From positions 2,600,597-2,664,596 of the forward strand of contig NZ_CM001489.1 in NCBI RefSeq assembly GCF_000262465.1: a DNA stretch of 64,000 nucleotides, given 5' to 3'. Below, one piece after another: positions 1 through 64,000 of this stretch. The stretch comes from Frankia sp. QA3 (GTDB lineage Bacteria; Actinomycetota; Actinomycetes; Frankiales; Frankiaceae). Each line of letters begins with the position of its first letter. The first letter of the stretch is position 1. Under the pieces are notes generated by a model, which was given only the letters and a program-made list of their open reading frames with translations, did no database searches and was not told the origin of the DNA. Both the position numbers and the translations under genes were made by a program.

Positions 1-607
1 AGGTTGACGGTGATCCCTCGACCGCCCAGGTCACGCGCGAGTCCCTTGGTGAGGCCGACCAGGGCCGACTTGCTCATGGCGAAGAGGGTCATGCCGGCGG
101 CTGGTACCCGCTCCACCAGGCACGTCCCGATGCTGATGATGCGTCCGCCGTCCCGCATGTGCGGCACGGCGGCCTGCGCGGAGAAGAACGCCGCTCGCGC
201 GTGGACGGCCAAGGTCCGATCGAACTCGGTTACCGTCACCTCCTCGATCGGGCCGTGGGGAAGACCCCCGCGTTGTTCACCAGGATGTCGAGCCGACCGA
301 ACTCGGCCACGGTCTGCTCGACGGCGGCCACCACGGCCGCCGGGTCAGCACTGTCGGCCTGGATGATCAGGCCGCGCGCGGCTGCCTTGATCCCGTTCGC
401 GACGTCCCGCGCCTGGTCATAGGCCCTGAGATAGGTCAGGGCCACGTCGGCGCCTTCCGCCGCCAGCCGGGTGACGACGGCGGCGCCGATGTCGCGGTTT
501 CCGCCGGTCACCAGCGCGACCTTGCCCACCAGTCCCCCGCTAACGCCGCCTGCACGCCGACCCTCGTAGGTTCCCGGCTCGATCTGGTCCTTGCCGCTAT
601 GCGTCAT
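1..607 (-). pseudogene. Frameshifted short-chain dehydrogenase/reductase, cut by window edge
   Basis: Classical SDR fold, NAD(P)-dependent oxidoreductase family; substrate unknown. The N-terminal part reads cleanly: the nucleotide-binding glycine motif (TGGNRDIGAAV, about residues 34-44) and the NNAG motif. Just after NNAGVF the frame breaks at about 255-260. One extra C in the run of four C's would restore PHGPIEEVTVTEFDRTL and a normal SDR body to the window start (RIISIGTC, then SKSALVGLTKGLARDLG). In the restored frame the YxxxK motif reads FAMSK, so the catalytic Tyr is Phe (codon at 81-83) while the Lys is kept. The family is clear. Whether the frameshift is real or a sequencing error in a C run is open, but the Tyr to Phe change is independent of it. 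A LysR-type gene starts divergently at 731. Confidence 0.8.
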
Positions 608-730
608 GGCGTCAACGTAGGAGCAGCGGACCGATATCGTCCAAGACTAGGATCTGCCCATGTCATAAGCAGGAGGAATGAACGGCGCTCCACGGTCGTC
701 GCCTGTGAACACTCGATGTTGGAGGTGCAC

Positions 731-1462
731 GTGAACATCGAGCTTCGCCATCTACGGGCCTTTGTCGCGGTGGCCGAGGAACTGCATTTCACCCGCGCGG
801 CAGAGCGGCTGCACGTGGCCCAGCCTGCGCTGTCCCAGCAGATCAAGCAGTTGGAGTCGGCCGTCGGCGCCACCTTGCTGGTCCGGGGGCCCGGCGGCAC
901 GGCGCTCAACGACGCCGGGCGGGCCTTCCTCCCCGAGGCACGACGGACCCTGGCTCAGGCTGAGGCGGCAGTGGCGGCGGCGCGACGAGCCCACCGGGGC
1001 GAGATCGGCCGGCTCCGGGTCGGCGACGCGCCCACCGCCTCGTCGCAGGCGTTCCTACCGGTGCTGGCCGCCTACCAGCGAGGCCATCCGCAGGTCGAGC
1101 TCAGCCTGCGGGAGCTGCCGCCCGGCGACCCGTCTGACCTGCTGCGCTCCGGCATCATCGATCTTGCCTTCGCCGCCCGGATCGGTCCGTTCGGCGACCG
1201 GGACGACGTCGCCGTAGCCGAGATCGCCGACGAGCCGTTCGTCGTAGCGGTGCCGGCGGACCATCGACTTGGTCGCCGCCGGCCTGGCTGTCGCGCTGGT
1301 GCCTGCCTCCACCCGGGTGCTGCGCGCCGCGGACGTCCGCTACCTTGCGATGGCCGACGGCGGGCCACACATCATCTCGCTCGCCGCCTGGCGCTCACGC
1401 GACGAGACGCCGGTACTGTGCCGACTCCTCGACACACTGAGGACCTGGCCCACAGGCCGGGT
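731..1462 (+). pseudogene. LysR-family regulator with internal deletion and frame change
   Basis: DNA-binding transcriptional regulator of the LysR family. The GTG at 731 has GGAGG just upstream. The N-terminal winged HTH is intact (ELRHLRAFVAVAEELHFTRAAERLHVAQPALSQQI). The effector-binding domain runs to VAVPADHRLG near 1270 and is then joined out of frame to a distal piece, TIDLVAAGLAVALVPAS, continuing to DTLRTWP near 1455. Compared with full-length family members about 60 residues of the second effector lobe are missing at the join, so this is a deletion rather than a simple one-base error. It lies divergent to the broken SDR gene, the usual position for a LysR regulator of its neighbour, so the pair probably decayed together. 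Confidence 0.8.
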
Positions 1463-1485
1463 ACCCAGGTTCGTCAGGGGCGGGC

Positions 1486-1694
1486 GCCCTGTCAGCCACG
1501 ACGCCGACCTCTACGCCGACCTCTACAAGGAACGGAACACCGCGGAACGTCTGATCAACAAGCTGAAGGCCTGGCGAGGCATCGCCACCCGTTATGACAA
1601 GACCCCAGGCAGCTACCTCGCAGGCCTCCACCTCCGCACCTCAATGATCCAGATCGATGATCTGGATCAAGGAGCTCACGCGCACCACCCTTGA
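1486..1694 (+). mobile_element. IS5-type transposase C-terminal fragment
   Basis: The reading frame contains YKERNTAERLINKLKAWRG followed by ATRYDKTPGSYLAGLHLR, the typical C-terminal end of IS5-group DDE transposases (the E of the DDE triad sits in the KERNTAER segment). Nothing upstream supplies the rest of the transposase, and the fragment is joined directly to the LysR remnant. Dead fragment. Confidence 0.75.
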
Positions 1695-1715
1695 TCACAA
1701 CCAAATACGCGCCCT

Positions 1716-2030
1716 GGCGTCCTGAGTCGTTAATTCGCCGGCAGTAGGCGGCGAGGGTGGTCAGGATCTCGTCGGCGGTCTTCGTCCAGATGAACGGTTT
1801 CGGGTCCTTGTTCCCCACGCTGATCCACCGGCGGATGTCGGCTTCGAGCTCGACGACGAAGCGGTGCGTGGAGCGGCGGAGTTTGCGGTCGGTCAGTTCG
1901 GCGAACCAGCGTTCGACCAGGTTCATCCGGGACGCAGAGGTCGGGGTGCGGTGCAGGTGGAACCGCGAGTGGCGCAGCAGCCAGTTCTTCACCGCCGGGG
2001 TCTTGTGGGTGGCGTAGTTGTCCAGGTCAG
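1716..2030 (-). mobile_element. IS630-family transposase C-terminal fragment
   Basis: On the minus strand the frame reads LDNYATHKTPAVKNWLL, then FHLHRTPTSASRMNLVERWFAELTDRKLRRSTH, then DEILTTLAAYCRRINDSG. This is the C-terminal DDE core of IS630-type transposases, including the last catalytic acidic residue in NLVERWF. The original stop after NDSG is lost and the frame runs into neighbouring DNA. The N-terminal half is absent: at about 2030 the frame gives way to an NYN-domain remnant. Confidence 0.8.
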
Positions 2031-2143
2031 CGCCGGCGCTGGCAGCGGGTCGGCGGCCTGACCGGGCAATCCTCGGCCGGCGCCGAGCACCAGGTTCTCG
2101 AAATCGACGAACACCGCCACCTGACCAGCCTTCGTGAGACGAC
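2027..2143 (-). pseudogene. NYN-domain protein, N-terminal stump
   Basis: A short minus-strand frame reads KAGQVAVFVDFENLVLGAG followed by GLPGQAADPLPAPAL. This matches the start of NYN-domain (PIN-like, LabA/YacP-type) predicted nucleases, in which VFVDFEN carries the first active-site Asp. Only about 35 residues survive before the frame meets the IS630 fragment, so the IS most likely truncated the gene. Assignment rests on this one motif. Confidence 0.55.
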
Positions 2144-2259
2144 CGCCTGACTGTCCTCGACCCGGCCGATCGTCGTCCGGACCGTCCGCATCAGCAGACC
2201 GCGCCACGTCGGCCTCACCCCCGGCCTGTCCAGTGGCCACAACCCCTACGACGGGATCG

Positions 2260-2784
2260 TCACGATTCGCATCTTCTCTGTTTCAGAATGCCGTGTCGGT
2301 TCGTCACCTGCCCGGCGATCCCCGCATCCTCCCGCGGGGCATCGCAGGGAGGCACAGGCCGAACGGGGAGAACGGTACCCGCAGATCGGGGTGAGGGTTG
2401 GGGCATGGGGATGGGCCCGTCGCCGAGGACCCAGCTCAGCACGGCGGTATGACCGGCCGCCGCCGCGCGCACGTCGGTCCAGCCCCAGGTCAGCAGTCCA
2501 CGTCGCAACCCGTGCACCATGGTCCGGAAGATCAACGGTCGGCCGTGGCTACCCGTGTCGTCGCTGGTCATCCCGGTCCAGAAGGTGTGGACCTGCACGC
2601 CGGTCCCCGCCACCACCACCGCATCCAACGCGACGTGGCCGTAACCGCACCGGCCGGACAACGTCTCCCACGCCGGCCTGCTCACCAGCTGGCCGGCCCT
2701 GTCGAAGTAGCGGGTGGTGGGCACCGACACCTCCAGACTGCCCGATATATCCGAATAGTCGCATGCTTTACGGCTCGTGCGCAC
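2260..2784 (-). CDS. Hypothetical protein, possibly phage-related
   Basis: A 174-residue protein of unknown function. The central part (about residues 22-125: VPTTRYFDRAGQLV, GYGHVALDAVVVAG, then VHTFWTGMTSDD and GRPLIFRTMVHG) has the layout of a small phage/actinobacterial hypothetical family with a YYD/RYFD start, a 'xVxTVWLGLDxG' strand and 'PLIFETMVFG'. That resemblance is from memory and could not be tested here. The last 40 residues are low-complexity Pro/Arg and may be read-through past the original stop. The neighbours are IS fragments, so decay is possible. Confidence 0.45.
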   Translation of the reverse strand: MRTSRKACDYSDISGSLEVSVPTTRYFDRAGQLVSRPAWETLSGRCGYGHVALDAVVVAGTGVQVHTFWTGMTSDDTGSHGRPLIFRTMVHGLRRGLLTWGWTDVRAAAAGHTAVLSWVLGDGPIPMPQPSPRSAGTVLPVRPVPPCDAPREDAGIAGQVTNRHGILKQRRCES

Positions 2785-2883
2785 TACTCCCTATCGGGTA
2801 CCCCTGACGGCTCCCGTCCGCGGTAGATGTCGACCATGCGCTGGCGGTGCGCCGCAGCAGGGCATACGGCCACCGGTCAGCAC

Positions 2884-3000
2884 GGAGACCGCGACCCTCA
2901 TCGAACGGCTCGCGACCGAGAACACGACATGGCGGCAGTTCCTACGCACCGTTCTGGCCGAGTACACGCGGCACTACAACACACGCCGCCCGGTGCAAAA
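2884..3000 (+). mobile_element. Integrase-core transposase scrap
   Basis: The frame contains WRQFLRTVLAEYTRHYNTRRP, which resembles the end of the rve integrase core of IS3/IS481-type transposases (xEYxxHYNxxRPH). No DDE aspartates or start are nearby. It sits between a hypothetical gene and the 3' end of the FHA-kinase gene. Confidence 0.5.
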
Positions 3001-3061
3001 AGGTGCGCCTTGCTTGGCATGCCAGCGGCGCCTCGTGGTGACGCGGCGGCCGTAGGCGCGT

Positions 3062-4513
3062 TCAGCCTGGTGGCAGGGCCTGCTCCAGCGCCTGTCGGAG
3101 TTCTACCGCCGACTGGAAGCCGATCGCGGGCTGGTCCCGTAGAGCATGGTCGATCACGTCCGCCAACGCGGTCGGAATGGCGGGGTTGCGCTGCCGGATC
3201 GGCACCGCCTCGGTCTGGAGTACCACGTGCCAAGGGTCGCGGCGGACCGGGAAGTCGCGAGGAAGGGCACCGGTAAGCATCCAGTAGAGGCTGGCCGCGA
3301 GCGCCCACACGTCGACGTCAGGCTTCGCGTGCTTGAAGTTCAGGACCTGCTGGCGTGGCATGAACCAGGGTTTGCCCGCGGCGGCGCCGGTACGGGTCAG
3401 ACCGCTGAGGCCCGCCTCGTCGAAGGCCTTCGCGAGGCCGAAGTCGCAGATCTTCGCCACCGGCGACCTCTCTCCGGTCAGCAGGATGTTCTGTGGGCTG
3501 AGGTCGCGGTGCACCACCTTCAGACCATGCGCGTGGTCCAGCCCATCGAGCGCCTGCAGCGCAAGCGACACCGCCTCGTCGACCGCGAGCTTGCCGCCGC
3601 GGCGCGCCACCAGCTTGTCGACACTGCCTCCAGGGCAGTACTCGACGGTGAAGTAGAAGGCGCCGCGCACGCTTCCGGCGTCGTACAACGAGGCGATGTT
3701 CCGGTGCCGGAGGGCACGGCTCAGGTCGATCTCACGCATGAACCGTGCCCGCGCGTCGGGACGGGAGGCGACCCTGGGCAGCATCATCTTCAGGGCCACG
3801 GACTTGCCGGTGACGTCGTTTCGTGCGAGGAAGACGGCGCCCATCCCGCCGCGGCCGAGCTCGCGCACGAGCGTGTACGTCGCGGTCGGCGCACGGTCGC
3901 CCTCGCTGACCTTGCGGAGTAGGAACCGGGCGAATTCCACCAGATCGGTGGAGTGGCACGACTCGCACAGTCCGCCGCCGCGCTGATCGCCGTGCAGCTC
4001 ACGGCCACAGCCGGCACAGCGCGAGCCGTCCTCCGGCGTCGGCCCCACGGACGGCTGTTCCGGTCCGGCGCCGGACGGCACCGCACGGCAGGCCCGGCAC
4101 TGGTCCTTCCCGCCGGCCTTGTAACCGTTCGCGCTGGCCTCCACCAGCATCGATCGCCCGCAGTCGTCACAGCGCAGCCGAATGGCCACGGCGAACACGG
4201 TGTTCCCGAGCTTGATTTTATCACCGTGGGTGAGGTCGTGCTCGGAGAAGGGTGTCGCTGCCGCTTCCTCTGGGGTCTGACCCGCCTGCCGCTGACCGAT
4301 CTTGACTCCGTTGACGTAGGTGCCGTTCAGGCTCCCGAAGTCGCGAATCCGGATGTCCGGAGGGTTGATGTCCACCAGGCAGTGATGCCGGGAGACAGTG
4401 CGGTGGTCAGCGTCGTCCGGCAGTACGGGCGAGCAGTCAGGCGCCCGGCCAAGAATGCAGGTGGTGCGCTCGGCGTAGGCGTACTCCCGTTCCATCAACG
4501 CGCCCGCCGTCAC
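3062..4513 (-). CDS. FHA domain-zinc ribbon-Ser/Thr protein kinase
   Basis: A 483-residue cytoplasmic signalling protein. Residues 15-110 form an FHA phosphothreonine-binding domain (TVSRHHC at 39-45, GSLNGTYVNG at 60-69). Two zinc-ribbon-like modules follow (Cys 115, 118, 139, 142 and Cys 166, 169, 183, 186). The kinase domain starts near 213: glycine loop GRGGMGAV at 220-227, catalytic Lys 242, HRDLSPQN at 335-342, DFG at 357-359, so it should be active. The activation segment ends in MPRQQ rather than APE. There is no transmembrane segment. It is third in a minus-strand set after a kinase-WD40 gene and a zinc finger-TPR gene (186-bp gap), which suggests one relay in which the FHA domain reads phosphothreonines made by one of the two kinases. 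Confidence 0.9.
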   Translation of the reverse strand: MTAGALMEREYAYAERTTCILGRAPDCSPVLPDDADHRTVSRHHCLVDINPPDIRIRDFGSLNGTYVNGVKIGQRQAGQTPEEAAATPFSEHDLTHGDKIKLGNTVFAVAIRLRCDDCGRSMLVEASANGYKAGGKDQCRACRAVPSGAGPEQPSVGPTPEDGSRCAGCGRELHGDQRGGGLCESCHSTDLVEFARFLLRKVSEGDRAPTATYTLVRELGRGGMGAVFLARNDVTGKSVALKMMLPRVASRPDARARFMREIDLSRALRHRNIASLYDAGSVRGAFYFTVEYCPGGSVDKLVARRGGKLAVDEAVSLALQALDGLDHAHGLKVVHRDLSPQNILLTGERSPVAKICDFGLAKAFDEAGLSGLTRTGAAAGKPWFMPRQQVLNFKHAKPDVDVWALAASLYWMLTGALPRDFPVRRDPWHVVLQTEAVPIRQRNPAIPTALADVIDHALRDQPAIGFQSAVELRQALEQALPPG

Positions 4514-4698
4514 CGTCAGGACGACCGTCGCCGAAATCGCTGCCTCCCTTCCCTACCTGTCTGTGGACGTGACGCACGATGCCGAGAACGGCGCACGGCG
4601 ATGATCGGAACCCGTCATGCTGATGGTAATGCGGCGCCGATCGGGATGAGTGCGCTCGGACAGGCGCGGCCGCTTGAGATGCCAGCACCGCCCGCCTG

Positions 4699-5610
4699 CT
4701 AAGCCCCGGATCGGCGAAGGATCTCCTCTTCGATCCGCCTGGCCAGCCGGGCTTCCTCGACGCGTCCGAGCCGTTCGAGTGCGAGGGCCTTCACCTTGTA
4801 GTTCAAGGGGAAATCGGGACCGGAGTCGATGGCGATGTCGACCGCGGCGAGGCACTCCTGGTCTCGCCCGAAATTAACCAAGATCATAGCCTTCGTTCCG
4901 AACGCTCTCGACCGGGCATAGCCGACCTGACCGACGTATAGTTTTCCCTGCTCGATCGCTATAGCCTGGTCGACCACCCGAAGCGCTTCCTCGTACCGGC
5001 CGAGAGTGTTGAGGATTGAGGCCCTCTCGAGCTGTGCCAGCAGGAACCGCGGTTCGACGGCCACCGCCATCTCGTAGGCGGCCAGAGCCGGCCCCGGCTG
5101 CTGGTGCCCGAGCGTCCAGCCTTTCTCCAGCATCGCCTCGATGTTCAGCGGATCGATCAAAATTGCCATGTCGAAGGCGGCGACCGCGTCCGGATTGCGG
5201 CCGAGGTCCCGTAGCGCCCGGCCCTTCAGCGTGTGCGCCGCGGCAAATTTCGGACGGAGGGCGATCGCCTTGTCGAGCACCGCTACCACCAGCTCGTTGG
5301 CTCCGTCCTCCCGGTGCTTCGCCGCTTCGTTGTACCGCAGGACGGCCTCCGGGTGACGCGACTTTCCCTGCCGCTCCCACCCCTGGCCGTCGACGAGTTC
5401 ACCGGTGCACCGTCGGCACCGGACCGTTCCCCGGGGCCTGTCCCGCGCCGCCGGCGCGCAGCGGTCGCAGAAGTGGGCCCTGCAGTCCATGCACACCGAG
5501 TAGACAATGGAGAATTCGTCCGGGTTCTCCAGCGCGGTCGGGTTGCCGCCCGGGATGACAGAGATGGAGATCGACCTCGGGCAGCCGTAGCCGCCACAGA
5601 ACAGCAGCAT
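4699..5610 (-). CDS. Zinc-finger TPR protein
   Basis: A 303-residue protein. The N-terminus carries several Cys pairs (CMDCRAHFCDRC around residues 40-51 and CRRC near 65), a probable zinc-binding module. From about residue 90 to the end it is a run of tetratricopeptide repeats (for example AAHTLKGRALRDLGRNPDAV and AQLERASILNTLGRYEEAL), a protein-interaction solenoid. No enzyme motif is visible. It lies 72 bp after the kinase-WD40 gene and 186 bp before the FHA-kinase gene on the same strand, so it is likely the adaptor of that set. Its Cys-rich head resembles in style the zinc ribbons of the FHA kinase. Confidence 0.8.
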   Translation of the reverse strand: MLLFCGGYGCPRSISISVIPGGNPTALENPDEFSIVYSVCMDCRAHFCDRCAPAARDRPRGTVRCRRCTGELVDGQGWERQGKSRHPEAVLRYNEAAKHREDGANELVVAVLDKAIALRPKFAAAHTLKGRALRDLGRNPDAVAAFDMAILIDPLNIEAMLEKGWTLGHQQPGPALAAYEMAVAVEPRFLLAQLERASILNTLGRYEEALRVVDQAIAIEQGKLYVGQVGYARSRAFGTKAMILVNFGRDQECLAAVDIAIDSGPDFPLNYKVKALALERLGRVEEARLARRIEEEILRRSGA

Positions 5611-5681
5611 GTCGCGTCCTCCAGATGTGTTGTCCCGGCTGAGCAGACAGGGACCCGAGCGATCCCGGTCTCCCAGCGCTG

Positions 5682-8600
5682 CTAGTCGTCGGGAAGATCC
5701 GGCCTATGCCGTCTTCTTCCACGCAGTCCGAGCCTCCGGCCGCGATCATTCGGACCGTGGCCCGGCAGGCCCGAACCGCCCGCGGGCGGGCCCGGACCTT
5801 CCGCATTCCTCACGGCGGCCGCGCGTGCGAGCTCCGCGCGGACACCGTCAGGACGCAGCCAGCCCAGACCCGCTGCCTGCAGGCCGTCCAGCAGGCTATG
5901 GACGTCGTCGTCCGTCCAGGACACGTCGATCCACCGGTGACGTTCCAGGAAGGCATCCACATACGGGCGGGCGTCCTCGTCCCAGTCAGCCGGCGGCGGG
6001 AACTCGTAGTCCCACGCCAGCTGCCACACCTTCGCCTTCTTGTCCTCGCCGAGCGACAACACCGTGCGCGCGTCGGAGCCGCATCGCACCGACAGCACGC
6101 TGCCGGTGTGCGCCGCCAGGCTGCGCAGGCAGCGCCCGGCCGCCAGGTCCCAGACCCGGATGGTCCCGTCAGCCCCGCCGGTCAGGGCGAACCGGCCGTC
6201 CGGCGTCAGCACCAGCGAGGTCACCGCGCCGGTATGGCCGGTGAGCACGTGCATGGGACGCTTCACCGCGGCCAGATCCCACACTGTCAGCGTGCCTTCG
6301 AGGCCCGCCGAGCAGCCAAGCCGCCCGTCCGGCGTCATCACGACCCTGCCGAGCTTCTCCGGCCCGGACAGCAGCAGGGTCTCGAGACGGCCGGTGAGCG
6401 GGTCGAACATGCGCAGACTGTTCCCGAGGCTGCTGATGCTCAGCCCGATCCGACTGTCACGACTGATCCTGGTGGAGTGAGCACTGACTTCCCAGCAGGG
6501 TGTGGTCTGCAGCAGCCGTCCTCGTTCCAGGTCCCACACCTGCGCGAAGTGGAGACTGTCGTAGTAGCCGCCGGTCAGCTCGAACTCGTGGGAGATCAGA
6601 ATGCGGCTGTCGGTGCTGACCGCAAGCGCGGTGACGAACCTGTCGGCCTCCCGGAGCGTGCGCAGGCACCGTTGCGTCGCCAGGTCCCACACCTTGATCG
6701 TGCCATCCAGGCAGCCGGCGATCGCAAGCCGTCCGTCGACGCTCAGGACGACCGCCTCCACCGAGTCAGGGTGGTCGCCGAGGGCGACCCGGCATTCGCC
6801 TGACTGTGCGTCCCACAGCTGGAGGTAGCCGTCCCTGTTCCCGGTCAGCACCGACCGGCTGTCCGGGCTGAACACCGCGCACCGGAACGGGGGTCCGTAC
6901 GTGGACAGCGTCTGGTGGACCTCGCCTGTCGCCGTGTCCTGGATCCGCAAGCTGAAGCCGTGCCGGGTCAGCGCGAACCGGCCGTCCGGGCTCAGCGCGA
7001 ACCCGTTCTCCAGCAGCGGAGAGAAGCTTCTCGTGCTGCCGGCCGGGATGGACAGCCCGGCACTCAGGTCATCGGGAGCCTCGGCGAGGTCGCGCAGATG
7101 CCAGGCACTGAGCAGCCCGACGCGCCGGCCGTGCCGGCCTACCTTCGCCCACTGGTCGAGAAGGTCGAGTTCGTATTCGTATCCCGGGGTGTCGCGAGCC
7201 CTGCGCAGCTCGTCCGCGGCCGCCTCCCACCGCCCTCGCCGGGCGAGCCGTTGCGACCTCGCCATGGCGATGGCGACGACCTCGGCGTCGCGGGACATCT
7301 CGGTGGCCGGCCTCGGCCTCGCGTAGCTCCACGGCGACGGCGGCCCGACCGCGCCCGCCGTCCAGAGGCGCAGATCCGAGTTCCCCAGGGAGATCCCGGA
7401 CCGGCCGTCCGCGCTCAGCGCGATGTGGTGGCTGGTGAACGGCATCGTCCTGAGGCATCGGGGTACCGCGAGGTCCCACACTTCCGTCCCGGCCGCGCTG
7501 CCGCACACCGCCTGACGGCCGTCAGCGCTGACAGCGCCGAATTCGCGGTCAAGCTCGAGCTCGCGTTCCGCGCGCATGGTCTCGGTGTTCCAGACCTGCA
7601 TCACGCCCTTGCCGGTCACCAGCGCGCGACGCCCCCCGACGCCGACCACGGCGTCCTGATGGAAGAGCTGAACCGAATGTTCGAGATGACCGGTGCGCAG
7701 GTCCCAGACTCGCAGCCGCCGGGTCGGGCGGTCCCAGTTGACGACCCGGCGACCCTGGTCGGTGACCGTGACCGACTCGCCGAAACTCGTCACCGACGGG
7801 CGTTCCTGCCGCAGCGTCCGGACAAGCCGCCCAGCGGCGGTCTCCCACACGAGGATCCTGCCATCGTCCGCCAGCGACACCAGCACCGCACCGTCCGGGC
7901 TGACGGACACGGACCTGACCGAACCCGTGTGGCCGGTCAACCGGTGCAGCAGCCGGCCAGACGGCACATTCCAGACCATGACGACCTGGTCCACTCCCCC
8001 GGATGCCAGTAGTCGGCCGTCCCCGCTCAGCGCCACCGTCTCCACGCTGCGGTCGTGACCGCGCAGGACCTGCAGACACTGGCCGGTGGCGACATCCCAT
8101 ACCCGGATGTCGACCTGAGCGCCCTTCGATCGGGGCGGCCTGGCCCCTTCCCGGTCGGCGGACGCGGCGATCCTGCCGTCTTCACTCATTGCGACCACCG
8201 CCACCCAGTTGCCGTGGCCGGTGAGCACCTCGGGCTGACGCGGCTTCGGCATCCGCCGTGCGCGCGCCAGTGCGGTGTCCACCTCCGCGACTCCCACCGT
8301 GGATCCCGCGTCGTCGCCGTCGCCTGACCGCCTGGCCGCCGCCTCGAACAGCGGGATCGCACTGTCCGGATCATTGCGCTCCAGGTGCACGCATCCGAGC
8401 AGGTAGTCGTCGCCCCAGGCCTGCTGGCGGCGGTGCCCTGTCCGCACATCCTCGAGCTCGGCGACGAGCTGTGCGTCGGAGCCGAGGCCCGCGCGCCACC
8501 GGTGCAGGCCTCGGTTGTAGATGGCGGGCGCGTGGTGCGGGTCGGCCTGCAGGGCCTGCGCCCACAGCGCCTCGGCCTGCTCGGGATGGCCGAGGTCGAG

Positions 8601-9632
8601 CATCGACAACGCCTGGTTGGACAGGCCGTCGGCGAGCAGGTGCACGCCGGACGGCCGGGCTCGCGGGTAGGTCTCGCCGGTGACCCGCTGGTAGATGCCG
8701 ATCAGCTCGTCGGCGAGCTCGTCCATCCCCGAGGGACGGGCCGCGGGCTGTTCCTGGAAGCAGCGTCGCAGCAGGCTGACGAGCTCGGGGGGAAGCGCCG
8801 GCAGCTCCGGGGCCGCCGGTGGCTGCTTGACGAACGCCTCGAACACCTCGCCCGCGACCTGACCGAACCTCGTCAACGGTTCTCCGGCGAACAGTTCGAC
8901 CACGCTCACCGCCCACGACCAGACGTCCGTCGCACGGCTCACCCGGACGTACCGGCCTGCCGCCGCGTCCGCCTGCTCCGGAGAGCAGTAGGCAGGGGTG
9001 CGGCCGGCGAAGGTGGCCAGCACGGTCCCGCCGACCGGCATCGCCTGTCCGGCCGCGTTCGCCCGCTCGCCGGCCAGAACACGCGCCTTGGCCAGACCGA
9101 AGTCGGTGACCTTGGCGGTTCCGTCCCGGGCCAGCATCACGTTGGCCGGCTTCACGTCCTGGTGAACCAGCCCGTGCTGGTGGGCGTGGGCCAGCCCCCA
9201 CGCAAACTGGATCGCAACGTCGAGGACGCGGCGCAGGGCCGCCGACGGCCCACCCCGGTAGATCCGCCGGTTCCGTACCGCATCGGCGAGGCTGCCGCCG
9301 TCCACCCACTCGGCGAACACATGCGGCACACCGTCGAGTCGACGGACATAGGCGCAGCTGACGACGTGCGGATGCAGGCCGAGGCCGACCCATGCCTCGG
9401 CCTCGGCCTCGAAAGCGACCCGGCCACGTTCCGAGGCGACGAACTCCGGGCGCGGTGTCTTGACCGCCAGGTCGATGTTCCAGCCACGGTGCCGGACCTT
9501 GTACACCAGGCCCATCCCGCCAGTCCGGACGACATCGACAACGTCGTAGAGACGGAGCACAACCTCGCCGACACGCCACGTGCGGGCTGACCCGCCGGCC
9601 GTGAAGTTCCGGCCGCGTTGCGCATCAACCAT
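5682..9632 (-). CDS. Ser/Thr protein kinase with TPR and WD40 propeller
   Basis: A 1316-residue multidomain kinase. Kinase domain at about residues 28-310: glycine loop RTGGMGLV, Lys 58 (AVKTP), HQDVKPANV at 157-165 (HQD replaces HRD; the catalytic Asp is present), DFG at 177-179 and a TPAYCSPEQ activation-segment end. A TPR-like helical stretch follows (about 335-450). From about 465 to 1265 there are many WD40 repeats (for example LTGHGNWVAVVAMSEDG, LRGHDRSVETVALSGDG and GADGTIRVWDLA), enough for one or two propellers. No membrane segment is visible. ATG at 9632 is used; no strong ribosome-binding site is seen. It is the first gene of a three-gene minus-strand set. The Arg/Gly-rich tail (last 40 residues) looks disordered. 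Confidence 0.9.
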   Translation of the reverse strand: MVDAQRGRNFTAGGSARTWRVGEVVLRLYDVVDVVRTGGMGLVYKVRHRGWNIDLAVKTPRPEFVASERGRVAFEAEAEAWVGLGLHPHVVSCAYVRRLDGVPHVFAEWVDGGSLADAVRNRRIYRGGPSAALRRVLDVAIQFAWGLAHAHQHGLVHQDVKPANVMLARDGTAKVTDFGLAKARVLAGERANAAGQAMPVGGTVLATFAGRTPAYCSPEQADAAAGRYVRVSRATDVWSWAVSVVELFAGEPLTRFGQVAGEVFEAFVKQPPAAPELPALPPELVSLLRRCFQEQPAARPSGMDELADELIGIYQRVTGETYPRARPSGVHLLADGLSNQALSMLDLGHPEQAEALWAQALQADPHHAPAIYNRGLHRWRAGLGSDAQLVAELEDVRTGHRRQQAWGDDYLLGCVHLERNDPDSAIPLFEAAARRSGDGDDAGSTVGVAEVDTALARARRMPKPRQPEVLTGHGNWVAVVAMSEDGRIAASADREGARPPRSKGAQVDIRVWDVATGQCLQVLRGHDRSVETVALSGDGRLLASGGVDQVVMVWNVPSGRLLHRLTGHTGSVRSVSVSPDGAVLVSLADDGRILVWETAAGRLVRTLRQERPSVTSFGESVTVTDQGRRVVNWDRPTRRLRVWDLRTGHLEHSVQLFHQDAVVGVGGRRALVTGKGVMQVWNTETMRAERELELDREFGAVSADGRQAVCGSAAGTEVWDLAVPRCLRTMPFTSHHIALSADGRSGISLGNSDLRLWTAGAVGPPSPWSYARPRPATEMSRDAEVVAIAMARSQRLARRGRWEAAADELRRARDTPGYEYELDLLDQWAKVGRHGRRVGLLSAWHLRDLAEAPDDLSAGLSIPAGSTRSFSPLLENGFALSPDGRFALTRHGFSLRIQDTATGEVHQTLSTYGPPFRCAVFSPDSRSVLTGNRDGYLQLWDAQSGECRVALGDHPDSVEAVVLSVDGRLAIAGCLDGTIKVWDLATQRCLRTLREADRFVTALAVSTDSRILISHEFELTGGYYDSLHFAQVWDLERGRLLQTTPCWEVSAHSTRISRDSRIGLSISSLGNSLRMFDPLTGRLETLLLSGPEKLGRVVMTPDGRLGCSAGLEGTLTVWDLAAVKRPMHVLTGHTGAVTSLVLTPDGRFALTGGADGTIRVWDLAAGRCLRSLAAHTGSVLSVRCGSDARTVLSLGEDKKAKVWQLAWDYEFPPPADWDEDARPYVDAFLERHRWIDVSWTDDDVHSLLDGLQAAGLGWLRPDGVRAELARAAAVRNAEGPGPPAGGSGLPGHGPNDRGRRLGLRGRRRHRPDLPDD

Positions 9633-9820
9633 GCGCGAATTCTGTCACGAAGAATCCGACTTAACCTCCCGCAATGGAGTCCAGAACACGACACCGCGCA
9701 TCGCCGTCCTCCTCGGCCCGCTGGCGCGGAACCCATCATGTTGTCGCCGCTCAGCGCGATGTGTTGGAGGGGTGGACGCGTCGGCAAGGCCACGCACTAG
9801 TTACAGATTGTGATGGACCT

Positions 9821-10020
9821 TGCGTACCACAATCCGACTATTTGATCTTGAATCAAGGTCCTGAAATCACCGTCCGACCGGTCTCCGCACGACACCCGGC
9901 CAGGGGCGATGCCCGGCGACCGCCCGGCCGGCGGCGTCAGCGACCGAGTCGAACACACGTTCCGCACACCTGGTAGGTCCGGAGCCTGCGGGCTGTCTGG
10001 TGACCGCGATCGTGGGGTCG
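9821..10020. repeat. Diverged long direct repeat, copy A
   Basis: About 200 bp that match 10684-10895 in the same order. Shared blocks are GTACCACAAT/GCACCACAAT, TTTGATCTTG, a GAAATCAC-GTCCGACCGGTCTCC core, GAGTCGAAC, CGTTCCGC, GGTCCGGA and TGGTGACC-ATCGTGG, separated by substitutions and small indels. No open frame is conserved between the copies, so it is probably non-coding or the ends of an element. Confidence 0.65.
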
Positions 10021-10454
10021 CGCTCAGGCTGAGGCCGCTCGGCGCCGACGTCGGCGACCGCGCCGTCGGTCGCACGTGTCCTGTCCAGGCGCAGATGGCG
10101 AACAGCGTGCGCGCCGAGCTGGGCGTCGCCAGATGGGTCCGGACGGCTGGCCGCCGAGTTGTCCAGAATTACCTGGCGGCTTGAACGGCTGCGGAGGTCC
10201 TCCCGCCGGTCAGGATGGTTGTCGTGCTGCTCGGATCGGGCTTATGACTGACCGGCTGGTGAGGACGGGTCGAAGGTGTTGGTGGCTGAGAAGGGCGTGG
10301 CGGGGGTCGCGGTCACGCGCGAACCAGTGGACTCGATTGCCGTGTCCGCGCAGCATTGCTCGGTTTGTCGCGTTGACGCGGCTGGGACGGCGAATACGCG
10401 CGGGGGTGAAGAGGGCCGGCGGTCGGATGGGAAGCTGGCCGCCGTCGGTCTGGA
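10021..10454. other. No gene recognised between the repeat copies
   Basis: Short frames exist on both strands but none has a recognisable motif or a convincing ribosome-binding site. The stretch lies between the two copies of the long diverged repeat and may be the inside of a decayed element. Confidence 0.4.
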
Positions 10455-10685
10455 TCAGCGTATGACCGGGTCGGTGGGTGGCTGGTCGTCATCAGGCTGG
10501 GGAGGCTGGTAGGGGTAGTAATTGGGCTGGCTGATGCGGCGGCCGATCTCTGCGGCGACATGCTGCTGTCGGTGCGTGTTCTCGGTGACGACCTGGCGCC
10601 AGTTGGTCGAGGTGAGGATTGCGGCGATGTCGACCGCTTCGGGGTAGATGGCGGCGAAGAGTCTGGATAGGCTGAACGTGGTCAA
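10455..10685 (-). CDS. Small hypothetical protein
   Basis: A 76-residue frame from a TTG at 10685. The first 50 residues (SLSRLFAAIYPEAVDIAAILTSTNWRQVV and EIGRRISQPN) have a balanced, helix-like composition; the tail is Pro/Asp/Gln-rich. Repeat copy B lies directly upstream and could carry its promoter. The frame stays open upstream of the TTG into the repeat, so the start is uncertain. No family recognised. Confidence 0.35.
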   Translation of the reverse strand: MTTFSLSRLFAAIYPEAVDIAAILTSTNWRQVVTENTHRQQHVAAEIGRRISQPNYYPYQPPQPDDDQPPTDPVIR

Positions 10686-10895
10686 CGCACCACAATAAGA
10701 ACCCTTTGATCTTGGTTCAGGGACCCGAAATCACTGTCCGACCGGTCTCCACGAGGCTCCTGGTCAGGGACGAGGTCCCGTGAGTCTCCGGTCGACAACA
10801 TCATCCATCGAGTCGAACCCGCGTTCCGCGGGTCTGGTGGGTCCGGACGCCCGCCCTGGCCCGCCTGGTGACCATAATCGTGGCCGGGTCTCACT
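10684..10895. repeat. Diverged long direct repeat, copy B
   Basis: Partner of 9821-10020, same orientation, about 860 bp apart. The most conserved part is the TTTGATCTTG...GAAATCAC-GTCCGACCGGTCTCC segment at about 10704-10751. It lies just upstream (minus-strand sense) of the small hypothetical gene at 10455-10685. Confidence 0.65.
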
Positions 10896-10974
10896 CGCCG
10901 CATGCAGCTGGCCCGGCGAGGCGGGCGGAAAACTACCGGCTCACGTGCGGGCGAGCGGCATGCCAGGACACCCG

Positions 10975-11271
10975 CTACGCCGCTGAACGGGGGATGACTC
11001 GGACGTCGAGGTCGGCGTCGAGAGCCTCGGCGAGCCGTTCCAGCACAGGCAATGTCGGTACGGTGCCACCGGCCTCGAACCACGCCACCGCCGACTGCGT
11101 CATGCCCGCCGCGCGGGCCAGTTCGGCCTGACTCCAGGCGCGCCGCTGGCGCAGCTCCCGCACCGATCTACCCAGCTCAAATGCCAGCCTGGCTGCCTGG
11201 TAGGCCTCGCGCGCGCCCGGCTCGTCCATCCGGCGTTCCCTCAGCCCCGCCCAGCCCGCCCGCTCAGCCAT
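10975..11271 (-). CDS. XRE-family antitoxin-like HTH protein
   Basis: A 98-residue protein with a lambda-repressor-type helix-turn-helix in its C-terminal two thirds (ELRQRRAWSQAELARAAGM, QSAVAWFEAGGTVPTLPVLERLAEAL), ending in DLDVRVIP, as in HigA/MqsA-like antitoxins paired with HigB/Gp49-type toxins. ATG at 11271 overlaps the stop of the toxin remnant (TGA at 11264-11266), the usual coupled toxin-antitoxin order. A second ATG at about 11229 is possible. The partner toxin lacks its N-terminus, so this antitoxin is probably an orphan. It likely binds DNA and autoregulates. Confidence 0.8.
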   Translation of the reverse strand: MAERAGWAGLRERRMDEPGAREAYQAARLAFELGRSVRELRQRRAWSQAELARAAGMTQSAVAWFEAGGTVPTLPVLERLAEALDADLDVRVIPRSAA

Positions 11272-11522
11272 CGCCGTCACCCCCCTCGTCCTCACTCACC
11301 GTGTGCGGCCCTGTCGGGCAGCGTGCCAGCGCGCGCCTCGCCCTGGACACCTCGGCGACCTCCCTCATCCGCGACTTGGCAAACACCGTCAGAAGCACCA
11401 CCCTCCGACCCGGCGCGATCCAGTAGGTCACCCGGATCGCCCGGCCCTCCAGATGAAACCGCAGCTCCCGCAGCTTGCCGTCGAGCTGCCGCGTGTACGG
11501 GGGCCGAACCATCCGACCCGTG
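11264..11522 (-). pseudogene. HigB/Gp49-type toxin, N-terminus lost
   Basis: The minus-strand frame holds RPPYTRQLDGKLRELRF, then GRAIRVTYWIAPGRRVVLLTVFAKSR and EVSRARRALARC. This is the C-terminal two thirds of RelE/HigB-superfamily (phage-derived Gp49-like) toxins, normally translation-dependent mRNA endonucleases. The normal start and first helix (about 25-40 residues) are missing: upstream of about 11522 the frame enters unrelated DNA that is antisense to a lantibiotic-dehydratase fragment. The stop overlaps the antitoxin start. Almost certainly inactive. Confidence 0.75.
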
Positions 11523-11524
11523 CG

Positions 11525-12121
11525 ACTGCCCTCAGCGCGTGGGCCGCGACGCTGGCCAGGACCGGCGCCGCCGGGCAGGTGGCGTTCGATACCTATTTCC
11601 CGGAAGCGGGCCGCTACGGTGCCGACGCGGCTCTCGCGGCCGCCGAGGCCGTTTTCTGCGCCGACACCACCGCCGCGATCATCTCGCTGCGCCAGCCACC
11701 GGCCGGCCTGCATCGCGACACCGTCGTGGCGTTGTCGATGCTCGACATCGCCGCCGCCTTCCTCGGCGGCATGCGCCCGGCCGCCGACTATCTGACCGCA
11801 CGGGTCATCGCCAAACCGCAGACCATCGATCACCGGATCGTCGGCGAGACCACCCGGCTGGCCCGCCACGGCGTACCCCGCGACCTGCCGCACCTACTCG
11901 GCGACCTCGCCGATGCCTGGGCGGCCCGTGCTAAGGCTCTGATTGTCTACCGTGCGGCGTTACCCGGCCAGATGGACACCGTGACGGTCGCGGGGTCCCT
12001 GTTGCACCTCTCCTACAATCGGCACCGCGGGATCAACCGGGACCACGAGGCTGCCTGCCTTCGGCTGGCCCGCGGCGCCGCGCTCGCCTGGCGCACCTCC
12101 CACCAGGCGGCACCCGCATGA
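11525..12121 (+). pseudogene. Lantibiotic dehydratase/thiopeptide-type C-terminal fragment
   Basis: About 198 residues in frame to the stop at 12121: AGQVAFDTYFPEAGRYGADA, AAAEAVFCADTTAAI, VALSMLDIAAAFLGG, and a tail with YNRHRGINRDHEAACLRLAR. This matches the C-terminal 'thiopeptide-type bacteriocin biosynthesis' domain (the elimination/spaB_C part) of LanB-like dehydratases used in RiPP maturation. The large glutamylation domain and any start codon are missing, cut at the junction with the toxin remnant near 11522. No other RiPP genes are nearby. An IS3 element begins 205 bp downstream. Confidence 0.65.
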
Positions 12122-12395
12122 GCGCGCCCGTTCACTACCGGCCGATGATTCCGGCCCGTTCCGTTCCCGGCGGAGAAACCGGCGGACATGGGCGGAGGAC
12201 GGGCCTGCCGGACTCGCAACCGGACCGACGCGCCGCTGTTCGCGCCCCCTGCTCCGATCAACGGTGTCCCCTGCTGCATCCCTCGCGACCAACTCTCCCT
12301 CCGACAAGGACACGTTGATGACCACTTGAGGTGGTCCCCGTTCTTCGGACAGTGATCCCTATGTGGGATAATCGATCCGTGGGCGGAGGAGATCA

Positions 12396-12686
12396 ATGAG
12401 TCAGTCGCGAAGGCGGTTCACGCCCGAGTACAAGGACGAGGCCGTGAAACTCGTCATCGATTCGGGTCGGCCGGTGTCGGCGATCGCGAAGGATCTCGGC
12501 ATCAACGAGGGAACCCTGGGGAGTTGGGTCGCCACCTGGCGCCGCGCCCACCAGCACGAAGAAGAGCCGCTGTCGTTGTCCGAACGCGCACGGTTGAAGG
12601 AGCTGGAGAAGGAGAACCGGGAACTCCGGATGGAGCGCGAGTTCCCCTCGAAAACGGCAGCCTTCTTCGCGCAACGCCATCAGTGA
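12396..12686 (+). CDS. IS3-family transposase OrfA
   Basis: A 96-residue OrfA. The N-terminal HTH of the transposase_8 type is clear (RRFTPEYKDEAVKLVIDSG, ISAIAKDLGINEGTLGSW-like), followed by a leucine-zipper-like coiled coil (LSERARLKELEKENRELRMERE). The ATG at 12396 has GGAGGAG 9-15 bases upstream. Its stop overlaps the GTG of orfB (GTGA at 12683-12686), where IS3 elements usually make the OrfAB fusion by frameshifting. Confidence 0.9.
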   Translation: MSQSRRRFTPEYKDEAVKLVIDSGRPVSAIAKDLGINEGTLGSWVATWRRAHQHEEEPLSLSERARLKELEKENRELRMEREFPSKTAAFFAQRHQ

Positions 12687-13572
12687 CCGACAAGTACGAG
12701 CTGATCGCCGTGGAGAAGGACACCTACCCGATACGCAAAATGTGCCAGCGGCTCGTGGTGTCCACGTCTGGGTTCTACGACTGGTACCGCCGGCCGGTGC
12801 CGCCCAGGACCCGCCGGCGCACCACCCTGGACACCCAGGTACGGGCGTTGTTCACCGCGTCCCGCCAGACCTACGGCGCGCGGCGGATCGCCGCAGCCCT
12901 GACCGCGTCGGGCCAGCCCACCTCGGTCCGCCTCGCCCGGCGGATCATGCGCCGGGCCAGGCTGAAGCCCTGCCAGCCCAGGGCCTACCGGCGCACCACC
13001 ATCCCCGGCCAGGCCCCCGCGCCCGCCGACCTCCTCCGCCGCGACTTCACCGCCACCCGGCCCGACGCCAAGCTCGTCGGGGACATCACCTACATCCGCA
13101 CGGGCGAAGGATGGCTGTATCTCGCCACCGTCATCGACCTGTACTCCAGCAAAGTCATCGGCTGGTCGATGGCGAACCACATGCGCACCGACCTCATCAT
13201 CGACGCGTTCACCATGGCCACCTCCCGCACCGCCCTCACACCCGACGCGATCTTTCATTCCGACCGCGGCGCGCAAACACGTCCGACGCCTACCAGCGCA
13301 TCCTGACACGGCACGGCGTGCGACCTTCCGCCGGCGCCACCGGCGTGTGCTGGGACAATTCCGCCACCGAATCCTTCTTCGGCACCCTGAAAAACGAACT
13401 CTTCCACCGGGAAAACTATCCCACCCGCCGCGCCGCCCGCACCGCGATCACCGAATACATCGAAGTCTTCTACAACCGGCAGCGACTCCACTCCACCCTC
13501 GGCTACCACACCCCGGAACACATCGAGCACCTCTACCTGACGAGGCAAACATCGATACCAGAGGCGGCATAA
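12683..13572 (+). pseudogene. IS3-family transposase OrfB, frameshifted
   Basis: OrfB with an HTH_21 region (YGARRIAAALTASGQPTS) and an rve integrase core: the first Asp in KLVGDITYIRTGEGWLYLA, the second in FHSDRGAQ, the Glu in WDNSATESFFGTLKNE. The frame breaks right after HSDRGAQ near 13274: a T is missing where family members read QYTS. The rest (TSDAYQRILTRHGV to TSIPEAA) continues in the next frame to the stop at 13572. As written the transposase is split between its second and third catalytic residues and would be inactive. Confidence 0.85.
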
Positions 13573-13618
13573 CGCTGATATAGTCCAACTATCGTGTGTC
13601 CGTGGAACGAGCAGCACC

Positions 13619-14475
13619 TCAGTCCTTGGTGCGCCGGCCGTACAGAACGGCGGCGAGCGACGCGCAGATTCCTATGATCGCGAACGACCAGATGAGTGCG
13701 GCGGCGAGCGGGTGCTGCATCGGCCAGGCGTCGAGTCCGCTGGAGGGGTTGGGGTTTCCGAGCAGGTCGCGAGCGGCCGCGGTGACGGCGCTGACCGGAT
13801 TCCAGTTGGCGACGGTCTCCAGCCAACCCGGCATGCCCTGGGTGGGAACCATGGCGTTGGAGACGATGGCGAGCGGAAACAACAGAACCAGACCGAGACT
13901 CTGCGCGCTCTCCGGCCCCTCGGCGACCATGCCGATGCAGGCCGTCATCCATGACAGCGCATAGGTGAACAACAGCGGGATGGCGAGTCCCGCCACCGTC
14001 GATCCCGGCGACGCGTCCGGGCGCCAGCCGATCGCGAGACCCGTGACCAGACCACAGCCAGGCAGACGATGTACGACAGGAGGTCGGTGAACGAGCGTGC
14101 CACCAGGACGGTGGCACGCCACATCGGCAGCGTGCGGAAGCGGTCGATGACGCCGGTGGTCAGGTCCGTACTCAGGCCCACTGCCGTCCCGCTCGTCGCA
14201 GTGGTGAGGTTGAGCGCGAGCAGCCCGGCGAGCGCGAAATCCTGGTAGCTGCCGCCCGGGATCGTCACGCCGCTGCCGAACACGTAGACGAACAGCAGGC
14301 TGAACACGACCGGCTGGATGGTGACGTCCGACAGCTGCAGCGGCTCGCGAGCCACGTGCACAAGGTTACGGTGAGTGAGCGCCGACACTTCGCGACTCAG
14401 GCGCCGAAGGGCGTTGCCGGGGTCGACCGCGCCGAGCGCGCTGGTCGGGACCGCGACGCTTTGGCTGGACGTCAT
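13619..14475 (-). pseudogene. ABC-2 type exporter permease (DrrB-like), frameshifted
   Basis: Membrane subunit of a daunorubicin-type ABC exporter. The ATG at 14475 overlaps the ATPase stop (ATGA). The N-terminal half reads ALTHRNLVHVAREPLQLSD, then VVFSLLFVYVFGSG and other hydrophobic helices to SYIVCLAVVW. The frame then shifts near 14055 and continues as GLVTGLAIGWRPD, PLLFTYALSWMTACIGM, and the conserved MVPTQGMPGWLETVANWNPVS segment to YGRRTKD. One missing base explains the break. The stop TGA (13619-13621) is formed by the end of the neighbouring IS3 element, so the native C-terminus may differ by a few residues. Confidence 0.85.
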
Positions 14476-15422
14476 GCGGAGACCACCGTTCGGTCGGAGT
14501 CGACCGGCGTGCCGGTCAGGGCCTGGAACACGTCGTCCAACGACGGCGGCTGGACGGCGACGTCGTCGACGAGGACTCCGGCCTGGTCCAACGCCCGGAC
14601 GACCGCGGTAGCCAGACCCGCGCCCCCCTCGACGGCGGCCCGCAGCCGCCGACCGTCCTGACTGGCCTCGACCGTCCCCGTCACGAGCGGTCCCAAAGCC
14701 CGCGCTGCCGCGCCGTGTGCGCAGCTGAGTGTCACCTCCAGGCGCGCGCCGCCGGTGGTGCTCTTCAGCTCGCGGGGAGTGCCGGCGGCGATGACGCGGC
14801 CGTGGTCGATGACGACGATCTGGTCCGCCAAGGTGTCGGCCTCGTCGAGGTACTGCGTGGTGAGCAGGACGGTCGTGCCCTCCTGCACGAGCTCGCGCAC
14901 GACGTCCCACATCCGCTGCCGACTCACCGGGTCCAGGCCCGTGGTCGGTTCGTCGAGGAACAGCACGGGCGGACGTGCCACCAGCCCCGCGGCCAGGTCG
15001 AGGCGGCGACGTGTCCCGCCCGAGTACCCCTTCACCGCCCGGTTCGCGACGTGCCCGAGTTCGAAGCGTTCCAGCAGCTCGGCCGCTCTCGCCGCCGCAC
15101 GGGAGCGCGGCAGGCCGCTCAGACTGGCGAGCATCATCAGGTTCTGGCGTGCGGTCAGCGCCTGGTCGACGGTCGCGTCCTGGGCGGTCACCCCGATCCG
15201 GCGCCGGACCTCGCCCGGATCGGCGCGTACGTCCCACCCCGCGACACGGGCCGACCCGCTGTCCGGCCGAGTCAGCGTCGTCAGTACCCGGACGGTCGTC
15301 GACTTGCCGGCGCCGTTGGGGCCCAGCACGCCGAGCACGGTTCCCTGGGCGATGGCCAGCGAGACGCCGGCCAGCGCCTGGGTTTCCCCGTAGCGTTTCG
15401 TCAGGCCCTCGGCCTCGATGAC
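14472..15422 (-). CDS. ABC exporter ATP-binding protein (DrrA-like)
   Basis: Energy-coupling subunit of the adjacent exporter. Walker A GPNGAGKST; Q-loop region GVTAQDATVDQALT; signature YSGGTRRRLDLA; Walker B PPVLFLDEPTTGLD; H-loop TTQYLDEA. A C-terminal extension of about 80 residues ends in the DrrA-type DDVFQALTG motif. The frame clearly begins with VIEAEGLTKRYGETQAL, but no ATG, GTG or TTG exists in frame between there and the methyltransferase stop. A GTG in another frame at 15441 suggests a further one-base error or an unusual start. The coordinates begin at the first clearly homologous codon. Likely exports a hydrophobic metabolite or drug. Confidence 0.85.
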   Translation of the reverse strand, partial: VIEAEGLTKRYGETQALAGVSLAIAQGTVLGVLGPNGAGKSTTVRVLTTLTRPDSGSARVAGWDVRADPGEVRRRIGVTAQDATVDQALTARQNLMMLASLSGLPRSRAAARAAELLERFELGHVANRAVKGYSGGTRRRLDLAAGLVARPPVLFLDEPTTGLDPVSRQRMWDVVRELVQEGTTVLLTTQYLDEADTLADQIVVIDHGRVIAAGTPRELKSTTGGARLEVTLSCAHGAAARALGPLVTGTVEASQDGRRLRAAVEGGAGLATAVVRALDQAGVLVDDVAVQPPSLDDVFQALTGTPVDSDRTVVSA

Positions 15423-15430
15423 CGGCGTAC

Positions 15431-16048
15431 TTACGCGGCACCGCCGTGCCCGGAGGCCGGGCGGCCAGCGCCCGGTGCCGCCTCGGGCTTGCGGGCGTCG
15501 AAACGGATCTGGTGCGGTCCGGCCGCGGTGACGGTCACGGCGGTGAAACCGGCGGCGTGAAGGCGCTCGCCCAACGTCTCGGGTTCGAGCGGCACGAAGA
15601 TGTCGTCGACGTGAGCGCCCCGAACCAGATCGGTGTCCGCCGAGTCGACCCCGACCAGCGGCGCGCCAGGGCGCAGCACCCGGTGCAGCTCGGCGAACAG
15701 CTGGTCCTGGGCCTGAGGGGACGGCATGTGGTGCAGCATCGAGAAGCAGGTCGCGGCGGAGAACCGGCCTGGCGGCAATTCCACCTCCGTCGCGTCACCG
15801 GAGATCACCACCACGTTCGTCCCCATGAGCCGCTCGGCCAGGGCCGCGGCGAGACCGCTGTCGATTTCGACGGCGGTGACCAATGCGCAGCGTTCCCGGA
15901 GCACATCGGTCGTCAGACCCGGGCCAGGGCCGATCTCGAGGACGTCGTCGCCCAGTTCGGCGACCGTCTCGAGCCAGGGCAGCAGGTCGGTTCGCAGTGC
16001 CGCCGCCCATTCGGGGCTCGCCAGGTAGTCCAGATGCCCCTGGTTCAC
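15431..16048 (-). CDS. Class I SAM-dependent methyltransferase
   Basis: About 205 residues. SAM-binding motif I is DVLEIGPGPGLTTDVL; the acidic residue after strand 2 is in VTAVEIDSGLA; motif III is VVISGDATEVELPPGRF, followed by SMLHHMP and LHRVLRPGAPLVGVD. This is a methyltransferase_11/25-type small-molecule methyltransferase; the substrate is unknown. GTG at 16048 (NQGHLDYLASPEW) is preferred over the TTG at 16063 by the usual family start. It sits directly before the exporter ATPase gene and likely shares its transcript, and is divergent to the AraC regulator at 16148. Confidence 0.8.
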   Translation of the reverse strand: MNQGHLDYLASPEWAAALRTDLLPWLETVAELGDDVLEIGPGPGLTTDVLRERCALVTAVEIDSGLAAALAERLMGTNVVVISGDATEVELPPGRFSAATCFSMLHHMPSPQAQDQLFAELHRVLRPGAPLVGVDSADTDLVRGAHVDDIFVPLEPETLGERLHAAGFTAVTVTAAGPHQIRFDARKPEAAPGAGRPASGHGGAA

Positions 16049-16147
16049 AGCGCCACGGCCCAACTGGAATCGGTGTCGCTGGAATCGGCGTCGTCAGATC
16101 CGGTCAGGAACAAAAATGTCATGCCAGTATTGATACTGTTCTCAACT

Positions 16148-16981
16148 ATGACCGTCGCCGCACTATCGGCCGATGATGCGCCTTTCGCGGCCACTGCCAC
16201 GATGATCTCGCCACGCTCCACCACGTCAGTGGCTGCCGGGACGTACCCCTACACCGCCGTCGACCTCACGACCGACTGGCACGTCCACGATCTTCATCAG
16301 ATCGAGTACGCGATCGAAGGCGTGGTCCAGGTCGAGACCTCGACCACCCGTTACGTGCTGCCACCCCAGCGAGCGGTCTGGATCCCAGCGGGTCTGGCCC
16401 ACCGGACGACGATCAAGAAGGTCAGCACGGTCTCGGTGTTCTTCGAGCCCGAAACCGTCACCGAAGCCGGCGAGCGTGCCCGCGTGCTCGCGATCGAACC
16501 CGTCCTGCGGGAGATGATCAGATACGCCGTCCGCTGGCCGATCGACCGTGAGTGCAGCGATCCCGCGGCGGACCTCTTCTTCCGCGCCATGGCGACCCTG
16601 GTGGCAGGCTGGCTGGAGCACGAGGTGCCCTTCCATCTGCCGACCAGCAACGATCCGGTCGTCGCCGCGGCCATGCGCTACACCGACAGCCACCTGCGCA
16701 CGGTCGGCATCGCCGACGTCTGCGCGGCCGCCGCCGTCTCCGAACGGACGCTGCGGCGTCGGTTCGCCACCGAGACCGCCATGACATGGCGGCAGTACCT
16801 GCTCACCAGCCGGCTGCTCCGGGCCATGACGATGCTGGCCGAGACCGAGGGCACCGTGTTGCGCATCGCCACCGACGTCGGTTTCGCGAGCCCCAGCGCG
16901 TTCGCTCGCGCCTTCACCGCTTACACCGGCCAGTCCCCCAGCGACTACCGCCATCACGTACGGGAAGGATCACGCCCCTGA
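16148..16981 (+). CDS. AraC-family transcriptional regulator
   Basis: A 277-residue regulator. The N-terminal cupin-like sensor domain holds TDWHVHDLHQIEYAIEGVVQV, then PPQRAVWIPAGLAHRTTI. The C-terminal AraC double HTH runs from about residue 180: DVCAAAAVSERTLRRRFATE, then GTVLRIATDVGFASPSAFARAF and YTGQSPSDYRHH. The start used is ATG 16148 (MTVAALSADD). It is divergent from the methyltransferase-exporter genes with about 100 bp between the starts, so it probably controls them, a common arrangement for drug-responsive exporters. Confidence 0.85.
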   Translation: MTVAALSADDAPFAATATMISPRSTTSVAAGTYPYTAVDLTTDWHVHDLHQIEYAIEGVVQVETSTTRYVLPPQRAVWIPAGLAHRTTIKKVSTVSVFFEPETVTEAGERARVLAIEPVLREMIRYAVRWPIDRECSDPAADLFFRAMATLVAGWLEHEVPFHLPTSNDPVVAAAMRYTDSHLRTVGIADVCAAAAVSERTLRRRFATETAMTWRQYLLTSRLLRAMTMLAETEGTVLRIATDVGFASPSAFARAFTAYTGQSPSDYRHHVREGSRP

Positions 16982-17284
16982 CAATCGGAGACCGGCTGCT
17001 GTCCGCGCAAGCAGCTGCGCGACCTTCGGCACGGGTCGGCGTCGATCCTGCTCGGCAAGGGAGTCGACGTCACGATCTCGTCGAAGAGGCCTGGTCGCTC
17101 TTCGACATCGGTGCCGGGGAGCCTGTACGCGCATCTGCTGCGCTCGACGGGCACGGGGCGGCCAGGACGGTGTCGGCGGCCATCCCCCGAGCAAGCCGTT
17201 CTGGGGACCAACCGGGTACCACCACTCAGGGACCTTTCCCGACGGGATCACCGTCATCTGTTTCCGCTGGTAAGAGCGTGTCTC
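16982..17284. other. No gene recognised
   Basis: Open frames here have no recognisable motif. The minus-strand frame of the integrase remnant continues through this stretch but loses all similarity to integrases, so it looks like read-through. Confidence 0.4.
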
Positions 17285-17575
17285 AGGTGGGGTGTGCGAG
17301 GCGTCGAGCAGCAGCGTGATGGCGGTGGCCCGCGTCGAGCGCGGGGAGAGTCGGGTCTGGGGCAGGCCCGCGTGGCGGGCGAGTTGGCGAACCTTGCGCC
17401 ACACCGCCGGCCGGTCCAGGCGCCGCCCGGTTGACGTGGCAAACAGCGGCCCGTCGACTCGGCCGTCGAGGTAGACATCGATGGCGTGCCCGGTAGCGGG
17501 GGCGAGCACGACGACCGCCGCCTTCACGCCTTTGCCGACGCCGACCATACGATGTCCGGGTGACGGGGGACGTAC
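17285..17575 (-). pseudogene. Tyrosine recombinase/integrase C-terminal remnant
   Basis: The minus-strand frame reads GKGVKAAVVVLAPATGHAIDVYLDG, then GPLFATSTGRRLDRPAVWRKVRQLARHAGLPQ, then SPRSTRATAITLLLDA. This is the catalytic half of phage-type tyrosine recombinases. The second catalytic box, normally HxxRHT, is degraded to RSTRATA, and the C-terminal Tyr segment and N-terminal half are absent. Remnant of an integrated element that may have brought the surrounding small genes. Confidence 0.65.
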
Positions 17576-17856
17576 GGCAGGGGCTGGAGCCTTGGGACGT
17601 TGAGGACGGGGTGCCGGGTCCACGGGCGCGGCGGTATTGCGATGTGCCCGGGCCAGATGAAGTGGTGCCGCGCCGGCTCGCCGACCTTGGGATCCTGGCG
17701 TATACGGCCGAGGCCACCGAGGAGTTCATCGCTTGTTTCATCCCGACCGTGCTGTATCCGGGAGACGAGGAGTACGACGCATACTCCCGGCGACTGCCGG
17801 CCGTGGTGGTCGCCGAGGCTCTGCCCGAGCGGCGATGGTGGCGAAGGAGAACGTGA
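17560..17856 (+). CDS. Hypothetical protein
   Basis: A 98-residue protein from a GTG at 17560. Acidic, with a helix-like second half (LADLGILAYTAEATEEFIACFIPTVLYPGDEEYDAYSRRL). No family recognised. Its stop overlaps the next start (TGATG at 17854-17858), so it is translationally coupled to the small gene at 17856. Its 5' end is antisense to the integrase remnant, so a later start is possible. Confidence 0.45.
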   Translation: MTGDVRQGLEPWDVEDGVPGPRARRYCDVPGPDEVVPRRLADLGILAYTAEATEEFIACFIPTVLYPGDEEYDAYSRRLPAVVVAEALPERRWWRRRT

Positions 17857-18020
17857 TGCACCGGAACGATGATCAGGGGTCGGATGACGAGTTGCCGGAC
17901 AGGTTCGAGCGGTTCGTCGGTGGCCCGGGTGAAAGCATCGCGTACGGCCCGGACGGCAAGCCGTGGAAGCCCGGCGACCCGATCCCTCCTCCGAAGAACG
18001 AGCCGACGCCGGACGAGTGA
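17856..18020 (+). CDS. Small acidic hypothetical protein
   Basis: A 54-residue protein: MHRNDDQGSDDELPDRFER, then SIAYGPDGKPWKPGDPIPPPKN. The ATG at 17856 overlaps the previous stop and has AAGGAG at a good distance upstream (17844-17849). Hydrophilic, with no membrane segment. The YGPDGKPWKPGDPIPPP tail looks like a conserved motif of a small accessory family, but I do not recognise a named one. Confidence 0.5.
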   Translation: MHRNDDQGSDDELPDRFERFVGGPGESIAYGPDGKPWKPGDPIPPPKNEPTPDE

Positions 18021-18052
18021 CGCGGTCTGGGTTGTGAAGGCTGGCCGGGCCG

Positions 18053-18256
18053 TCATGCTGCCGCCCGGCCGTCGTCGCCGAATTCCAGGGGCATCTGGCC
18101 GGTTGTCCTCGCGGCCGTGGCGGCGAGGGCTTCGAGGGTCGCCGGATGCAGCACGCGGGAACAGCCGGGGCCGATGCCGAATGCTCGGGACGGAGCAGAG
18201 TTCAGGGGGCGACCGCAGCGCCGGCAGGTGACGCCGGCCTTGATGGTGGTGGTCAT
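18053..18256 (-). CDS. Small zinc-finger protein, DUF6011-like
   Basis: A 67-residue protein whose core, CRRCGRPLNSAPSRAFGIGPGC, has the CxxCG...RxxGIGPxC signature of DUF6011-type small proteins found in actinobacterial genomes and phages. Three clear cysteines plus neighbouring polar residues suggest zinc binding. Its function is unknown. It is convergent with the two small plus-strand genes before it. ATG at 18256; the region upstream is GC-rich without a strong ribosome-binding site. Confidence 0.6.
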   Translation of the reverse strand: MTTTIKAGVTCRRCGRPLNSAPSRAFGIGPGCSRVLHPATLEALAATAARTTGQMPLEFGDDGRAAA

Positions 18257-18690
18257 TCGTGCACGCCCTTTCGGACGGGAACGATGGTGGATGGCTGGAC
18301 GGCTGGCAACAGGAACGAGGTCAGGTCAGTCCCCCGTAGATGACCTTTGGGTGGATGTCGTAGACGGGAGATGAGGGCCGGCCGCCTTTGCGCGGAGGTT
18401 CCGGCCGCCTACGAATCCACCCCATCTCCGAACCTCGCCATGAAAGAGATCATGGCCGGCGGACGGCTTTCTCGGTCAGCTTCATTCAGTCGGCGTGGGA
18501 AGCTCACGCCCGGCAAGACATCCCACTCGATGGTAGAAGTCCGTACCTCCGCACGGTCATCCACACAGGCGGCTCCGCCGGGCTCGCTCCAGCCGACAGC
18601 CGACCGGATTTCCCGCTTCGGCGGCCGAGCCCCGGCGCACGTCACAAGCCGGGTAGCGTCGGCCGCAACAGCGATCTCCCGGGAGGGGTC
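18257..18690. other. No gene recognised
   Basis: Intergenic between the DUF6011-like gene and the YdeI-like gene. Frames on both strands lack motifs; the plus-strand frame that enters the YdeI-like gene is open here but its composition is unlike protein. Confidence 0.4.
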
Positions 18691-19269
18691 TTGTCCAGTA
18701 GCCCGGAGCCCAAGGCCACGTACTTCACGGATTCCGACGAATGGCGCAGCTGGCTGGAGGCGAATCACGAGACGGCGGGCGAGGCGTGGGTCGGCTTCTA
18801 CCAGAAGGGAGCAGACAAGACCGGCATCACGTGGGCCCAGGCGGTCGACGAGGCATTGTGCGTGGGGTGGATCGACGGCAGGCGCCAGAGGGTGGATGAG
18901 CAGTATTACGTCATCCGGTTCACGCGGCGCAAGCCCGGCAACGTGTGGAGCGACGTGAACCGCAGGCGTGTGGCGGAGCTGCGCGCCGAGGGGCGGAGGC
19001 GGCCCGCCGGGGAGAAGGCGCTCCAGGATCGGTCCGAGGCGAAGGCCGGGTCGTATTCCTACGAGCAGGACAGGGACTCTGTCGCCTTCGAGCCCGACCC
19101 GGAGAAGCGGCTGAAGGCCGACGACTTGGCGTGGACCTTCTTCCAGGGCCAGCCCGCCTCTTACCGCAGGGCCGCCATCTGGTGGGTGACCAGCGCCAAG
19201 AAGGACCAGACCCGGGCCAACCCTATCCGTCAGCATGAGGTGAGTCAGGCAGCAGCTATCATCTTGTGA
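18691..19269 (+). CDS. YdeI/OmpD-associated family protein, altered C-terminus
   Basis: About 192 residues. Diagnostic stretches are TYFTDSDEWRSWLEANHETAGEAWVGFYQKG, ITWAQAVDEALCVGWIDGRRQRVDEQYYVIRFTRRKPGNVWSDVN, and DDLAWTFFQGQPASYRRAAIWWV. This is the YdeI/OmpD-associated family (linked to bacteriocin protection and cell-envelope stress in some bacteria; biochemical role unclear). TTG at 18691 follows GGGAGGGG. Family members normally end with TR-x-RL-x-L-I plus a basic tail, but here the sequence diverges after KKDQTRAN, so the last 20 residues appear replaced by a small frameshift or the breakpoint of a rearrangement. Confidence 0.75.
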   Translation: MSSSPEPKATYFTDSDEWRSWLEANHETAGEAWVGFYQKGADKTGITWAQAVDEALCVGWIDGRRQRVDEQYYVIRFTRRKPGNVWSDVNRRRVAELRAEGRRRPAGEKALQDRSEAKAGSYSYEQDRDSVAFEPDPEKRLKADDLAWTFFQGQPASYRRAAIWWVTSAKKDQTRANPIRQHEVSQAAAIIL

Positions 19270-19589
19270 CCTGGGCGAGGTAGGGAGAGGAAGATCGTGG
19301 CGATGGCGGTGTCGGCTGGGCGTGGCCTGGTCGATGATGTCCGTAGTGCTCGGCCGCCGCGCGCCCAGCGGAGGTCAAACACGCCGTCTTCGCTGGGTCG
19401 CGATGGGGATGGGGAACGCTGGCGGGCAATCAGTGCCTTCACCAGCGCCACGGGCGAGGGAAGCACCGCGGTATGCACCGGCGGCCTATGCGTCGTCGCC
19501 CAGCAAGGCCTACGCGGGCCCCGAACAGGGACGATGCTCGGTGATCGTGCCGATCAGAACATTGTCCACGGAGGAGAGCAAGCGTTCCG

Positions 19590-21370
<1,781 letters not shown>

Positions 21371-21432
21371 AGTGTGCCGCCTTGTCCTCGTTACCCACAC
21401 TCCCGGTGGATAACAGCTGGCACCAGCCGCAA

Positions 21433-22011
21433 TCAGGTATAGCGTGGCCAGTGCTTGCCGATCGACCGGATCAGCTGCGGATAGACAATTCTGTAGCGGA
21501 TCGGCTTGATTCCGATCATGTAGAACTTCCCGAAGGCGCCGTTTGGCTTCACCAACGCCGTCATCTGCCCGTGGTAGCCGCCCTTGCCGTCCTCGACCCA
21601 GCCGACGTGCATGAGCGCATGCACCGTCCGGTTGGCGATCTCCGACACCCACTCCGTGTGGGTCAGGTACACCGAGCGGAACGGGACGTCGGAGAAGTCC
21701 GGGCCGCGGTCCCCGGCCTGCAGATCCTCGGGCAGCCGATCGCGCAGGCTGACGACACGCTTGTTCACGCCCTTGTCCTCGCCGTCCCAGCCGAAGATTC
21801 GGCCGAGCCTCCACCGAATCGCGAACAGGACCTTCGTCGCCCGGTCCGAGATCTCGTCGGTGCCCGGGGCGGTGAATCCCCGGGCGAATCGGGCCAGATC
21901 ATCCGGCCCGCCCGGAGTGGGCAGCGACCACACATCCTCCACCACAAAGTCACCGGCGAATTCGTGAATTCGCCACGGGCGGTCGATGAACTCGGAGTTG
22001 AGGATTCTCAT
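21433..22011 (-). CDS. DUF2867 family protein
   Basis: A 192-residue protein with the features of DUF2867: IHEFAGDFVVEDVWSLPTPGG, an IRWRLGRIFGWD segment, then FRSVYLTHTEWVSEIANRTVHALMHVGWV, and KPNGAFGKFYMIGIKPIRYRIVYPQL near the end. Molecular function unknown; members often sit beside oxidoreductases or biosynthetic genes. ATG at 22011; the upstream base run GAGAAC is a weak ribosome-binding site. It lies between the PKS chimera and a P450 stump on the same strand, consistent with a former biosynthetic cluster. Confidence 0.8.
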   Translation of the reverse strand: MRILNSEFIDRPWRIHEFAGDFVVEDVWSLPTPGGPDDLARFARGFTAPGTDEISDRATKVLFAIRWRLGRIFGWDGEDKGVNKRVVSLRDRLPEDLQAGDRGPDFSDVPFRSVYLTHTEWVSEIANRTVHALMHVGWVEDGKGGYHGQMTALVKPNGAFGKFYMIGIKPIRYRIVYPQLIRSIGKHWPRYT

Positions 22012-22083
22012 GAAAGTGTTCTCCTCACCGGGTGAATAACCTGTTCACCGGCGATTATACGGCCGCGCAAGTCCTGGTGGGGG

Positions 22084-22440
22084 TCAGCCGGCCACCGGTT
22101 CGGCGACGGGCCGAGGGCGTTTCGTGCGCGGAGTGAGGCGCAGCCGCGCGCCAGGCTTGGGGGTCATCGTCACCGTCCGGCTTGTCGGCGCCTCCGGGCG
22201 CGGGTTCGGGCGGTGCAGCTCACACGTCGAAAGCACCTCCCGGAGCACCTCCTTTGTCTCGACGATCGCGATCCGATCGCCGAGGCAGCGGGTGTGGCCG
22301 CCGCCGAACGGAATCTACGTGTACGCACCGGGCCGCATGTCGAGGAAGCGTTCCGGGCGGAAGACGTCGGGATCCGGGTAGACCTCGGGATCTGTGTGCA
22401 GCAGATGGCCGCTTGCCCACAGCTGGTCTCCCGGTTCGTA
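22084..22440 (-). pseudogene. Cytochrome P450 C-terminal stump with an amber stop
   Basis: On the minus strand the frame reads YEPGDQLWASGHLLHTDPEVYPDPDVFRPERF (cut here), then RPGAYT-stop-IPFGGGHTRCLGDRIAIVETKEVL and a tail to PVAEPVAG. FGGGHTRCLG is the heme-binding loop with its Cys ligand. The TAG just before IPFGGG replaces the conserved Trp (TGG in homologues). The N-terminal three quarters, including the I-helix and ExxR, are absent: the fragment stops at the terminal repeat of the IS4-type element at 22433-22441. Confidence 0.85.
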
Positions 22441-23923
22441 CCCAATGCCGCTCGATTAGCTGAATCGATGCAGGGTCAATTCTGACACGCCAATGGTCTG
22501 CCAGGATTTGACCACAGGTCTCCGTATGTACGTTGGTGTATGTCCAACGGCCACCGGTCGATGGTTGATCCCTGGGTCGATAGAATGCGAGCGTGGCGCG
22601 CCTTTCTGACGCATGCGAACTGCCCGCGGTCGGCGGTGACCGGTTGACGGATAGGATCTCGATTGGCGTTCTCGCGCGGATTGTTCCGCGGGACGTGATC
22701 GACGAGGTGCTCGCCGAGACGAGGCGGACCGAAAAGCGGACGAGGCTGCTGCCCGCGAGAGTCGTTGTCTATTTCACGATGGCGATGTGCCTGTTCTTCG
22801 ATGATGACTATGAGGAGGTGATGCGTCGACTCGTCGGAACGCTGCGGTGGCTCGGGTCGCGCCGGCTCATGGCCGTCGACGGCTTCTTCCTCGATGTCGC
22901 GGACACCGCCGAGAACGCGGCCAGGTTCGGCAGATCTACGAACGGGCCGAAATCCGCCGCCTACCCCCAGGTGCAGGTCGTCGCGATAGCGGAATGCGGT
23001 ACGCATGCTGTCGTCGCTGCTGCCATCGGGGGTGTAACAGCGATGAACGGTCATTGGCAGCACCACTGCTCGACGGCTGTGAACCAGGGATGCTGCTGAC
23101 CGCCGACCGTAATTTCTACAGTTTCACACTATGGCACCAGGCACTTGCCACCGGCGCGGACCTGCTCTGGCGAGTGAACTCACTGCTTACGCTACCAGTC
23201 ATCAAAGCGCTACCCGACGGCTCCTACCTGTCCCTGCTGGTCGACCCGAAAATTCCTGTGGCCAGACGCGGCCCCCTCGTCACTGCGGCCCGATCAGGAA
23301 AGCCACCAGACCCCGCCAAAGCGCGAGCAGTCCGGGTCGTCGAATATTCGATAGAAGGCCACGGCGGAAACGGAACCGGAGAACTCGTCTGCCTGGTTAC
23401 TACTATCCTCGACCATACCGACGCCGCCGCAATCGAACTCGCAACCGCCTACCATGAACGCTGGGAAATCGAGAACACCTTCGACGAGATCAAAACCCAT
23501 CAACGCGGCGAAAAACGTGTCCTGCGCTCCAAACTCCCCGGGCTCGTCGAGCAGGAAATATGAGTGCTCCTACTCAGCCACTACGCCCTACGAACCCTCA
23601 TGGTCGAAGCCGCCGATGAAACCGACGTCGACCCCGACCGGCTCTCGTTCATGAGAACGCTACGCGTCATCCGCCGCCAGGTCACCGACCAGGCGGATTT
23701 TTCCCCCTGAGCGCCACGCGAACGCCCTCCGACAGACCTACATCGAAATTCTTGAACGTCCGACACCTGATCGCCGTCACCGCGCCTACCCGCGCGCTGT
23801 TCGACGAACCCGTGACAACGGCTACCGCGCTAAACGACCAACAGACGGCGAGACCCGCCTCACAACTCCTTCCAAGATCATACTGGCGCGGACCGCCTAA
23901 CTAAGCGGCATTGGGCTCGAACC
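22433..23923 (+). mobile_element. IS4-type insertion sequence, degenerate
   Basis: Both ends carry the same terminal repeat in opposite orientation: GGTTCG-TA-CCCAATGCCGCT at 22433-22452, and its counterpart, read inward from 23923, GGTTCG-AG-CCCAATGCCGCT. The core is about 1490 bp with one transposase gene in pieces. Its left end lies against the P450 stump; no matching P450 half is found beyond the right end and no clear target duplication is visible. Confidence 0.7.
22593..23900 (+). pseudogene. IS4-family transposase, multiply broken
   Basis: The N-terminus (LTDRISIGVLARIVPRDVIDEVLAET, LLPARVVVYFTMAMCLF) reads normally from the ATG at 22593. There is an internal loss around 22860, where the frame jumps to RRLMAVDGFFLDVADTAEN, and another frame change near 23090 into LLDGCEPGMLLTADRNFYSF. 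The YREK-like segment survives as ATAYHERWEIENTFDEIKTHQRG. A TGA at 23561-23563 replaces the Trp normally found before LLLSHYALRTLM, and the last part (LRQTYIEILERPTPDRRHRAYPRAV) is in yet another frame to the TAA at 23898. Clearly dead. Confidence 0.8.
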
Positions 23924-23978
23924 ACAGACGCCAGGGCACGGGCGGCGCCGGAGGCAAGGGGCATCGTCCAACTTTTCC

Positions 23979-24640
23979 GTGCCGCCTGGGACGGGCGGCC
24001 AGTTCGATCCGGACATGCTCCGTCAGCTCATGGATCGCGGTCAGCTCAGGGACCGCGGTCAGCTCAGGGATCGCGGTCAGCTCATGGACCGCGTCGGCGT
24101 TGATCCCGACAACTTCGCGGCTTTGATCGATCTCGCGGCGGTTGCGGTAGCCCGGATGCCGTGGCGTGACGGTCCGATCGAGGACTGGCATGCTGGCCCC
24201 GACAGCCGGCTCGGCGACGTGGAGATGATGCACGCGAACGCGGCCACCACCCGCCTCGCGCGCGACCTTCTGGCCGCGCACCTGCCTGGCTCTGAGCCGG
24301 CCGGGAAAACCGCCCTTCACGGTGCCGGAGACGTATTCCCGGCCATCGCGTTCCCGGCCATCGCGGATGCCCTGACGGACCCGGATCGTCCAATGCCCGA
24401 TGGGCGGCGGCTCACCGAGATCGCCCTGGACCGCCCCAGCCTGCAGCGGTACCAGCGTTCGGTGCGGACGTGGTGGCGCCGGTGGGCTGCCATCACCGAT
24501 CGGGCATCACCGATCGGGTCGGTATGCACGCGGTGCTGCTGTTCCTGGCGTCCTGGACGCTGACGACCAGCCGGCACTGGTGGCTGGGCCCCGACTGGCC
24601 CGCGATCGTCGACTGGTGTTCCCGTTCAGGTGCGGCACGC
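23979..24640 (+). pseudogene. Hypothetical protein gene broken by a 14-bp tandem duplication
   Basis: The first frame gives about 175 coherent residues: a fourfold repeat near the start, then VDPDNFAALIDLAAVAVARMPWRDGPIEDWHAG, DVEMMHANAATTRLARDLLAAHL and PSLQRYQRSVRTWWRRWAAITDR. At about 24497 the unit ATCACCGATCGGGC occurs twice in tandem. Removing one copy rejoins AAITDR to VGMHAVLLFLASWTLTTSRHW and WLGPDWPAIVDW in the next frame. The rejoined protein looks like a soluble or peripheral protein of unknown function; I do not recognise the family. The start is unclear: the first GTG is at 23979, only 55 bp from the IS4-type end, so the 5' part may be missing. Confidence 0.55.
24022..24093 (+). 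repeat. Four in-frame 18-bp tandem repeats
   Basis: Four consecutive copies of GTCAGCTCA(T/G)GGA(T/C)CGCG encode four hexapeptides of the form RQLMDR or GQLRDR/GQLMDR. Copies differ at two positions only (M/R and a silent change), so the expansion is recent. It is coding, not a CRISPR: there are no spacers. Confidence 0.85.
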
Positions 24641-24704
24641 ACTCCCTCCTCGGGCTCCGGCTTGAGGGCTTCGGCCTGGGGCGTCGCGTTCCGGCGGGTC
24701 CTGC

Positions 24705-24875
24705 ACACCTGCCCCGGACAGCTGGCGGGTGGCCTCCAGTCCGTCCATCACCGGCATGCGGATGTCCATGAGTACCACGGTGGCAGCTCGCTGCCGGGCG
24801 AGGGCGACAGCCTGCCTGCCGTCCTCCGCCTCGCCGACGACGTCGATGTCGGGTTCGCCGTCGAGCAGCCATCTG
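24705..24875 (-). pseudogene. Response-regulator receiver fragment
   Basis: The minus-strand frame reads TRWLLDGEPDIDVVGEAEDGRQAVALAR, then VVLMDIRMPVMDGLEATRQL. This is the receiver domain of a NarL/LuxR-type response regulator with the phospho-acceptor Asp in VLMDIRMP. The DD pair and first strand at the N-terminus, the conserved Thr and Lys, and the HTH output domain are all missing. A fragment without its kinase. Confidence 0.7.
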
Positions 24876-25202
24876 GTCAACGGCTTACACCTACCGGCAG
24901 CTGCGACGAGGCGGGCAGGAAGGAGAACAGGAAGCGCGCAGCTGGTACGGCCAGGTGGAGCTCCCCGAACGCCGCCGCGGGAACGACACTCGCCCCCGTC
25001 CGCCAAGGCGACACAGACGGCATGGCCATGCTCCGCAAGCAGGCCACCGCGCCGAGGAACGTGGCGCGGCGGCGCGGCTCCGGCCGGCCGTCGGTGTCCA
25101 GGCCGAGGCGCTTACCGGGCTGGCGGCGAGGCCCGCCTTCGGCAGCGCGAACAGCACAGGCCTTGACGGAACATCTGCGGCGACGCCCGGATTGAACGCG
25201 AT

Positions 25203-26396
25203 ATGACTGTGTCTCCGAGTGCTGCGGCGTCTTCGAGTGCTGCGGCGTCTTCGAGTGCTGCGGCGGCCGCGTCCCCGTTGAGCAGCGAGCGCCTGCTGGA
25301 CGGGGCGGACGCGACGCCGCTGTTCACGCCGTTCTCACTGTCCGGCGTCGAGCTTGCCAACCGCTTCGTGATGGCGCCGATGACCCGTCGATTCTCCCCC
25401 GGCGGCGTGCCGGGCGAGGACGTGGCCGGCTACTACGCGCGGCGGGCGGCGCACGTCGGCCTGATCGTGACCGAGGGCACCTATGTGGATCATCCCTCCG
25501 CCGGGTCCAGCGACCGGGTTCCGCGGTTCTACGGCGAGGAGCCGCTCGCCGGCTGGCGCCGGGTCGTCGACGCCGTGCACGCGGTGGGCGGGCGGATCGT
25601 CCCGCAGCTGTGGCATCTCGGGGCCGGCCGCGCGGCGGGTGCCCCGCCGCACCCGGAGGCGGCGGTGTTCTCCCCGTCGGGCCTGCGGCCCGACGGAACG
25701 GTGGTCGGCGACGAGGCGAGCACCGCGGAGATCGACGAGCTGGTTGCCTCCTTCGCGCGCGCCGCGGCCGACGCGCGCCGGGCCGGGTTCGACGGCGTCG
25801 AGCTGCACGGGGCGCATGGCTATCTGCTGGACCAGTTCTTCTGGCCGCGGACCAACCGCCGTGCCGACGGCTACGGCGGCAGCCTGGCCAACCGGGCCCG
25901 GCTCGGGGCCGAGGTCGTCGCCGCGGTCCGTGGCGAGGTGGAACCGGACTTCCCGGTGATCTACCGGTTCTCCCAGTGGAAGGGCGGCGACTACGACGCC
26001 CGGATCGCCGAGACCCCCGCTGAGCTCGAGGCGCTGCTCACCCCACTCGTGGACGCCGGCGCCACCGCGCTGCACGCCTCCACCCGCCGTTACTGGCTGC
26101 CGGCGTTCGACGGTTCCCCGCGCACCCTGGCCGGCTGGGCCAAGGACCTCACCGGCCTGCCCACCATCGCGATCGGCTCGATCGGCGTGCCGACGGCCTT
26201 CCGCGGCGACGACGAGGGCGCGGCAGCGACACTGAGCCTCGCCCCGCTGCTGGAGCTGTTCGACCGTGGCGAGTTCGACCTGGTCGGCCTCGGCCGCGTC
26301 CTGCTCTCCGAACCCGCCTGGACCACCAAGCTGCGCGACCGCCGCCTGGCAGAGATCCGGACCTACGACAAGGCTGACGAGTCCCGCCTGACCTGA
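25203..26396 (+). CDS. Old Yellow Enzyme-family flavin oxidoreductase
   Basis: A 397-residue NADH:flavin oxidoreductase/12-oxophytodienoate reductase-type enzyme: FMN-dependent reduction of activated C=C bonds with NAD(P)H. TIM-barrel landmarks are LFTPFSLSGVELANRFVMAPMTR (start of the barrel), QLWHLG, the substrate-anion pair in HGAHGYLLDQFFWPRTN (His 202 and His 205, proton-donor Tyr 207), DGYGGSLANR, and GRVLLSEPAW near the C-terminal FMN phosphate loop. Full length. The first 27 residues are an Ala/Ser tract from three 18-bp repeats and look disordered; ATG 25203 lacks a good ribosome-binding site, so the true start may be nearer SSERLLDG. It lies upstream of the TauD-like and glutathione-transferase genes on the same strand. 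Confidence 0.85.
   Translation: MTVSPSAAASSSAAASSSAAAAASPLSSERLLDGADATPLFTPFSLSGVELANRFVMAPMTRRFSPGGVPGEDVAGYYARRAAHVGLIVTEGTYVDHPSAGSSDRVPRFYGEEPLAGWRRVVDAVHAVGGRIVPQLWHLGAGRAAGAPPHPEAAVFSPSGLRPDGTVVGDEASTAEIDELVASFARAAADARRAGFDGVELHGAHGYLLDQFFWPRTNRRADGYGGSLANRARLGAEVVAAVRGEVEPDFPVIYRFSQWKGGDYDARIAETPAELEALLTPLVDAGATALHASTRRYWLPAFDGSPRTLAGWAKDLTGLPTIAIGSIGVPTAFRGDDEGAAATLSLAPLLELFDRGEFDLVGLGRVLLSEPAWTTKLRDRRLAEIRTYDKADESRLT
25215..25268 (+). repeat. Three 18-bp in-frame repeats in the OYE gene start
   Basis: Unit CGAGTGCTGCGGCGTCTT repeats nearly perfectly about three times and encodes Ser-Ser-Ala-Ala-Ala-Ser-type peptide, giving a disordered N-terminal extension. Confidence 0.8.
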
Positions 26397-27012
26397 CGAT
26401 CAGCGGCCGGGCGCCGGGCTTTCTCCACCCGCGCCACCGGACCGTGGGATGCCGTGGCTCTGTCGCGAGAATGTTACACAATCATGCCAGAGCAATGTCT
26501 ATAGAGCCGGTGGGGATTGCGGTTTTCGTGTGCCAGAGCTAATGTCCGACTGTGCCCTGGCGGCTCGTACGCGGGAGGTCCGGATGTCGGTGATCTGTCG
26601 GCAGAAGCGCGCCAGCCTCCCTCCCACCACCATGACCTCGTTCCGAGGGCACGTTTCTGGCCGCATTGCCTTCGGGCGCGTCACAGCGGCGCTCTGTTGA
26701 CCTGACAGACCCGCCGGTGGCCTGGCGCGGCCGGCCTTTGCGGCGATATTGACCGCGATGACCGGCGGGTTCACGGGAAACGCGGTCCCGCGTTCCTTGC
26801 CTCTCCTCGGCCGTGCGGCATTTCCTGCCCGATCGGCGGACCGGCCTTCGCCACGCCCCATTCGGAACGCGATCCAGCAAGGTCCGCGTGCCGGTCGCGG
26901 GCACGGGACGCGCGGGTCTTACCGCACCAGACAGCGCCGGCTGTGCCGTGGCGCACGGTCGACGACCTTGACCCATTTGGCAGACATTACATCCCACCTT
27001 GAGGGGGTCACG
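26397..27012. other. Long intergenic stretch without a recognisable gene
   Basis: 616 bp between the OYE gene and the TauD-like start. The plus-strand frame that enters the TauD-like gene is open from 26749 but its predicted peptide is Arg/Pro-rich and unlike the family. A TTGACC at 26968 might be a promoter -35 box for the downstream gene; no convincing -10 box follows. Confidence 0.4.
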
Positions 27013-27801
27013 GTGACCGCTACCCGTACCGCGCCGTACGACATCCGCCCGGCCAGCCCCGTCCTCGGCGCCGAGGTCATCGGCGTCGATCTGGCTGGCG
27101 GCGTCGATGACGCCACCGCCGAAGCCCTGCGCGAGGCCTTCTGGAAGCACAAGGTCCTCGTGTTCCGCAACCAGGACCTCTCGCCCGACGCGCACGTGCA
27201 GGCAGTACGGATCTTCGACGAGCCCTTCGACCACCCCAAGTGGCTGTACCGCCACGAGGACAACCGGCTGGTGTACGTCTTCAACCTGGAGAAGGCAGGG
27301 GGCGCCTCGACGTGGCACGTCGGCGGCACGTGGCGGAATCCACCGTTCCACATCGAGTCGCTGACCTACCAGGTGGTGCCGGAGATCGGCGGGCACACGC
27401 TGTGGGCCGATCTGCAGGCGGCCTATGACGGCCTGTCCGAGCCGTTCAAGCAGCTGCTGGAGTCAGTCAGCGCCGTGTACAGCGCCGACCCGGGCGACGG
27501 GACCTACAACCGGCCGCCGGTGACCGAGACCGTCGAGCACCCGGTTGTGCGCACACACCGCCACACCGGTCGCAAGGGGCTCTTCCTCAGTTCCTCGGCG
27601 CTCAGGCTGACCGGCGTCAGCCCGGCCGAGGGTGAGGCCCTGCTGCCGTTCCTGCTGGCGCATGCATCCTCGCCCAACTACACCGTCGGCTTCGGCTGGA
27701 AGCCCGGGGACTTCGTGATCTGGGACAACCAGGCCACCTGGCACTACGCGGTCAACGACTACGACGGTCCGCGCGTCTATCGCAAGGTCATCGGCGGCTG
27801 A
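27013..27801 (+). CDS. TauD/TfdA-family Fe(II)/2-oxoglutarate enzyme with HxG instead of HxD
   Basis: A 262-residue member of the taurine dioxygenase family (jelly-roll, Fe(II) and 2-oxoglutarate dependent). GTG 27013 follows GAGGGGG. Family landmarks: VIGVDLAGGVDDATAEALREAFWKHKVLVFRNQDL at the N-terminus, GGHTLWADLQAAYDGLSE in the middle, VRTHRHTGRKGLFLS, and FGWKPGDFVIWDNQATWHYAVNDY with distal His 244 and the 2-oxoglutarate Arg in GPRVYRKV. The first metal motif, normally WHxDxT, reads WHVGGT: His 102 is kept but the Asp ligand is Gly 104. Fe/2-oxoglutarate halogenases (SyrB2-like HxA, WelO5/BesD-like HxG) have this loss. Here it could mean halogenation, another radical chemistry or an inactive enzyme; the fold assignment is firm, the activity is not. 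Confidence 0.85.
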   Translation: MTATRTAPYDIRPASPVLGAEVIGVDLAGGVDDATAEALREAFWKHKVLVFRNQDLSPDAHVQAVRIFDEPFDHPKWLYRHEDNRLVYVFNLEKAGGASTWHVGGTWRNPPFHIESLTYQVVPEIGGHTLWADLQAAYDGLSEPFKQLLESVSAVYSADPGDGTYNRPPVTETVEHPVVRTHRHTGRKGLFLSSSALRLTGVSPAEGEALLPFLLAHASSPNYTVGFGWKPGDFVIWDNQATWHYAVNDYDGPRVYRKVIGG

Positions 27802-28023
27802 CCCGCGACGAGGCACGTCCGCCCGCGCCCGGCCGATCTGGGGCGTCCGGGCGGCGGGCCCGGCATCGTCGCCGGCCGAGGTGACGCAGGGTCGACCGGA
27901 TCGGGTGTCACTGCAACGGCATCTCTACCCACTCGATCGGAATAGCGGAAAGCTCGTCGGCCTTGGAGAGGACGGGCCCGCGATCGGCGTGGCCCCTCCC
28001 ACAGCGACCCGAGGAGGACGCGC

Positions 28024-28974
28024 ATGTCCCAGGCTGCCGCCGTCTCCCAGACCACCGCCGTCTCCGGGACCACCGCCGTCTCCGGGACCGCGAGGCCGGG
28101 GTATGCCAGCCCGACCGACGTGGCGACCTACGGCGAGTACACGATCAGACGGGACCCCGCGGACACCCGGCCGCTGTACCGGTTCACCGGGCGGATCACC
28201 GCGGACGGGTCGAGCGGATTCCCGGCCGAGCCGGGCCGCTACCACATCTACGCCGGCTGGTTCTGCCCGTGGGCACACCGCGTCACCCTCGAGCGTGCGC
28301 TCCACGGGCTCGAGGACGTCGTCAGCGTCTCCTACGTCGACGGCACCCGCGACGCCCGCGGCTGGGCGTTCCGCGAGACCTACGGCCCGGACCCGGTCAA
28401 CGGCTTCACCCTGCTGCGCGACGCCTACGAGCTGACTGAGCCGGGCTTCGACGGCCACGTCTCCGTCCCGACGCTGTGGGACCGCAAGACCGGTCAGGTC
28501 GTGTCCAACGACTTCAGCGGCTTGGGGATCGACCTGGCCACCCAGTTCGGCCGCTGGTCGAACGGCGCCGACACCTACCCCGAGCACCTGCGCGCCGAGA
28601 TCGCGCAGCTCGACTCCTGGATCGGCCCGGCGGTGAACCACGGGGTGCACCGGGCGGCGCACGACGAGGCGGTCCGCGCGACGCTGCTCGACGCGTTCGC
28701 GACGCTCGACACCCGGCTCGCCGACGCCCCGTACCTGGTGGGCGGCCAGCTGACGGAGGCCGACGTGCGCCTGTGGGTCTCCCTGGTCCGCTACCGCGGC
28801 CGCCGCCACGACCTGGCGACCCTGCCGCCACTGTCGGACTACCCGCACCTGTGGTCCTACGCCCGCACCCTCTACCAGCTCCCCGCCTTCCACGCGACGA
28901 CCGACTTCTCCACCTTCTCGGAGCCGACCGCCGTCCTGACCGCCTGGGAGACCGCGCCCAGCGACGACGCGTAG
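28024..28974 (+). CDS. Xi-class glutathione transferase / glutathionyl-hydroquinone reductase-like
   Basis: A 316-residue protein. The catalytic CPWAHR motif (Cys 81) within AGWFCPWAHRVTLERAL is typical of Xi-class transferases (YqjG/ECM4), which in actinobacteria often act with mycothiol or related thiols on quinones. VPTLWDRKTGQVVSND is the thioredoxin-fold cis-Pro/thiol-binding region; the C-terminal helical domain runs from about 180 to 300 (FATLDTRLADAPYLVGGQLTEADVRLWVSLVRY). ATG 28024 has GAGGAGG a few bases upstream. The first 25 residues come from three 18-bp repeats and look disordered. It follows the TauD-like gene by 222 bp on the same strand. Confidence 0.88.
   Translation: MSQAAAVSQTTAVSGTTAVSGTARPGYASPTDVATYGEYTIRRDPADTRPLYRFTGRITADGSSGFPAEPGRYHIYAGWFCPWAHRVTLERALHGLEDVVSVSYVDGTRDARGWAFRETYGPDPVNGFTLLRDAYELTEPGFDGHVSVPTLWDRKTGQVVSNDFSGLGIDLATQFGRWSNGADTYPEHLRAEIAQLDSWIGPAVNHGVHRAAHDEAVRATLLDAFATLDTRLADAPYLVGGQLTEADVRLWVSLVRYRGRRHDLATLPPLSDYPHLWSYARTLYQLPAFHATTDFSTFSEPTAVLTAWETAPSDDA
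28036..28089 (+). repeat. Three 18-bp in-frame repeats at the GST start
   Basis: Units at 28036-28053, 28054-28071 and 28072-28089; the last two are identical (ACCGCCGTCTCCGGGACC). They encode Thr-Ala-Val-Ser-Gly-Thr-type hexapeptides. Same unit length as the repeats in the OYE gene 2.8 kb upstream, different sequence. Confidence 0.9.
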
Positions 28975-29214
28975 GCGCATCGGGACGAACGCCGGGACGG
29001 TGCTCCAGCGGCCACCATCCCGGCGCCCCAGGTTCCGGCGGGTTCATGTCGCCGGCCGGCCCGGCTTCCTCTCGTCCGCCCCCGCAAGCAGCGGCGGCTC
29101 GAGCACAGCCCACCGCCGTTCGTCAGATCACCCCGCGCCACACAACAGATCATCCAGACGATATGACGCCAGCCGACCGCTAGCAGCACACAACATCCAC
29201 TTTCAAAACAGACC

Positions 29215-29610
29215 CTAGTTCAGCCCAGCGCTGGACGACTCGCTGGCCTCGTCGAGGTTACTGACGAGCGCGTCCGGTGCACGCATCCGCCACGCGTCGG
29301 TTACGAGCTCCCCCAGACGTTCGACCGCTACCTCCGCCAGGCGCACCATCACCAGGGGCCATCCATCGTAACCAGGCGTGGTGAAGAAAATGTCGGGTTC
29401 GCCGAGCAGGAGAGCCTGTTTTTCGGCCTCATCGCCGACGAACAGCACCGCGATATCGGTTCGGATCAGGCGCGGCTTCCCCGGCATGCGCTCGGGATAG
29501 GACCAGACGAACCCCTTGTTGGCCACCCGGAAGTCAAAGCCGTCGCTCTCGATCTCCACCACGTGAGGCAGAGCCAGCGCCAACCGGCGCACGTCGTCGG
29601 CGTCAGCCAT
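29215..29610 (-). CDS. MmcQ/YjbR family protein
   Basis: A 131-residue member of the MmcQ/YjbR (CyaY-like fold) family. Diagnostic segments are VRRLALALPHVVEIESDGFDFRVANKGFVW, then LFVGDEAEKQALLLGEPDIFFTTPGYDGWPLVMVRL and ELVTDAWRMRAP. Some members bind DNA; physiological role unknown. ATG 29610 follows GGGAGGACCGCG, a good ribosome-binding site. Single gene, with the endonuclease V remnant upstream on the other strand. Confidence 0.85.
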   Translation of the reverse strand: MADADDVRRLALALPHVVEIESDGFDFRVANKGFVWSYPERMPGKPRLIRTDIAVLFVGDEAEKQALLLGEPDIFFTTPGYDGWPLVMVRLAEVAVERLGELVTDAWRMRAPDALVSNLDEASESSSAGLN

Positions 29611-29755
29611 CGCGGTCCTCCCACAGCGTGCCCTCCGTATACGAAGAGGCTACCCGCCGGAAGCCGAACTGCGGACGAAGGGCATCTACAGCGGTCACCC
29701 GGCGCTGTCCACGCACAAACTTGTGGACGCGCTCCTCCCGCGCGTGGCGATCCGT

Positions 29756-29885
29756 CATCGCCGCGCCGGCCTGGGAGGTCATCGCCTCGGCGACGGCGGT
29801 GGGCCGGGCGGCGTTTCCCTCATCGCCGCGCCGGCCTGGGAGGTCATCGCCTCGGCGACGGCGGTGGGCCGGGCGGCGTTTCCCT
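29756..29885. repeat. Perfect 65-bp tandem duplication
   Basis: Two identical 65-bp units, 29756-29820 and 29821-29885, both starting CATCGCCGCGCCGGCC and ending GGCGTTTCCCT. The unit length is not a multiple of three, so it shifts the frame of the endonuclease V remnant it lies in. Confidence 0.95.
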
Positions 29886-29960
29886 ACATCCCGGGCCTGC
29901 TGTCGTTTCGGGAACTGCCGCCGCTGCTCGACGCATGGAACACCGTTCTGAACCGCCCCG
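29819..29960 (+). pseudogene. Endonuclease V fragment
   Basis: The frame reads WEVIASATAVGRAAFPYIPGLLSFRELPPLLDAW. This contains the PYIPGLLSFRE signature of endonuclease V (deaminated-DNA repair nuclease), including the conserved Tyr and the Glu of the active-site region. Only this central part is recognisable; the upstream part is disrupted by the 65-bp duplication and the C-terminal half is missing before the ctaD gene. Confidence 0.65.
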
Positions 29961-30010
29961 GGTTCGCAAAGAACCCGAGGCGGTTCACCCGCTCACGTGA
30001 GCCGTGTTTC

Positions 30011-31705
30011 TCAGGTACTCAGCTCCGGGGCGGCGCGGTGCTCGATCGCCTCGCCCGCCGCGAGCGTCGAGTGATGCAGGTCGAACGCGGGACGCTCGGA
30101 GCGGATCCGCGGCAGCGACCGGAAGTTGTGCCGCGGCGGTGGGCAGGACGTCGCCCATTCCAGCGAGTTGCCGTACCCCCATGGGTCGTCCACCGTCACG
30201 ATCTGCCCCTTCCGGTACGACAACCACAGGTTGTACAGGAACGGCAGGGTCGACAGCGCAAGCACGAAGCTGCCAGCGGTGGCGATGGTGTTCAGCGTGG
30301 TGAAGCCGTCCTCCGGAGTGTAGTCGGCGTATCGGCGCGGCATGCCCCTGACGCCGAGCCAGTGATCCACCAGGAAGGTCGCGTGGAAGCCGACGAACAT
30401 CGTCCAGAAGTGAATCTTCGCGAGCCGCTCGTTCATCATCCGGCCGGTGACCTTCGGGAACCAGAAGTACACCCCGCCGAAACCGGCGAACAGCAGGCCG
30501 GCGACGACGTAGTGGAAGTGGCCGACGACGAAGTAGCTGTCCGACACGTGGAAGTCGACCGGGGGGCTGGCCAGCAGGACACCGGTCAGACCACCGAACA
30601 GGAACGTCACCAGGAAGCCGACGGCGAACAACATCGGCGCCTCGAAGGTGATCTCCCCGCGCCACATCGTGCCGATCCAGTTGAAGAACTTGACCCCGGT
30701 GGGCACCGCGATGAGAAACGTCAGGAAGGCGAAGAACGGCAGCAGCGCCGCGCCGGTGACGTACATGTGATGCGCCCACACGGCGATCGCCAGCGCCCCG
30801 ATGCCGATGGTCGCGTAGACCAGTCCCTTGTAGCCGAACAACGGCTTGCGGGAGAACACCGGGATGATCTCCGTGATGATCCCGAAGAAGGGCAGGGCGA
30901 TGATGTACACCTCGGGATGCCCGAAGAACCAGAACAGGTGTTGCCAGAGGATGGCGCCGCCGTTGCTCGCGTCGAAGACGTGCGTGCCGAACCGCCGGTC
31001 GGCCTCCAGGGCGATCAGCGCGGCCGCGAGCACCGGGAAGGCGATGAGCACCAGGATCGAGGTCACCAGCAGGTTCCAGCAGAAGATCGGTAGCCGGAAC
31101 ATCGTCATACCGGGCGCCCGCAGGCACAGGATCGTCGTGATGAAGTTGACCGCGCCCAGGATGGTACCCAGACCGGAGACGGTCAGGCCCACCACCCACA
31201 GGTCACTGCCGACGCCCGGCGAGTAGGCGGCGTTCGACAGCGGCGCATAGGCGAACCAGCCGAAGGAGGCGGCGCCGTTCGGCGTGAGGAAGCCCGCGGT
31301 GACCGTCAGGCTGCCGAAAAACCAAAACCAGAACGACAACGCGTTCAGCCGTGGAAAGGCCACGTCCGGCGCGCCGATCTGCAGCGGGACCAGATAGTTC
31401 GCGAACGCGAACGCGATCGGCGTCGCGAACATCAGCAGCATCAGCGTGCCGTGCATCGTGAACAGCTGGTTGTACTGCTCGTTCGAAATGTACTGCAGGC
31501 CCGGCTTGGTGAGCTCGGCCCGCATGAACATCGCCAGGACTCCAGCGAACGCGAAGAACAGTAGCGAGACTATGAAGTACAGCAGCGCGATGTCCTTGTG
31601 CGACGTCGTCCGCACGTACTGCAACAGGGTCTTCACAGCCCTGGGTGGGGCCTCGCCCACCGGCGGGTCCGTATGCCCGGCCGGCGTATCGTGCACCAGT
31701 GTCAC
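30011..31705 (-). CDS. ctaD: Cytochrome c oxidase subunit I
   Basis: A 564-residue catalytic subunit of the aa3-type cytochrome c oxidase, a multi-pass membrane protein of the respiratory chain. Heme a ligand His in [10 protein letters not shown]; CuB His and the cross-linked Tyr in [12 protein letters not shown]; two more CuB His in AHHMYVTG; heme a3 and heme a His in VVGHFHYVV. About twelve hydrophobic helices. GTG 31705 ([10 protein letters not shown]) is chosen because GGGAGC lies at the right distance and upstream sequence is not conserved-looking. The C-terminal tail ([21 protein letters not shown]) is the usual actinobacterial extension. Other oxidase genes are not adjacent, so this may be an extra copy. 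Confidence 0.95.
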
Positions 31706-31989
31706 ATTCCGCTCCCAATGGTGTTGCCGCTGCCGGCGGTGGTGCGCGGTCCCGGCGTCGGGTTTCATGACCGCCGCCGGGCAGTCCACAATGAATGTGT
31801 CGTCACCGTCGGCGGGGACGGGCCCGGCGGATAGCCGGCCCCGCGCCGCACGGCTCGGCGCACCGGCCGAGGAACCTGCCGGCGCTGGTCAGGTTATCCG
31901 CGCACCGGTCGTCGCGGCCCGGTCCGACGTCCCGAATTCGAAGGAACTCCGGCACCCGGCACGGGCGCACAAAGTCCCGCCAGGCGGAT

Positions 31990-32130
31990 CCACCATTGGC
32001 CTAATCATTTTTCGACCGACGGACAGGTAGCACCGGTCGGTGAGCTGCCATTCATCGTGGGTTTCGATGGGAACCGCACCGGCCAGGCGTAGCAGCGCCT
32101 GCCCTGGTCGCAACGCAGCCGCGCACAGAC
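31990..32130 (-). mobile_element. IS256-type transposase C-terminal scrap
   Basis: The minus-strand frame reads LLRLAGAVPIETHDEWQLTDRCYLS, resembling the C-terminal end of IS256-family transposases (xRLVGAxLxExHDEWxxxxRYL). Only about 30 residues remain. Confidence 0.5.
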
Positions 32131-32134
32131 ACAA

Positions 32135-32679
32135 CGCTGGGCCACGAAAATCTCCGGGTAGCGGCGCTGGGTGAATAATCTACCCAGACTTGCGGCGCGG
32201 TGGGCCGCTGGCGGTGCTGGGGGCTCGGTACCGGGCGGGCCGACCCCCTACGCCAGTTCGCGGGGCGGACCCGCGGGTCTCGCGGGACGTCGAACCGCCG
32301 GTGGGACTCGGCTGCGGTTGCGGGCACTCGGCGCGCAGGTGCGGGTGTGCGCGTCGCCGCGCCGGCCTGGACCGTGGGGCGGTCATGCCTCGACGGTCGT
32401 CCTGCGCGTTGCGCGGTTTCGCAGGGTCAACGAGTGTCGTTGGGCGAGGTGGCGCGCAGGTGCGCGATCGCGTAGGCGCGGCCGCCGCGTGAGAGCGCGA
32501 GGAGCCGGCGGCGTAGCTGGATCACGAGAGGCGACGATGGCGTCGATCCGGTCGAGGATCTTGCCGTCGAGGACGGTGTCGGCGCCGGTGAGCAGGTCAT
32601 CGAGCTGTCCAGTCGCCCAGCGACCACCGCCGGCACGCGCGCGGCGGATCGGCCCGCCGACCTCGACCAGCGGTTCAGG
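32135..32679. other. No gene recognised
   Basis: 545 bp between the IS256 scrap and the end of the small membrane-protein remnant. Several overlapping frames exist but none shows a family motif or a good start. Confidence 0.4.
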
Positions 32680-32834
32680 TCAGCAGGTAGACCAGCACGA
32701 AGAGAGCCGCCGTCAGTCCCAGGCACCAGGCACCAGGCGAGGACCGATACGGATTCCCTGATCAGCGTGCCCCGGTCCGTCGGCGGCAGCATCTTCGCGT
32801 GGACCGGGTCGTCGTCGATCGGGCTCCTACCCAT
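32680..32834 (-). pseudogene. Small single-span membrane protein broken by a 7-bp duplication
   Basis: ATG 32834 begins MGRSPIDDDPVHAKMLPPTDRG, then LIRESVSVLAWCL. There the 7-mer TGGTGCC is present twice in tandem, shifting the frame. With one copy removed the protein ends AWCLGLTAALFVLVYLLT-stop, a 50-residue protein with one C-terminal transmembrane helix. It starts 15 bp after the stop of the membrane protein at 32849 and probably belonged to the same operon. Function unknown. Confidence 0.6.
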
Positions 32835-32848
32835 CAGTTCCTCCGGGT

Positions 32849-33212
32849 CTACGGGACGTAAACGCTGTCATGGCCCGTCGACGCGCGCATCGCGACCAGC
32901 GGAATGACCAGCATGCCGAAGAAGGTGACCTGGAAGACCACGAACCAGGTTCCGAAGCGAGCGAGCTCGAACTTCCACCTCGGTATGGTGACCTCGTAAT
33001 CGAGCCAGATGAAAGCATGCACCATCCAGTAGACGAGCATGCTGGTCGCCAGGAACAGAAGGCCCCAGGTCAAGCCGCCGCCTGATGGTGTCGGTGATCG
33101 CCAGGACGATGACCAGACCGCCCAGCAAGGGGATGACCCAGTTGAAGAACCATACTCCGCTGGGGTCGATCGGGGCTGGTGGGACCGGCGGCTCGGCCGC
33201 ATGGATTGTCAT
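32849..33212 (-). pseudogene. Multi-span membrane protein of unknown function, frameshifted
   Basis: ATG 33212 overlaps the stop of the upstream gene (ATGA). It reads MTIHAAEPPVPPAP, then VWFFNWVIPLLGGLVIVLAITDTIRRR. At about 33070 the frame shifts by one base, and the other frame continues LTWGLLFLATSMLVYWMVHAFIWLDYEV, FELARFGTWFVVFQVTFFGMLVIPLVAM to the stop at 32849. The joined product is about 120 residues with three to four membrane helices. I do not recognise the family. Its position after P450 and aldehyde dehydrogenase genes suggests an accessory membrane role in that pathway. Confidence 0.6.
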
Positions 33213-33475
33213 CTCATCTCCACTGGAGAGGCTGTGGACCGAACTCTTCCGGACCGTCTACCGGGCGCAATCGCGGTGAGCCGGAGTTCGACGCCGGCCT
33301 TGTCGGACACCGGTTGGCCCAGGGCCTTGACCGTCCCGGTCACCGATCCTGCGTCGATCACGGCAAGGTCGACGCTGGCGATGTGGCGCTCGCGCGCGTA
33401 TTCGGCCATCACCCCCAGCACTCCGGGGAACCTCCCTGACCAGAGAAAGGACCGGTCGCTGGTGAACGACGTCAC
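33209..33475 (-). CDS. Hypothetical protein coupled to a membrane-protein gene
   Basis: An 88-residue protein. GTG 33475 is preferred because GGAGG lies 7 nt upstream. The sequence FLWSGRFPGVLGVMAEYARERHIASVDLAVIDAGSVTGTVKAL is well balanced, with alternating hydrophobic patterns suggesting an alpha/beta fold. No motif I can name. The stop overlaps the ATG of the membrane protein (ATGA at 33209-33212), which supports real translation. It follows the aldehyde dehydrogenase gene by about 180 bp on the same strand. Confidence 0.55.
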   Translation of the reverse strand: MTSFTSDRSFLWSGRFPGVLGVMAEYARERHIASVDLAVIDAGSVTGTVKALGQPVSDKAGVELRLTAIAPGRRSGRVRSTASPVEMR

Positions 33476-33655
33476 GATGTCCCTCCGACCAGGTCTGGCG
33501 AGCGGATTCTGCGGGCTCTGGTCGTACCCAGAGAGAACAAAACAGGCCACGTCCGGGTCGCGAGCGCGAAAGATTCGACCGAATCGGTTCAGACATCCCG
33601 GGTGAGGGGGTCTGTTGTGGTCACGGCTCCTCCTCGGTGCCGGCGGGACGGCCGG

Positions 33656-35128
33656 TCAGCCGCGGGCCACGCCCCAGACGACCGACTTTGTCTGGAGGAA
33701 CTCGTCGAGTCCGTGCTCGCCCCATTCACGGCCCAGCCCGCTCTGTTTGTAGCCGCCGAAGGCGGTGTACGGGCTGAGGCCGCCGCCGCCTCCGTTGATC
33801 GTGACGAACCCGGCGCGGAGCTGCTTCGCGAGGCCGTACGCGCGGACCGGATCGTTCGCCCACGCGGCCGCGGCCAGACCATAGGGACTGTCGTTGGCGA
33901 TCCGCACGGCGTGGGCGTCGTCGTCGAACGGGATGATCACTCCGACCGGGCCGAAGAATTCCGTGCGCGCGATGGTCATGGCATTACCGACCCCGGTGAA
34001 CAGCGTCGGCTCGACGAAATACCCCTTGTCGAGCCCGGCGGGCCGCCCACCGCCGAAGACGATCCGGCCGCCCTCCTCCTCACCGGTACGGATGAGCTTC
34101 TCCACCTTGCCCCGCTGCGCCTCGCTGATGAGCGGGCCCATGGCGGTGTCGGATTCGGCGGGGTTGCCGACCTTGACCTGGGCCAGGGCGGCGGTGACCT
34201 TCTCGACGAGCTCGTCGTGGCGGGAGCGGTGTACGAGGGTGCGGGTCAGCAGGGAGCAGCCCTGCCCGGCGTGGACGGTGATGCCGCCCAGAACGTCGCC
34301 CACGGCGAGGTCAAGGTCGGCGTCGTTGCAGATGATGTTCGCCGACTTGCCGCCGAGCTCCAGCACGACCTTCTTCAGGGTGGGCGCGGCCTGGCCGTAG
34401 ACCATCCGGCCGACGTTGTCCGAGCCGGTGAAGCTGACGAGGTCGACCATCGGGTTGCTGGTCAGTTCCTGCCCCGCCTCGAGGTCACCGGTGACGACGT
34501 TGAGCACGCCGGGAGGAAGCCCGGCCTCGTCGGCGATCTCGGCGATCAGGAAGGACTCGAGCGGTGTCGTGGGAGCGGGCTTCAGCACGGCGGTGCACCC
34601 GGCGGCGAGGGCGGGCGCAAGCTTCATCATGCTGAGGAAGAAGGGGAAGTTGTAGGCGGAGATGAGTCCGACGACGCCGAACGGCTCGCGGCGCAGTACG
34701 CCCTGGCCGATTCCGGCGCCGACGAACGGCATGAGCGGCTTCTCCCAGGCGAAGGAGGGCATCACCCGCTCGGCCATGTCGCGAAAGTGCGCGATCGGGA
34801 TGCCGACCTGGACGGATTCGGCCAGCCAGCGGACCGACCCCGCCTCGACGACGTTCAGATCGACGATCTCGGCCGTCCGCCGTTCCAGCACGGACGCCAT
34901 GCGCAGCATGATCTCGGCGCGTTCCCGAGGTCCCATCCGCGGCCATGGTCCGTCGTCGAACGCCCGCCGGGCGGCCTCGATCGCGCGGACCACGTCGGCG
35001 CGGGTCGCCTGCGGCACCCGGCCGATGATCTCCTCGGTCGCCGGGTTCCGAACCTCGATCTGCTGCGTGCCCTCACCGTCGGTCCATGTCCCGTCGAGGT
35101 AGAGCCGGTAGGAAAGGTTCTCGGTCAT
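33656..35128 (-). CDS. NAD(P)-dependent aldehyde dehydrogenase
   Basis: A 490-residue aldehyde dehydrogenase: oxidises an aldehyde to the acid with NAD(P)+ through a thioester. Catalytic Cys 291 (HAGQGCSLLTR), general-base Glu 257 (VVLELGGKS), oxyanion Asn 160 (SAYNFPF), cofactor Lys 183 (VLKPAP), Rossmann FTGSDNVG, and the C-terminal EFFGPV and SPYGL motifs are all present. Full length. ATG 35128 lies 3 bp after the P450 stop, so the two are co-translated. The P450 upstream suggests successive oxidation of an alkyl or alcohol group; the substrate is unknown. Confidence 0.92.
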   Translation of the reverse strand: MTENLSYRLYLDGTWTDGEGTQQIEVRNPATEEIIGRVPQATRADVVRAIEAARRAFDDGPWPRMGPRERAEIMLRMASVLERRTAEIVDLNVVEAGSVRWLAESVQVGIPIAHFRDMAERVMPSFAWEKPLMPFVGAGIGQGVLRREPFGVVGLISAYNFPFFLSMMKLAPALAAGCTAVLKPAPTTPLESFLIAEIADEAGLPPGVLNVVTGDLEAGQELTSNPMVDLVSFTGSDNVGRMVYGQAAPTLKKVVLELGGKSANIICNDADLDLAVGDVLGGITVHAGQGCSLLTRTLVHRSRHDELVEKVTAALAQVKVGNPAESDTAMGPLISEAQRGKVEKLIRTGEEEGGRIVFGGGRPAGLDKGYFVEPTLFTGVGNAMTIARTEFFGPVGVIIPFDDDAHAVRIANDSPYGLAAAAWANDPVRAYGLAKQLRAGFVTINGGGGGLSPYTAFGGYKQSGLGREWGEHGLDEFLQTKSVVWGVARG

Positions 35129-35131
35129 GCG

Positions 35132-36340
35132 TCAGATCTCCCACCGCAGGCGCAGGGACTCCAGGCCCCACACCCCGCCGCCGTGTTCGAGCGGAACCTG
35201 CACAAGCTCGTAGTCGGGAATGAGGCGGTGCCACTCCTGGAGCAGCACGATCATCTCCTGGCGGGCCAGGTGGGAGCCGAGACAACGGTGCGGGCCGCCG
35301 CCGAAGGAAAGGTGACGGATCGTCTCGCGATCGAAATCGACCCGCTTGGCCTGGGGATAGGCTTCGTCGTCCCGGCCGGCCGCGGAGAGCGGGAAGGCTG
35401 CCATGTCGCCCTTCTTGATCGGACAGCCGTGGAACTCCGCGTCCCGGGTGGCCTTACGGGCGGTCTGCACGATCGGATAGGCCCGTAGGAGCTCCTCCAC
35501 GGCGTGCGGGACCAGTGCGGGCTCGGCCACGATCCTGGCCCGGTCCGCCGGGTGCGTGGCAAGGTGCAGGAGGGCATACGACGACTGGCCGGCGACGGTG
35601 TCGAGACCGGCCATGAACAGCAGCAGAAGGCAGTTGAGCACGTCCGCGTCGGTCACCGGCTCCCCGTCGATCTCCCAGGAAATCGCGGCGCTGACGATGT
35701 CCTGGGCCCGGGGGTCGGGGTTCGCCCGGCGCTCGGCGACGAGCCCGGCGAAATAGGTCTGGACGGCCTGCATACCGCCGAGGCGCACCGAGCCGTCGGG
35801 GTCGCTGTCGTTGTTCTCATGCAGGATCATGTGCTCCCACTGCATGAACTCGTCGAGCTTCTCCCGCGGCATCCCCATGATCTCCAGAAAGATGATGCTG
35901 GGGAACACCTGCGCGAAGTCGCGCACGAAGTCACACTCCCCCCGACCGCGTAGGCCCTCGATGAGTTCGACGGCGAGTCGGTGCTGGTCGGCCTTCATAC
36001 CCTTCGTCCGGCCGGGCGAGAAATATGATCCCAGCAGATGCCGCCATTTCGTGTGCTCCGGCGGGTCAAGCATGATCGGGATCCACCGGTAGGGCGGATC
36101 GGACTCGGTGGGGACGATCACCGAGTTCGACCAGAGATCGGGACGCTGGAGGCCGTCGAGGATCACCGATTGATCCGTGAAGATCCAGTAGCCGCCGGCC
36201 TCGTCCGTGCGCACGGCGGGACGGCCGGTCGCCTGATGGCCGTCCATGCGTTGGAACAGGGATAAGGCCGGGCCGGGTGGCGGTGCTAAGGCATAGTCCA
36301 CGACTGGGCAGGCGCGGACGTCGGCTTCTCTCTCGGTCAT
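35132..36340 (-). CDS. Cytochrome P450
   Basis: A 402-residue soluble bacterial P450 monooxygenase. The I-helix oxygen-activation motif AGLDT (in LFMAGLDTVAGQ), the K-helix ExxR (EELLR), and the heme loop SFGGGPHRCLGSHLARQE with the Cys thiolate ligand are intact. The N-terminal part has the DPPEHTKWRHLLGSYFSPG C-helix region. It needs ferredoxin and a reductase, neither of which is nearby. Followed at 3 bp by the aldehyde dehydrogenase gene and preceded by a phosphotransferase-like gene (164-bp gap that could hold a promoter). Confidence 0.93.
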   Translation of the reverse strand: MTEREADVRACPVVDYALAPPPGPALSLFQRMDGHQATGRPAVRTDEAGGYWIFTDQSVILDGLQRPDLWSNSVIVPTESDPPYRWIPIMLDPPEHTKWRHLLGSYFSPGRTKGMKADQHRLAVELIEGLRGRGECDFVRDFAQVFPSIIFLEIMGMPREKLDEFMQWEHMILHENNDSDPDGSVRLGGMQAVQTYFAGLVAERRANPDPRAQDIVSAAISWEIDGEPVTDADVLNCLLLLFMAGLDTVAGQSSYALLHLATHPADRARIVAEPALVPHAVEELLRAYPIVQTARKATRDAEFHGCPIKKGDMAAFPLSAAGRDDEAYPQAKRVDFDRETIRHLSFGGGPHRCLGSHLARQEMIVLLQEWHRLIPDYELVQVPLEHGGGVWGLESLRLRWEI

Positions 36341-36504
36341 GATGAATCCCTTTTCCTCAGATGGCCACCGAATCGGCTAACTATAGGACCTGGGTCACAT
36401 GTGGAGTAGCCCTCAATGGTGACGGCATGGCCCACTGGTGCTGGCCAGGCAACGAACGACCTCGCCGGCACGGACGTCCTCAGCCAAGGTGGCGGGTTAC
36501 CCGC

Positions 36505-37908
36505 TCAGGACGGGTTGGTGAGCGGCGGCCAGGTGCGGGAATGCAGTGCGCCGGACGCATGGCGCATCAGGTGGTCGTCCCGCATCACCCGGTTCCACAG
36601 GTATCGCGTGAAATCCACATCGCTGACCCGGCCGGCGGCGTTCGCCCGCGCGAGAGCGTCGCGCCCGGCCGGCAGGGACAAAGGCGTGAACCCGAGAAGC
36701 GAAGCGATGTCCGACCGTTCGAGCTCGTTGCCCGCCCGGCCGCAGGCATCCAGCTCCCGCAGGTACCGGACCAGCCGGGCTATCCCCTTCGACCACTGGA
36801 CGGCCAGCGCGTCGCCCATCCGGGGCGTGATCGTGCGCAACATGGCCAGCACGTCCCCGTACAGAGGTTGCCAGTCGGACGAATCGACCGGCTCGGGCAT
36901 GACCGGTTTCTTCAGTCCTAGGCCCATCACGGCGTTCAATGCCTCCAGCCACAGCCGGCGATGCAGCTGGGCATACAGCAGGTGGTTGCCGACGTCCTTG
37001 TCCGCTCCTCCTGATCCGTCTTCCGCTGCCGGGGCCCGGGCGCCCTCGTTCGGGGTGAGGGTCGCCATCGTCGTCTCCGCGAAGACCCGGTAGTAGCGGA
37101 CCCGGTCCACATCGATCGCGTGACCGGACAGCTTCTCGTATTCCGCAAGGCGGTCGGGCAGGTGCGTGAAGGTGTCCTGCACCGTCCGCAGCGACAACCA
37201 CGCGATGTCGTCCATGGGGTCGCCGAAATGGCAGAGCTCCCAGTCCAGCACCGCGGTGACCCGACCATCCTGGTACAGGAAGTTCCCGGGCCCGGTGTCG
37301 CCCTGGACCAGGACCACGGGGCCGTCATAGTCAGGCACATGGGATTCCAGCCAGTCGGCCGAGAGGCGGACCAGGGGATCGATCGACCCGTCCGGGGCCG
37401 TGCCGCGCCGGCGGATCTCGGCGATGCGCTCCAGGGCGTGTTCCCGCGCCGATCGGACGGGCCCGAGACCGGGCACGCCCAGGTCGGCCGGATCAAGGCG
37501 GTGGACCTTGGCCAGGCTCCGGATGAAGTCCTGCGCCACCCGCACCTGCTCGTCGGGGTCGCGGATGCGGTAGAACCACGTTTCTCCCGGGACCCGCTCG
37601 AGCAGGACCGCCTCCTCGACGGGATGGACCGCACACACCGCCGGGACGGCGACCCCCGCGCCGCGCAGGGCCCGCAGCACCTCGGCCTCGGTGGCCAGGC
37701 GATGGAAGGCGCCGCGGTCGGGCAGTCGCTCAGGGCTGTACCGCAGGAACAGCTTCCCGGAACCGTCGCCGGCGGCAGCGGCGGCAACGTCGACGAGCCA
37801 GCCCTGACGGGTACCACCGCCCGGTATCCGGTCGGCTTTCAGCACAGGAGATCCGGCTGCTTTCTCGATCCACTCCAGGATCTTGGCAGGAAGTTCGAGA
37901 GCGCTCAT
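36505..37908 (-). CDS. Phosphotransferase (APH)-family protein
   Basis: About 467 residues with an aminoglycoside-phosphotransferase/choline-kinase-like fold: Brenner-type loop VVLVQGDTGPGNFLYQDGRV (HxD replaced by QGD, with catalytic Asp and metal Asn present), then VTAVLDWELCHFGDPMDDIAWL, the metal-binding Asp. Family members in actinobacteria are often found with CoA-dependent or terpenoid/steroid catabolic genes; the substrate is unknown. A helical C-terminal extension of about 170 residues goes beyond the usual APH length. ATG 37908 overlaps the stop of the upstream gene (ATGA) and has GGGAG upstream, so it is chosen over an ATG at 37956. Confidence 0.85.
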   Translation of the reverse strand: MSALELPAKILEWIEKAAGSPVLKADRIPGGGTRQGWLVDVAAAAAGDGSGKLFLRYSPERLPDRGAFHRLATEAEVLRALRGAGVAVPAVCAVHPVEEAVLLERVPGETWFYRIRDPDEQVRVAQDFIRSLAKVHRLDPADLGVPGLGPVRSAREHALERIAEIRRRGTAPDGSIDPLVRLSADWLESHVPDYDGPVVLVQGDTGPGNFLYQDGRVTAVLDWELCHFGDPMDDIAWLSLRTVQDTFTHLPDRLAEYEKLSGHAIDVDRVRYYRVFAETTMATLTPNEGARAPAAEDGSGGADKDVGNHLLYAQLHRRLWLEALNAVMGLGLKKPVMPEPVDSSDWQPLYGDVLAMLRTITPRMGDALAVQWSKGIARLVRYLRELDACGRAGNELERSDIASLLGFTPLSLPAGRDALARANAAGRVSDVDFTRYLWNRVMRDDHLMRHASGALHSRTWPPLTNPS

Positions 37909-38873
37909 CCCGCACTCCCGGACCGGCTCCGCGTCGCGCTTCGGAGATACTGCCACTCATGGATCGGACAGACGTCCTGGTCCTCGCCGTAGACAGTGCG
38001 GCCGTCAAGATTCCAGACCAGCGAGGTGTTGACACACAACGTCGTCGCGCCAGGAAGGATCATTCGGCTGGCGGGCTCGGCCCGTCCGGCCAGGGCCCGG
38101 CCGTCGTCATCGACGACCTCCAGATCGATGCCGGTTATCCAACCATGTTTCGGATCGCGGTGTACCGTGCGATGGCCACCGACGATCCGGGCGACCCTGC
38201 CGTCGCGGCGAAGATAGCCGGAATGCACATTCTCCGGGATCACGCCGCCCGCACGGGCTTCCGGAGACGTGTACGTGAGCAGGCTCAGGTCGGGCGAGGC
38301 GGCCCAGGTGTAGCCGACGCGCCGGTAACCACGCTCCGTCCGGCGCCCCCATGAACGGTCCCGCATGGCGTAGCAGTCGACGTCGATACGTTCACCGTCG
38401 AGCAGCAGGTGGCCGGTCACATGCCCGGTCTGGTCGTAATGCGCGGCCTTCGGATACGGCGGGGCCCCGCGGCGCAGCGGTACCGGAGGTTCGAGGGCAT
38501 CGAAGCGCAGCTCGATGCGGCACCGGTTCCGGTCGTCATAGCCGAGGCGATAGGACAGGGCGGGCTCGCGAACCTCGACTGTCAACCCGGTCGGAAACTC
38601 CAGGCGGCCCGACGAGGTCTGTCTCGGGGCCTTCAGGTGCCCGAACTGCTCGTAGAAGGGTATGTCCCACGGCGCGCTGCCGGCGGCGTCCCAGATCCAA
38701 CAACCGCCGCCCGTTCCGCCGGCATTATGTTTGACCGCCGCATAGAGCCAGGCCCCGATCGCCCGGTCCGGAACGAAGAACGAGAACCAGAAGGTCTCGG
38801 TCTCGTAATAGTCGGTCGAGGAAGTATGCAGGCCGTCGTCGGCGGGGATGAAACGGTCCTGGTCGTCGTCCAT
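37905..38873 (-). CDS. DUF7065-like protein, putative lipid/terpenoid catabolism
   Basis: About 322 residues. Likely a beta-rich, lipocalin/CrtC-like two-domain fold: FSFFVPDRAIGAWLYAAVKHN, then GHVTGHLLLDGERIDVDCYAMRDRSWGRRTERG, then LVWNLDGRTVYGEDQDVCPIHEW at the C-terminus. The RDRSWG motif recurs in a family found next to P450, ALDH and APH-like genes in actinobacteria and annotated as DUF7064/7065; I assign it from memory with moderate confidence. ATG 38873 is preferred: GGGAG lies just upstream. First gene of the minus-strand operon, divergent from the LysR gene. Confidence 0.6.
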   Translation of the reverse strand: MDDDQDRFIPADDGLHTSSTDYYETETFWFSFFVPDRAIGAWLYAAVKHNAGGTGGGCWIWDAAGSAPWDIPFYEQFGHLKAPRQTSSGRLEFPTGLTVEVREPALSYRLGYDDRNRCRIELRFDALEPPVPLRRGAPPYPKAAHYDQTGHVTGHLLLDGERIDVDCYAMRDRSWGRRTERGYRRVGYTWAASPDLSLLTYTSPEARAGGVIPENVHSGYLRRDGRVARIVGGHRTVHRDPKHGWITGIDLEVVDDDGRALAGRAEPASRMILPGATTLCVNTSLVWNLDGRTVYGEDQDVCPIHEWQYLRSATRSRSGSAG

Positions 38874-39013
38874 ATTCACTCCCTTCGTCATCCCGCTCCC
38901 TTCGTCACCCGCTTCCTTCATCGCGGGACCACGAGAGCTTCCACCCCGTCCGGGCCGCGGATCAAGAGCCTTCCCGTTGACGCACCGTTTCCCGATCGTG
39001 GACGATCCTCCGG

Positions 39014-39898
39014 GTGGAAATCGATCAGCTCGAGGTGCTCGTCGCCCTCGCCGACGAGCTGCACTTCGGGCGGGCCGCCGCCCGGCTGGGCATGAGCACC
39101 TCCAGCGTCAGCAAGCGTCTGCAGGACTTCGAGGCCAGCATCGGCATCCGGCTGTTCGACCGAACCAGCCGCCGTGTGGCCCTCACCCCGGAGGCCCGGC
39201 CCCTGCTCGACCAGGCCCGGCTCGTGCTCGCCAGCATCGAGACCTTTCGCGCCGTCGTCGCCGACACGAGGAGCGGCGCCGCCGGAACCGTCGGGCTGTT
39301 CCACGCCAGCAACCACTTCGACGTCGTGTCGTTGCTCGTACGGTCGCTGCAGTCCCGGCATCCGCAGCTGAGGCTCGACTATCGGGAGAGGCCGAACGGC
39401 GAGATCGCGGCGTCGGTTCTGGCCGGGAGGACATCCCTCGGCATGTGCTGGGGAGACGTGCCCGCAGGGCTCGAGCTCTACCGCTTCGACGTCCTCATGC
39501 TGGACACGATCTTCGTCCCCGCGTCGCACCCACTCGCCGGTCGATCCGAGATCGGCCTCCCGGACCTGGACGGTGAGACCTTCATTCTGACCGGCCCTGA
39601 TCCCACCACCTTCTGGCGGACCGCGGGAATCGATATCACCGTTCGCCGCCTGCCGATCTGGGGGCGCGACGAACTCGCCACCCGCGTCGAGACCGGCGAG
39701 GGGATCGTCCTCACGGCCTCACGGGCGGTGCCGAGATACCGGCACCGGGCCGTCGTCGCGGTCCCGCTCGCGGACCCCGCCTCGTGGTTTCAGTTAGATC
39801 AGCTTCTGGTCTGGCGAGCCGACGAGATCAGTCCCGCCGTCCGCAACGTCGTTGCGACCACGAAAACCCTCGGTCTGCTGACCACCAGCACATTTTGA
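39014..39898 (+). CDS. LysR-family transcriptional regulator
   Basis: A 294-residue full-length LysR regulator. Winged HTH at residues 1-60 (EIDQLEVLVALADELHFGRAAARLGMSTSSVSKRLQDFE), linker helix, then the two-lobe effector domain (GTVGLFHASNHFDVVSLLVRSL ... GLGMCWGD-like ... VPASHPLAGRSEIGLPDLDG ... TGEGIVLTAS). GTG 39014. Divergent from the DUF7065-APH-P450-ALDH operon with about 140 bp between the starts, so it is the likely regulator of that operon. Unlike the LysR at 731 it shows no damage. Confidence 0.88.
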   Translation: MEIDQLEVLVALADELHFGRAAARLGMSTSSVSKRLQDFEASIGIRLFDRTSRRVALTPEARPLLDQARLVLASIETFRAVVADTRSGAAGTVGLFHASNHFDVVSLLVRSLQSRHPQLRLDYRERPNGEIAASVLAGRTSLGMCWGDVPAGLELYRFDVLMLDTIFVPASHPLAGRSEIGLPDLDGETFILTGPDPTTFWRTAGIDITVRRLPIWGRDELATRVETGEGIVLTASRAVPRYRHRAVVAVPLADPASWFQLDQLLVWRADEISPAVRNVVATTKTLGLLTTSTF

Positions 39899-39904
39899 CC
39901 GGAT

Positions 39905-40105
39905 GTCGCCCAGCACCGAAGGAGGTCGAGCTCCTCGTCCTGCGACACCAGGTGGCAGTGTTGCGACGGCAGGTCCACCGTCCGACGCTGGAACCGACGG
40001 ACCGGGTGATCCTTGCAGCCCTGTCCCGGTTAGTCCCCCGGGCCCGCCGGGGTTCGTTCTTCGTCACCCCCACCACCGTGCTGCGCTGGCACCGCGAAAC
40101 CACCA
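39905..40105 (+). mobile_element. Transposase N-terminal fragment (integrase-core type)
   Basis: The frame reads ELLVLRHQVAVLRRQVHRPTLEPTDRVILAALSRLVPR, then FFVTPTTVLRWHRE. This is the common N-terminus of actinobacterial IS481/IS3-like integrase-core transposases. The catalytic core is missing: at about 40107 the sequence joins the interior of an SDR gene on the opposite strand. Confidence 0.7.
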
Positions 40106-40107
40106 GT

Positions 40108-40404
40108 GACGGGAATGCCGGGTCCGACGGTGTTCATCAACGCGTTCAGACTTCCCCAGCGTCGGCCGAGTTCTTCGAATGCCCGCTCGACCTGATCGGG
40201 CCGTGACAGGTCGACCGACATTCCGATCGGGTCAGGGCTTCCGGCCGACCGCAGCTCGGTGGTGACCTCCGCCAGTGCCTTCGCCGAACGTGCGAGTACA
40301 GCGGCCCGGGCACCGTCCGCCGCGAAACACAGCGCCGCCGCACGGCCCATGCCGGCGGTCCCGCCGGTGACAACCACGGTCGCGCCCGAAAGGCCGAGTT
40401 CCAT
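40108..40404 (-). pseudogene. SDR-family oxidoreductase, 3' part lost
   Basis: ATG 40404 begins MELGLSGATVVVTGGTAGMGRAAAL, with the TGGxxxMG nucleotide-binding loop, then DPIGMSVDLSRPDQVERAFEELGRRWGSLNALMNTVGPGIP. After about 98 residues it runs into DNA antisense to the transposase fragment, so the catalytic Ser/Tyr/Lys half is gone. Truncation by the mobile-element fragment is the simplest explanation. Confidence 0.8.
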
Positions 40405-40683
40405 GTTTTTTTCTTCTCATCCGGCGGGGAGGCGTCTGACGCGAGCCAAGGCCCAGCCGGCCGCACCCCCGCGAGGCGCCGGACCGCTGCTGGACAGTCA
40501 ACCCGGCGCCCGTGGTGACCTGTTCCTGCGTGCGAAGCCTGGCCGTCGCCCTGGCTGGCCGTCGCCCTGGAAGGTCACGCCCCCGCCCAGCGCGCCTACG
40601 CGGCGTCGGCGGGCGCAATCGGGAGTCGGGGCTGGGCGGTGCGCGGAAGGATGTTAGGTTCCGCATCAGGGTGGGGGGCTGCG

Positions 40684-41244
40684 ATGACAGGGGAACGAGT
40701 ACGGCCACGGCGGTGCCGCTGGCTGCGGGGGCTGGTGTGCGGGGCTGCGGTTGGCATCATCGTGATGCCGCTGCTGGCGGCATGCGGCGGCAGCGATGCC
40801 GCCTCCGTGCCCACCGTGCCCACCGTCGGGCGCTCGTCGAGCGCTCCCAGCACCTCTGTCGCAGCGGTCGCGCCCCAACCGCAGACGGTCGAGGCCGCGC
40901 GAGAGCTGCTCGACAAGGCGATCGGCCGCGGAGCCGCCGGCGACCACGCCGGCGCCTGGGACCTGCTCGTCCCCGAAGACCAGGCCCTCATCGACCGCGG
41001 GGACTACGTCGCCTACCAGCGGACGTGTAACGCCGACAGCCCGCAGGGCGCACCGTATGAGATCAACGACATCCGGCTTGAGGACCCCACGACCGCCCTG
41101 GCGATCGTCAAGGTCCTGGGTGTCAGCCTGCCTGTCCACGCCTTCTACCGCGACGGGCAGTGGTTGACCCGGCTCTCGGACACCAACCGCAACGGCGTTA
41201 CCGTCTGGACCACGGCACGAACCTGCCCCACAACCAACCCCTGA
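40684..41244 (+). CDS. Secreted lipoprotein of unknown function
   Basis: A 186-residue lipoprotein precursor: basic n-region (RVRPRRCRWLR), hydrophobic core (LVCGAAVGIIVMPL) and lipobox LLAAC with Cys 34 as the lipidation site. A Ser/Thr/Pro/Val linker (SVPTVPTVGRSSSAPSTSV) leads to a globular domain from about residue 70 (EAARELLDKAIGRGAAGDHAGAWDLL, DYVAYQRTCN, AIVKVLGVSLPVHAFYRDGQWLT) that resembles small NTF2-like/DUF4878-type folds. ATG 40684 follows a G-rich ribosome-binding site. It likely sits on the outer face of the membrane. Confidence 0.75.
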   Translation: MTGERVRPRRCRWLRGLVCGAAVGIIVMPLLAACGGSDAASVPTVPTVGRSSSAPSTSVAAVAPQPQTVEAARELLDKAIGRGAAGDHAGAWDLLVPEDQALIDRGDYVAYQRTCNADSPQGAPYEINDIRLEDPTTALAIVKVLGVSLPVHAFYRDGQWLTRLSDTNRNGVTVWTTARTCPTTNP

Positions 41245-41319
41245 CGGCTCTGTTGCGTCCGGCTGTGGCGGGATGCCGCGCCGACGGCCAGGCATGATCA
41301 GGTGATGGGTCGAGATGCG

Positions 41320-41400
41320 CTCCGTTCGCCGGTGCTGGTGTCGGAGTTCGCCGGGTTCCGGTTCCCGCCGGAGGCGATCGTGCCTGCAGATCGCTTCTGT
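41320..41400 (+). mobile_element. IS6-type transposase N-terminal scrap
   Basis: The frame reads VLVSEFAGFRFPPEAIV, like the start of IS6/IS26-family transposases (FxGFRFPPEVI). Homology ends at about 41395, where the TPR-CHAT gene begins without its own start, so this scrap probably marks the event that removed the 5' end of that gene. Confidence 0.5.
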
Positions 41401-42867
41401 GGCGGGATGGTTGCACTGGGAGCGTTACCTGGTCCTGGACCCAGGGGAGGATCAGGACGATCTCGCCGCCGCTCTGGATCTGTTCGCCCCGGTGTACCAG
41501 GCACTCCCCGACGCGGTCCCCGACCAGATACGCACCTTCTTCAACGAGGACAGACCCAGCACGTCCGACCCTGCCCAGGCCGGAGCTGACGGGGCCGTCG
41601 ACCTCCTGGAGAAGACCCTGCGTACCGGTGGCCCCGCCGCGCTGAACACCGCAATCGACCTGCTCCACCAGGTGGTGGATGCCACTCCCGGCTATCACCC
41701 TGGCCGAGCCATGATGCTGTTCGACCTCGACCTCGCCCTCGCCCTGCAGGCGCGGTTCGAGCGCAGCGGACAGCTCGCCGACCTCGATGCCGCCGTCACC
41801 GCCGGGCAAGAGGCAGTGGAGGTGGTGGGTGTCTCGCCGCGGATGCGGGTGCGGGCGGCTGTCGGCTGGGGGCGGGCAGCCGCGGGCGGGGAGCGGTGGG
41901 AGGAGGCGGTAGCCGGGTTCACCCGCGCGGCCGAGCTGGTGGGCCAGCTCGCTCCTCGCAGCCTGGACCGCGATGATCAGGAACATCTCCTCGCCGAACT
42001 AGGGAATCTCGGCGCGGACGCGGCGGTGTGCTGCATCCACACCGGACTGGCCGAGCGGGGGGTGGAGCTGTTCGAGGCGGGCCGGGGGGTGTTGCTCGGG
42101 CAGGCGTTGGACACCCGCACCGACCTGACCGCTCTCGCCGGCCAGCATCCCACCCTGGCCGAGGCGTTCACCCGCCTGCGCGACGAACTGGACCAGGCGG
42201 ACCCTTCAATCGGTCCCGGAAGTACCCTCACAGCCGGTGACAGCAATGAGAGCGGACGGCGGCAGGCGGCCGGTGTGGCGTTCGAAGCCGTGATCGACCA
42301 GATCCGCGGGCAGGCCGGATTTGAACGATTCCTGCGCCCCCCGCTGATCAGCGAACTCCACGCTGCCGCCGACAACGGGTCGGTGGTGATCGACCGGATC
42401 ATCTCCGCCACCACCCCCACCCTGCACGCCCTCACCCACACCCGCCCCACCCATCCGGAAGACCAGGTCAGCCTTACCGGCGGGGGGCGGCTGGTCGCCA
42501 TCGCCATGCCCCCGACGCCACCGACCTGCCCGGCGCCCAAGCCGCAACCACCCACCTACTCGAGCGTTTCCCCGACCAGGTCGACCTGCTCACCGGCCCG
42601 CAGGCCACCCGCCCGGCGGTCCTGGCCGCGCTCCCCACGGGCCGGTGGGCGCGCTTCGCCTGCCACGGCGCCGCCAACCCGACCGATCCCTCCCAGGGCC
42701 GGCTCCTCAACGACCGCTACGCCGTCACCCTCGCCGACAACATCTACACCGCCCTGTCCGCCGGCCACAGCCCCGCCCACGCCGTCCACCACGCCGTCCT
42801 GGACCTCCGTGACTACCGGCCCCGCTTCCCCTCGCTGTGGGCCTCACACCTGCACACCGGCGCCTGA
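41400..42867 (+). pseudogene. TPR-CHAT caspase-like protease gene, truncated and internally deleted
   Basis: Actinobacterial TPR-CHAT protein: a helical-repeat sensor region followed by a CHAT caspase-like domain. The 5' end is lost (first homologous residues GWLHWERYLVLDPGEDQDDLAAAL). The TPR-like part is good to about 42260. An internal deletion joins AADNGSVV to IDRIISATTPTLHALTH, removing the middle of the CHAT N-domain. The frame shifts near 42500; then TPDATDLPGAQAATTHLLERFPDQV and GRWARFACHGAANPTDPSQGRLLN with the catalytic His follow. The next 60 or so residues, which should hold the catalytic Cys (LSAC), are missing: GRLLN joins DRYAVTLADNIYTALSAGHSPAHAVHHAV. Stop at 42865-42867. Protease-dead as written. 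Confidence 0.8.
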
Positions 42868-42889
42868 CCCCTGCCAGGGAGAACCCCTC

Positions 42890-43309
42890 ATGACCAACAC
42901 CGACACCGACCAGGGCATCCGCATCGCCGCCCAGGTGATCCGCCCCTACCTGACCGACTGGTTCACCGCCGGCGACGCCGCCGACCTCGACCGACGCATC
43001 GCCGGCATCCTCACCACCCCTGCCGAACCCGCCGCCCGCGCCCACCAGCTCCGGGCCCTGCTCGACGCCCACCCCCACACCCGCCGGTTCCTCCACGACG
43101 TCCTCGCCGACGCCCCCCACTACCGGCCCCCCGACCAGCAACCCGACAACCAGCCCGGCCGTCCAGGCGTCGGCCTCGCCGGAGACCCCGGTCCCGCGGG
43201 AGCCGACCGTTACACCTGCCCCCACGGCGACTACACCTGGTACCGACCTGATGTCGCCGCTCCCATCCCCGACTGCCCCACCCACCAGGTCGCCCTGGCT
43301 CGAAGCTAA
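42890..43309 (+). CDS. Small zinc-ribbon-like protein of the CHAT locus
   Basis: A 139-residue protein. The N-terminal helical half is IAAQVIRPYLTDWFTAGDAADLDRRIAGIL and HPHTRRFLHDVLAD; a Pro/Gln linker follows; the C-terminal YTCPHGDYTWYRPDVAAPIPDCPTHQ has a Cys-His...Cys-His arrangement suggesting a zinc ribbon. ATG 42890 has AGGGAG upstream and starts 22 bp after the CHAT stop; the next gene starts 4 bp after its stop. Intact, so it persists although the protease is broken. No named family; likely a partner or substrate in a CHAT-based response. Confidence 0.65.
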   Translation: MTNTDTDQGIRIAAQVIRPYLTDWFTAGDAADLDRRIAGILTTPAEPAARAHQLRALLDAHPHTRRFLHDVLADAPHYRPPDQQPDNQPGRPGVGLAGDPGPAGADRYTCPHGDYTWYRPDVAAPIPDCPTHQVALARS

Positions 43310-43313
43310 GCGC

Positions 43314-44249
43314 ATGCTCGACGAGTTCTGGAAAGCCATCGGCAGCAAACTCGCCGACCGCTGGGCCGCCCTCACCACCCCCGCCCTCGTCTTCTGGCTC
43401 GCCGGACTCGCCGCCTGGACCCACCACCACGGCGGCCTGCACACCCTCGCCCCCCACACCGCCTGGCTGGACCGGCAAACCCCCGCTGTCCAGGTCCTGG
43501 CCATCCTCACCGGGCTGCTCACCGTCGCCGCCTCCGCGGTGGTGGTGAACCAGGCCGCCCCCTCCGCCCTGCGCCTGCTCGAGGGCTACTGGCCGGCCTG
43601 GGCCGACCCGCTGCGCCACCGGCTCGCCGCTCGCGCCGCCACCCGTGCCGCCGCTGACCAGCAGGCCTGGCAGACCGCCTACGCCGCCGTCCAACCCCCC
43701 GCAGTCCCGACCAGCCGGCAGCTGGCCGTCTACACCCGCCTCGAACGACGCCGCCGACGCCACCCCTCCCCCGCCACCCCCGGCTACTTCCTCCCCACCC
43801 CCATCGGCAACATCCTGCGCGCCGCCGAACGCCGCCCCACCGACAAATACGGCCTCGACACCGTCATCTGCTGGCCCCGCCTCTGGCCCGCCCTCCCCGA
43901 CACCCTCCGCACCGACCTCCTCGCCGCCCGCACCGCCCTCGACACCGCCACCACCACCGCCCTCTGGGCCCTGCTGTTCACCGCCTTCGCGCCCTTCACC
44001 CTGCTCGCCATCCCCACCGGCCTGGCCGTGGCCGCCTTGACGGTCACCTGGGTCATCCCCGCCCGCGCGCAGACCTTCGGCGAGCTGATCGAAACCGCCT
44101 ACGACCAGCACCGCACCACCCTCTACACCCAACTCCGCTGGCCCCTACCCGCCAGGCCGGCCGACGAGAAGGCCGCCGGCCAGCAGCTCACCGCGTACCT
44201 GTGGCGCGGCTCCGACAACGCCATCCCCACCTTCACCCCACCCCCCTGA
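43314..44249 (+). CDS. Membrane protein of the CHAT locus
   Basis: A 311-residue integral membrane protein. Hydrophobic segments occur near residues 22-40 (LTTPALVFWLAGLAAW), 58-80 (VQVLAILTGLLTVAASAVVV) and 218-250 (TTALWALLFTAFAPFTLLAIPTGLAVAALTVTWVI); a long polar region between them includes GYFLPTPIGNILRAAERRPTDKYGLD. ATG 43314 is 4 bp after the zinc-ribbon gene stop, so the two are co-translated. Extreme Pro/Ala/Thr content matches this locus. No named family; by context it could be the membrane effector or target of the CHAT protease. Confidence 0.65.
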   Translation: MLDEFWKAIGSKLADRWAALTTPALVFWLAGLAAWTHHHGGLHTLAPHTAWLDRQTPAVQVLAILTGLLTVAASAVVVNQAAPSALRLLEGYWPAWADPLRHRLAARAATRAAADQQAWQTAYAAVQPPAVPTSRQLAVYTRLERRRRRHPSPATPGYFLPTPIGNILRAAERRPTDKYGLDTVICWPRLWPALPDTLRTDLLAARTALDTATTTALWALLFTAFAPFTLLAIPTGLAVAALTVTWVIPARAQTFGELIETAYDQHRTTLYTQLRWPLPARPADEKAAGQQLTAYLWRGSDNAIPTFTPPP

Positions 44250-44432
44250 CCAGCAGTCCAGACAGCACAGCGTCCGAGAAGCCTGCGCAGTTTCCGCACA
44301 CCATGCCGCTGCTCACGAACGCCACGGGCCACCCGCCACGGCACACCGGCAACCACCTCAGCCGCACGCAATCCATCCAACGGCCGACGGACCTCGCCAT
44401 CGGCCAACCGCAGCAGAACGACCGTCTCCCCG

Positions 44433-44526
44433 GCCGGCGCGCACTCCCCCACCGGCGCGCCCTCCCCCGCCGGCGTGCCCTCCCCCGCCGGCGCGCCCTC
44501 CCCCGCCGGCGCGCTCTCCCCCACCG
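44433..44526. repeat. 15-bp tandem repeat array (about six units)
   Basis: Consecutive units of the form CCGGCGCGCCCTCCC-CCG with one or two changes each. Read on the minus strand they encode Pro-Ala-Gly-Glu-Gly pentapeptides at the start of a frame (44548 down to 44123) whose later part (VVLLRLADGEVRRPLDGLRAAEVVAGVPWRVARGVREQ) looks partly protein-like but is unassigned and runs antisense into the membrane-protein gene. Coding status uncertain. Confidence 0.6.
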
Positions 44527-44549
44527 GACCATCGACATGGCGATTCATC

Positions 44550-45198
44550 GGAAACCATCACCTCGCGGGACGCAACGCTACGAGCCGCGAACCCCGCCCC
44601 GCCGCACCCAGAGCCAACGGGACACGACCAAGACCACACCACCGAGCGTGACCGCCGGCAGCGAATGCTCCAAGACACCTGACCACTGCTCATTTACTGT
44701 TCATGTACGCGGCCGGTTGCTCATCTGTGCCTGGCCCCTACATGTGCGACCTTCTCAGCGTCTTGTCCCAGGGTTTGCTCGCAGCATTCTGCCCATTCCT
44801 TCAGGGGCGGGACCGGCGCCGGAGAGGACCAGGGTGGCTGGCCAGCGGCGTGTGCGTGCAGCCTGCTGCGGGTATCCGACCGCGCGGCCATCTGCTGCTG
44901 TCCGTTACGGTCCGCGGGGAGCGGGACCAGTACCAGCGGCGGGGAACGAACATCGCCTTGGCCGTCGTGCTCCCGCTGGCCGAGGGAGGGGCGACGCGGC
45001 CCGCCGTACCGGGTGTGCCGGAACCGGTGATTCTAGCGCCGCGCCGAGCTGACCGCATCCTCCTCTCCTATCCGCAAGCCGACGCCACACTCACCCTCGA
45101 ACCACGCTCGGACAACCCCGGTGTCAGGTTTACTGTCGCTGTCTGCTCAGATCGGAATGAGAGAGCTGAACCAGCGGGGGATCTCGGTGCAAATTCGA
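44550..45198. other. No gene recognised
   Basis: About 650 bp between the repeat array and the AraC remnant. A plus-strand frame is open through much of it, but its peptide shows no recognisable domain and no good start. Confidence 0.4.
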
Positions 45199-45392
45199 TG
45201 ATCGAGACGGTGTTCCGAAGCAAGAACCTGCCCGTGGCGGAACGCTTCGAGGCCTGGTGCGCGATGGCTCACTGGGCGCCCGTAGCCAACGCGCTGGGGG
45301 TGCTCCCACCTGTCCGACTTCAGCCACGCCTTCCGGGCCGCCCGCGGCATCCCCCTCGGGACTACCGCCACACAGCGCACCACGCCTCCGAG
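45199..45392 (+). pseudogene. AraC-family regulator with its middle deleted
   Basis: ATG 45199 begins MIETVFRSKNLPVAERFEAWCAMAHWAP, the typical start of AraC regulators with the AraC_binding_2 sensor. About 30 residues later the frame changes, and the end of the HTH domain appears in another frame: SHLSDFSHAFRAARGIPLG and DYRHTA. About 250 residues between these parts are missing. It lies just upstream of the 1763-residue protein gene, on the same strand. Confidence 0.65.
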
Positions 45393-45529
45393 TAGAAGCA
45401 GCGTTATGAAGCCGGGCAGACACCGCTAACGACTTCCCGTCCACAAACTGGCCTCGTCCTCGACTGGTTAGAACATCTCAACCGCCGGCCCCTCAGACGC
45501 GGGACCGGCTGCCCAGAAAGGGCGGGCTC

Positions 45530-48500
45530 ATGGCCGTTTCCATGCTCGGGTTCCTGGGACAGTTACTACCCGACGCCCTGGACCGCATTGTCCTGCCGGT
45601 CGAAATCCGGCGGCTCCTCGAGCACCTCTCGACGGATCTGTCGCCGCCTGCCGGGCCTGCCGCCGTGCCACTCTCCGGCGATGTCCAGGCCGCCGGCGAC
45701 GATTCGGCCGGCGGCTTCGCCGAACTCACCATCGACCCGCTCGGTCCCGCGATCCCGTTCGACCTTCGGCTGACCGGCCCGGCGGCCACGCCTACCGGCT
45801 TCCAGCTCGACCTCAAGCCCGCCGACGGCCTGCTGAAGCTCCCGGCCGCCTGCGTGCCGGCCGCAATCCAGGTCGATGCCTCCGGCAGGCGTGCGATCGT
45901 CGCGGCGCCGGCCGGCGGCAGGGTCGCGCTCACTCTCAACGGCGCCGACCCTTTGGCGATCCGTATCGAGGGCAGCGTCGAGCGCCCCGCGCGGCAGGGC
46001 ATCGTCGCTGTCGACGCCGCCGCGCGGGGCGTCCTGACCGTCGGTACCGCGCCAGCCGCCTTCCTGCTGGGCGGTCAGGGCTTCGGCCTTCACCTCCCCG
46101 GCGGTCTGACGGTCGACTCCTCGCCCACGGACGCGCCCGCGCCGGTGTCCGGCGGGGTCGGCGGCCCGGCACGGTCCGCGGCGCCGGGCTGGGAGGGCGT
46201 GGCGATCCGCGCGGCCGAGCTCTTCCTGCCGGCGCAGACTCCGCTGGTCGGGAGCGGCCCGATCCCGGTCGAGTTCGACCTCGGCATGCCGGGCGGCCTC
46301 TATGGACGCACGGAGGCGCACGTCCCGGCCGACGGGTCGCGCCCGGCCTTCGACGTCACCCTCGTGTGGGACGACCCCGGCGCGACCTCCCTGGCCTCCG
46401 CGCTGCCGGCCACGGTCGAGATCCGCACCACCTGGAACCTGGACGAGGCCGCCGGCCCGCCGGGCGTCGGAACCATCGAGCTGCTCGGCGGCCGCCCGCT
46501 GCGCGTGACCGGCCGCTTCGCGCGCAGGCCCGGCACGAGCGAGTTCGACTTCGGCCTGGTGGTCGAGGCCGGTGGCGACCAAGGGCTGCTTTGCGTGCGG
46601 GGCCAGGACCCTGCCGGCAGGGTGGTCGTTACCGCCGCGGCCCTCGCGACCGCCTTCATCGCCGATGCCGCCCCGCCCACACCGCAGCAGAGCGAGTACG
46701 ACGGCTTCGGCGCGACGCTGCACATGCTGCTGGTCGCCGCCGCCGGCCTCAGCGCGTTCCTCGACGACGGCACGGTCGTCCTCCACGCGGTCGAGGTGGA
46801 CGCCGGGCTCGGCTCCGCCGGCACCAGGGTCGCCCTCCGTGTCGACTACAGCGTCGACGTCGTGGTCAGGCCCATCGACCTCGGCTTCATGAGCATCGGG
46901 ATGAAGCCCAGCGTGCCCATGCGCCTGCGCTATCGCAACGTCCGGCTGCTGGTCGACTTCGCCCAGTCCGGCCTGGACCGCTTCCACCTCTCGTTCGGTG
47001 AGGCCGACGTCGACGTGGAGGACCCCGGCGGCTGGCAGGTCCAGTCGCCCGGCACGCTCAAGGACCTCTTCGACGTGCTCGGCAGCCGCTCCGGTCATGG
47101 CTCGCAGTGGTTCGAGATCGATCTGCGGTTCGCGGTCGACCTTGGCCCGGTCCGGGTCAGCGGGGCGACGGTCCGCGTCACGCTCGGCCGCAACGGCGCG
47201 CTGCGCCCCGAGGTGCGTGGGCTCGACGCCGCTCTCAACATGCCGGGGCTGTTCACGGCCAGCGGCAAGGCGACGCTCGGCCCCGACCGGCTGGACGTCG
47301 CCCTCGCCGCCACGGTCGTCCCGCTCGACGTCGGCGCCTTCGCCAGTCTCACCTACTCCGACCTCGGCAACGGCGTCACCGCGCTGATCTTCTCGCTGGG
47401 GGCGGACCTGGCCGGGCCGATCCCCTTCGCCAACAGCGGCCTCGGGCTCTACGGGCTGGGAGGTGTCTTCGGCGTCAATGCCGCTCTGCCCGTCCCCGGA
47501 CCGGGCAAGGACCCCGTCCTGTTCCAGCTCGAACTGGACCCTTTCGACACCGAGGCGTACATCGGTGCCCCCGGCGGGAGTGTCTTCGGCCTCGGCGTGG
47601 TGGTCGGCACCGCCCCGGACCTGGGCTTCACCTTCAGCGCCAAGGGCGTCGTGGTCATCGGTCTGCCGGACACCGCCGTTCGCGCGAGCCTTCAGGGCCG
47701 CGTGCTGTACCCGCGGGTGAAGACCGACGACGACCTGGGACCGCCCGCCGCCGGCGGCGGCTTCGTCGGCGTGCTCACCGTCGCCAAGGACGGCGTCACC
47801 ATCGCCGCCCGCGGCCACTACGAGGTGCCCGTCCTGTTCACCGTCGACGTGCCGTTCGGCGCACACTTTCCGACAGCGGAGACAGATCATCCGGAGCGCT
47901 GGTACGTCCGGCTCGGCTCGGACGGCTGGCATGATCGCGGCCCCGGCCCCATCCAGGCTAAGGTGCTCCCGGGCATCCTTACCGCCAATGCCTGGGCCTT
48001 CTTCATGGTCGAGGGGGCCGGCATCCCCGAACTCGGCGGCCCTCACTCGACGCTCTCGCCGAACGGCTTCTCGCTCGGCTTCGGCGCCGGCTTCACCGCC
48101 GTCTACGGCATCCCGCTCATCCACGTCGACGTCTCCGCGTCCGTCATCCTCGCGCTCGGCACCCATCCCCTGCTGCTCGCCGGGACCGGCCACCTCTCCG
48201 GCAGCCTGCACCTCGGTCCCGTCTCCATCGGCGCCAGCGCCGCGATCGACTTCCTCATCGCCCCCGATCTCGGCGAGCCCTGGGTGAGATTTCAGGTCTG
48301 CGGCGAGGTCGACCTGTTCTTCTTCAGCCTCGAGGGCTGCGTCACCATCAGGATCGGCAATCCGAGCGAGGCGATCCCCGACCCGGACGACTGGCCGCTC
48401 GAGTCGGTTGTCCTCGCCGACCACCGCTACACCAGGCTGGCCGACGCCGTCCGCGCGCCGACCCAGCCGCCGCTCGAGAAACTCCCGGTCGTCTGGCCGG

Positions 48501-50821
48501 ACGTGATCCCTCTCCTGCAGTTCACGCACGGCCCGGCCAACGGCCTGCTACCAGGCCCGTTTACCGAGAAGATCGACTGGACCGCGGTACCGGTCGGCAG
48601 CGGCATCATCGGTAACGAGCGCCTCAGCTACACCTACACCCTCACCTCGATCACCCTCACCGCGATCGACCCGGCCACCGGGGCCGCGACACCGGAAGCC
48701 GGGCCGCTGGAGGCTGCCTGGCAGGAGCCCGTCACGGGCGCGCCCGGAGAACCGGGCGCGCGGGAGCTGGCGCTGCTCACCTGGGAGTCAGCCCTCTGGA
48801 TACGCAAGCTGGCCGACGGCGCCGTCAACGCTCCGCACGACCCCGTCCCCGGTATCGTCCGCCGCTGTCACGAGCGGTTCGTCGCCGAACCTGGCTGGGC
48901 GCTCGGGAGCCTCGCCGACCGGCCCGGCCCAGGCCGGCCGTGGCGGTTGCCGACGGAACCCGCGCCCGGCCCCTACGCCTCGGGGTTCGACGTCCACGTC
49001 ACCGCCGAGTGGTGGGGAATCCCCGTCGACAACTCGGCCACCGGGTTCTTCCCGGTGACGTTCCCCCTGCGGCTCGGAGCGCCCACGGCGTTCGACGCCC
49101 CGCTACGAGGGATCGGCCGTGCCTTCACCGGCGGCTTCACCCTCCCCCACGTGGTCGGTCTGCCCCTCGACCTCGAGCCGCACGAGAGCGCCCCGGGAAT
49201 CGCCGAGCTGCCGGTCAGGGTCGTCCTCACCTTCTCCGAGCCGTTGCTCGACCCACACCTCGGCCTGAGCCTGCCGCGCTGGCCGCCGGACTACGCCGAC
49301 CGCCGGATGGAGGTCAGCCTGATCGGCCCGGGTGGGTCGGTCCCGTTACCCGTCCTGGGCGACGAGCCCGTCTCGGACGACGCCTTCGTCCGCGGCTACG
49401 GGATCGCCGGTGGTCCCTACACCGCCATCGCGCTGGAGTACCACGCCGCCCTCGCGCCGCGGGTGCTCGGTGTCCGCGGCATCTGCGGGCGGGCGAGGGA
49501 CGCGGCGGACACCGCCACCGCGGCGACCAACAAGGCCGGCCAGGCCGTCGCCGCCAAGGCCCCCACGGTCACGCCACGGCGGATGCTGCGCCCCAACACC
49601 GTCTACCGCATTGATGTCGGCCTCTCCGGCCAGAGCCGGCGCGACGGCAAGAACGGCGACGTGCACACCCACACGGACAGCTACTGGTTGCGCACTCCGG
49701 ACATGTCCGGACCCGCGCTGAGCAACGGCGTGCAGTACCTCCAGGGGACCGGCGTCGCCGCCGCCCTGGAGCACTACGAGACCTACGTCGCCGCCCCGGC
49801 GGTCCTCCGGAAGGTGGACAACTTCGACCCTGCCTACCTGGAACGCTACGTCCTGTCCTGGACGCCGGCCGACCGGACCGGCCACTGGTTCCGCGACGAC
49901 CCGGTCGGCGTCCAGCTCGACGTCAACCACGTGCCGGACCTCGCCGCCGTCTACGACCACGACACCCTGGTGCGCGTCCGGCGTACCGACCCGACGAAGG
50001 GGGAACCCGACCCGTTCGAGGAGCAGACCTTCCCGGCCACCAACATCTGGCAGGCCGCCGTCTCGGCCCTGCTGCCGAAGGCGGATCTGCGCTTCCACGA
50101 GGCGACGTCCGCGGCAGGCGCCTGCCCGTACCCGTCGCCGGGCGCGACGCTCGGCGGGCGGCCCACGCTGCGCCCGCTGTCCGACTACGAGCTGTCCCTG
50201 GCCTTTCCCTTCCTCGACTCCGCCGGCTCCGGGCGGTCGGGAGGCGCCGCGATCCGCGGCGGGATCTTCGGCACCTCCCGCTACGCCAGCCCACGCGACC
50301 TGCTCGCCGACCTCGGCTTCGTCACCCGCCACGCGGGGGGCGGCGGCGTCGCTGGCGACCTACGGGTCGACCGGATTCCGGTGACCGCCGGCGACACGAC
50401 CGCCGACGGCGCCGTCGAACGCGCCCTCACCAGGCTCGGACTCGGCCGGCTCCCCCATGCCCGGCTGGCTCGCGCGACCGCGCTCTGGACGGACGACGGT
50501 GGCGTCTGGGTGCTCCACGGCGTGCTGCTCGAGGCTCCCGAACCCATCCACCGGGCGGACACGCTCGGCCTCGCCGACTTCGGCGGCCGGCTGCGGGTGG
50601 ACGGGCTCTCCTGCGACGGGCAGGTGTTCGAGGGGATGATCCGCTCCACCTCCGGCGACCGGCTGCTGTTCCTGACCGACTTCCCCCTCGTGCCGGCCGC
50701 CCCGCTCCTTCTCGCCCTGACCCTCCAGGACATCCCGCTGGAGGCCGCCACGGTGCCGGTCACGACGGCGCTCGAGTGCCCGGTGTCGCCGACTCCAGGC
50801 TTCGCGGAGGATCTGCCATGA
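45530..50821 (+). CDS. Very large beta-rich protein (1763 aa) of unknown function
   Basis: One uninterrupted frame of 1763 residues, GC-rich and free of damage. No signal peptide (start MAVSMLGFLGQLLPDALDRIV). Long stretches alternate short beta-strand-like segments and Gly-rich turns, for example LRYRNVRLLVDFAQSGLDRFHLSFGEADVDV, GLGLYGLGGVFGVNAALPV and GGSVFGLGVVVGTAPDLGFTFSAKGVVV (about residues 460-720), then SASVILALGTHPLLLAGTGHLSGSLHLGPVSIGASAAIDFLI (about 870-915). The style resembles DUF6603-type large proteins; this is an impression only. Residues 1050-1700 look like several beta-sandwich domains. Overlaps the next gene by ATGA, so the two products are made together. Possible roles: scaffold, surface or tail-associated protein, or toxin carrier. 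Confidence 0.75.
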   Translation: MAVSMLGFLGQLLPDALDRIVLPVEIRRLLEHLSTDLSPPAGPAAVPLSGDVQAAGDDSAGGFAELTIDPLGPAIPFDLRLTGPAATPTGFQLDLKPADGLLKLPAACVPAAIQVDASGRRAIVAAPAGGRVALTLNGADPLAIRIEGSVERPARQGIVAVDAAARGVLTVGTAPAAFLLGGQGFGLHLPGGLTVDSSPTDAPAPVSGGVGGPARSAAPGWEGVAIRAAELFLPAQTPLVGSGPIPVEFDLGMPGGLYGRTEAHVPADGSRPAFDVTLVWDDPGATSLASALPATVEIRTTWNLDEAAGPPGVGTIELLGGRPLRVTGRFARRPGTSEFDFGLVVEAGGDQGLLCVRGQDPAGRVVVTAAALATAFIADAAPPTPQQSEYDGFGATLHMLLVAAAGLSAFLDDGTVVLHAVEVDAGLGSAGTRVALRVDYSVDVVVRPIDLGFMSIGMKPSVPMRLRYRNVRLLVDFAQSGLDRFHLSFGEADVDVEDPGGWQVQSPGTLKDLFDVLGSRSGHGSQWFEIDLRFAVDLGPVRVSGATVRVTLGRNGALRPEVRGLDAALNMPGLFTASGKATLGPDRLDVALAATVVPLDVGAFASLTYSDLGNGVTALIFSLGADLAGPIPFANSGLGLYGLGGVFGVNAALPVPGPGKDPVLFQLELDPFDTEAYIGAPGGSVFGLGVVVGTAPDLGFTFSAKGVVVIGLPDTAVRASLQGRVLYPRVKTDDDLGPPAAGGGFVGVLTVAKDGVTIAARGHYEVPVLFTVDVPFGAHFPTAETDHPERWYVRLGSDGWHDRGPGPIQAKVLPGILTANAWAFFMVEGAGIPELGGPHSTLSPNGFSLGFGAGFTAVYGIPLIHVDVSASVILALGTHPLLLAGTGHLSGSLHLGPVSIGASAAIDFLIAPDLGEPWVRFQVCGEVDLFFFSLEGCVTIRIGNPSEAIPDPDDWPLESVVLADHRYTRLADAVRAPTQPPLEKLPVVWPDVIPLLQFTHGPANGLLPGPFTEKIDWTAVPVGSGIIGNERLSYTYTLTSITLTAIDPATGAATPEAGPLEAAWQEPVTGAPGEPGARELALLTWESALWIRKLADGAVNAPHDPVPGIVRRCHERFVAEPGWALGSLADRPGPGRPWRLPTEPAPGPYASGFDVHVTAEWWGIPVDNSATGFFPVTFPLRLGAPTAFDAPLRGIGRAFTGGFTLPHVVGLPLDLEPHESAPGIAELPVRVVLTFSEPLLDPHLGLSLPRWPPDYADRRMEVSLIGPGGSVPLPVLGDEPVSDDAFVRGYGIAGGPYTAIALEYHAALAPRVLGVRGICGRARDAADTATAATNKAGQAVAAKAPTVTPRRMLRPNTVYRIDVGLSGQSRRDGKNGDVHTHTDSYWLRTPDMSGPALSNGVQYLQGTGVAAALEHYETYVAAPAVLRKVDNFDPAYLERYVLSWTPADRTGHWFRDDPVGVQLDVNHVPDLAAVYDHDTLVRVRRTDPTKGEPDPFEEQTFPATNIWQAAVSALLPKADLRFHEATSAAGACPYPSPGATLGGRPTLRPLSDYELSLAFPFLDSAGSGRSGGAAIRGGIFGTSRYASPRDLLADLGFVTRHAGGGGVAGDLRVDRIPVTAGDTTADGAVERALTRLGLGRLPHARLARATALWTDDGGVWVLHGVLLEAPEPIHRADTLGLADFGGRLRVDGLSCDGQVFEGMIRSTSGDRLLFLTDFPLVPAAPLLLALTLQDIPLEAATVPVTTALECPVSPTPGFAEDLP

Positions 50822-53800
50822 GACCAGATGTCGCACAGCCAGCGCTGTTCCGGGCGAGCGCCGTCGCCGCCGACGGCGTGCCGTGGCTGGCGGCGGGGTT
50901 CCACCTCCGGGTCCGGCTCAGCCCGTTGGTCGGCTTCCCGCTGCACCCGTTCGCCGCCTGGAGGCTGGAGCACGGCCACGACGCGGGCGAGCCGCCGATC
51001 CGGTGGCGCGACGCCGCGGGTAACTCTCTGGCCGTCCCCTTCGACCTGGAGCGGGTGGGCGGGTTCGCCGAGGGCTCCCTGTTCGGCGTCTCCGCGGCGA
51101 ACCCCTACGTCTGGATCGAGGTCGACGTCGACAACCGCGGCCTGCGTCTCGACCTGCTGGACACCGCCGAGACGGCGGGTGGCGGCGCCCACGTCATCGC
51201 CACCCGCCGTCGCGAGCCGTTCCGGTTCGGCCACACGGGCGTCGTCCGCCTGCGGGCATCCGGTGCCGGGACGATCGGCACGACCCGGGCCCTGCCGCGG
51301 TCGGTCCTGGCCATCGAACAGGTCATCGAGCGGGAACCGGACCTCACCTTCGGGCTGCCGCTCGCCGCCGGCTACTGGTATGCCCCCGGGCCGAACGACC
51401 CGCTGGCCGCGGCGAAGGAGCGCGTCGGCCTGGCCGCGCCGCGCCGGCTCAGCCCGCCCGACAACCCGACGGGCGCACTCCCCGACGACACCGACCCCGG
51501 CGACGAGACCGCGCGGATCATGGATCGGATCGCGCCGGAGCTCGTCGACCCGTGGCTCGCCCGGGGCTGGAGCGACCGCGACCTCTCACCAGTCCACGCC
51601 ACGTTCAGCGATACCGCTCCGGCCCCTGGCAACCAGCCGGTCACGGCCAGTGCCGCCGTGACCCCGTCGCTGCTGACGATGGCCGTCGACCCTCAGATCG
51701 CCCGCTACCTCGGCCTCGTCACCGCCGTCCCGTTCGGCGCCACCAGGCCGGTGGAACGGGCCAACGTCTGGGTCATCGCCAGCCGCTGGGCCATCCAGCG
51801 GGGCCGCGCCGTCCTCCGGCCGAGCGGAGCGCGCCCACTGACCCTCGACGACGTGCTCGGACGCCGCTCCCAGCTCGCCGGCCGGCTCGACGGGCTGCTG
51901 CACAGCGTCTTCCCGGACGCGCGGGACCTCCTGGCCGACCTCCCCGGACGGCCCGGTGACCGCGAGAGCGGCCCATGGTCCAGTGTGCCGCTGGTCGCGG
52001 TGGCGGTCGCCGCCGGTGACGCCCCACCGGACCCGCCCGACCCCTTCCAGCTCACCGCCGCCGAGCCCGGCGCCTGGAACCCCCAGGGCGAACCCGGCCG
52101 CACCGGCGGGGAAAGCTGGCGGCAGCGGATCTCCCTCGGCGCACGGCCGGCACCCGGCATGGTCGGCTTCGCCCGGATGGCGCCGAGTGGTCCCGTCGCG
52201 CTGCACCGCCTCGAGCCACCGCCGGGGCAGGGCTATGTCACCCGCGCCCTGCCGCTGGTGCCGAACCGGGCCAGTGATGACAGCCACAGCCGCGTCCTTG
52301 AGGACCGCGCCGTTCCGGCCGGCCCGGCCGGCGCGAGCTGGCGGGTCTGGGTGGCCGACGAGTTCGGCCAGTGGTCCGGCGGCTCCGATCTCGCCCTGCC
52401 CTCGCCCGACCGGCCCGCGCCGCCCCCGCCGGTGGTGGAGGCGACCTTCCACGCCGACCCGGACGACGGCACGAGCGGACCGCGCGTGCCCGGTACCCTC
52501 CACCTCCGCTACGCCGTGCCGGACCCCGCCCATGCGTCCCCCGGCGGCCTGCCGGTCACGGAGCTGCGGGTCAGCGTGGACGGGGTTGCACTCCCACCCA
52601 GGCCGGTCACCCCGGGTGACACGGTCGTCCTCGAGCCGGCACCGAACCCGTTCGAGGTCGGCGAACAGCGCGGTGTGCAGGTCGTCTCCACGTACCGCGA
52701 CGCCGCCGGCACCGCGTCGGTACCGTCCACGACCGACTGCGCCGCGTACGACGCCCGCGCGCCGCGGGCAATCCCCACCTCGCCAATGCTCCTGTGGACT
52801 GGCCAGCGGGACGCGACCGGCCAGGCCGAGCTCGCCCTCCGCTGGCCGCCGCGCCCCGGCGCCGCCCGCTACCGGATCTACCTCGGCGACGCCCGCCGCC
52901 TTGCCGGCGAACTCGGTATCTCGCTGGCCGACACCCCGGTCCGGGCCGCACAGGCTAAGGTGATCCACCCCGCCAGCGCCAACCTCACCGCCAAAGGGGC
53001 CTTCACCTTCCTCGGAGAGATCACGGGCACCCCCGCCGGCGACGGTTTCGTCCCCTTCGCCACCCGCATCCCCGGCGGGCTGCGCGGCGTCCAGCTCGTC
53101 CGCGTCGTGCCGCTCACCGCCGGCGGGGCGGAGGCCGCCTTCCAGACCTGCGGCCTGGTCCCGGTCGCCGTCCCCAGCATCGACCGACCGCCGCCGCCCC
53201 TGCTCGACGCGGTCACCGACCCCGCAGGCGGCCTCACCCTGACGGTGCGCGCCCGCGGCCTGCGCCCCGAGCCGCTCGCCGCCGCACCGGGCGGCGCGCC
53301 GGAGTACCGCCTGCGCCGCACCCGCCGCGGCCTCGCCCGCCACTTCGCCCCCGTGTGGACCAGCGGGAACCTGACCGGCCCCGACGCCGACGGCGGCTGG
53401 ACAGCGACGGTGACGGTGCCGGCCGCCGAGCTCATCCCCTTCGTCCGCACGGTCTGGTACGCCGAGGCGCGTTACCCGGCCGAACCAGCCCTCCCGCCCG
53501 GGACGGTCGCGCTGCCCGCCGACGGCGGCGTGGAGCCGGTCTGGAGCGCGGTCGGAGACAGTTCCGAGGGGCTTTGGAGCGAGCCCTCCCTGGCGGCCGA
53601 GTCGCTGCCCATCCCACCAGCCGACCCCGCCCCGCCCCCCGCGCCGGCCGTCACCGCGACCGCTGACGGCTCCATCGAGCTCACACTGAGCGGCTTGCCC
53701 ACCGCCCATCCCACGGCGAGTACGCCCTACCACCTGGAGATCTACCGCGGCACGCCCGGCACCGCATCGGAGCGGCGGGCCGTCGTGGCCGTCCTCGACC

Positions 53801-53904
53801 CCGACCTCGCCTGGACCGACCCAGCTCCGATCCCCGCTGGCGCGCACTACGACCTCGTCGTCGTCGACCCGATCGGGCGGCGCGGCCCGGCGACACGCGC
53901 CTAG
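50818..53904 (+). CDS. Large beta-sandwich protein (1028 aa), coupled to the 1763-aa protein
   Basis: ATG 50818 overlaps the previous stop (ATGA) and has GGAGGA upstream, so it is preferred to an in-frame ATG at 50776. The N-terminus (VPWLAAGFHLRVRLSPLVGFPLHPFAAW) and the following 200 residues form an unassigned domain. From about residue 500 the chain shows fibronectin-III-like or similar Ig-fold repeats separated by Pro-rich hinges: RPAPPPPVVEATFHADP, ELALRWPPRPGAARYRIYLGD, PVTAGGAE-like, IELTLSGLPTAHPTASTPYHLEIYRGTPG. No catalytic motif and no signal peptide. The next gene (hemopexin-zincin) starts 123 bp later on the same strand. The pair looks like structural or adhesive proteins acting together; function unknown. 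Confidence 0.75.
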   Translation: MRPDVAQPALFRASAVAADGVPWLAAGFHLRVRLSPLVGFPLHPFAAWRLEHGHDAGEPPIRWRDAAGNSLAVPFDLERVGGFAEGSLFGVSAANPYVWIEVDVDNRGLRLDLLDTAETAGGGAHVIATRRREPFRFGHTGVVRLRASGAGTIGTTRALPRSVLAIEQVIEREPDLTFGLPLAAGYWYAPGPNDPLAAAKERVGLAAPRRLSPPDNPTGALPDDTDPGDETARIMDRIAPELVDPWLARGWSDRDLSPVHATFSDTAPAPGNQPVTASAAVTPSLLTMAVDPQIARYLGLVTAVPFGATRPVERANVWVIASRWAIQRGRAVLRPSGARPLTLDDVLGRRSQLAGRLDGLLHSVFPDARDLLADLPGRPGDRESGPWSSVPLVAVAVAAGDAPPDPPDPFQLTAAEPGAWNPQGEPGRTGGESWRQRISLGARPAPGMVGFARMAPSGPVALHRLEPPPGQGYVTRALPLVPNRASDDSHSRVLEDRAVPAGPAGASWRVWVADEFGQWSGGSDLALPSPDRPAPPPPVVEATFHADPDDGTSGPRVPGTLHLRYAVPDPAHASPGGLPVTELRVSVDGVALPPRPVTPGDTVVLEPAPNPFEVGEQRGVQVVSTYRDAAGTASVPSTTDCAAYDARAPRAIPTSPMLLWTGQRDATGQAELALRWPPRPGAARYRIYLGDARRLAGELGISLADTPVRAAQAKVIHPASANLTAKGAFTFLGEITGTPAGDGFVPFATRIPGGLRGVQLVRVVPLTAGGAEAAFQTCGLVPVAVPSIDRPPPPLLDAVTDPAGGLTLTVRARGLRPEPLAAAPGGAPEYRLRRTRRGLARHFAPVWTSGNLTGPDADGGWTATVTVPAAELIPFVRTVWYAEARYPAEPALPPGTVALPADGGVEPVWSAVGDSSEGLWSEPSLAAESLPIPPADPAPPPAPAVTATADGSIELTLSGLPTAHPTASTPYHLEIYRGTPGTASERRAVVAVLDPDLAWTDPAPIPAGAHYDLVVVDPIGRRGPATRA

Positions 53905-54027
53905 CCGACCACAGCCGACGCCGATGGCCCATCTCGTCCGCGCGCAGCCAGGGACGCCGAACAGCTGTATCGCCAGCACCAGCCACTCGCTCGTCACGAA
54001 GCCTCGCTCAGGCAGGAAAGGAATGTC

Positions 54028-55335
54028 ATGGCTTCCAGCGCCCGCATCGACGGCTCGGTCGTCCTACCCGGAGCCGGTGACATCGTCACCGTGTTCAGCC
54101 GCGGCTGGGCCGTCGACCACGACTTCGGCGCCGACCCCGACCGTGTGGTCGGCTCGGGTCAGCCTCGACGGATCTCGTCGCTGGGTTGGCCGGCGCCGTT
54201 CGACCGTGACCTCGACGGCGTGCTCGCCGGGCAGGGGGCCTACGCGGACTTCGTCTACGTCTTCGCCGGTGGGAAGTACCTGCGGTTGCGCGCCGACACG
54301 CTCACCCCGGACGGCGAGCCGCGCGACATCGCGGGGCCGTGGTCGTTGCCCGCCTCGTGGACCCACATCGACGCGGTGTTCACCGGCGGCGGGGTGAAGT
54401 CAGGATTCGCCTACTTCTTCCGCGGCAACGAGTACCAGCGGTACGACTGGCTCAGGGACGCCGTCTCCTACCCGGCACCCCGCCCGATCGCGCCGCACTG
54501 GCACGTCGACGACCCGCTCCTGGCCGGAGACTTCGACGGGGCGATCACCGGCCGCGGGGCCTGGCACACCAAGGTGTGGCTGTTCAAGCGGGTGAAGGCC
54601 ACGGTCGACGACCACGGTGCCCTCGTCCCGGCCGGCGGTCATGTCGTCAGCGCGCCGCGCTACCTGCGTTACGACTTCAACAGCGAGACCGTCGACTTTG
54701 TCGAGAGCGTGCCCGCGGACGCCGTCACGAACTGGAAGGGGCTGCTGCCCCTGGTCGACAGCGGCGAGGCCGTGGACGAGGCAGTGGCCTGGCTGAATGC
54801 CAGCATCGCCGCGCTCGACGCGGGGATCCCGACGCCGGCGCTGACAACCGCGTTCGGACACCACATCATGACGACGTCACCGGACGCCGCGAGCCTGGTC
54901 ACGTTCGTCACCCGGCTGACGGCGGCGCGCGTGATCCTGGAGGCGATCCCGGCACGGTTCGCCTGGGCGGTCATTGATGAGTTCCCCGCCCACACCTACC
55001 CGCCGCCGAACACCCGCACGGAGGTCGGCGACCTGTTCTCCACACGAAACGGACCGCACGCCCGCTCGGCATCTCTCATCCACGAGGCGGTTCACGCGAC
55101 CCTCTTCGACACCATCGGCACCTCGCGGGTCGACGTGCCGGAATGGTCAGGCGCGACGATCAACGGACACGACTGGTCACCGGCGGTCGACCCGACGACA
55201 CATATCCAGCTACCCGCCTACCACACCATCAGCACCGCCGACGCGCTGGAGAATCCCTCTTCGTATGCCGCGTTCGCCGTCGAAATCGGCACCGGCGCCG
55301 ACGCCCGCTATGGCGCGGGGCGGCCGCAGGAGTGA
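54028..55335 (+). CDS. Hemopexin-repeat protein with C-terminal zincin motif (aspzincin-like)
   Basis: A 435-residue protein. Residues 15-215 hold hemopexin-type repeats: RDLDGVLAGQGAYADFVYVFAGGKYLRLR, THIDAVFTGGGVKSGFAYFFRGNEYQRYDW, and LLAGDFDGAITGRGAWHTKVWLFKR. The C-terminal half has a metalloprotease motif HEAVH (His 352, Glu 353, His 356) in SASLIHEAVHATLFDTIG, followed by ISTADALENPSSYAAFAVEIG, which resembles the A-x-NADSYxxFA stretch of M35/lysine-specific aspzincins. The third Asp ligand is not certain (candidates lie in the GHDWSPAVDPTTH segment). No signal peptide. ATG 54028 follows AAAGGA. Downstream is an IS5 scrap. Context suggests a toxin or cargo protein. Confidence 0.75.
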   Translation: MASSARIDGSVVLPGAGDIVTVFSRGWAVDHDFGADPDRVVGSGQPRRISSLGWPAPFDRDLDGVLAGQGAYADFVYVFAGGKYLRLRADTLTPDGEPRDIAGPWSLPASWTHIDAVFTGGGVKSGFAYFFRGNEYQRYDWLRDAVSYPAPRPIAPHWHVDDPLLAGDFDGAITGRGAWHTKVWLFKRVKATVDDHGALVPAGGHVVSAPRYLRYDFNSETVDFVESVPADAVTNWKGLLPLVDSGEAVDEAVAWLNASIAALDAGIPTPALTTAFGHHIMTTSPDAASLVTFVTRLTAARVILEAIPARFAWAVIDEFPAHTYPPPNTRTEVGDLFSTRNGPHARSASLIHEAVHATLFDTIGTSRVDVPEWSGATINGHDWSPAVDPTTHIQLPAYHTISTADALENPSSYAAFAVEIGTGADARYGAGRPQE

Positions 55336-55369
55336 CGGACCCGGCCGCGGCGCCCTCCCCGCACCGAGT

Positions 55370-55520
55370 TGACTCCGGTGCCCGCTGGCACGACACGGGC
55401 ATCACCGCGAAGATCCACGACGCGTTACGGGACAGGGCGCGCGAGCAGGAGGGTCGCGACACCGAACCCACCGCCGGCGTGATCGACTCCCAGTCGGTGA
55501 AGGGCGCACACACCGTCTTA
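55370..55520 (+). mobile_element. IS5-type transposase N-terminal scrap
   Basis: The frame reads HDALRDRAREQEGRDTEPTAGVIDSQSVKGAHTV. VIDSQSVKG carries the first catalytic Asp of IS5-group transposases. The rest of the element is missing, and the homology starts about 35 bp after the hemopexin-zincin stop. Confidence 0.7.
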
Positions 55521-55694
55521 GTACTACAGCCGCAGTGATTTCTTTGTGGTCGCTGTCTTGGTTCTGCTTGCTCGCCGGGGTTCTCGGTGAACCGCGACGC
55601 GGCGTTGGTAGTGGCAGCGCATGGCGGTGGCCTGGTGACGGCGGCGGAAGTCCGATCAGCTCAGCACGTGCCCGCGCCGGCGACGCCGGCAGGG

Positions 55695-56276
55695 TCAGCG
55701 ATAGGAGTTGACGAGCCGGGCCAGATGCCTGCCCGCGAGATGCAAGGGCGTCTCGCTCTGCGACACCTGGGCGGACATCTCCGCGCCTTCCAATGTGTTG
55801 ATCACCGTGTGCGCGAGGTCGCGCGCCACGTCCTCGGGGAAGCCGGAACGGCGGAGCTTGTCGTCGACCAGGCCACGCCAGTTCGCGAACGCCTGTTCGG
55901 CGGCGCGCTGGATGTCCGGGACGCGACCCGCGCTTTCCAGCGCGGTGGTGGTGACGGGACAGCCGTCCAACCATCCGGAGTCGCGTAGTTCCTCCGCCAG
56001 CCGGTCGGCGCACGCGGTGATCGCCTCTGCCGGATCGTCCACCCGCTCCAGCGCGGCCCGCAGGAACTCGGAGAACTCCCTGTCCCCGTACGCAATGGCC
56101 GCGATCGTCAGCTCGGTCTTGCCGCCAGGGAAGAAGTGGTAGACCGAGCCGAGCGTGGCATGGGCCTCCTGTGAGATCTGCTTGAGGCCGGTCGCCTCGC
56201 AACCCTGTCGTTGCATGAGGCGGGATGTGGCCTGGACGATCCTCTCCCTGGTGCCGATCTCGTGCTTGGTCCTCAT
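55695..56276 (-). CDS. TetR-family transcriptional repressor
   Basis: A 193-residue TetR regulator. N-terminal HTH: TRERIVQATSRLMQRQGCEATGLKQISQEAHATLGSVYHFFPGGKTEL. The C-terminal ligand domain is of the LmrA/YxaF type (CPVTTTALESAGRVPDIQRAAEQAFANWRGLVDDKL). ATG 56276. Divergent from the imine-reductase-like gene; the 85-bp gap has a palindrome that is a likely operator for both promoters. Confidence 0.88.
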   Translation of the reverse strand: MRTKHEIGTRERIVQATSRLMQRQGCEATGLKQISQEAHATLGSVYHFFPGGKTELTIAAIAYGDREFSEFLRAALERVDDPAEAITACADRLAEELRDSGWLDGCPVTTTALESAGRVPDIQRAAEQAFANWRGLVDDKLRRSGFPEDVARDLAHTVINTLEGAEMSAQVSQSETPLHLAGRHLARLVNSYR

Positions 56277-56293
56277 GTCACCATCCTAGCGAG

Positions 56294-56339
56294 TAGAGCG
56301 TTCGTTCTAGTAGGGTGGACACGCCGAGTAGAACGTTCT
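56294..56339. promoter_or_regulatory. Probable TetR operator sites
   Basis: Two related palindromic sites: TAGAGCGTTCGTTCTA at 56294-56309 and the perfect AGAACGTTCT at 56330-56339, in the gap between the divergent TetR gene and the oxidoreductase gene. Position and repeat form fit autoregulation plus control of the oxidoreductase. Confidence 0.7.
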
Positions 56340-56361
56340 TTTTAGTCCGGACAGGAGATCC

Positions 56362-57222
56362 ATGACTGACACCTCCGTAACCGTGATCGGCCTCGGGCCA
56401 ATGGGGCACGCGATGGCCAACACCTACCTGGACCAGGGCTACGAGGTCACCGTGTGGAACCGCACGCCGGGCAAGGCCGACGGGCTGGTCGCCCACGGTG
56501 CTCGTCGAGCGGACACGGTGGAGGCCGCGCTCAATGCCAACGATCTGGTGGTGCTGAGCCTGACCGACTACCGCGCCGTGTACGCGATCCTCGAGCAGGC
56601 CCCCACCGCCCTGGCCGGCCGGACCGTGGCCAACCTCACCTCCGACTCTCCCGCCCGGGCTCGCGAGGCGGCAGGGTGGATCTCCGCCCGCGGCGCCGTG
56701 CAGATCACCGGTGGGGTGCAGGTGCCGCCACCGGCCATCGGCACTCCGGAAGCCATGACCTACTACAGCGGCCCGAGGGAGGCGATCGAGGCCCACCGCA
56801 CGGACCTGGAGGTCCTGACCGGTATCGACTACCTCGGCGAGGACCCGGGCCGGGCCGCGCTCTACTACCAGATCGGGATCGACATGTTCTGGACCGGACT
56901 GGTCGGTTACCTGCACGGTCAGGCGGTGGCGCAGGCCAACGGCATCTCGGCGCGGGAGTTCCTGCCCCACGCCGTGAAGACCATGGACTTTCGGTACTTC
57001 CTGGAGTTCTACGCCCCGCGCATCGACGCCGGCGACCACAAGGGCGACGTGGACAACCTGGCCATGGGCGTGGCGAGTCTCGAGCACGTGCTGCACACCG
57101 CGCAGGAGGCTGGCGTGGACGGTTCGGTCCCGGCGGCGATGCTGGACCTCTTCCGGCGCGGCATAACCGCCGGCCACGGCCAGGACAGCCTCACCAGCCT
57201 GACCAGGCTCCTGAAGCCATAG
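56362..57222 (+). CDS. Imine reductase-like NAD(P)-dependent oxidoreductase
   Basis: A 286-residue member of the beta-hydroxyacid dehydrogenase/imine reductase superfamily. Rossmann motif VTVIGLGPMGHAMANTYL; NADP-type loop VWNRTPGKADGL; central GGVQVPPPAIGTPEAMTYYSG, which fits imine reductases better than hydroxyisobutyrate dehydrogenases (the catalytic Lys of the latter is absent); C-terminal helical dimerisation domain (GIDMFWTGLVGYLHGQAVAQANG, HKGDVDNLAMGVASLEHVLHTAQEAGVD). The reaction is probably NADPH-dependent C=N reduction. Divergent from the TetR gene that likely represses it. Confidence 0.85.
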   Translation: MTDTSVTVIGLGPMGHAMANTYLDQGYEVTVWNRTPGKADGLVAHGARRADTVEAALNANDLVVLSLTDYRAVYAILEQAPTALAGRTVANLTSDSPARAREAAGWISARGAVQITGGVQVPPPAIGTPEAMTYYSGPREAIEAHRTDLEVLTGIDYLGEDPGRAALYYQIGIDMFWTGLVGYLHGQAVAQANGISAREFLPHAVKTMDFRYFLEFYAPRIDAGDHKGDVDNLAMGVASLEHVLHTAQEAGVDGSVPAAMLDLFRRGITAGHGQDSLTSLTRLLKP

Positions 57223-57609
57223 GAGCTCCAGGGCAGCGTGAGGCGGGACTGTCGGTTTCCTGGCTCTGTCGCACATTCGGTTTGCGCCGTGAGGCGTTGT
57301 GGCTCGAGTGGAGGTGAGAGACCTTCACCGCCTGTCCTGTCGCGGTAGGGCGGGTGGAGCTGAGGGCAGCCTGGTCCAGGGTGCCGGTCAGGGTGGGAGC
57401 AGCCCTGACCAAGCCGGGACTTTCCAGTACCGCCAGATGGGGCGGGTCCGGCGAGCGTGACGGAGAGGAGTACGCGAGGAACCGGCGTCTTACGTCCCTG
57501 AAAGCGACACCGGCTCGAATCTGGCCGGCTCCAGATCGCGGCGATCTGGTCTTCGCGCAGGCTCGACACCCTGATACCGCGATGACCCAAGTTCGGTGGA
57601 ATCCGTCGA
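57223..57609. other. No gene recognised
   Basis: Between the imine reductase gene and a strong inverted repeat. Minus-strand frames here run antisense into the oxidoreductase and have no recognisable motif. Confidence 0.4.
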
Positions 57610-57648
57610 CGCCTCGTAGGCGAGCCGCGTGCGCTCGCCTACGAGGCG
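57610..57648. repeat. Perfect 16-bp inverted repeat with 7-nt loop
   Basis: Left arm CGCCTCGTAGGCGAGC at 57610-57625, loop CGCGTGC, right arm GCTCGCCTACGAGGCG at 57633-57648. No T run follows on either strand, so it is not a classical intrinsic terminator, although strong GC hairpins can terminate in actinobacteria. It lies 129 bp after the 3' end of the RidA gene (57777) and 388 bp after the imine reductase stop. It could be a bidirectional terminator or a mobile-element end. Confidence 0.8.
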
Positions 57649-57776
57649 GTCCGTCACCAGAGCGACGTGGTGCCCGGACCATCGTGTCCGGTGGCGCCCG
57701 TTCACACTGCTACGCCACCCCGTTACTGAACCGCCGCCCGCGTCGGGTTGAACAGCCGGCTGCGGGCGGCGGCGAG

Positions 57777-58178
57777 TCAGGGCCGGGCGGCGAGGGCCTC
57801 GACCTCGAACAGCACGTCAGGGGCAGCCAGGCTCGCGACACCGATGAGGGTTTGCGTGGGCGGTTTCGTACCCCAGCCCTCCTGCACGGCCCCGGCGATT
57901 GGCCCAAGCTTGCTGACGTCATGGTCCACCACATACGTCCTGAGCTGGACGACGTGGCTGAGGTCGAGCCCATGGGCGGCAAGAGCGACGCCGATGTTGC
58001 GGAACGTCTGCTTCACCTGCTCGGTGAAGTCGGTCGAGACAACCGCGCCGTCTGGGCCCGATCCGTACTGACCCGCGATGAGCACCAGTTCCGTACCTGC
58101 AAGGACGGTGGCGGTGTGGCTGTAGCCGAACGGGACCGGGTCGTGCAAACCGTCCGGATTGACAATGGCGTGTGCCAT
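57777..58178 (-). CDS. RidA (YjgF/YER057c/UK114) family protein
   Basis: A 133-residue RidA-superfamily protein; the prototype RidA hydrolyses reactive enamine/imine intermediates. Landmarks: VLAGTELVLIAGQYGSGPDGAVV, FTEQVKQTFRNIGVALAAHG, VVQLRTYVVDH and LIGVASLAAPDVLFEVEALA. The catalytic Arg of true RidA (normally xPxRxxxxV near the end) is replaced: the region reads PTQTLIGV, so it is likely a RidA paralogue with another activity. ATG 58178 has GGAG upstream. Divergent from the WYL regulator across a perfect operator palindrome. Confidence 0.85.
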   Translation of the reverse strand: MAHAIVNPDGLHDPVPFGYSHTATVLAGTELVLIAGQYGSGPDGAVVSTDFTEQVKQTFRNIGVALAAHGLDLSHVVQLRTYVVDHDVSKLGPIAGAVQEGWGTKPPTQTLIGVASLAAPDVLFEVEALAARP

Positions 58179-58213
58179 GTGGGTCTCCAATCGTGTGCGT
58201 GAGACAAGCCTCC

Positions 58214-58248
58214 CAGCAATACACGACATCTTGTGTCGTGTATTGCTG
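58214..58248. promoter_or_regulatory. Perfect 15-bp palindromic operator between RidA and WYL genes
   Basis: CAGCAATACACGACA at 58214-58228, spacer TCTTG, and the exact reverse complement TGTCGTGTATTGCTG at 58234-58248. It is AT-richer than the surroundings, ends 12 bp before the WYL start and lies 35 bp from the RidA start: the expected binding site of the WYL regulator controlling both genes. Confidence 0.85.
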
Positions 58249-58260
58249 TAAAGTTCTCGT

Positions 58261-59235
58261 ATGCGCGCCGACCGGTTGGTATCGCTGGTGCTGCTGCTGC
58301 GCCAGCGCGGTCGGCTGTCCGCGGTCACGCTGGCCCGCGAGCTGGAGGTGTCCACCCGCACCGTGCTGCGCGACATCGAGGCGCTGTCCGCGGCCGGCGT
58401 CCCGGTCTACGCCGAACGCGGCCGGCACGGCGGTTTCGCGTTGTTGCCCGGTTTCCAGGCCGAGCTCACCGGACTGAACCACGACGAAGCGCTCGCCCTG
58501 CTGGTAGCCGGATCGCGGCGCGGCGCGCAGGTATTCGGTCTCGGCTCGGCGCTCGCTTCGGCCATGCTCAAGGTGGTTGACGCGCTACCCGAAAGCCACC
58601 GGGACATTGCGGCCGGCGCGGCCCAGCGACTGCTCATCGACCCGGAGACCGACCTCCTCTCGCGCCGGCTGGTCGCTGAGGAGGTGCCCGACACAATAGT
58701 GGCCGAGGTCCGGCGCGCGGTGTTCGCCGGACACAAGCTGCGCATCCACTACGCGGCTGCGGACCAGACCCCGAAGTGGCGCACGGTGGACCCGATCGGC
58801 CTGGTCACCGTACGCGACCAGGGCTACTTGCTGGCCACGAGATCTGGCGCGGACCGCACCTACCGGCTGTCCCGGGTCTTGGCCGCCGAGGAACTCCCCG
58901 AACCCGCACAGCGACCGGACCTGGTCGATCTGGACCGGGCCTGGCAGGAACGCAGCACGCAGTTTCGGACCGGCGGCGACCAAGTCGCCGTGCTGGTACG
59001 GGTGAACCCAGCGCGGCGGGAGGACCTGGTGGGCACCGTGCTGGCCGTCTGCGCCGAAGAAGCCGACGCAGACGGCTGGCTGCGGCTGGAGGTGACCTTC
59101 CAAGATCCGAGACACGCCGAATGGGCGCTGTGGCAGCTCGCCACGAACGCGGAAGCCCTGGCTCCGCAGTGGTTGCGCACCTCCCTGCGCAACCGCGCCG
59201 TCGCGATCGCCACCTGCTACGGAGTGTCATCCTGA
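58261..59235 (+). CDS. HTH-WYL domain transcriptional regulator
   Basis: A 324-residue DeoR/PafC-like regulator. N-terminal winged HTH (RADRLVSLVLLLRQRGRLSAVTLARELEVSTRTVLRDIEALSAAGVPVYAERG); central WYL domain about residues 150-225 (AGHKLRIHYAAADQTPKWRTVDPIGLVTVRDQGYLLATRSGADRTYRLSRV); C-terminal WCX domain. Such proteins bind DNA and a ligand, often nucleotide or ssDNA-like. ATG 58261 follows AAAG. The stop TGA (59233-59235) falls inside the terminal repeat of the IS element at 59232, so the IS supplies the last codons and stop; the native tail was probably slightly different. Confidence 0.88.
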   Translation: MRADRLVSLVLLLRQRGRLSAVTLARELEVSTRTVLRDIEALSAAGVPVYAERGRHGGFALLPGFQAELTGLNHDEALALLVAGSRRGAQVFGLGSALASAMLKVVDALPESHRDIAAGAAQRLLIDPETDLLSRRLVAEEVPDTIVAEVRRAVFAGHKLRIHYAAADQTPKWRTVDPIGLVTVRDQGYLLATRSGADRTYRLSRVLAAEELPEPAQRPDLVDLDRAWQERSTQFRTGGDQVAVLVRVNPARREDLVGTVLAVCAEEADADGWLRLEVTFQDPRHAEWALWQLATNAEALAPQWLRTSLRNRAVAIATCYGVSS

Positions 59236-60828
59236 GCTTGTCGTTTAACTTGCCTGCCCTTCGGATCCTGTGACTGTTGGCCTGTCCATGGTCTTCCCGA
59301 CCGGTTGGATGATTGCCTGTCGTCGGTTGGCGTGGCCGGGTGGGCGGCCGGGGCCGGGTCGGGTGGGTTTCGGTGCGCGGGCCGGAAGTGGTGTCTTCGG
59401 GCGGAGGTTCCGGAATCCTCTGCGGGCACGGGCTGGAGTCAGCCTTGTGGGTTCGGCGGGTCGTTCCCAGGGGCGGCGCAGGTCCGCGGTGAGCGTGCGG
59501 GCAACCCGGAGTTGGGGTAGGCGGCGAGGACGAGCCAGGTCCAGCGGTCCGCCGCGTGAGGGTCACGGATCTTCGGGGCGGTCCAGCCGAGGGTCTGCTT
59601 GAACAGCCGAAAGATGTGTTCACGATCGAATCTTCGGAGGAACGCCCGCCAGGCGCGGTCGACGTCGGTGGCGCTCGCGTCGACGGTGGAGGACCACAGC
59701 CAGACCGGTTTCGGGTTCCGTTCGCCCGGGAGGTGGTCGACGACGAGACGGATCAGGGTGCCCTCGATGATCGGAAGCTGGACGGTGTGGCGCTCCCAGG
59801 CGGCGCGGCGGGTCAGCCGGGAGTGGGCCCGGTCCCACGCGGTGGCGGCCGCGGTGCCGTACCGGCTGGTGGCGGTGGTCGTGGTCACGGCCGGGGTGGG
59901 CAGGCTGGCCGGGTAGGCCAGGCGCAGCTCGGGACCATGGCGAGGTGGCCGGCCGCAGGCGCGTGGCGGGCGGGGCGGAACGGGCAGGTGGAAGACGCGG
60001 TCGGAACGCAGCCGGCCGACGAGGTCGACGGGCAGATCGGCCAGCAGCCAGGCCAGGCGGGTGACGTCGTAGCCGGCGTCGAACACGACGAGGATGTTCG
60101 GGGTGCCGGCGGTGTGGTGGCCGGCGGCAGCGAGCCGGTCGACGACCTCACGTACCTGGGTGGTGGTCACTGTGGTGAGGTCGTCGTCGGGGCCGAGGCG
60201 GACCGCGTCGAGCGGCGCCGTCCACGAGGTGCGGCCCGGTTCGAGGGCGGCGACGAACGAGTAGGGCCAGCCCGGGATCAGCTGGGCGTTGCCTCTTCCT
60301 CGGCCGTAGGTGTGGCAGAACAGCCGGCCCGGGCTGGTGGCCGCGTCCGGACGCAGCCAGGGGCTGACGTCCACGCCCAGGACGATGCGACCGTCGGCGG
60401 CCCGTGGGAGCCCCAGCCCGGCCAGCGACCGTCGCAGCCGGTCCACCTCCACCCGGCCGTGGTTCACCGCGTCGTACAGCGCGCCGTGCCCCCGGCGATG
60501 CTCCGGTGCCAGCGACAGGCCGACCAGGTCACGGACCGGGCCGTCCGCGCACAGCACGGCGTCGGCGAGCTCGAACAGGGCATCCGCCCGCCGGGTCAGA
60601 CAGTCGTAGAGCTCCTCCCGGAACCGACACAGCACCTCCAGGTGCTCGACGGCAGGGACATCGTGGGCCAAGCCGTCCTCCACGACCTTCTGTCTGATCA
60701 CGGTGTCTTGGGCGAGAAACCAGGATCAACAGAAGGTCGCTTCACGTCACGGCGACACGCCGGTCCACCCCACACCACCAGCAGCTACTACGCAGAGTAA
60801 CATCCAGAGGTTGAACGACAAGCTCAGA
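59232..60828 (-). mobile_element. IS701-like insertion sequence with terminal inverted repeats
   Basis: 1597 bp bounded by CTGAGCTTGTCGTTTAAC at 59232-59249 and its near-perfect inverse (read inward CTGAGCTTGTCGTTCAAC) ending at 60828. It carries one transposase gene on the minus strand. No target-site duplication is evident. The left end lies on the stop codon of the WYL gene. Confidence 0.85.
59245..60701 (-). pseudogene. IS701-like DDE transposase, frameshifted near its end
   Basis: The main frame (420 residues from 60701) is a DDE-superfamily transposase: GRIVLGVDVSPWLRPDAATSPGR with the first Asp, NILVVFDAGYDVTRLAWLLAD with the second, FDREHIFRLFKQTLGWT with the Glu. At about 59515 one C is missing in the CCCC of AAYPN: adding it gives AAYPQLRVARTLTADLRRPWERP and an open tail of about 90 residues to a TAA at 59245-59247 next to the left terminal repeat. 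All three catalytic residues lie before the break, so activity cannot be excluded. Confidence 0.85.
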
Positions 60829-61115
60829 CACCTCCGTGATCTACGGGCGGCGTGCCTGCTCCGCTGTCGGCGACACGTGGCCCCAACCGTGTCCCGACCC
60901 TCCGACCCGAGGAGCGTCGCGATCACCACCGGCCAAGGGATCGACCGGTCACATCGTCGACACGCCGGAGCCTTGGGGTGAGCGGCCGGTCCGGAGCAGG
61001 TCCACCGTCTTCCGGCGGGGATCGTCCGTGGACAGCGGTTTCGATTGTGACGCCCGCGTTCCTCCCAGAAACAATTATCACAACGATTCTAGGTGTGAAC
61101 GGAATCGGGGCAACT
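60829..61115. other. No gene recognised between the IS and the SARP gene
   Basis: 287 bp with no motif-bearing frame. The moderately AT-rich stretch at 61065-61100 (AACAATTATCACAACGATT) stands out against the GC-rich background, 3' of the SARP gene. Confidence 0.35.
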
Positions 61116-61982
61116 TCACACGGACCCGGAGCGAACTGTGGTCGACGTTCCGACTGTCCGGCGTGACCGCCCGCCGTCCCTAAGCGGCTTCAGAATTGGT
61201 TCGACCAGGTCGTACATCGCGGTCGAGGGTTCCAGGTGCAGGTCCCGGCGCATGAGTTCCCGGTAGCTGTAGAATGCCTGCAGCGCCTCGAACGTGTTTC
61301 CCTCCGCCAAGTGGATCTGCACCAGCAGCCGGTGCGGGGTCTCCCTGAGCGGCTCGGTGCGCAGCGCCTCGATGGACGCCTGCAGAGCCTCCCCGAACTC
61401 GCCCGCGCGGACATGCGCGTGAGCGATGCGTTCCAGGGCGTGTAGTCGCAGCTGGCGCAGCCGCTCCCGATCCAGCAGCACCCAGTCGTCGTACCAGCCG
61501 GGCAGCAGGTCGTCGCGGCCCGCGGTCAACACCTTGAAGGCGAGGCGCAGATCGCCGTCGGCGCGCACGTCGGTCGCTACCCGCACCAGGTCGTCGACGT
61601 CGACGACGATGCCCGGATCGAGCCGGACGGAGTCGCCATCGGCGATCATTATGCGGCAGGGGTACTTCCGTAGTCGCCACAGGCCGGTGCGGAACCGGGA
61701 GAGCGCGCGTTCCTCCGGGATGTCAGGCCAGAGGAGGCCGGTCAGGTAGCTGCGACTACAGCCGGGGTGCAGACCGATGACGGCGATGAGGCGCTGCAGG
61801 CCTCGGGGAACGCCCGCGGATTCCCCGTCGTGGACCAATCGGAAGCCGTCAAGCAGGAACAGGCGGGTGGGTGCGGTACCCGTCGAACGGCGGGTGGATG
61901 TCGGGCCAGGGGTCAAGCCCGAGGTCGTTGAGGCCACGGAAACCCCCATCGAGCAGCTCGCTGTGATCGAGTATAAGACCAT
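61116..61982 (-). CDS. SARP/BTAD-family transcriptional activator
   Basis: 288 residues. From about residue 40: RLFLLDGFRLVHDGES, GLQRLIAVIGLHPG, RSYLTGLLWPDIPEERALSRFRTGLWRLRK. This is the OmpR-like DNA-binding domain of SARP proteins (the wing and 'LWPD' segment). Then the bacterial transcriptional activation domain: LRQLRLHALERIAHAHVRAGEFGEALQASIEALRTEPLRETPHRLLVQIHLAEGNTFEALQAFYSYRELMRRDLHLEPS. The first 40 residues are low-complexity Ser/Thr and the start is uncertain (ATG 61982 used). SARPs of this size often sit at the edge of actinobacterial eCIS clusters; divergent in sense from the sheath-like gene downstream. Confidence 0.85.
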   Translation of the reverse strand: MVLYSITASCSMGVSVASTTSGLTPGPTSTRRSTGTAPTRLFLLDGFRLVHDGESAGVPRGLQRLIAVIGLHPGCSRSYLTGLLWPDIPEERALSRFRTGLWRLRKYPCRIMIADGDSVRLDPGIVVDVDDLVRVATDVRADGDLRLAFKVLTAGRDDLLPGWYDDWVLLDRERLRQLRLHALERIAHAHVRAGEFGEALQASIEALRTEPLRETPHRLLVQIHLAEGNTFEALQAFYSYRELMRRDLHLEPSTAMYDLVEPILKPLRDGGRSRRTVGTSTTVRSGSV

Positions 61983-62021
61983 GCCATAGCTGTGCGCAGC
62001 GTGACCTGAATACTGTCGCTA

Positions 62022-62279
62022 TCATCCGCGCAAGAAGTCCTGCAGCCAGACGTCGACCAGGTGGCTGAGCTCCGTGGGATCGGTCGTGGCGCCCATTGAG
62101 GTCGCGGTCCAATCGTTTCTCTCGCCCGCGCAGAGCAAACGGGCGGTCATCCGACCGGCCTGGCCGCTGACCCGCCAAACCCGGATCAGCAGCACCTCGC
62201 TGCGCACGCCGACATCCCCCTCGTCCCCCATGCCGTACCAGTCGCCGCGTTCGCCGTGAGGATCGGTGTCGAAAGTCAT
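62022..62279 (-). CDS. Small hypothetical protein before the sheath gene
   Basis: An 85-residue protein from ATG 62279, chosen because GGGAGG lies 6-11 bp upstream (a longer in-frame start at 62375 exists). Sequence: TFDTDPHGERGDWYGMGDEGD, then EVLLIRVWRVSGQAGRMTARLLC, then ELSHLVDVWLQDFLRG. The middle strand pair and the end helix look like a small folded domain; family unknown. Same strand as and 39 bp upstream of the SARP gene; it could be co-transcribed with it. Confidence 0.65.
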   Translation of the reverse strand: MTFDTDPHGERGDWYGMGDEGDVGVRSEVLLIRVWRVSGQAGRMTARLLCAGERNDWTATSMGATTDPTELSHLVDVWLQDFLRG

Positions 62280-62466
62280 GAATCCTCCCGGGTTCTCGGC
62301 GTGCGCCGCACGCGTGCCCGGCGGCGAGATACCCGGGTCCTGATCGGCGACACGGCATCGGGGCCCTTGGCGCACTGTGCATCGATCACCGTCAACGACA
62401 CGTCAACGAATCCGGACCGAGGCTGATGGCCGTGTGACGTCCTGGAGACGCCGGTGCGCGCACCGT

Positions 62467-62584
62467 ACTGCCTTGGCGGGCGCAGGACTGCCTTGGCGGG
62501 CGCAGGCCACGTGACCGATCCGCCCGCGGCTCGTAGGGCACGGCCGACCGTTGACACCGCGTGAACGACCCGAAGGAGGTTCGA
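62467..62584 (+). promoter_or_regulatory. Upstream region of the sheath gene with a 20-bp tandem repeat and a -35-like box
   Basis: A perfect tandem direct repeat of ACTGCCTTGGCGGGCGCAGG occupies 62467-62486 and 62487-62506. Downstream are TTGACA at about 62551 and a strong ribosome-binding site AAGGAGG at 62573-62579 before ATG 62585. Direct repeats a fixed distance before the -35 box are the usual form of SARP binding sites, and a SARP gene lies next door, so this may be its target. Inference from position and form. Confidence 0.55.
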
Positions 62585-64000
62585 ATGACCGCGCTCGTTG
62601 TGCCCGGTGTCCGGGTCGAGGCCACGTTCGACCCGGTCCCTCCGCCGCCGTCGCCCGCCGGCATCCTCGGGCTGGTCGGCGTCGTCGACCGGCGGCCGAA
62701 CGGCCTCGTCGGGCTGACGTCCACGACGGAGATCGCCACGCTGCTCGGCCCGGGCACCCTCTCGTCGATGCCGGAGCTGGCCGACGCCCTTCGCAACGGT
62801 GCGTCCGAGGTCGTGGTCTCGGCGGTGGACGATGCCGCGGCCGGAACCGGGAAGCTGCGGCTCAAGGACCGCGACGGCGACGACGTCGTCGAACTGCGGG
62901 CCCGTTCGGCAGGCCCCTGGGCCGATCAGGTCGAGGTGCGCGTCGACGAGGTGCTGAGCGCCGACGGCCGCAGCGTCAGGGCCGTGGACGTCACGGTCTA
63001 CGTGGCGGGCGTCGTCGCGGAGGTGCACCGCAACCTGGTCCTCGACCCGCGTATTCCCGAACGGGATCTCTTTCAGGTGATCAACCTGGATTCCACCACG
63101 CTCGTCGCGCTCGACGCGGCGCTGCTGAACGCCGAGCCCACCGTCGTCCGGGACGGCGGTGCCTTCGCCAACCGGCAGCCGGCCAGAGCCCAGCGCGTGC
63201 TGACCGCGGGCAACGCGCCGACCCTTCGCCTGACGGCCAGGAACGCGGGCGAGCGCGGCAACCAGATCTCCGCCCAGGTGCTGGCCGGGCGTGCCGCCGC
63301 CGTCCTCACCGACGCCGCCGCCGCTCCGACGATCCGGGTGACTTCGCGCGAGGTCAGCCTCATCACGCCCACGGTGACCGTCGCGGCGGGTTCGGTGCCG
63401 AACACCGTGACGGTGACCGTCATCCGTGGGACGCAGGATGAGGTGTACGCCGATCTGGCCTCCGTCGGAGCTGTCGTCGCGGCGCTGGGCGGCTCGGAGT
63501 TCGTCCGCGGCCAGGCGATCGACGGCGGGGCGCTGCCGGCCGCGGCCACCACCCCGCTGGCGGCCACCCGCACGTTGGTGGTCCGCGTGGCCGGTGCCGA
63601 CGACGTGCTGTCCGAGGACCGGCTGACGGTCGACGAGGTGGTGGCCGGGCTAGCAGGCAACGCGTTCGTCGACGCGACGATCCTCGCCTCGACCGGGGCG
63701 GCGCTGGACACCGCCGCCGAGAACTCCGGCTTCCTCACCGGCGGCCGCGGCCGGGAACCAGTCGTCCGTCTGGCCGACGCCGCCGACCGCGACGTCGCCG
63801 AGATCGGTGCCGCGCCGGACGTGGATCCGGCCGGCTGGGTGCTCCGCCTGACCACGACGTCCAGCGGCTTCCGACTCTCCCTGGACAACGCCGACGGCAC
63901 CACACTGGAGCGGCACGAGGACCTCACCACCGACCCGGACAGCGACCGGTACCTGGTCGCCGTCCTGGGTGCCGAGTCCGAGCGGATCCGCGCGTTCGAC
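62585..64000 (+). CDS. Phage-tail-sheath-like protein (probable eCIS sheath), runs off the window
   Basis: 472 codons to the window edge without a stop. It begins MTALVVPGVRVEATFDPVPPPPSPAGILGLVGVVDRRPNG (cut), then LTSTTEIATLLGPG and MPELADALRNGASEVVVSAVD. The layout 'PGV-x-VE...GIxGxVGxxxxG...xxSxxEFxxxFG...xxxAxxxxFxNGG' is that of contractile tail sheath proteins of Myoviridae and extracellular contractile injection systems. Later parts (WADQVEVRVDEV, VHRNLVLDPRIPERDLFQVINLDS, FVRGQAIDGGALPA, LTVDEVVAGLAGNAFVDATIL, FRLSLDNADGTTLERHEDL) fit the variable middle domains; the conserved C-terminal sheath domain would lie beyond 64000. ATG 62585 has AAGGAGG upstream. Probably the first gene of a cluster continuing to the right. 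Confidence 0.75.
   Translation, partial: MTALVVPGVRVEATFDPVPPPPSPAGILGLVGVVDRRPNGLVGLTSTTEIATLLGPGTLSSMPELADALRNGASEVVVSAVDDAAAGTGKLRLKDRDGDDVVELRARSAGPWADQVEVRVDEVLSADGRSVRAVDVTVYVAGVVAEVHRNLVLDPRIPERDLFQVINLDSTTLVALDAALLNAEPTVVRDGGAFANRQPARAQRVLTAGNAPTLRLTARNAGERGNQISAQVLAGRAAAVLTDAAAAPTIRVTSREVSLITPTVTVAAGSVPNTVTVTVIRGTQDEVYADLASVGAVVAALGGSEFVRGQAIDGGALPAAATTPLAATRTLVVRVAGADDVLSEDRLTVDEVVAGLAGNAFVDATILASTGAALDTAAENSGFLTGGRGREPVVRLADAADRDVAEIGAAPDVDPAGWVLRLTTTSSGFRLSLDNADGTTLERHEDLTTDPDSDRYLVAVLGAESERIRAFD

What the first reader, a model, noticed from the sequence alone, without database searches (positions are those of the whole stretch)
45530..55335. Undescribed three-gene set: two giant coupled beta-rich proteins and a hemopexin-zincin
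A 1763-aa and a 1028-aa protein overlap by ATGA, and a hemopexin-repeat protein with HEAVH follows on the same strand. In a window full of broken genes these nearly 10 kb are undamaged, implying selection. None of the large proteins shows an enzyme motif or signal peptide. They may form a scaffold or shell with the protease as its active part, or be outlying genes of the injection system 6 kb away, now separated by IS and regulator genes.
Basis: partly seen in the sequence, partly recalled or inferred. Interest (0 to 1): 0.72.

Follow-up and report, generated by a model that had tools for sequence, protein, structure and literature searches.

The report
Widespread two-gene giant-protein cassette
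Two very large, overlapping genes of unknown function travel together as a unit through several phyla of bacteria, while the protease-like gene beside them in this genome is an exchangeable add-on.

Summary
The three genes exist as described. The two giants (1763 and 1028 aa, ATGA overlap) are a real unit: in a 48-locus scan seeded on ORF1 alone, ORF2 follows in 47 (the 48th contig ends inside ORF1). Stop and start overlap by 4 or 1 nt in 29 of 39 intact pairs; the two proteins' distances correlate at r=0.98; dN/dS is 0.11-0.35; DNA similarity to three near relatives (one Streptomyces, two Mesorhizobium) covers ORF1-ORF2 and stops there. ORF1's core is a remote DUF6603 relative (98.4%) with marked two-residue hydrophobic alternation; ORF2 matches no Pfam family. 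The third slot varies: hemopexin/M35-like zincin here, another hemopexin protein in Streptomyces, a beta-lactamase-fold gene in one Mesorhizobium, a PLD-like protein lacking the catalytic signature in 23 of 48 loci. 'Three-gene set' is thus only partly right. The injection-system link is not supported: 27 of 36 carrier genomes show no sheath gene, and in the other nine none lies near the pair. Twelve true DUF6603 loci mostly carry their own giant partners, which suggests a broad undescribed class of DUF6603-centred multi-giant-protein assemblies. Structure prediction failed and was then switched off, so molecular function remains inference.

The parts
45530..50821 (+). ORF1, 1763 aa, giant remote-DUF6603 protein
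   Evidence: Open frame; homologous core in 48 loci; hhalign of the family core to DUF6603 98.4%
46727..48409 (+). ORF1 residues 400-960: conserved core with period-2 hydrophobic alternation
   Evidence: lag1 z -4.5, lag2 z +4.7, GRAVY +0.37; 21 of 28 family cores pass both cut-offs
50818..50821 (+). ATGA: ORF2 start overlapping ORF1 stop
   Evidence: Sequence; 4- or 1-nt overlap in 29 of 39 intact relatives
50818..53904 (+). ORF2, 1028 aa, partner protein with no Pfam family; Ig/FnIII-like by eye only
45581..53901 (+). Extent of DNA similarity to S. laculatispora (77%); the two Mesorhizobium matches (69-70%) lie within it. The shared unit is ORF1-ORF2
   Evidence: blastn
54028..55335 (+). ORF3, 435 aa, hemopexin repeats plus zincin; accessory gene in the third slot, with its own ribosome-binding-site-like sequence, 123 nt after ORF2
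55081..55095 (+). HEAVH motif of ORF3; DVPEW and NPSSYAAFA downstream resemble the M35 arrangement (by eye, weak)
   Evidence: relative in L015 hits Aspzincin_M35 at E=0.031, below cut-off

Best explanation
ORF1 and ORF2 are one horizontally mobile, translationally coupled cassette that makes an obligate complex of two giant proteins. Shown: the pairing, the overlapping junction, the co-inheritance and the purifying selection. Inferred: the translational coupling and the complex itself. ORF1 carries a remote DUF6603-type core that looks built of amphipathic beta strands. The likeliest reading is a long beta-sheet groove, tube or shell with a hydrophobic face that binds a lipid-like ligand or packs against itself (my probability about 0.25 for a lipid-binding groove, unproven). 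ORF2, probably a chain of beta sandwiches (by eye), would hold or cap it. The third-slot gene is a lineage-specific accessory: in the window a hemopexin/M35-like metalloprotease, elsewhere another hemopexin protein or a PLD-like protein that lacks the catalytic signature.
For: ORF2 follows ORF1 in 47 of 48 loci. A search for ORF2 itself, over 296 genomes of the class, found full-length ORF2 in four genomes, the same four that hold the complete or contig-cut ORF1 core next to it. Overlap of 4 or 1 nt in 29 of 39 pairs and a start 1-12 nt past the stop in 9, the spacing that PMC10666635 links to coupled subunits of heteromeric complexes (title and start of abstract seen in a listing). Mirror-tree r=0.98 over 40 loci, 0 of 1000 permutations as high. 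dN/dS 0.31/0.35 (window-Streptomyces) and 0.11/0.15 (Mesorhizobium pair). Window, Streptomyces and Mesorhizobium form one clade with SH-aLRT 100, and the shared DNA block is the pair alone. hhalign of the ORF1 core to DUF6603: 98.4%, 381 columns. Period-2 alternation: both cut-offs passed by 21 of 28 ORF1 cores and 5 of 12 DUF6603 domains, 0 of 25 background genes.
Against: Hydrophobic alternation also fits a membrane beta-barrel or an ordinary beta sandwich; TamB, a lipid-groove protein by my recall, passes both cut-offs in only 2 of 12 frames (one of the other ten is a wrong frame) and has no detectable homology (1.6%). No convincing internal repeats in the core. All 44 ORF1 proteins measured hold at least one 19-residue stretch with mean hydropathy of 1.6 or more, so membrane insertion is not excluded. 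G030 holds a 2957-aa ORF1 relative without an ORF2 match. No ligand or expression data.
Confidence: 0.55

Rival explanations
1. The pair is a cytosolic, lysis-released toxin or adhesin complex, built like insecticidal toxin complexes (large A, middle B, small exchangeable C), with the third-slot protein as the active part.
For: Size order ORF1 > ORF2 > ORF3; no signal-peptide-like N-terminus; exchangeable third gene; hemopexin is listed as a predicted effector domain of contractile injection systems (PMC8213781, passages seen).
Against: No Pfam match of ORF1 or ORF2 to any toxin-complex domain (none among the 35 ORF2 members); 25 of 48 loci lack the PLD-like gene, a few of them cut by contig ends; the PLD-like protein lacks HxKxxxxD in 17 of 17 examined.
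Confidence: 0.2
2. The genes are outlying parts of the contractile injection system that begins at 62561.
For: Only 7.2 kb apart in this genome; hemopexin domains occur in such operons.
Against: 27 of 36 carrier genomes give no PF17482 match; in the other nine every sheath is on another contig or at least 225 kb away by coordinates (mostly draft genomes, one sheath model only). blastp of 16 predicted ORFs of the operon against the relatives' loci gave one weak hit (1.4e-5, 104 aa, L074), though those loci mostly reach only about 7 kb upstream and 1-4.5 kb downstream. Regulator- and transposase-like frames lie between (by eye); the shared DNA block holds only the pair.
Confidence: 0.04
3. ORF1 is an outer-membrane or cell-surface protein; the OmpA-like insert anchors it to the wall.
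For: OmpA-type motif in 39 of 44 relatives and profile matches of the family to OmpA-like structures; one Paracoccus homologue is annotated 'outer membrane protein'.
Against: No signal-peptide-like N-terminus; the motif is absent from the window protein and its three near relatives, two of them Gram-negative, but present in Gram-positive Kribbella and Jiangella; the TD that I recall as usual in this motif is often AS or DD.
Confidence: 0.15

Closest known systems
DUF6603 (Pfam PF20248), unknown function
   Same: ORF1 core is homologous over 381 columns, shows the same kind of hydrophobic alternation, and heads an operon of giant genes
   Different: The window protein was not found by the Pfam model in the genome-wide search, only another gene was; giant partners of true DUF6603 genes show no relation to ORF2 or the PLD-like protein
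Phospholipase D superfamily (third gene of 23 of 48 loci)
   Same: Profile match 97.2% over 161 columns to a PLDc_2 protein that lies directly upstream of another ORF1 relative
   Different: HxKxxxxD absent from 17 of 17 examined (16 of the 23 loci and the R. tropici plasmid copy); none of 13 members scanned matches a PLD model in Pfam
Hemopexin-M35 metallopeptidases of Streptomyces
   Same: Hemopexin repeats fused to an HExxH domain
   Different: Domain order reversed in the NBC_01361 example; M35 similarity of ORF3's relative below cut-off

Membership tests
DUF6603 | Match to PF20248 over its cut-off | tested here: not met
   ORF1 itself gives no Pfam hit and was not found by the genome-wide PF20248 search; relatives in G062, G079 and G042 pass the cut-off
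DUF6603 | Homology of the core by profile comparison | tested here: met
   98.4%, E 9e-15
Contractile injection system (eCIS) | Sheath, spike and baseplate genes in the same cluster | tested here: not met
   Sheath model absent from 27 of 36 carrier genomes and not near the pair in the other nine
TamB/AsmA-type lipid-groove proteins | Sequence homology to TamB | tested here: not met
   1.6% probability against 12 TamB frames, one of them wrong; AsmA not tested
TamB/AsmA-type lipid-groove proteins | Beta-groove fold | not testable with these tools
   Structure prediction switched off
Anti-phage defence systems | Match to PADLOC-DB models | tested here: not met
   0 families for 5 proteins
Insecticidal toxin complexes | Toxin-complex Pfam domains | tested here: not met
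   No such hit
M35 metallopeptidases (ORF3) | HExxH with downstream Asp; Pfam Aspzincin_M35 | tested here: inconclusive
   HEAVH present; ORF3's own tail hits nothing, homologue L015 E=0.031
Hemopexin repeat proteins (ORF3) | PF00045 over cut-off | tested here: met
   29.1 bits against a cut-off of 21.3

The most novel reading that the evidence does not exclude
DUF6603 marks a whole undescribed class of bacterial nanostructures: a constant amphipathic-beta giant assembled co-translationally with one of several unrelated sets of giant partners, plus an exchangeable small active protein, and spread between phyla by horizontal transfer.
Probability: 0.35. Interest if true: 0.85.

Novelty: categorically new. 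Interest (0 to 1): 0.62.

Why it matters
More than 8 kb of coding sequence kept intact and apparently transferred between phyla must do something valuable, yet no family model, solved structure or paper that I searched describes the pair. If the constant-core, variable-partner reading holds, it gives a handle on a domain of unknown function found in 20 of 197 genomes of this bacterial class and makes the question directly testable by expressing two genes.

Tried and rejected
Fixed three-gene set: rejected, since the third slot varies. Injection-system satellite: rejected. Viral or phage origin: no relatives in viral contigs or phage records. Defence system: no PADLOC match. TamB homology: none. 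Internal repeats in the ORF1 core: none convincing (best 26.5%). Homology of ORF2 or the PLD-like protein to the gene groups around true DUF6603 genes: none (0.2% or less). Solved structures for ORF2 and the PLD-like protein: none. Literature: 'DUF6603' 0 papers; PF20248 and two protein accessions 0 papers; hemopexin with contractile injection system 1 paper. A general hemopexin search was read as a listing only; nothing in it pointed to this cassette.

Counts to read with care. The 48 loci come from one degenerate peptide pattern in one scan, so they lean towards copies that keep that motif. The junction count uses 39 of the 48: left out are L056, L066 and L099 (cut by contig ends), L083, L092 and L079 (ORF1 in pieces), and L080, L081 and L098 (ORF2 present but not delimited when the list was made); it takes the first in-frame ATG from 5 nt before the end of the stop, so longer overlaps from GTG or TTG starts (about 18 nt in several) would be missed. 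The hydrophobicity background is 25 genes called on the minus strand of the flanks; one has a higher lag-2 value (5.0) than the ORF1 mean but the opposite lag-1 sign. One of the 12 TamB frames (L120) is the wrong frame. The sheath search covered 36 of the 48 carriers, with one sheath model. The flank search reaches only about 1-4.5 kb past ORF2, so it alone could not have seen an operon placed as in the window; one search was added for that reason.

Full report
1. Observation. ORF1 (45530-50821) and ORF2 (50818-53904) share ATGA; ORF3 (54028-55335) starts 123 nt after ORF2 behind AGGAAAGGA. ORF1 and ORF2 hit no Pfam, NCBIfam, PHROGs or PADLOC family. ORF3 hits Hemopexin (9.4e-7) and aligns to the hemopexin part of matrix metalloproteinases. 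The window lies in a 7.59-Mb single-contig genome. From genome sizes I guess Frankia; no tool named it.

2. Where the relatives are. ORF1 is rare in its genus: none of the 12 other genomes of the genus that were searched gave a match. tblastn against plasmids found distant relatives on Paracoccus aminophilus pAMI4 and Rhizobium tropici pRtrCIAT899c, both followed at once by an ORF2 relative. A profile of the core (A1) found 48 loci in genome contigs and none in viral contigs. The closest are Streptomyces laculatispora (77% over the core) and two Mesorhizobium strains (73-74%).

3. The pair is the unit. With profile searches ORF2 follows ORF1 in 47 of 48 loci; in the 48th (L056) ORF1 runs to the contig end. 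The junction is a 4- or 1-nt overlap in 29 of 39 intact pairs, a start 1-12 nt past the end of the stop in 9, and 79 nt past it in 1 (sequences). Over 296 genomes of the class, full-length ORF2 occurs in four, the same four that hold the complete or contig-cut ORF1 core. Against this, partial ORF2 matches occur in G084 (94 positions, in a separate 279-aa frame) and G009 (60 positions), G030 has a 2957-aa ORF1 relative without ORF2, and G249 and G013 have short core matches. Distances of the two proteins correlate at r=0.98 over 40 loci (0 of 1000 permutations as high). blastn of the window against the near relatives matches 45581-53901, the pair and nothing around it; the only other match to them is 276 nt of another gene far off, at 14760-15027. 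dN/dS is 0.169/0.546 and 0.213/0.609 against Streptomyces, 0.053/0.474 and 0.085/0.557 between the two Mesorhizobium. dS is a plain Nei-Gojobori estimate and is biased in such GC-rich genes.

4. Spread. The tree of 45 ORF1 rows spans Actinomycetota, Pseudomonadota, Bacteroidota, Acidobacteriota, Myxococcota and Gemmatimonadota, the last two from metagenome bins only. The window joins S. laculatispora and the two Mesorhizobium in a clade with SH-aLRT 100; it is a quick tree without bootstrap, with warnings of long branches and uneven composition. ORF1 is still 69% identical between the window and Mesorhizobium, another phylum, which is best read as transfer.

5. The third slot. 23 of 48 loci carry a ~1050-aa gene right after ORF2, related by profile to a PLDc_2 protein (97.2%) but lacking HxKxxxxD in 17 of 17 examined (16 of the 23 and the R. 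tropici plasmid copy). None of the 16 loci placed in Actinomycetota, nor L098 (a Cellulomonas by its title), has it. S. laculatispora has a hemopexin protein (Pfam 1.1e-26) with a different C-terminus; Mesorhizobium L054 has a Beta-lactamase2 match (2.9e-6); L053 has no same-strand gene called right after ORF2. The only full-length relative of ORF3 found is on Streptomyces nigrescens plasmid SNP1 (49%), with no ORF1 or ORF2 homologue by phmmer within 20 kb; in 296 class genomes the other matches cover the hemopexin part only. The hemopexin-zincin is best read as an accessory acquired separately.

6. What ORF1 is. Pfam DUF6603 hits the relative in G062 (1.9e-11), and profile comparison links the ORF1 core to 12 true DUF6603 domains at 98.4%. 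Both show alternation of hydrophobic residues every second position (means: ORF1, 28 rows, lag1 z -3.96, lag2 z 4.36; DUF6603, 12 rows, -2.9 and 3.5) with a positive mean hydropathy, against a mean lag2 of 0.40 in 25 background genes. Both cut-offs (lag1 under -3, lag2 over 3) are passed by 21 of 28 ORF1 cores, 5 of 12 DUF6603 domains and 0 of 25 background genes, and by 2 of 12 TamB frames, which show no homology. 39 of 44 relatives have an OmpA-type motif that the window's clade lacks.

7. A wider class. Twelve true DUF6603 loci were read. Large genes beside them fall by BLAST into two further sets: one with two gene groups in 8 and 7 loci, one with two groups in 4 and 3 loci. None of these groups is related to ORF2 or the PLD-like protein by profile (0.2% or less); the two sets were compared with each other by BLAST only. 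In one locus (L111) a member lies upstream rather than downstream. The window's genome carries one of these loci about 0.26 Mb before the window. In G030 a PLD protein with an intact HSKVWIVD motif sits directly before an ORF1 relative. The common theme is a DUF6603-type giant with type-specific giant partners.

8. The injection system. A contractile operon starts at 62561: sheath C-terminal domain, PAAR, Baseplate_J, an RHS-repeat protein of 2279 aa, and a BTAD regulator upstream. PMC8213781 (passages seen) names hemopexin and BTAD among domains found with such operons. blastp of 16 predicted ORFs of this operon against the relatives' loci gave one weak hit, but those loci reach only about 1-4.5 kb past ORF2. 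So 36 of the carrier genomes were searched whole for the sheath model PF17482: 27 have no match; in the other nine (L060, L062, L070, L072, L076, L087, L088, L094, L096) the sheaths lie on contigs of another length or at least 225 kb away by coordinates. Most of these genomes are drafts and only one sheath model was used. The neighbourhood is best read as coincidence.

9. How it may work. Overlapping genes of this spacing often encode subunits of one complex (PMC10666635, title and abstract start in a listing), so an ORF1-ORF2 complex is the safest inference.

Noticed in passing
window 61116-64000, continuing about 25 kb beyond the window (L013, L014, L127): Contractile injection operon with BTAD regulator, sheath, PAAR, Baseplate_J and a 2279-aa RHS-repeat protein at its 3' end.
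   Followed up: partly
L107 (G000:C1:2336001-2356000): The same genome holds a true DUF6603 gene followed by another giant gene, a different type of cassette.
   Followed up: partly
L100-L111: True DUF6603 genes sit in two further kinds of multi-giant-gene cluster; the five giant partners tested (from L102, L108 and L109) match no Pfam family.
   Followed up: partly
L128 7972-8811: A separate 279-aa protein carries a domain matching ORF2 positions 145-238 (genome-search E 2.8e-17).
   Followed up: no
L052 17204-18421: S. laculatispora third-slot protein: four hemopexin repeats plus a cysteine-containing C-terminus with CGEYRQYVRG; that C-terminus has no Pfam match.
   Followed up: partly
L130 near 8427-8879: The genome has a PLD-like stretch (E 1.1e-15 to the third-slot profile) away from the cassette.
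   Followed up: partly
window 55356-55538: What looks by eye like a transposase fragment begins about 20 nt after ORF3's stop.
   Followed up: no
L053 1-6571: A Mesorhizobium copy lies downstream of what look by eye like type I secretion genes; the other Mesorhizobium copy does not.
   Followed up: no
carrier genomes of L060, L062, L070, L072, L076, L087, L088, L094, L096: Nine of 36 carrier genomes hold sheath genes elsewhere in the genome.
   Followed up: partly
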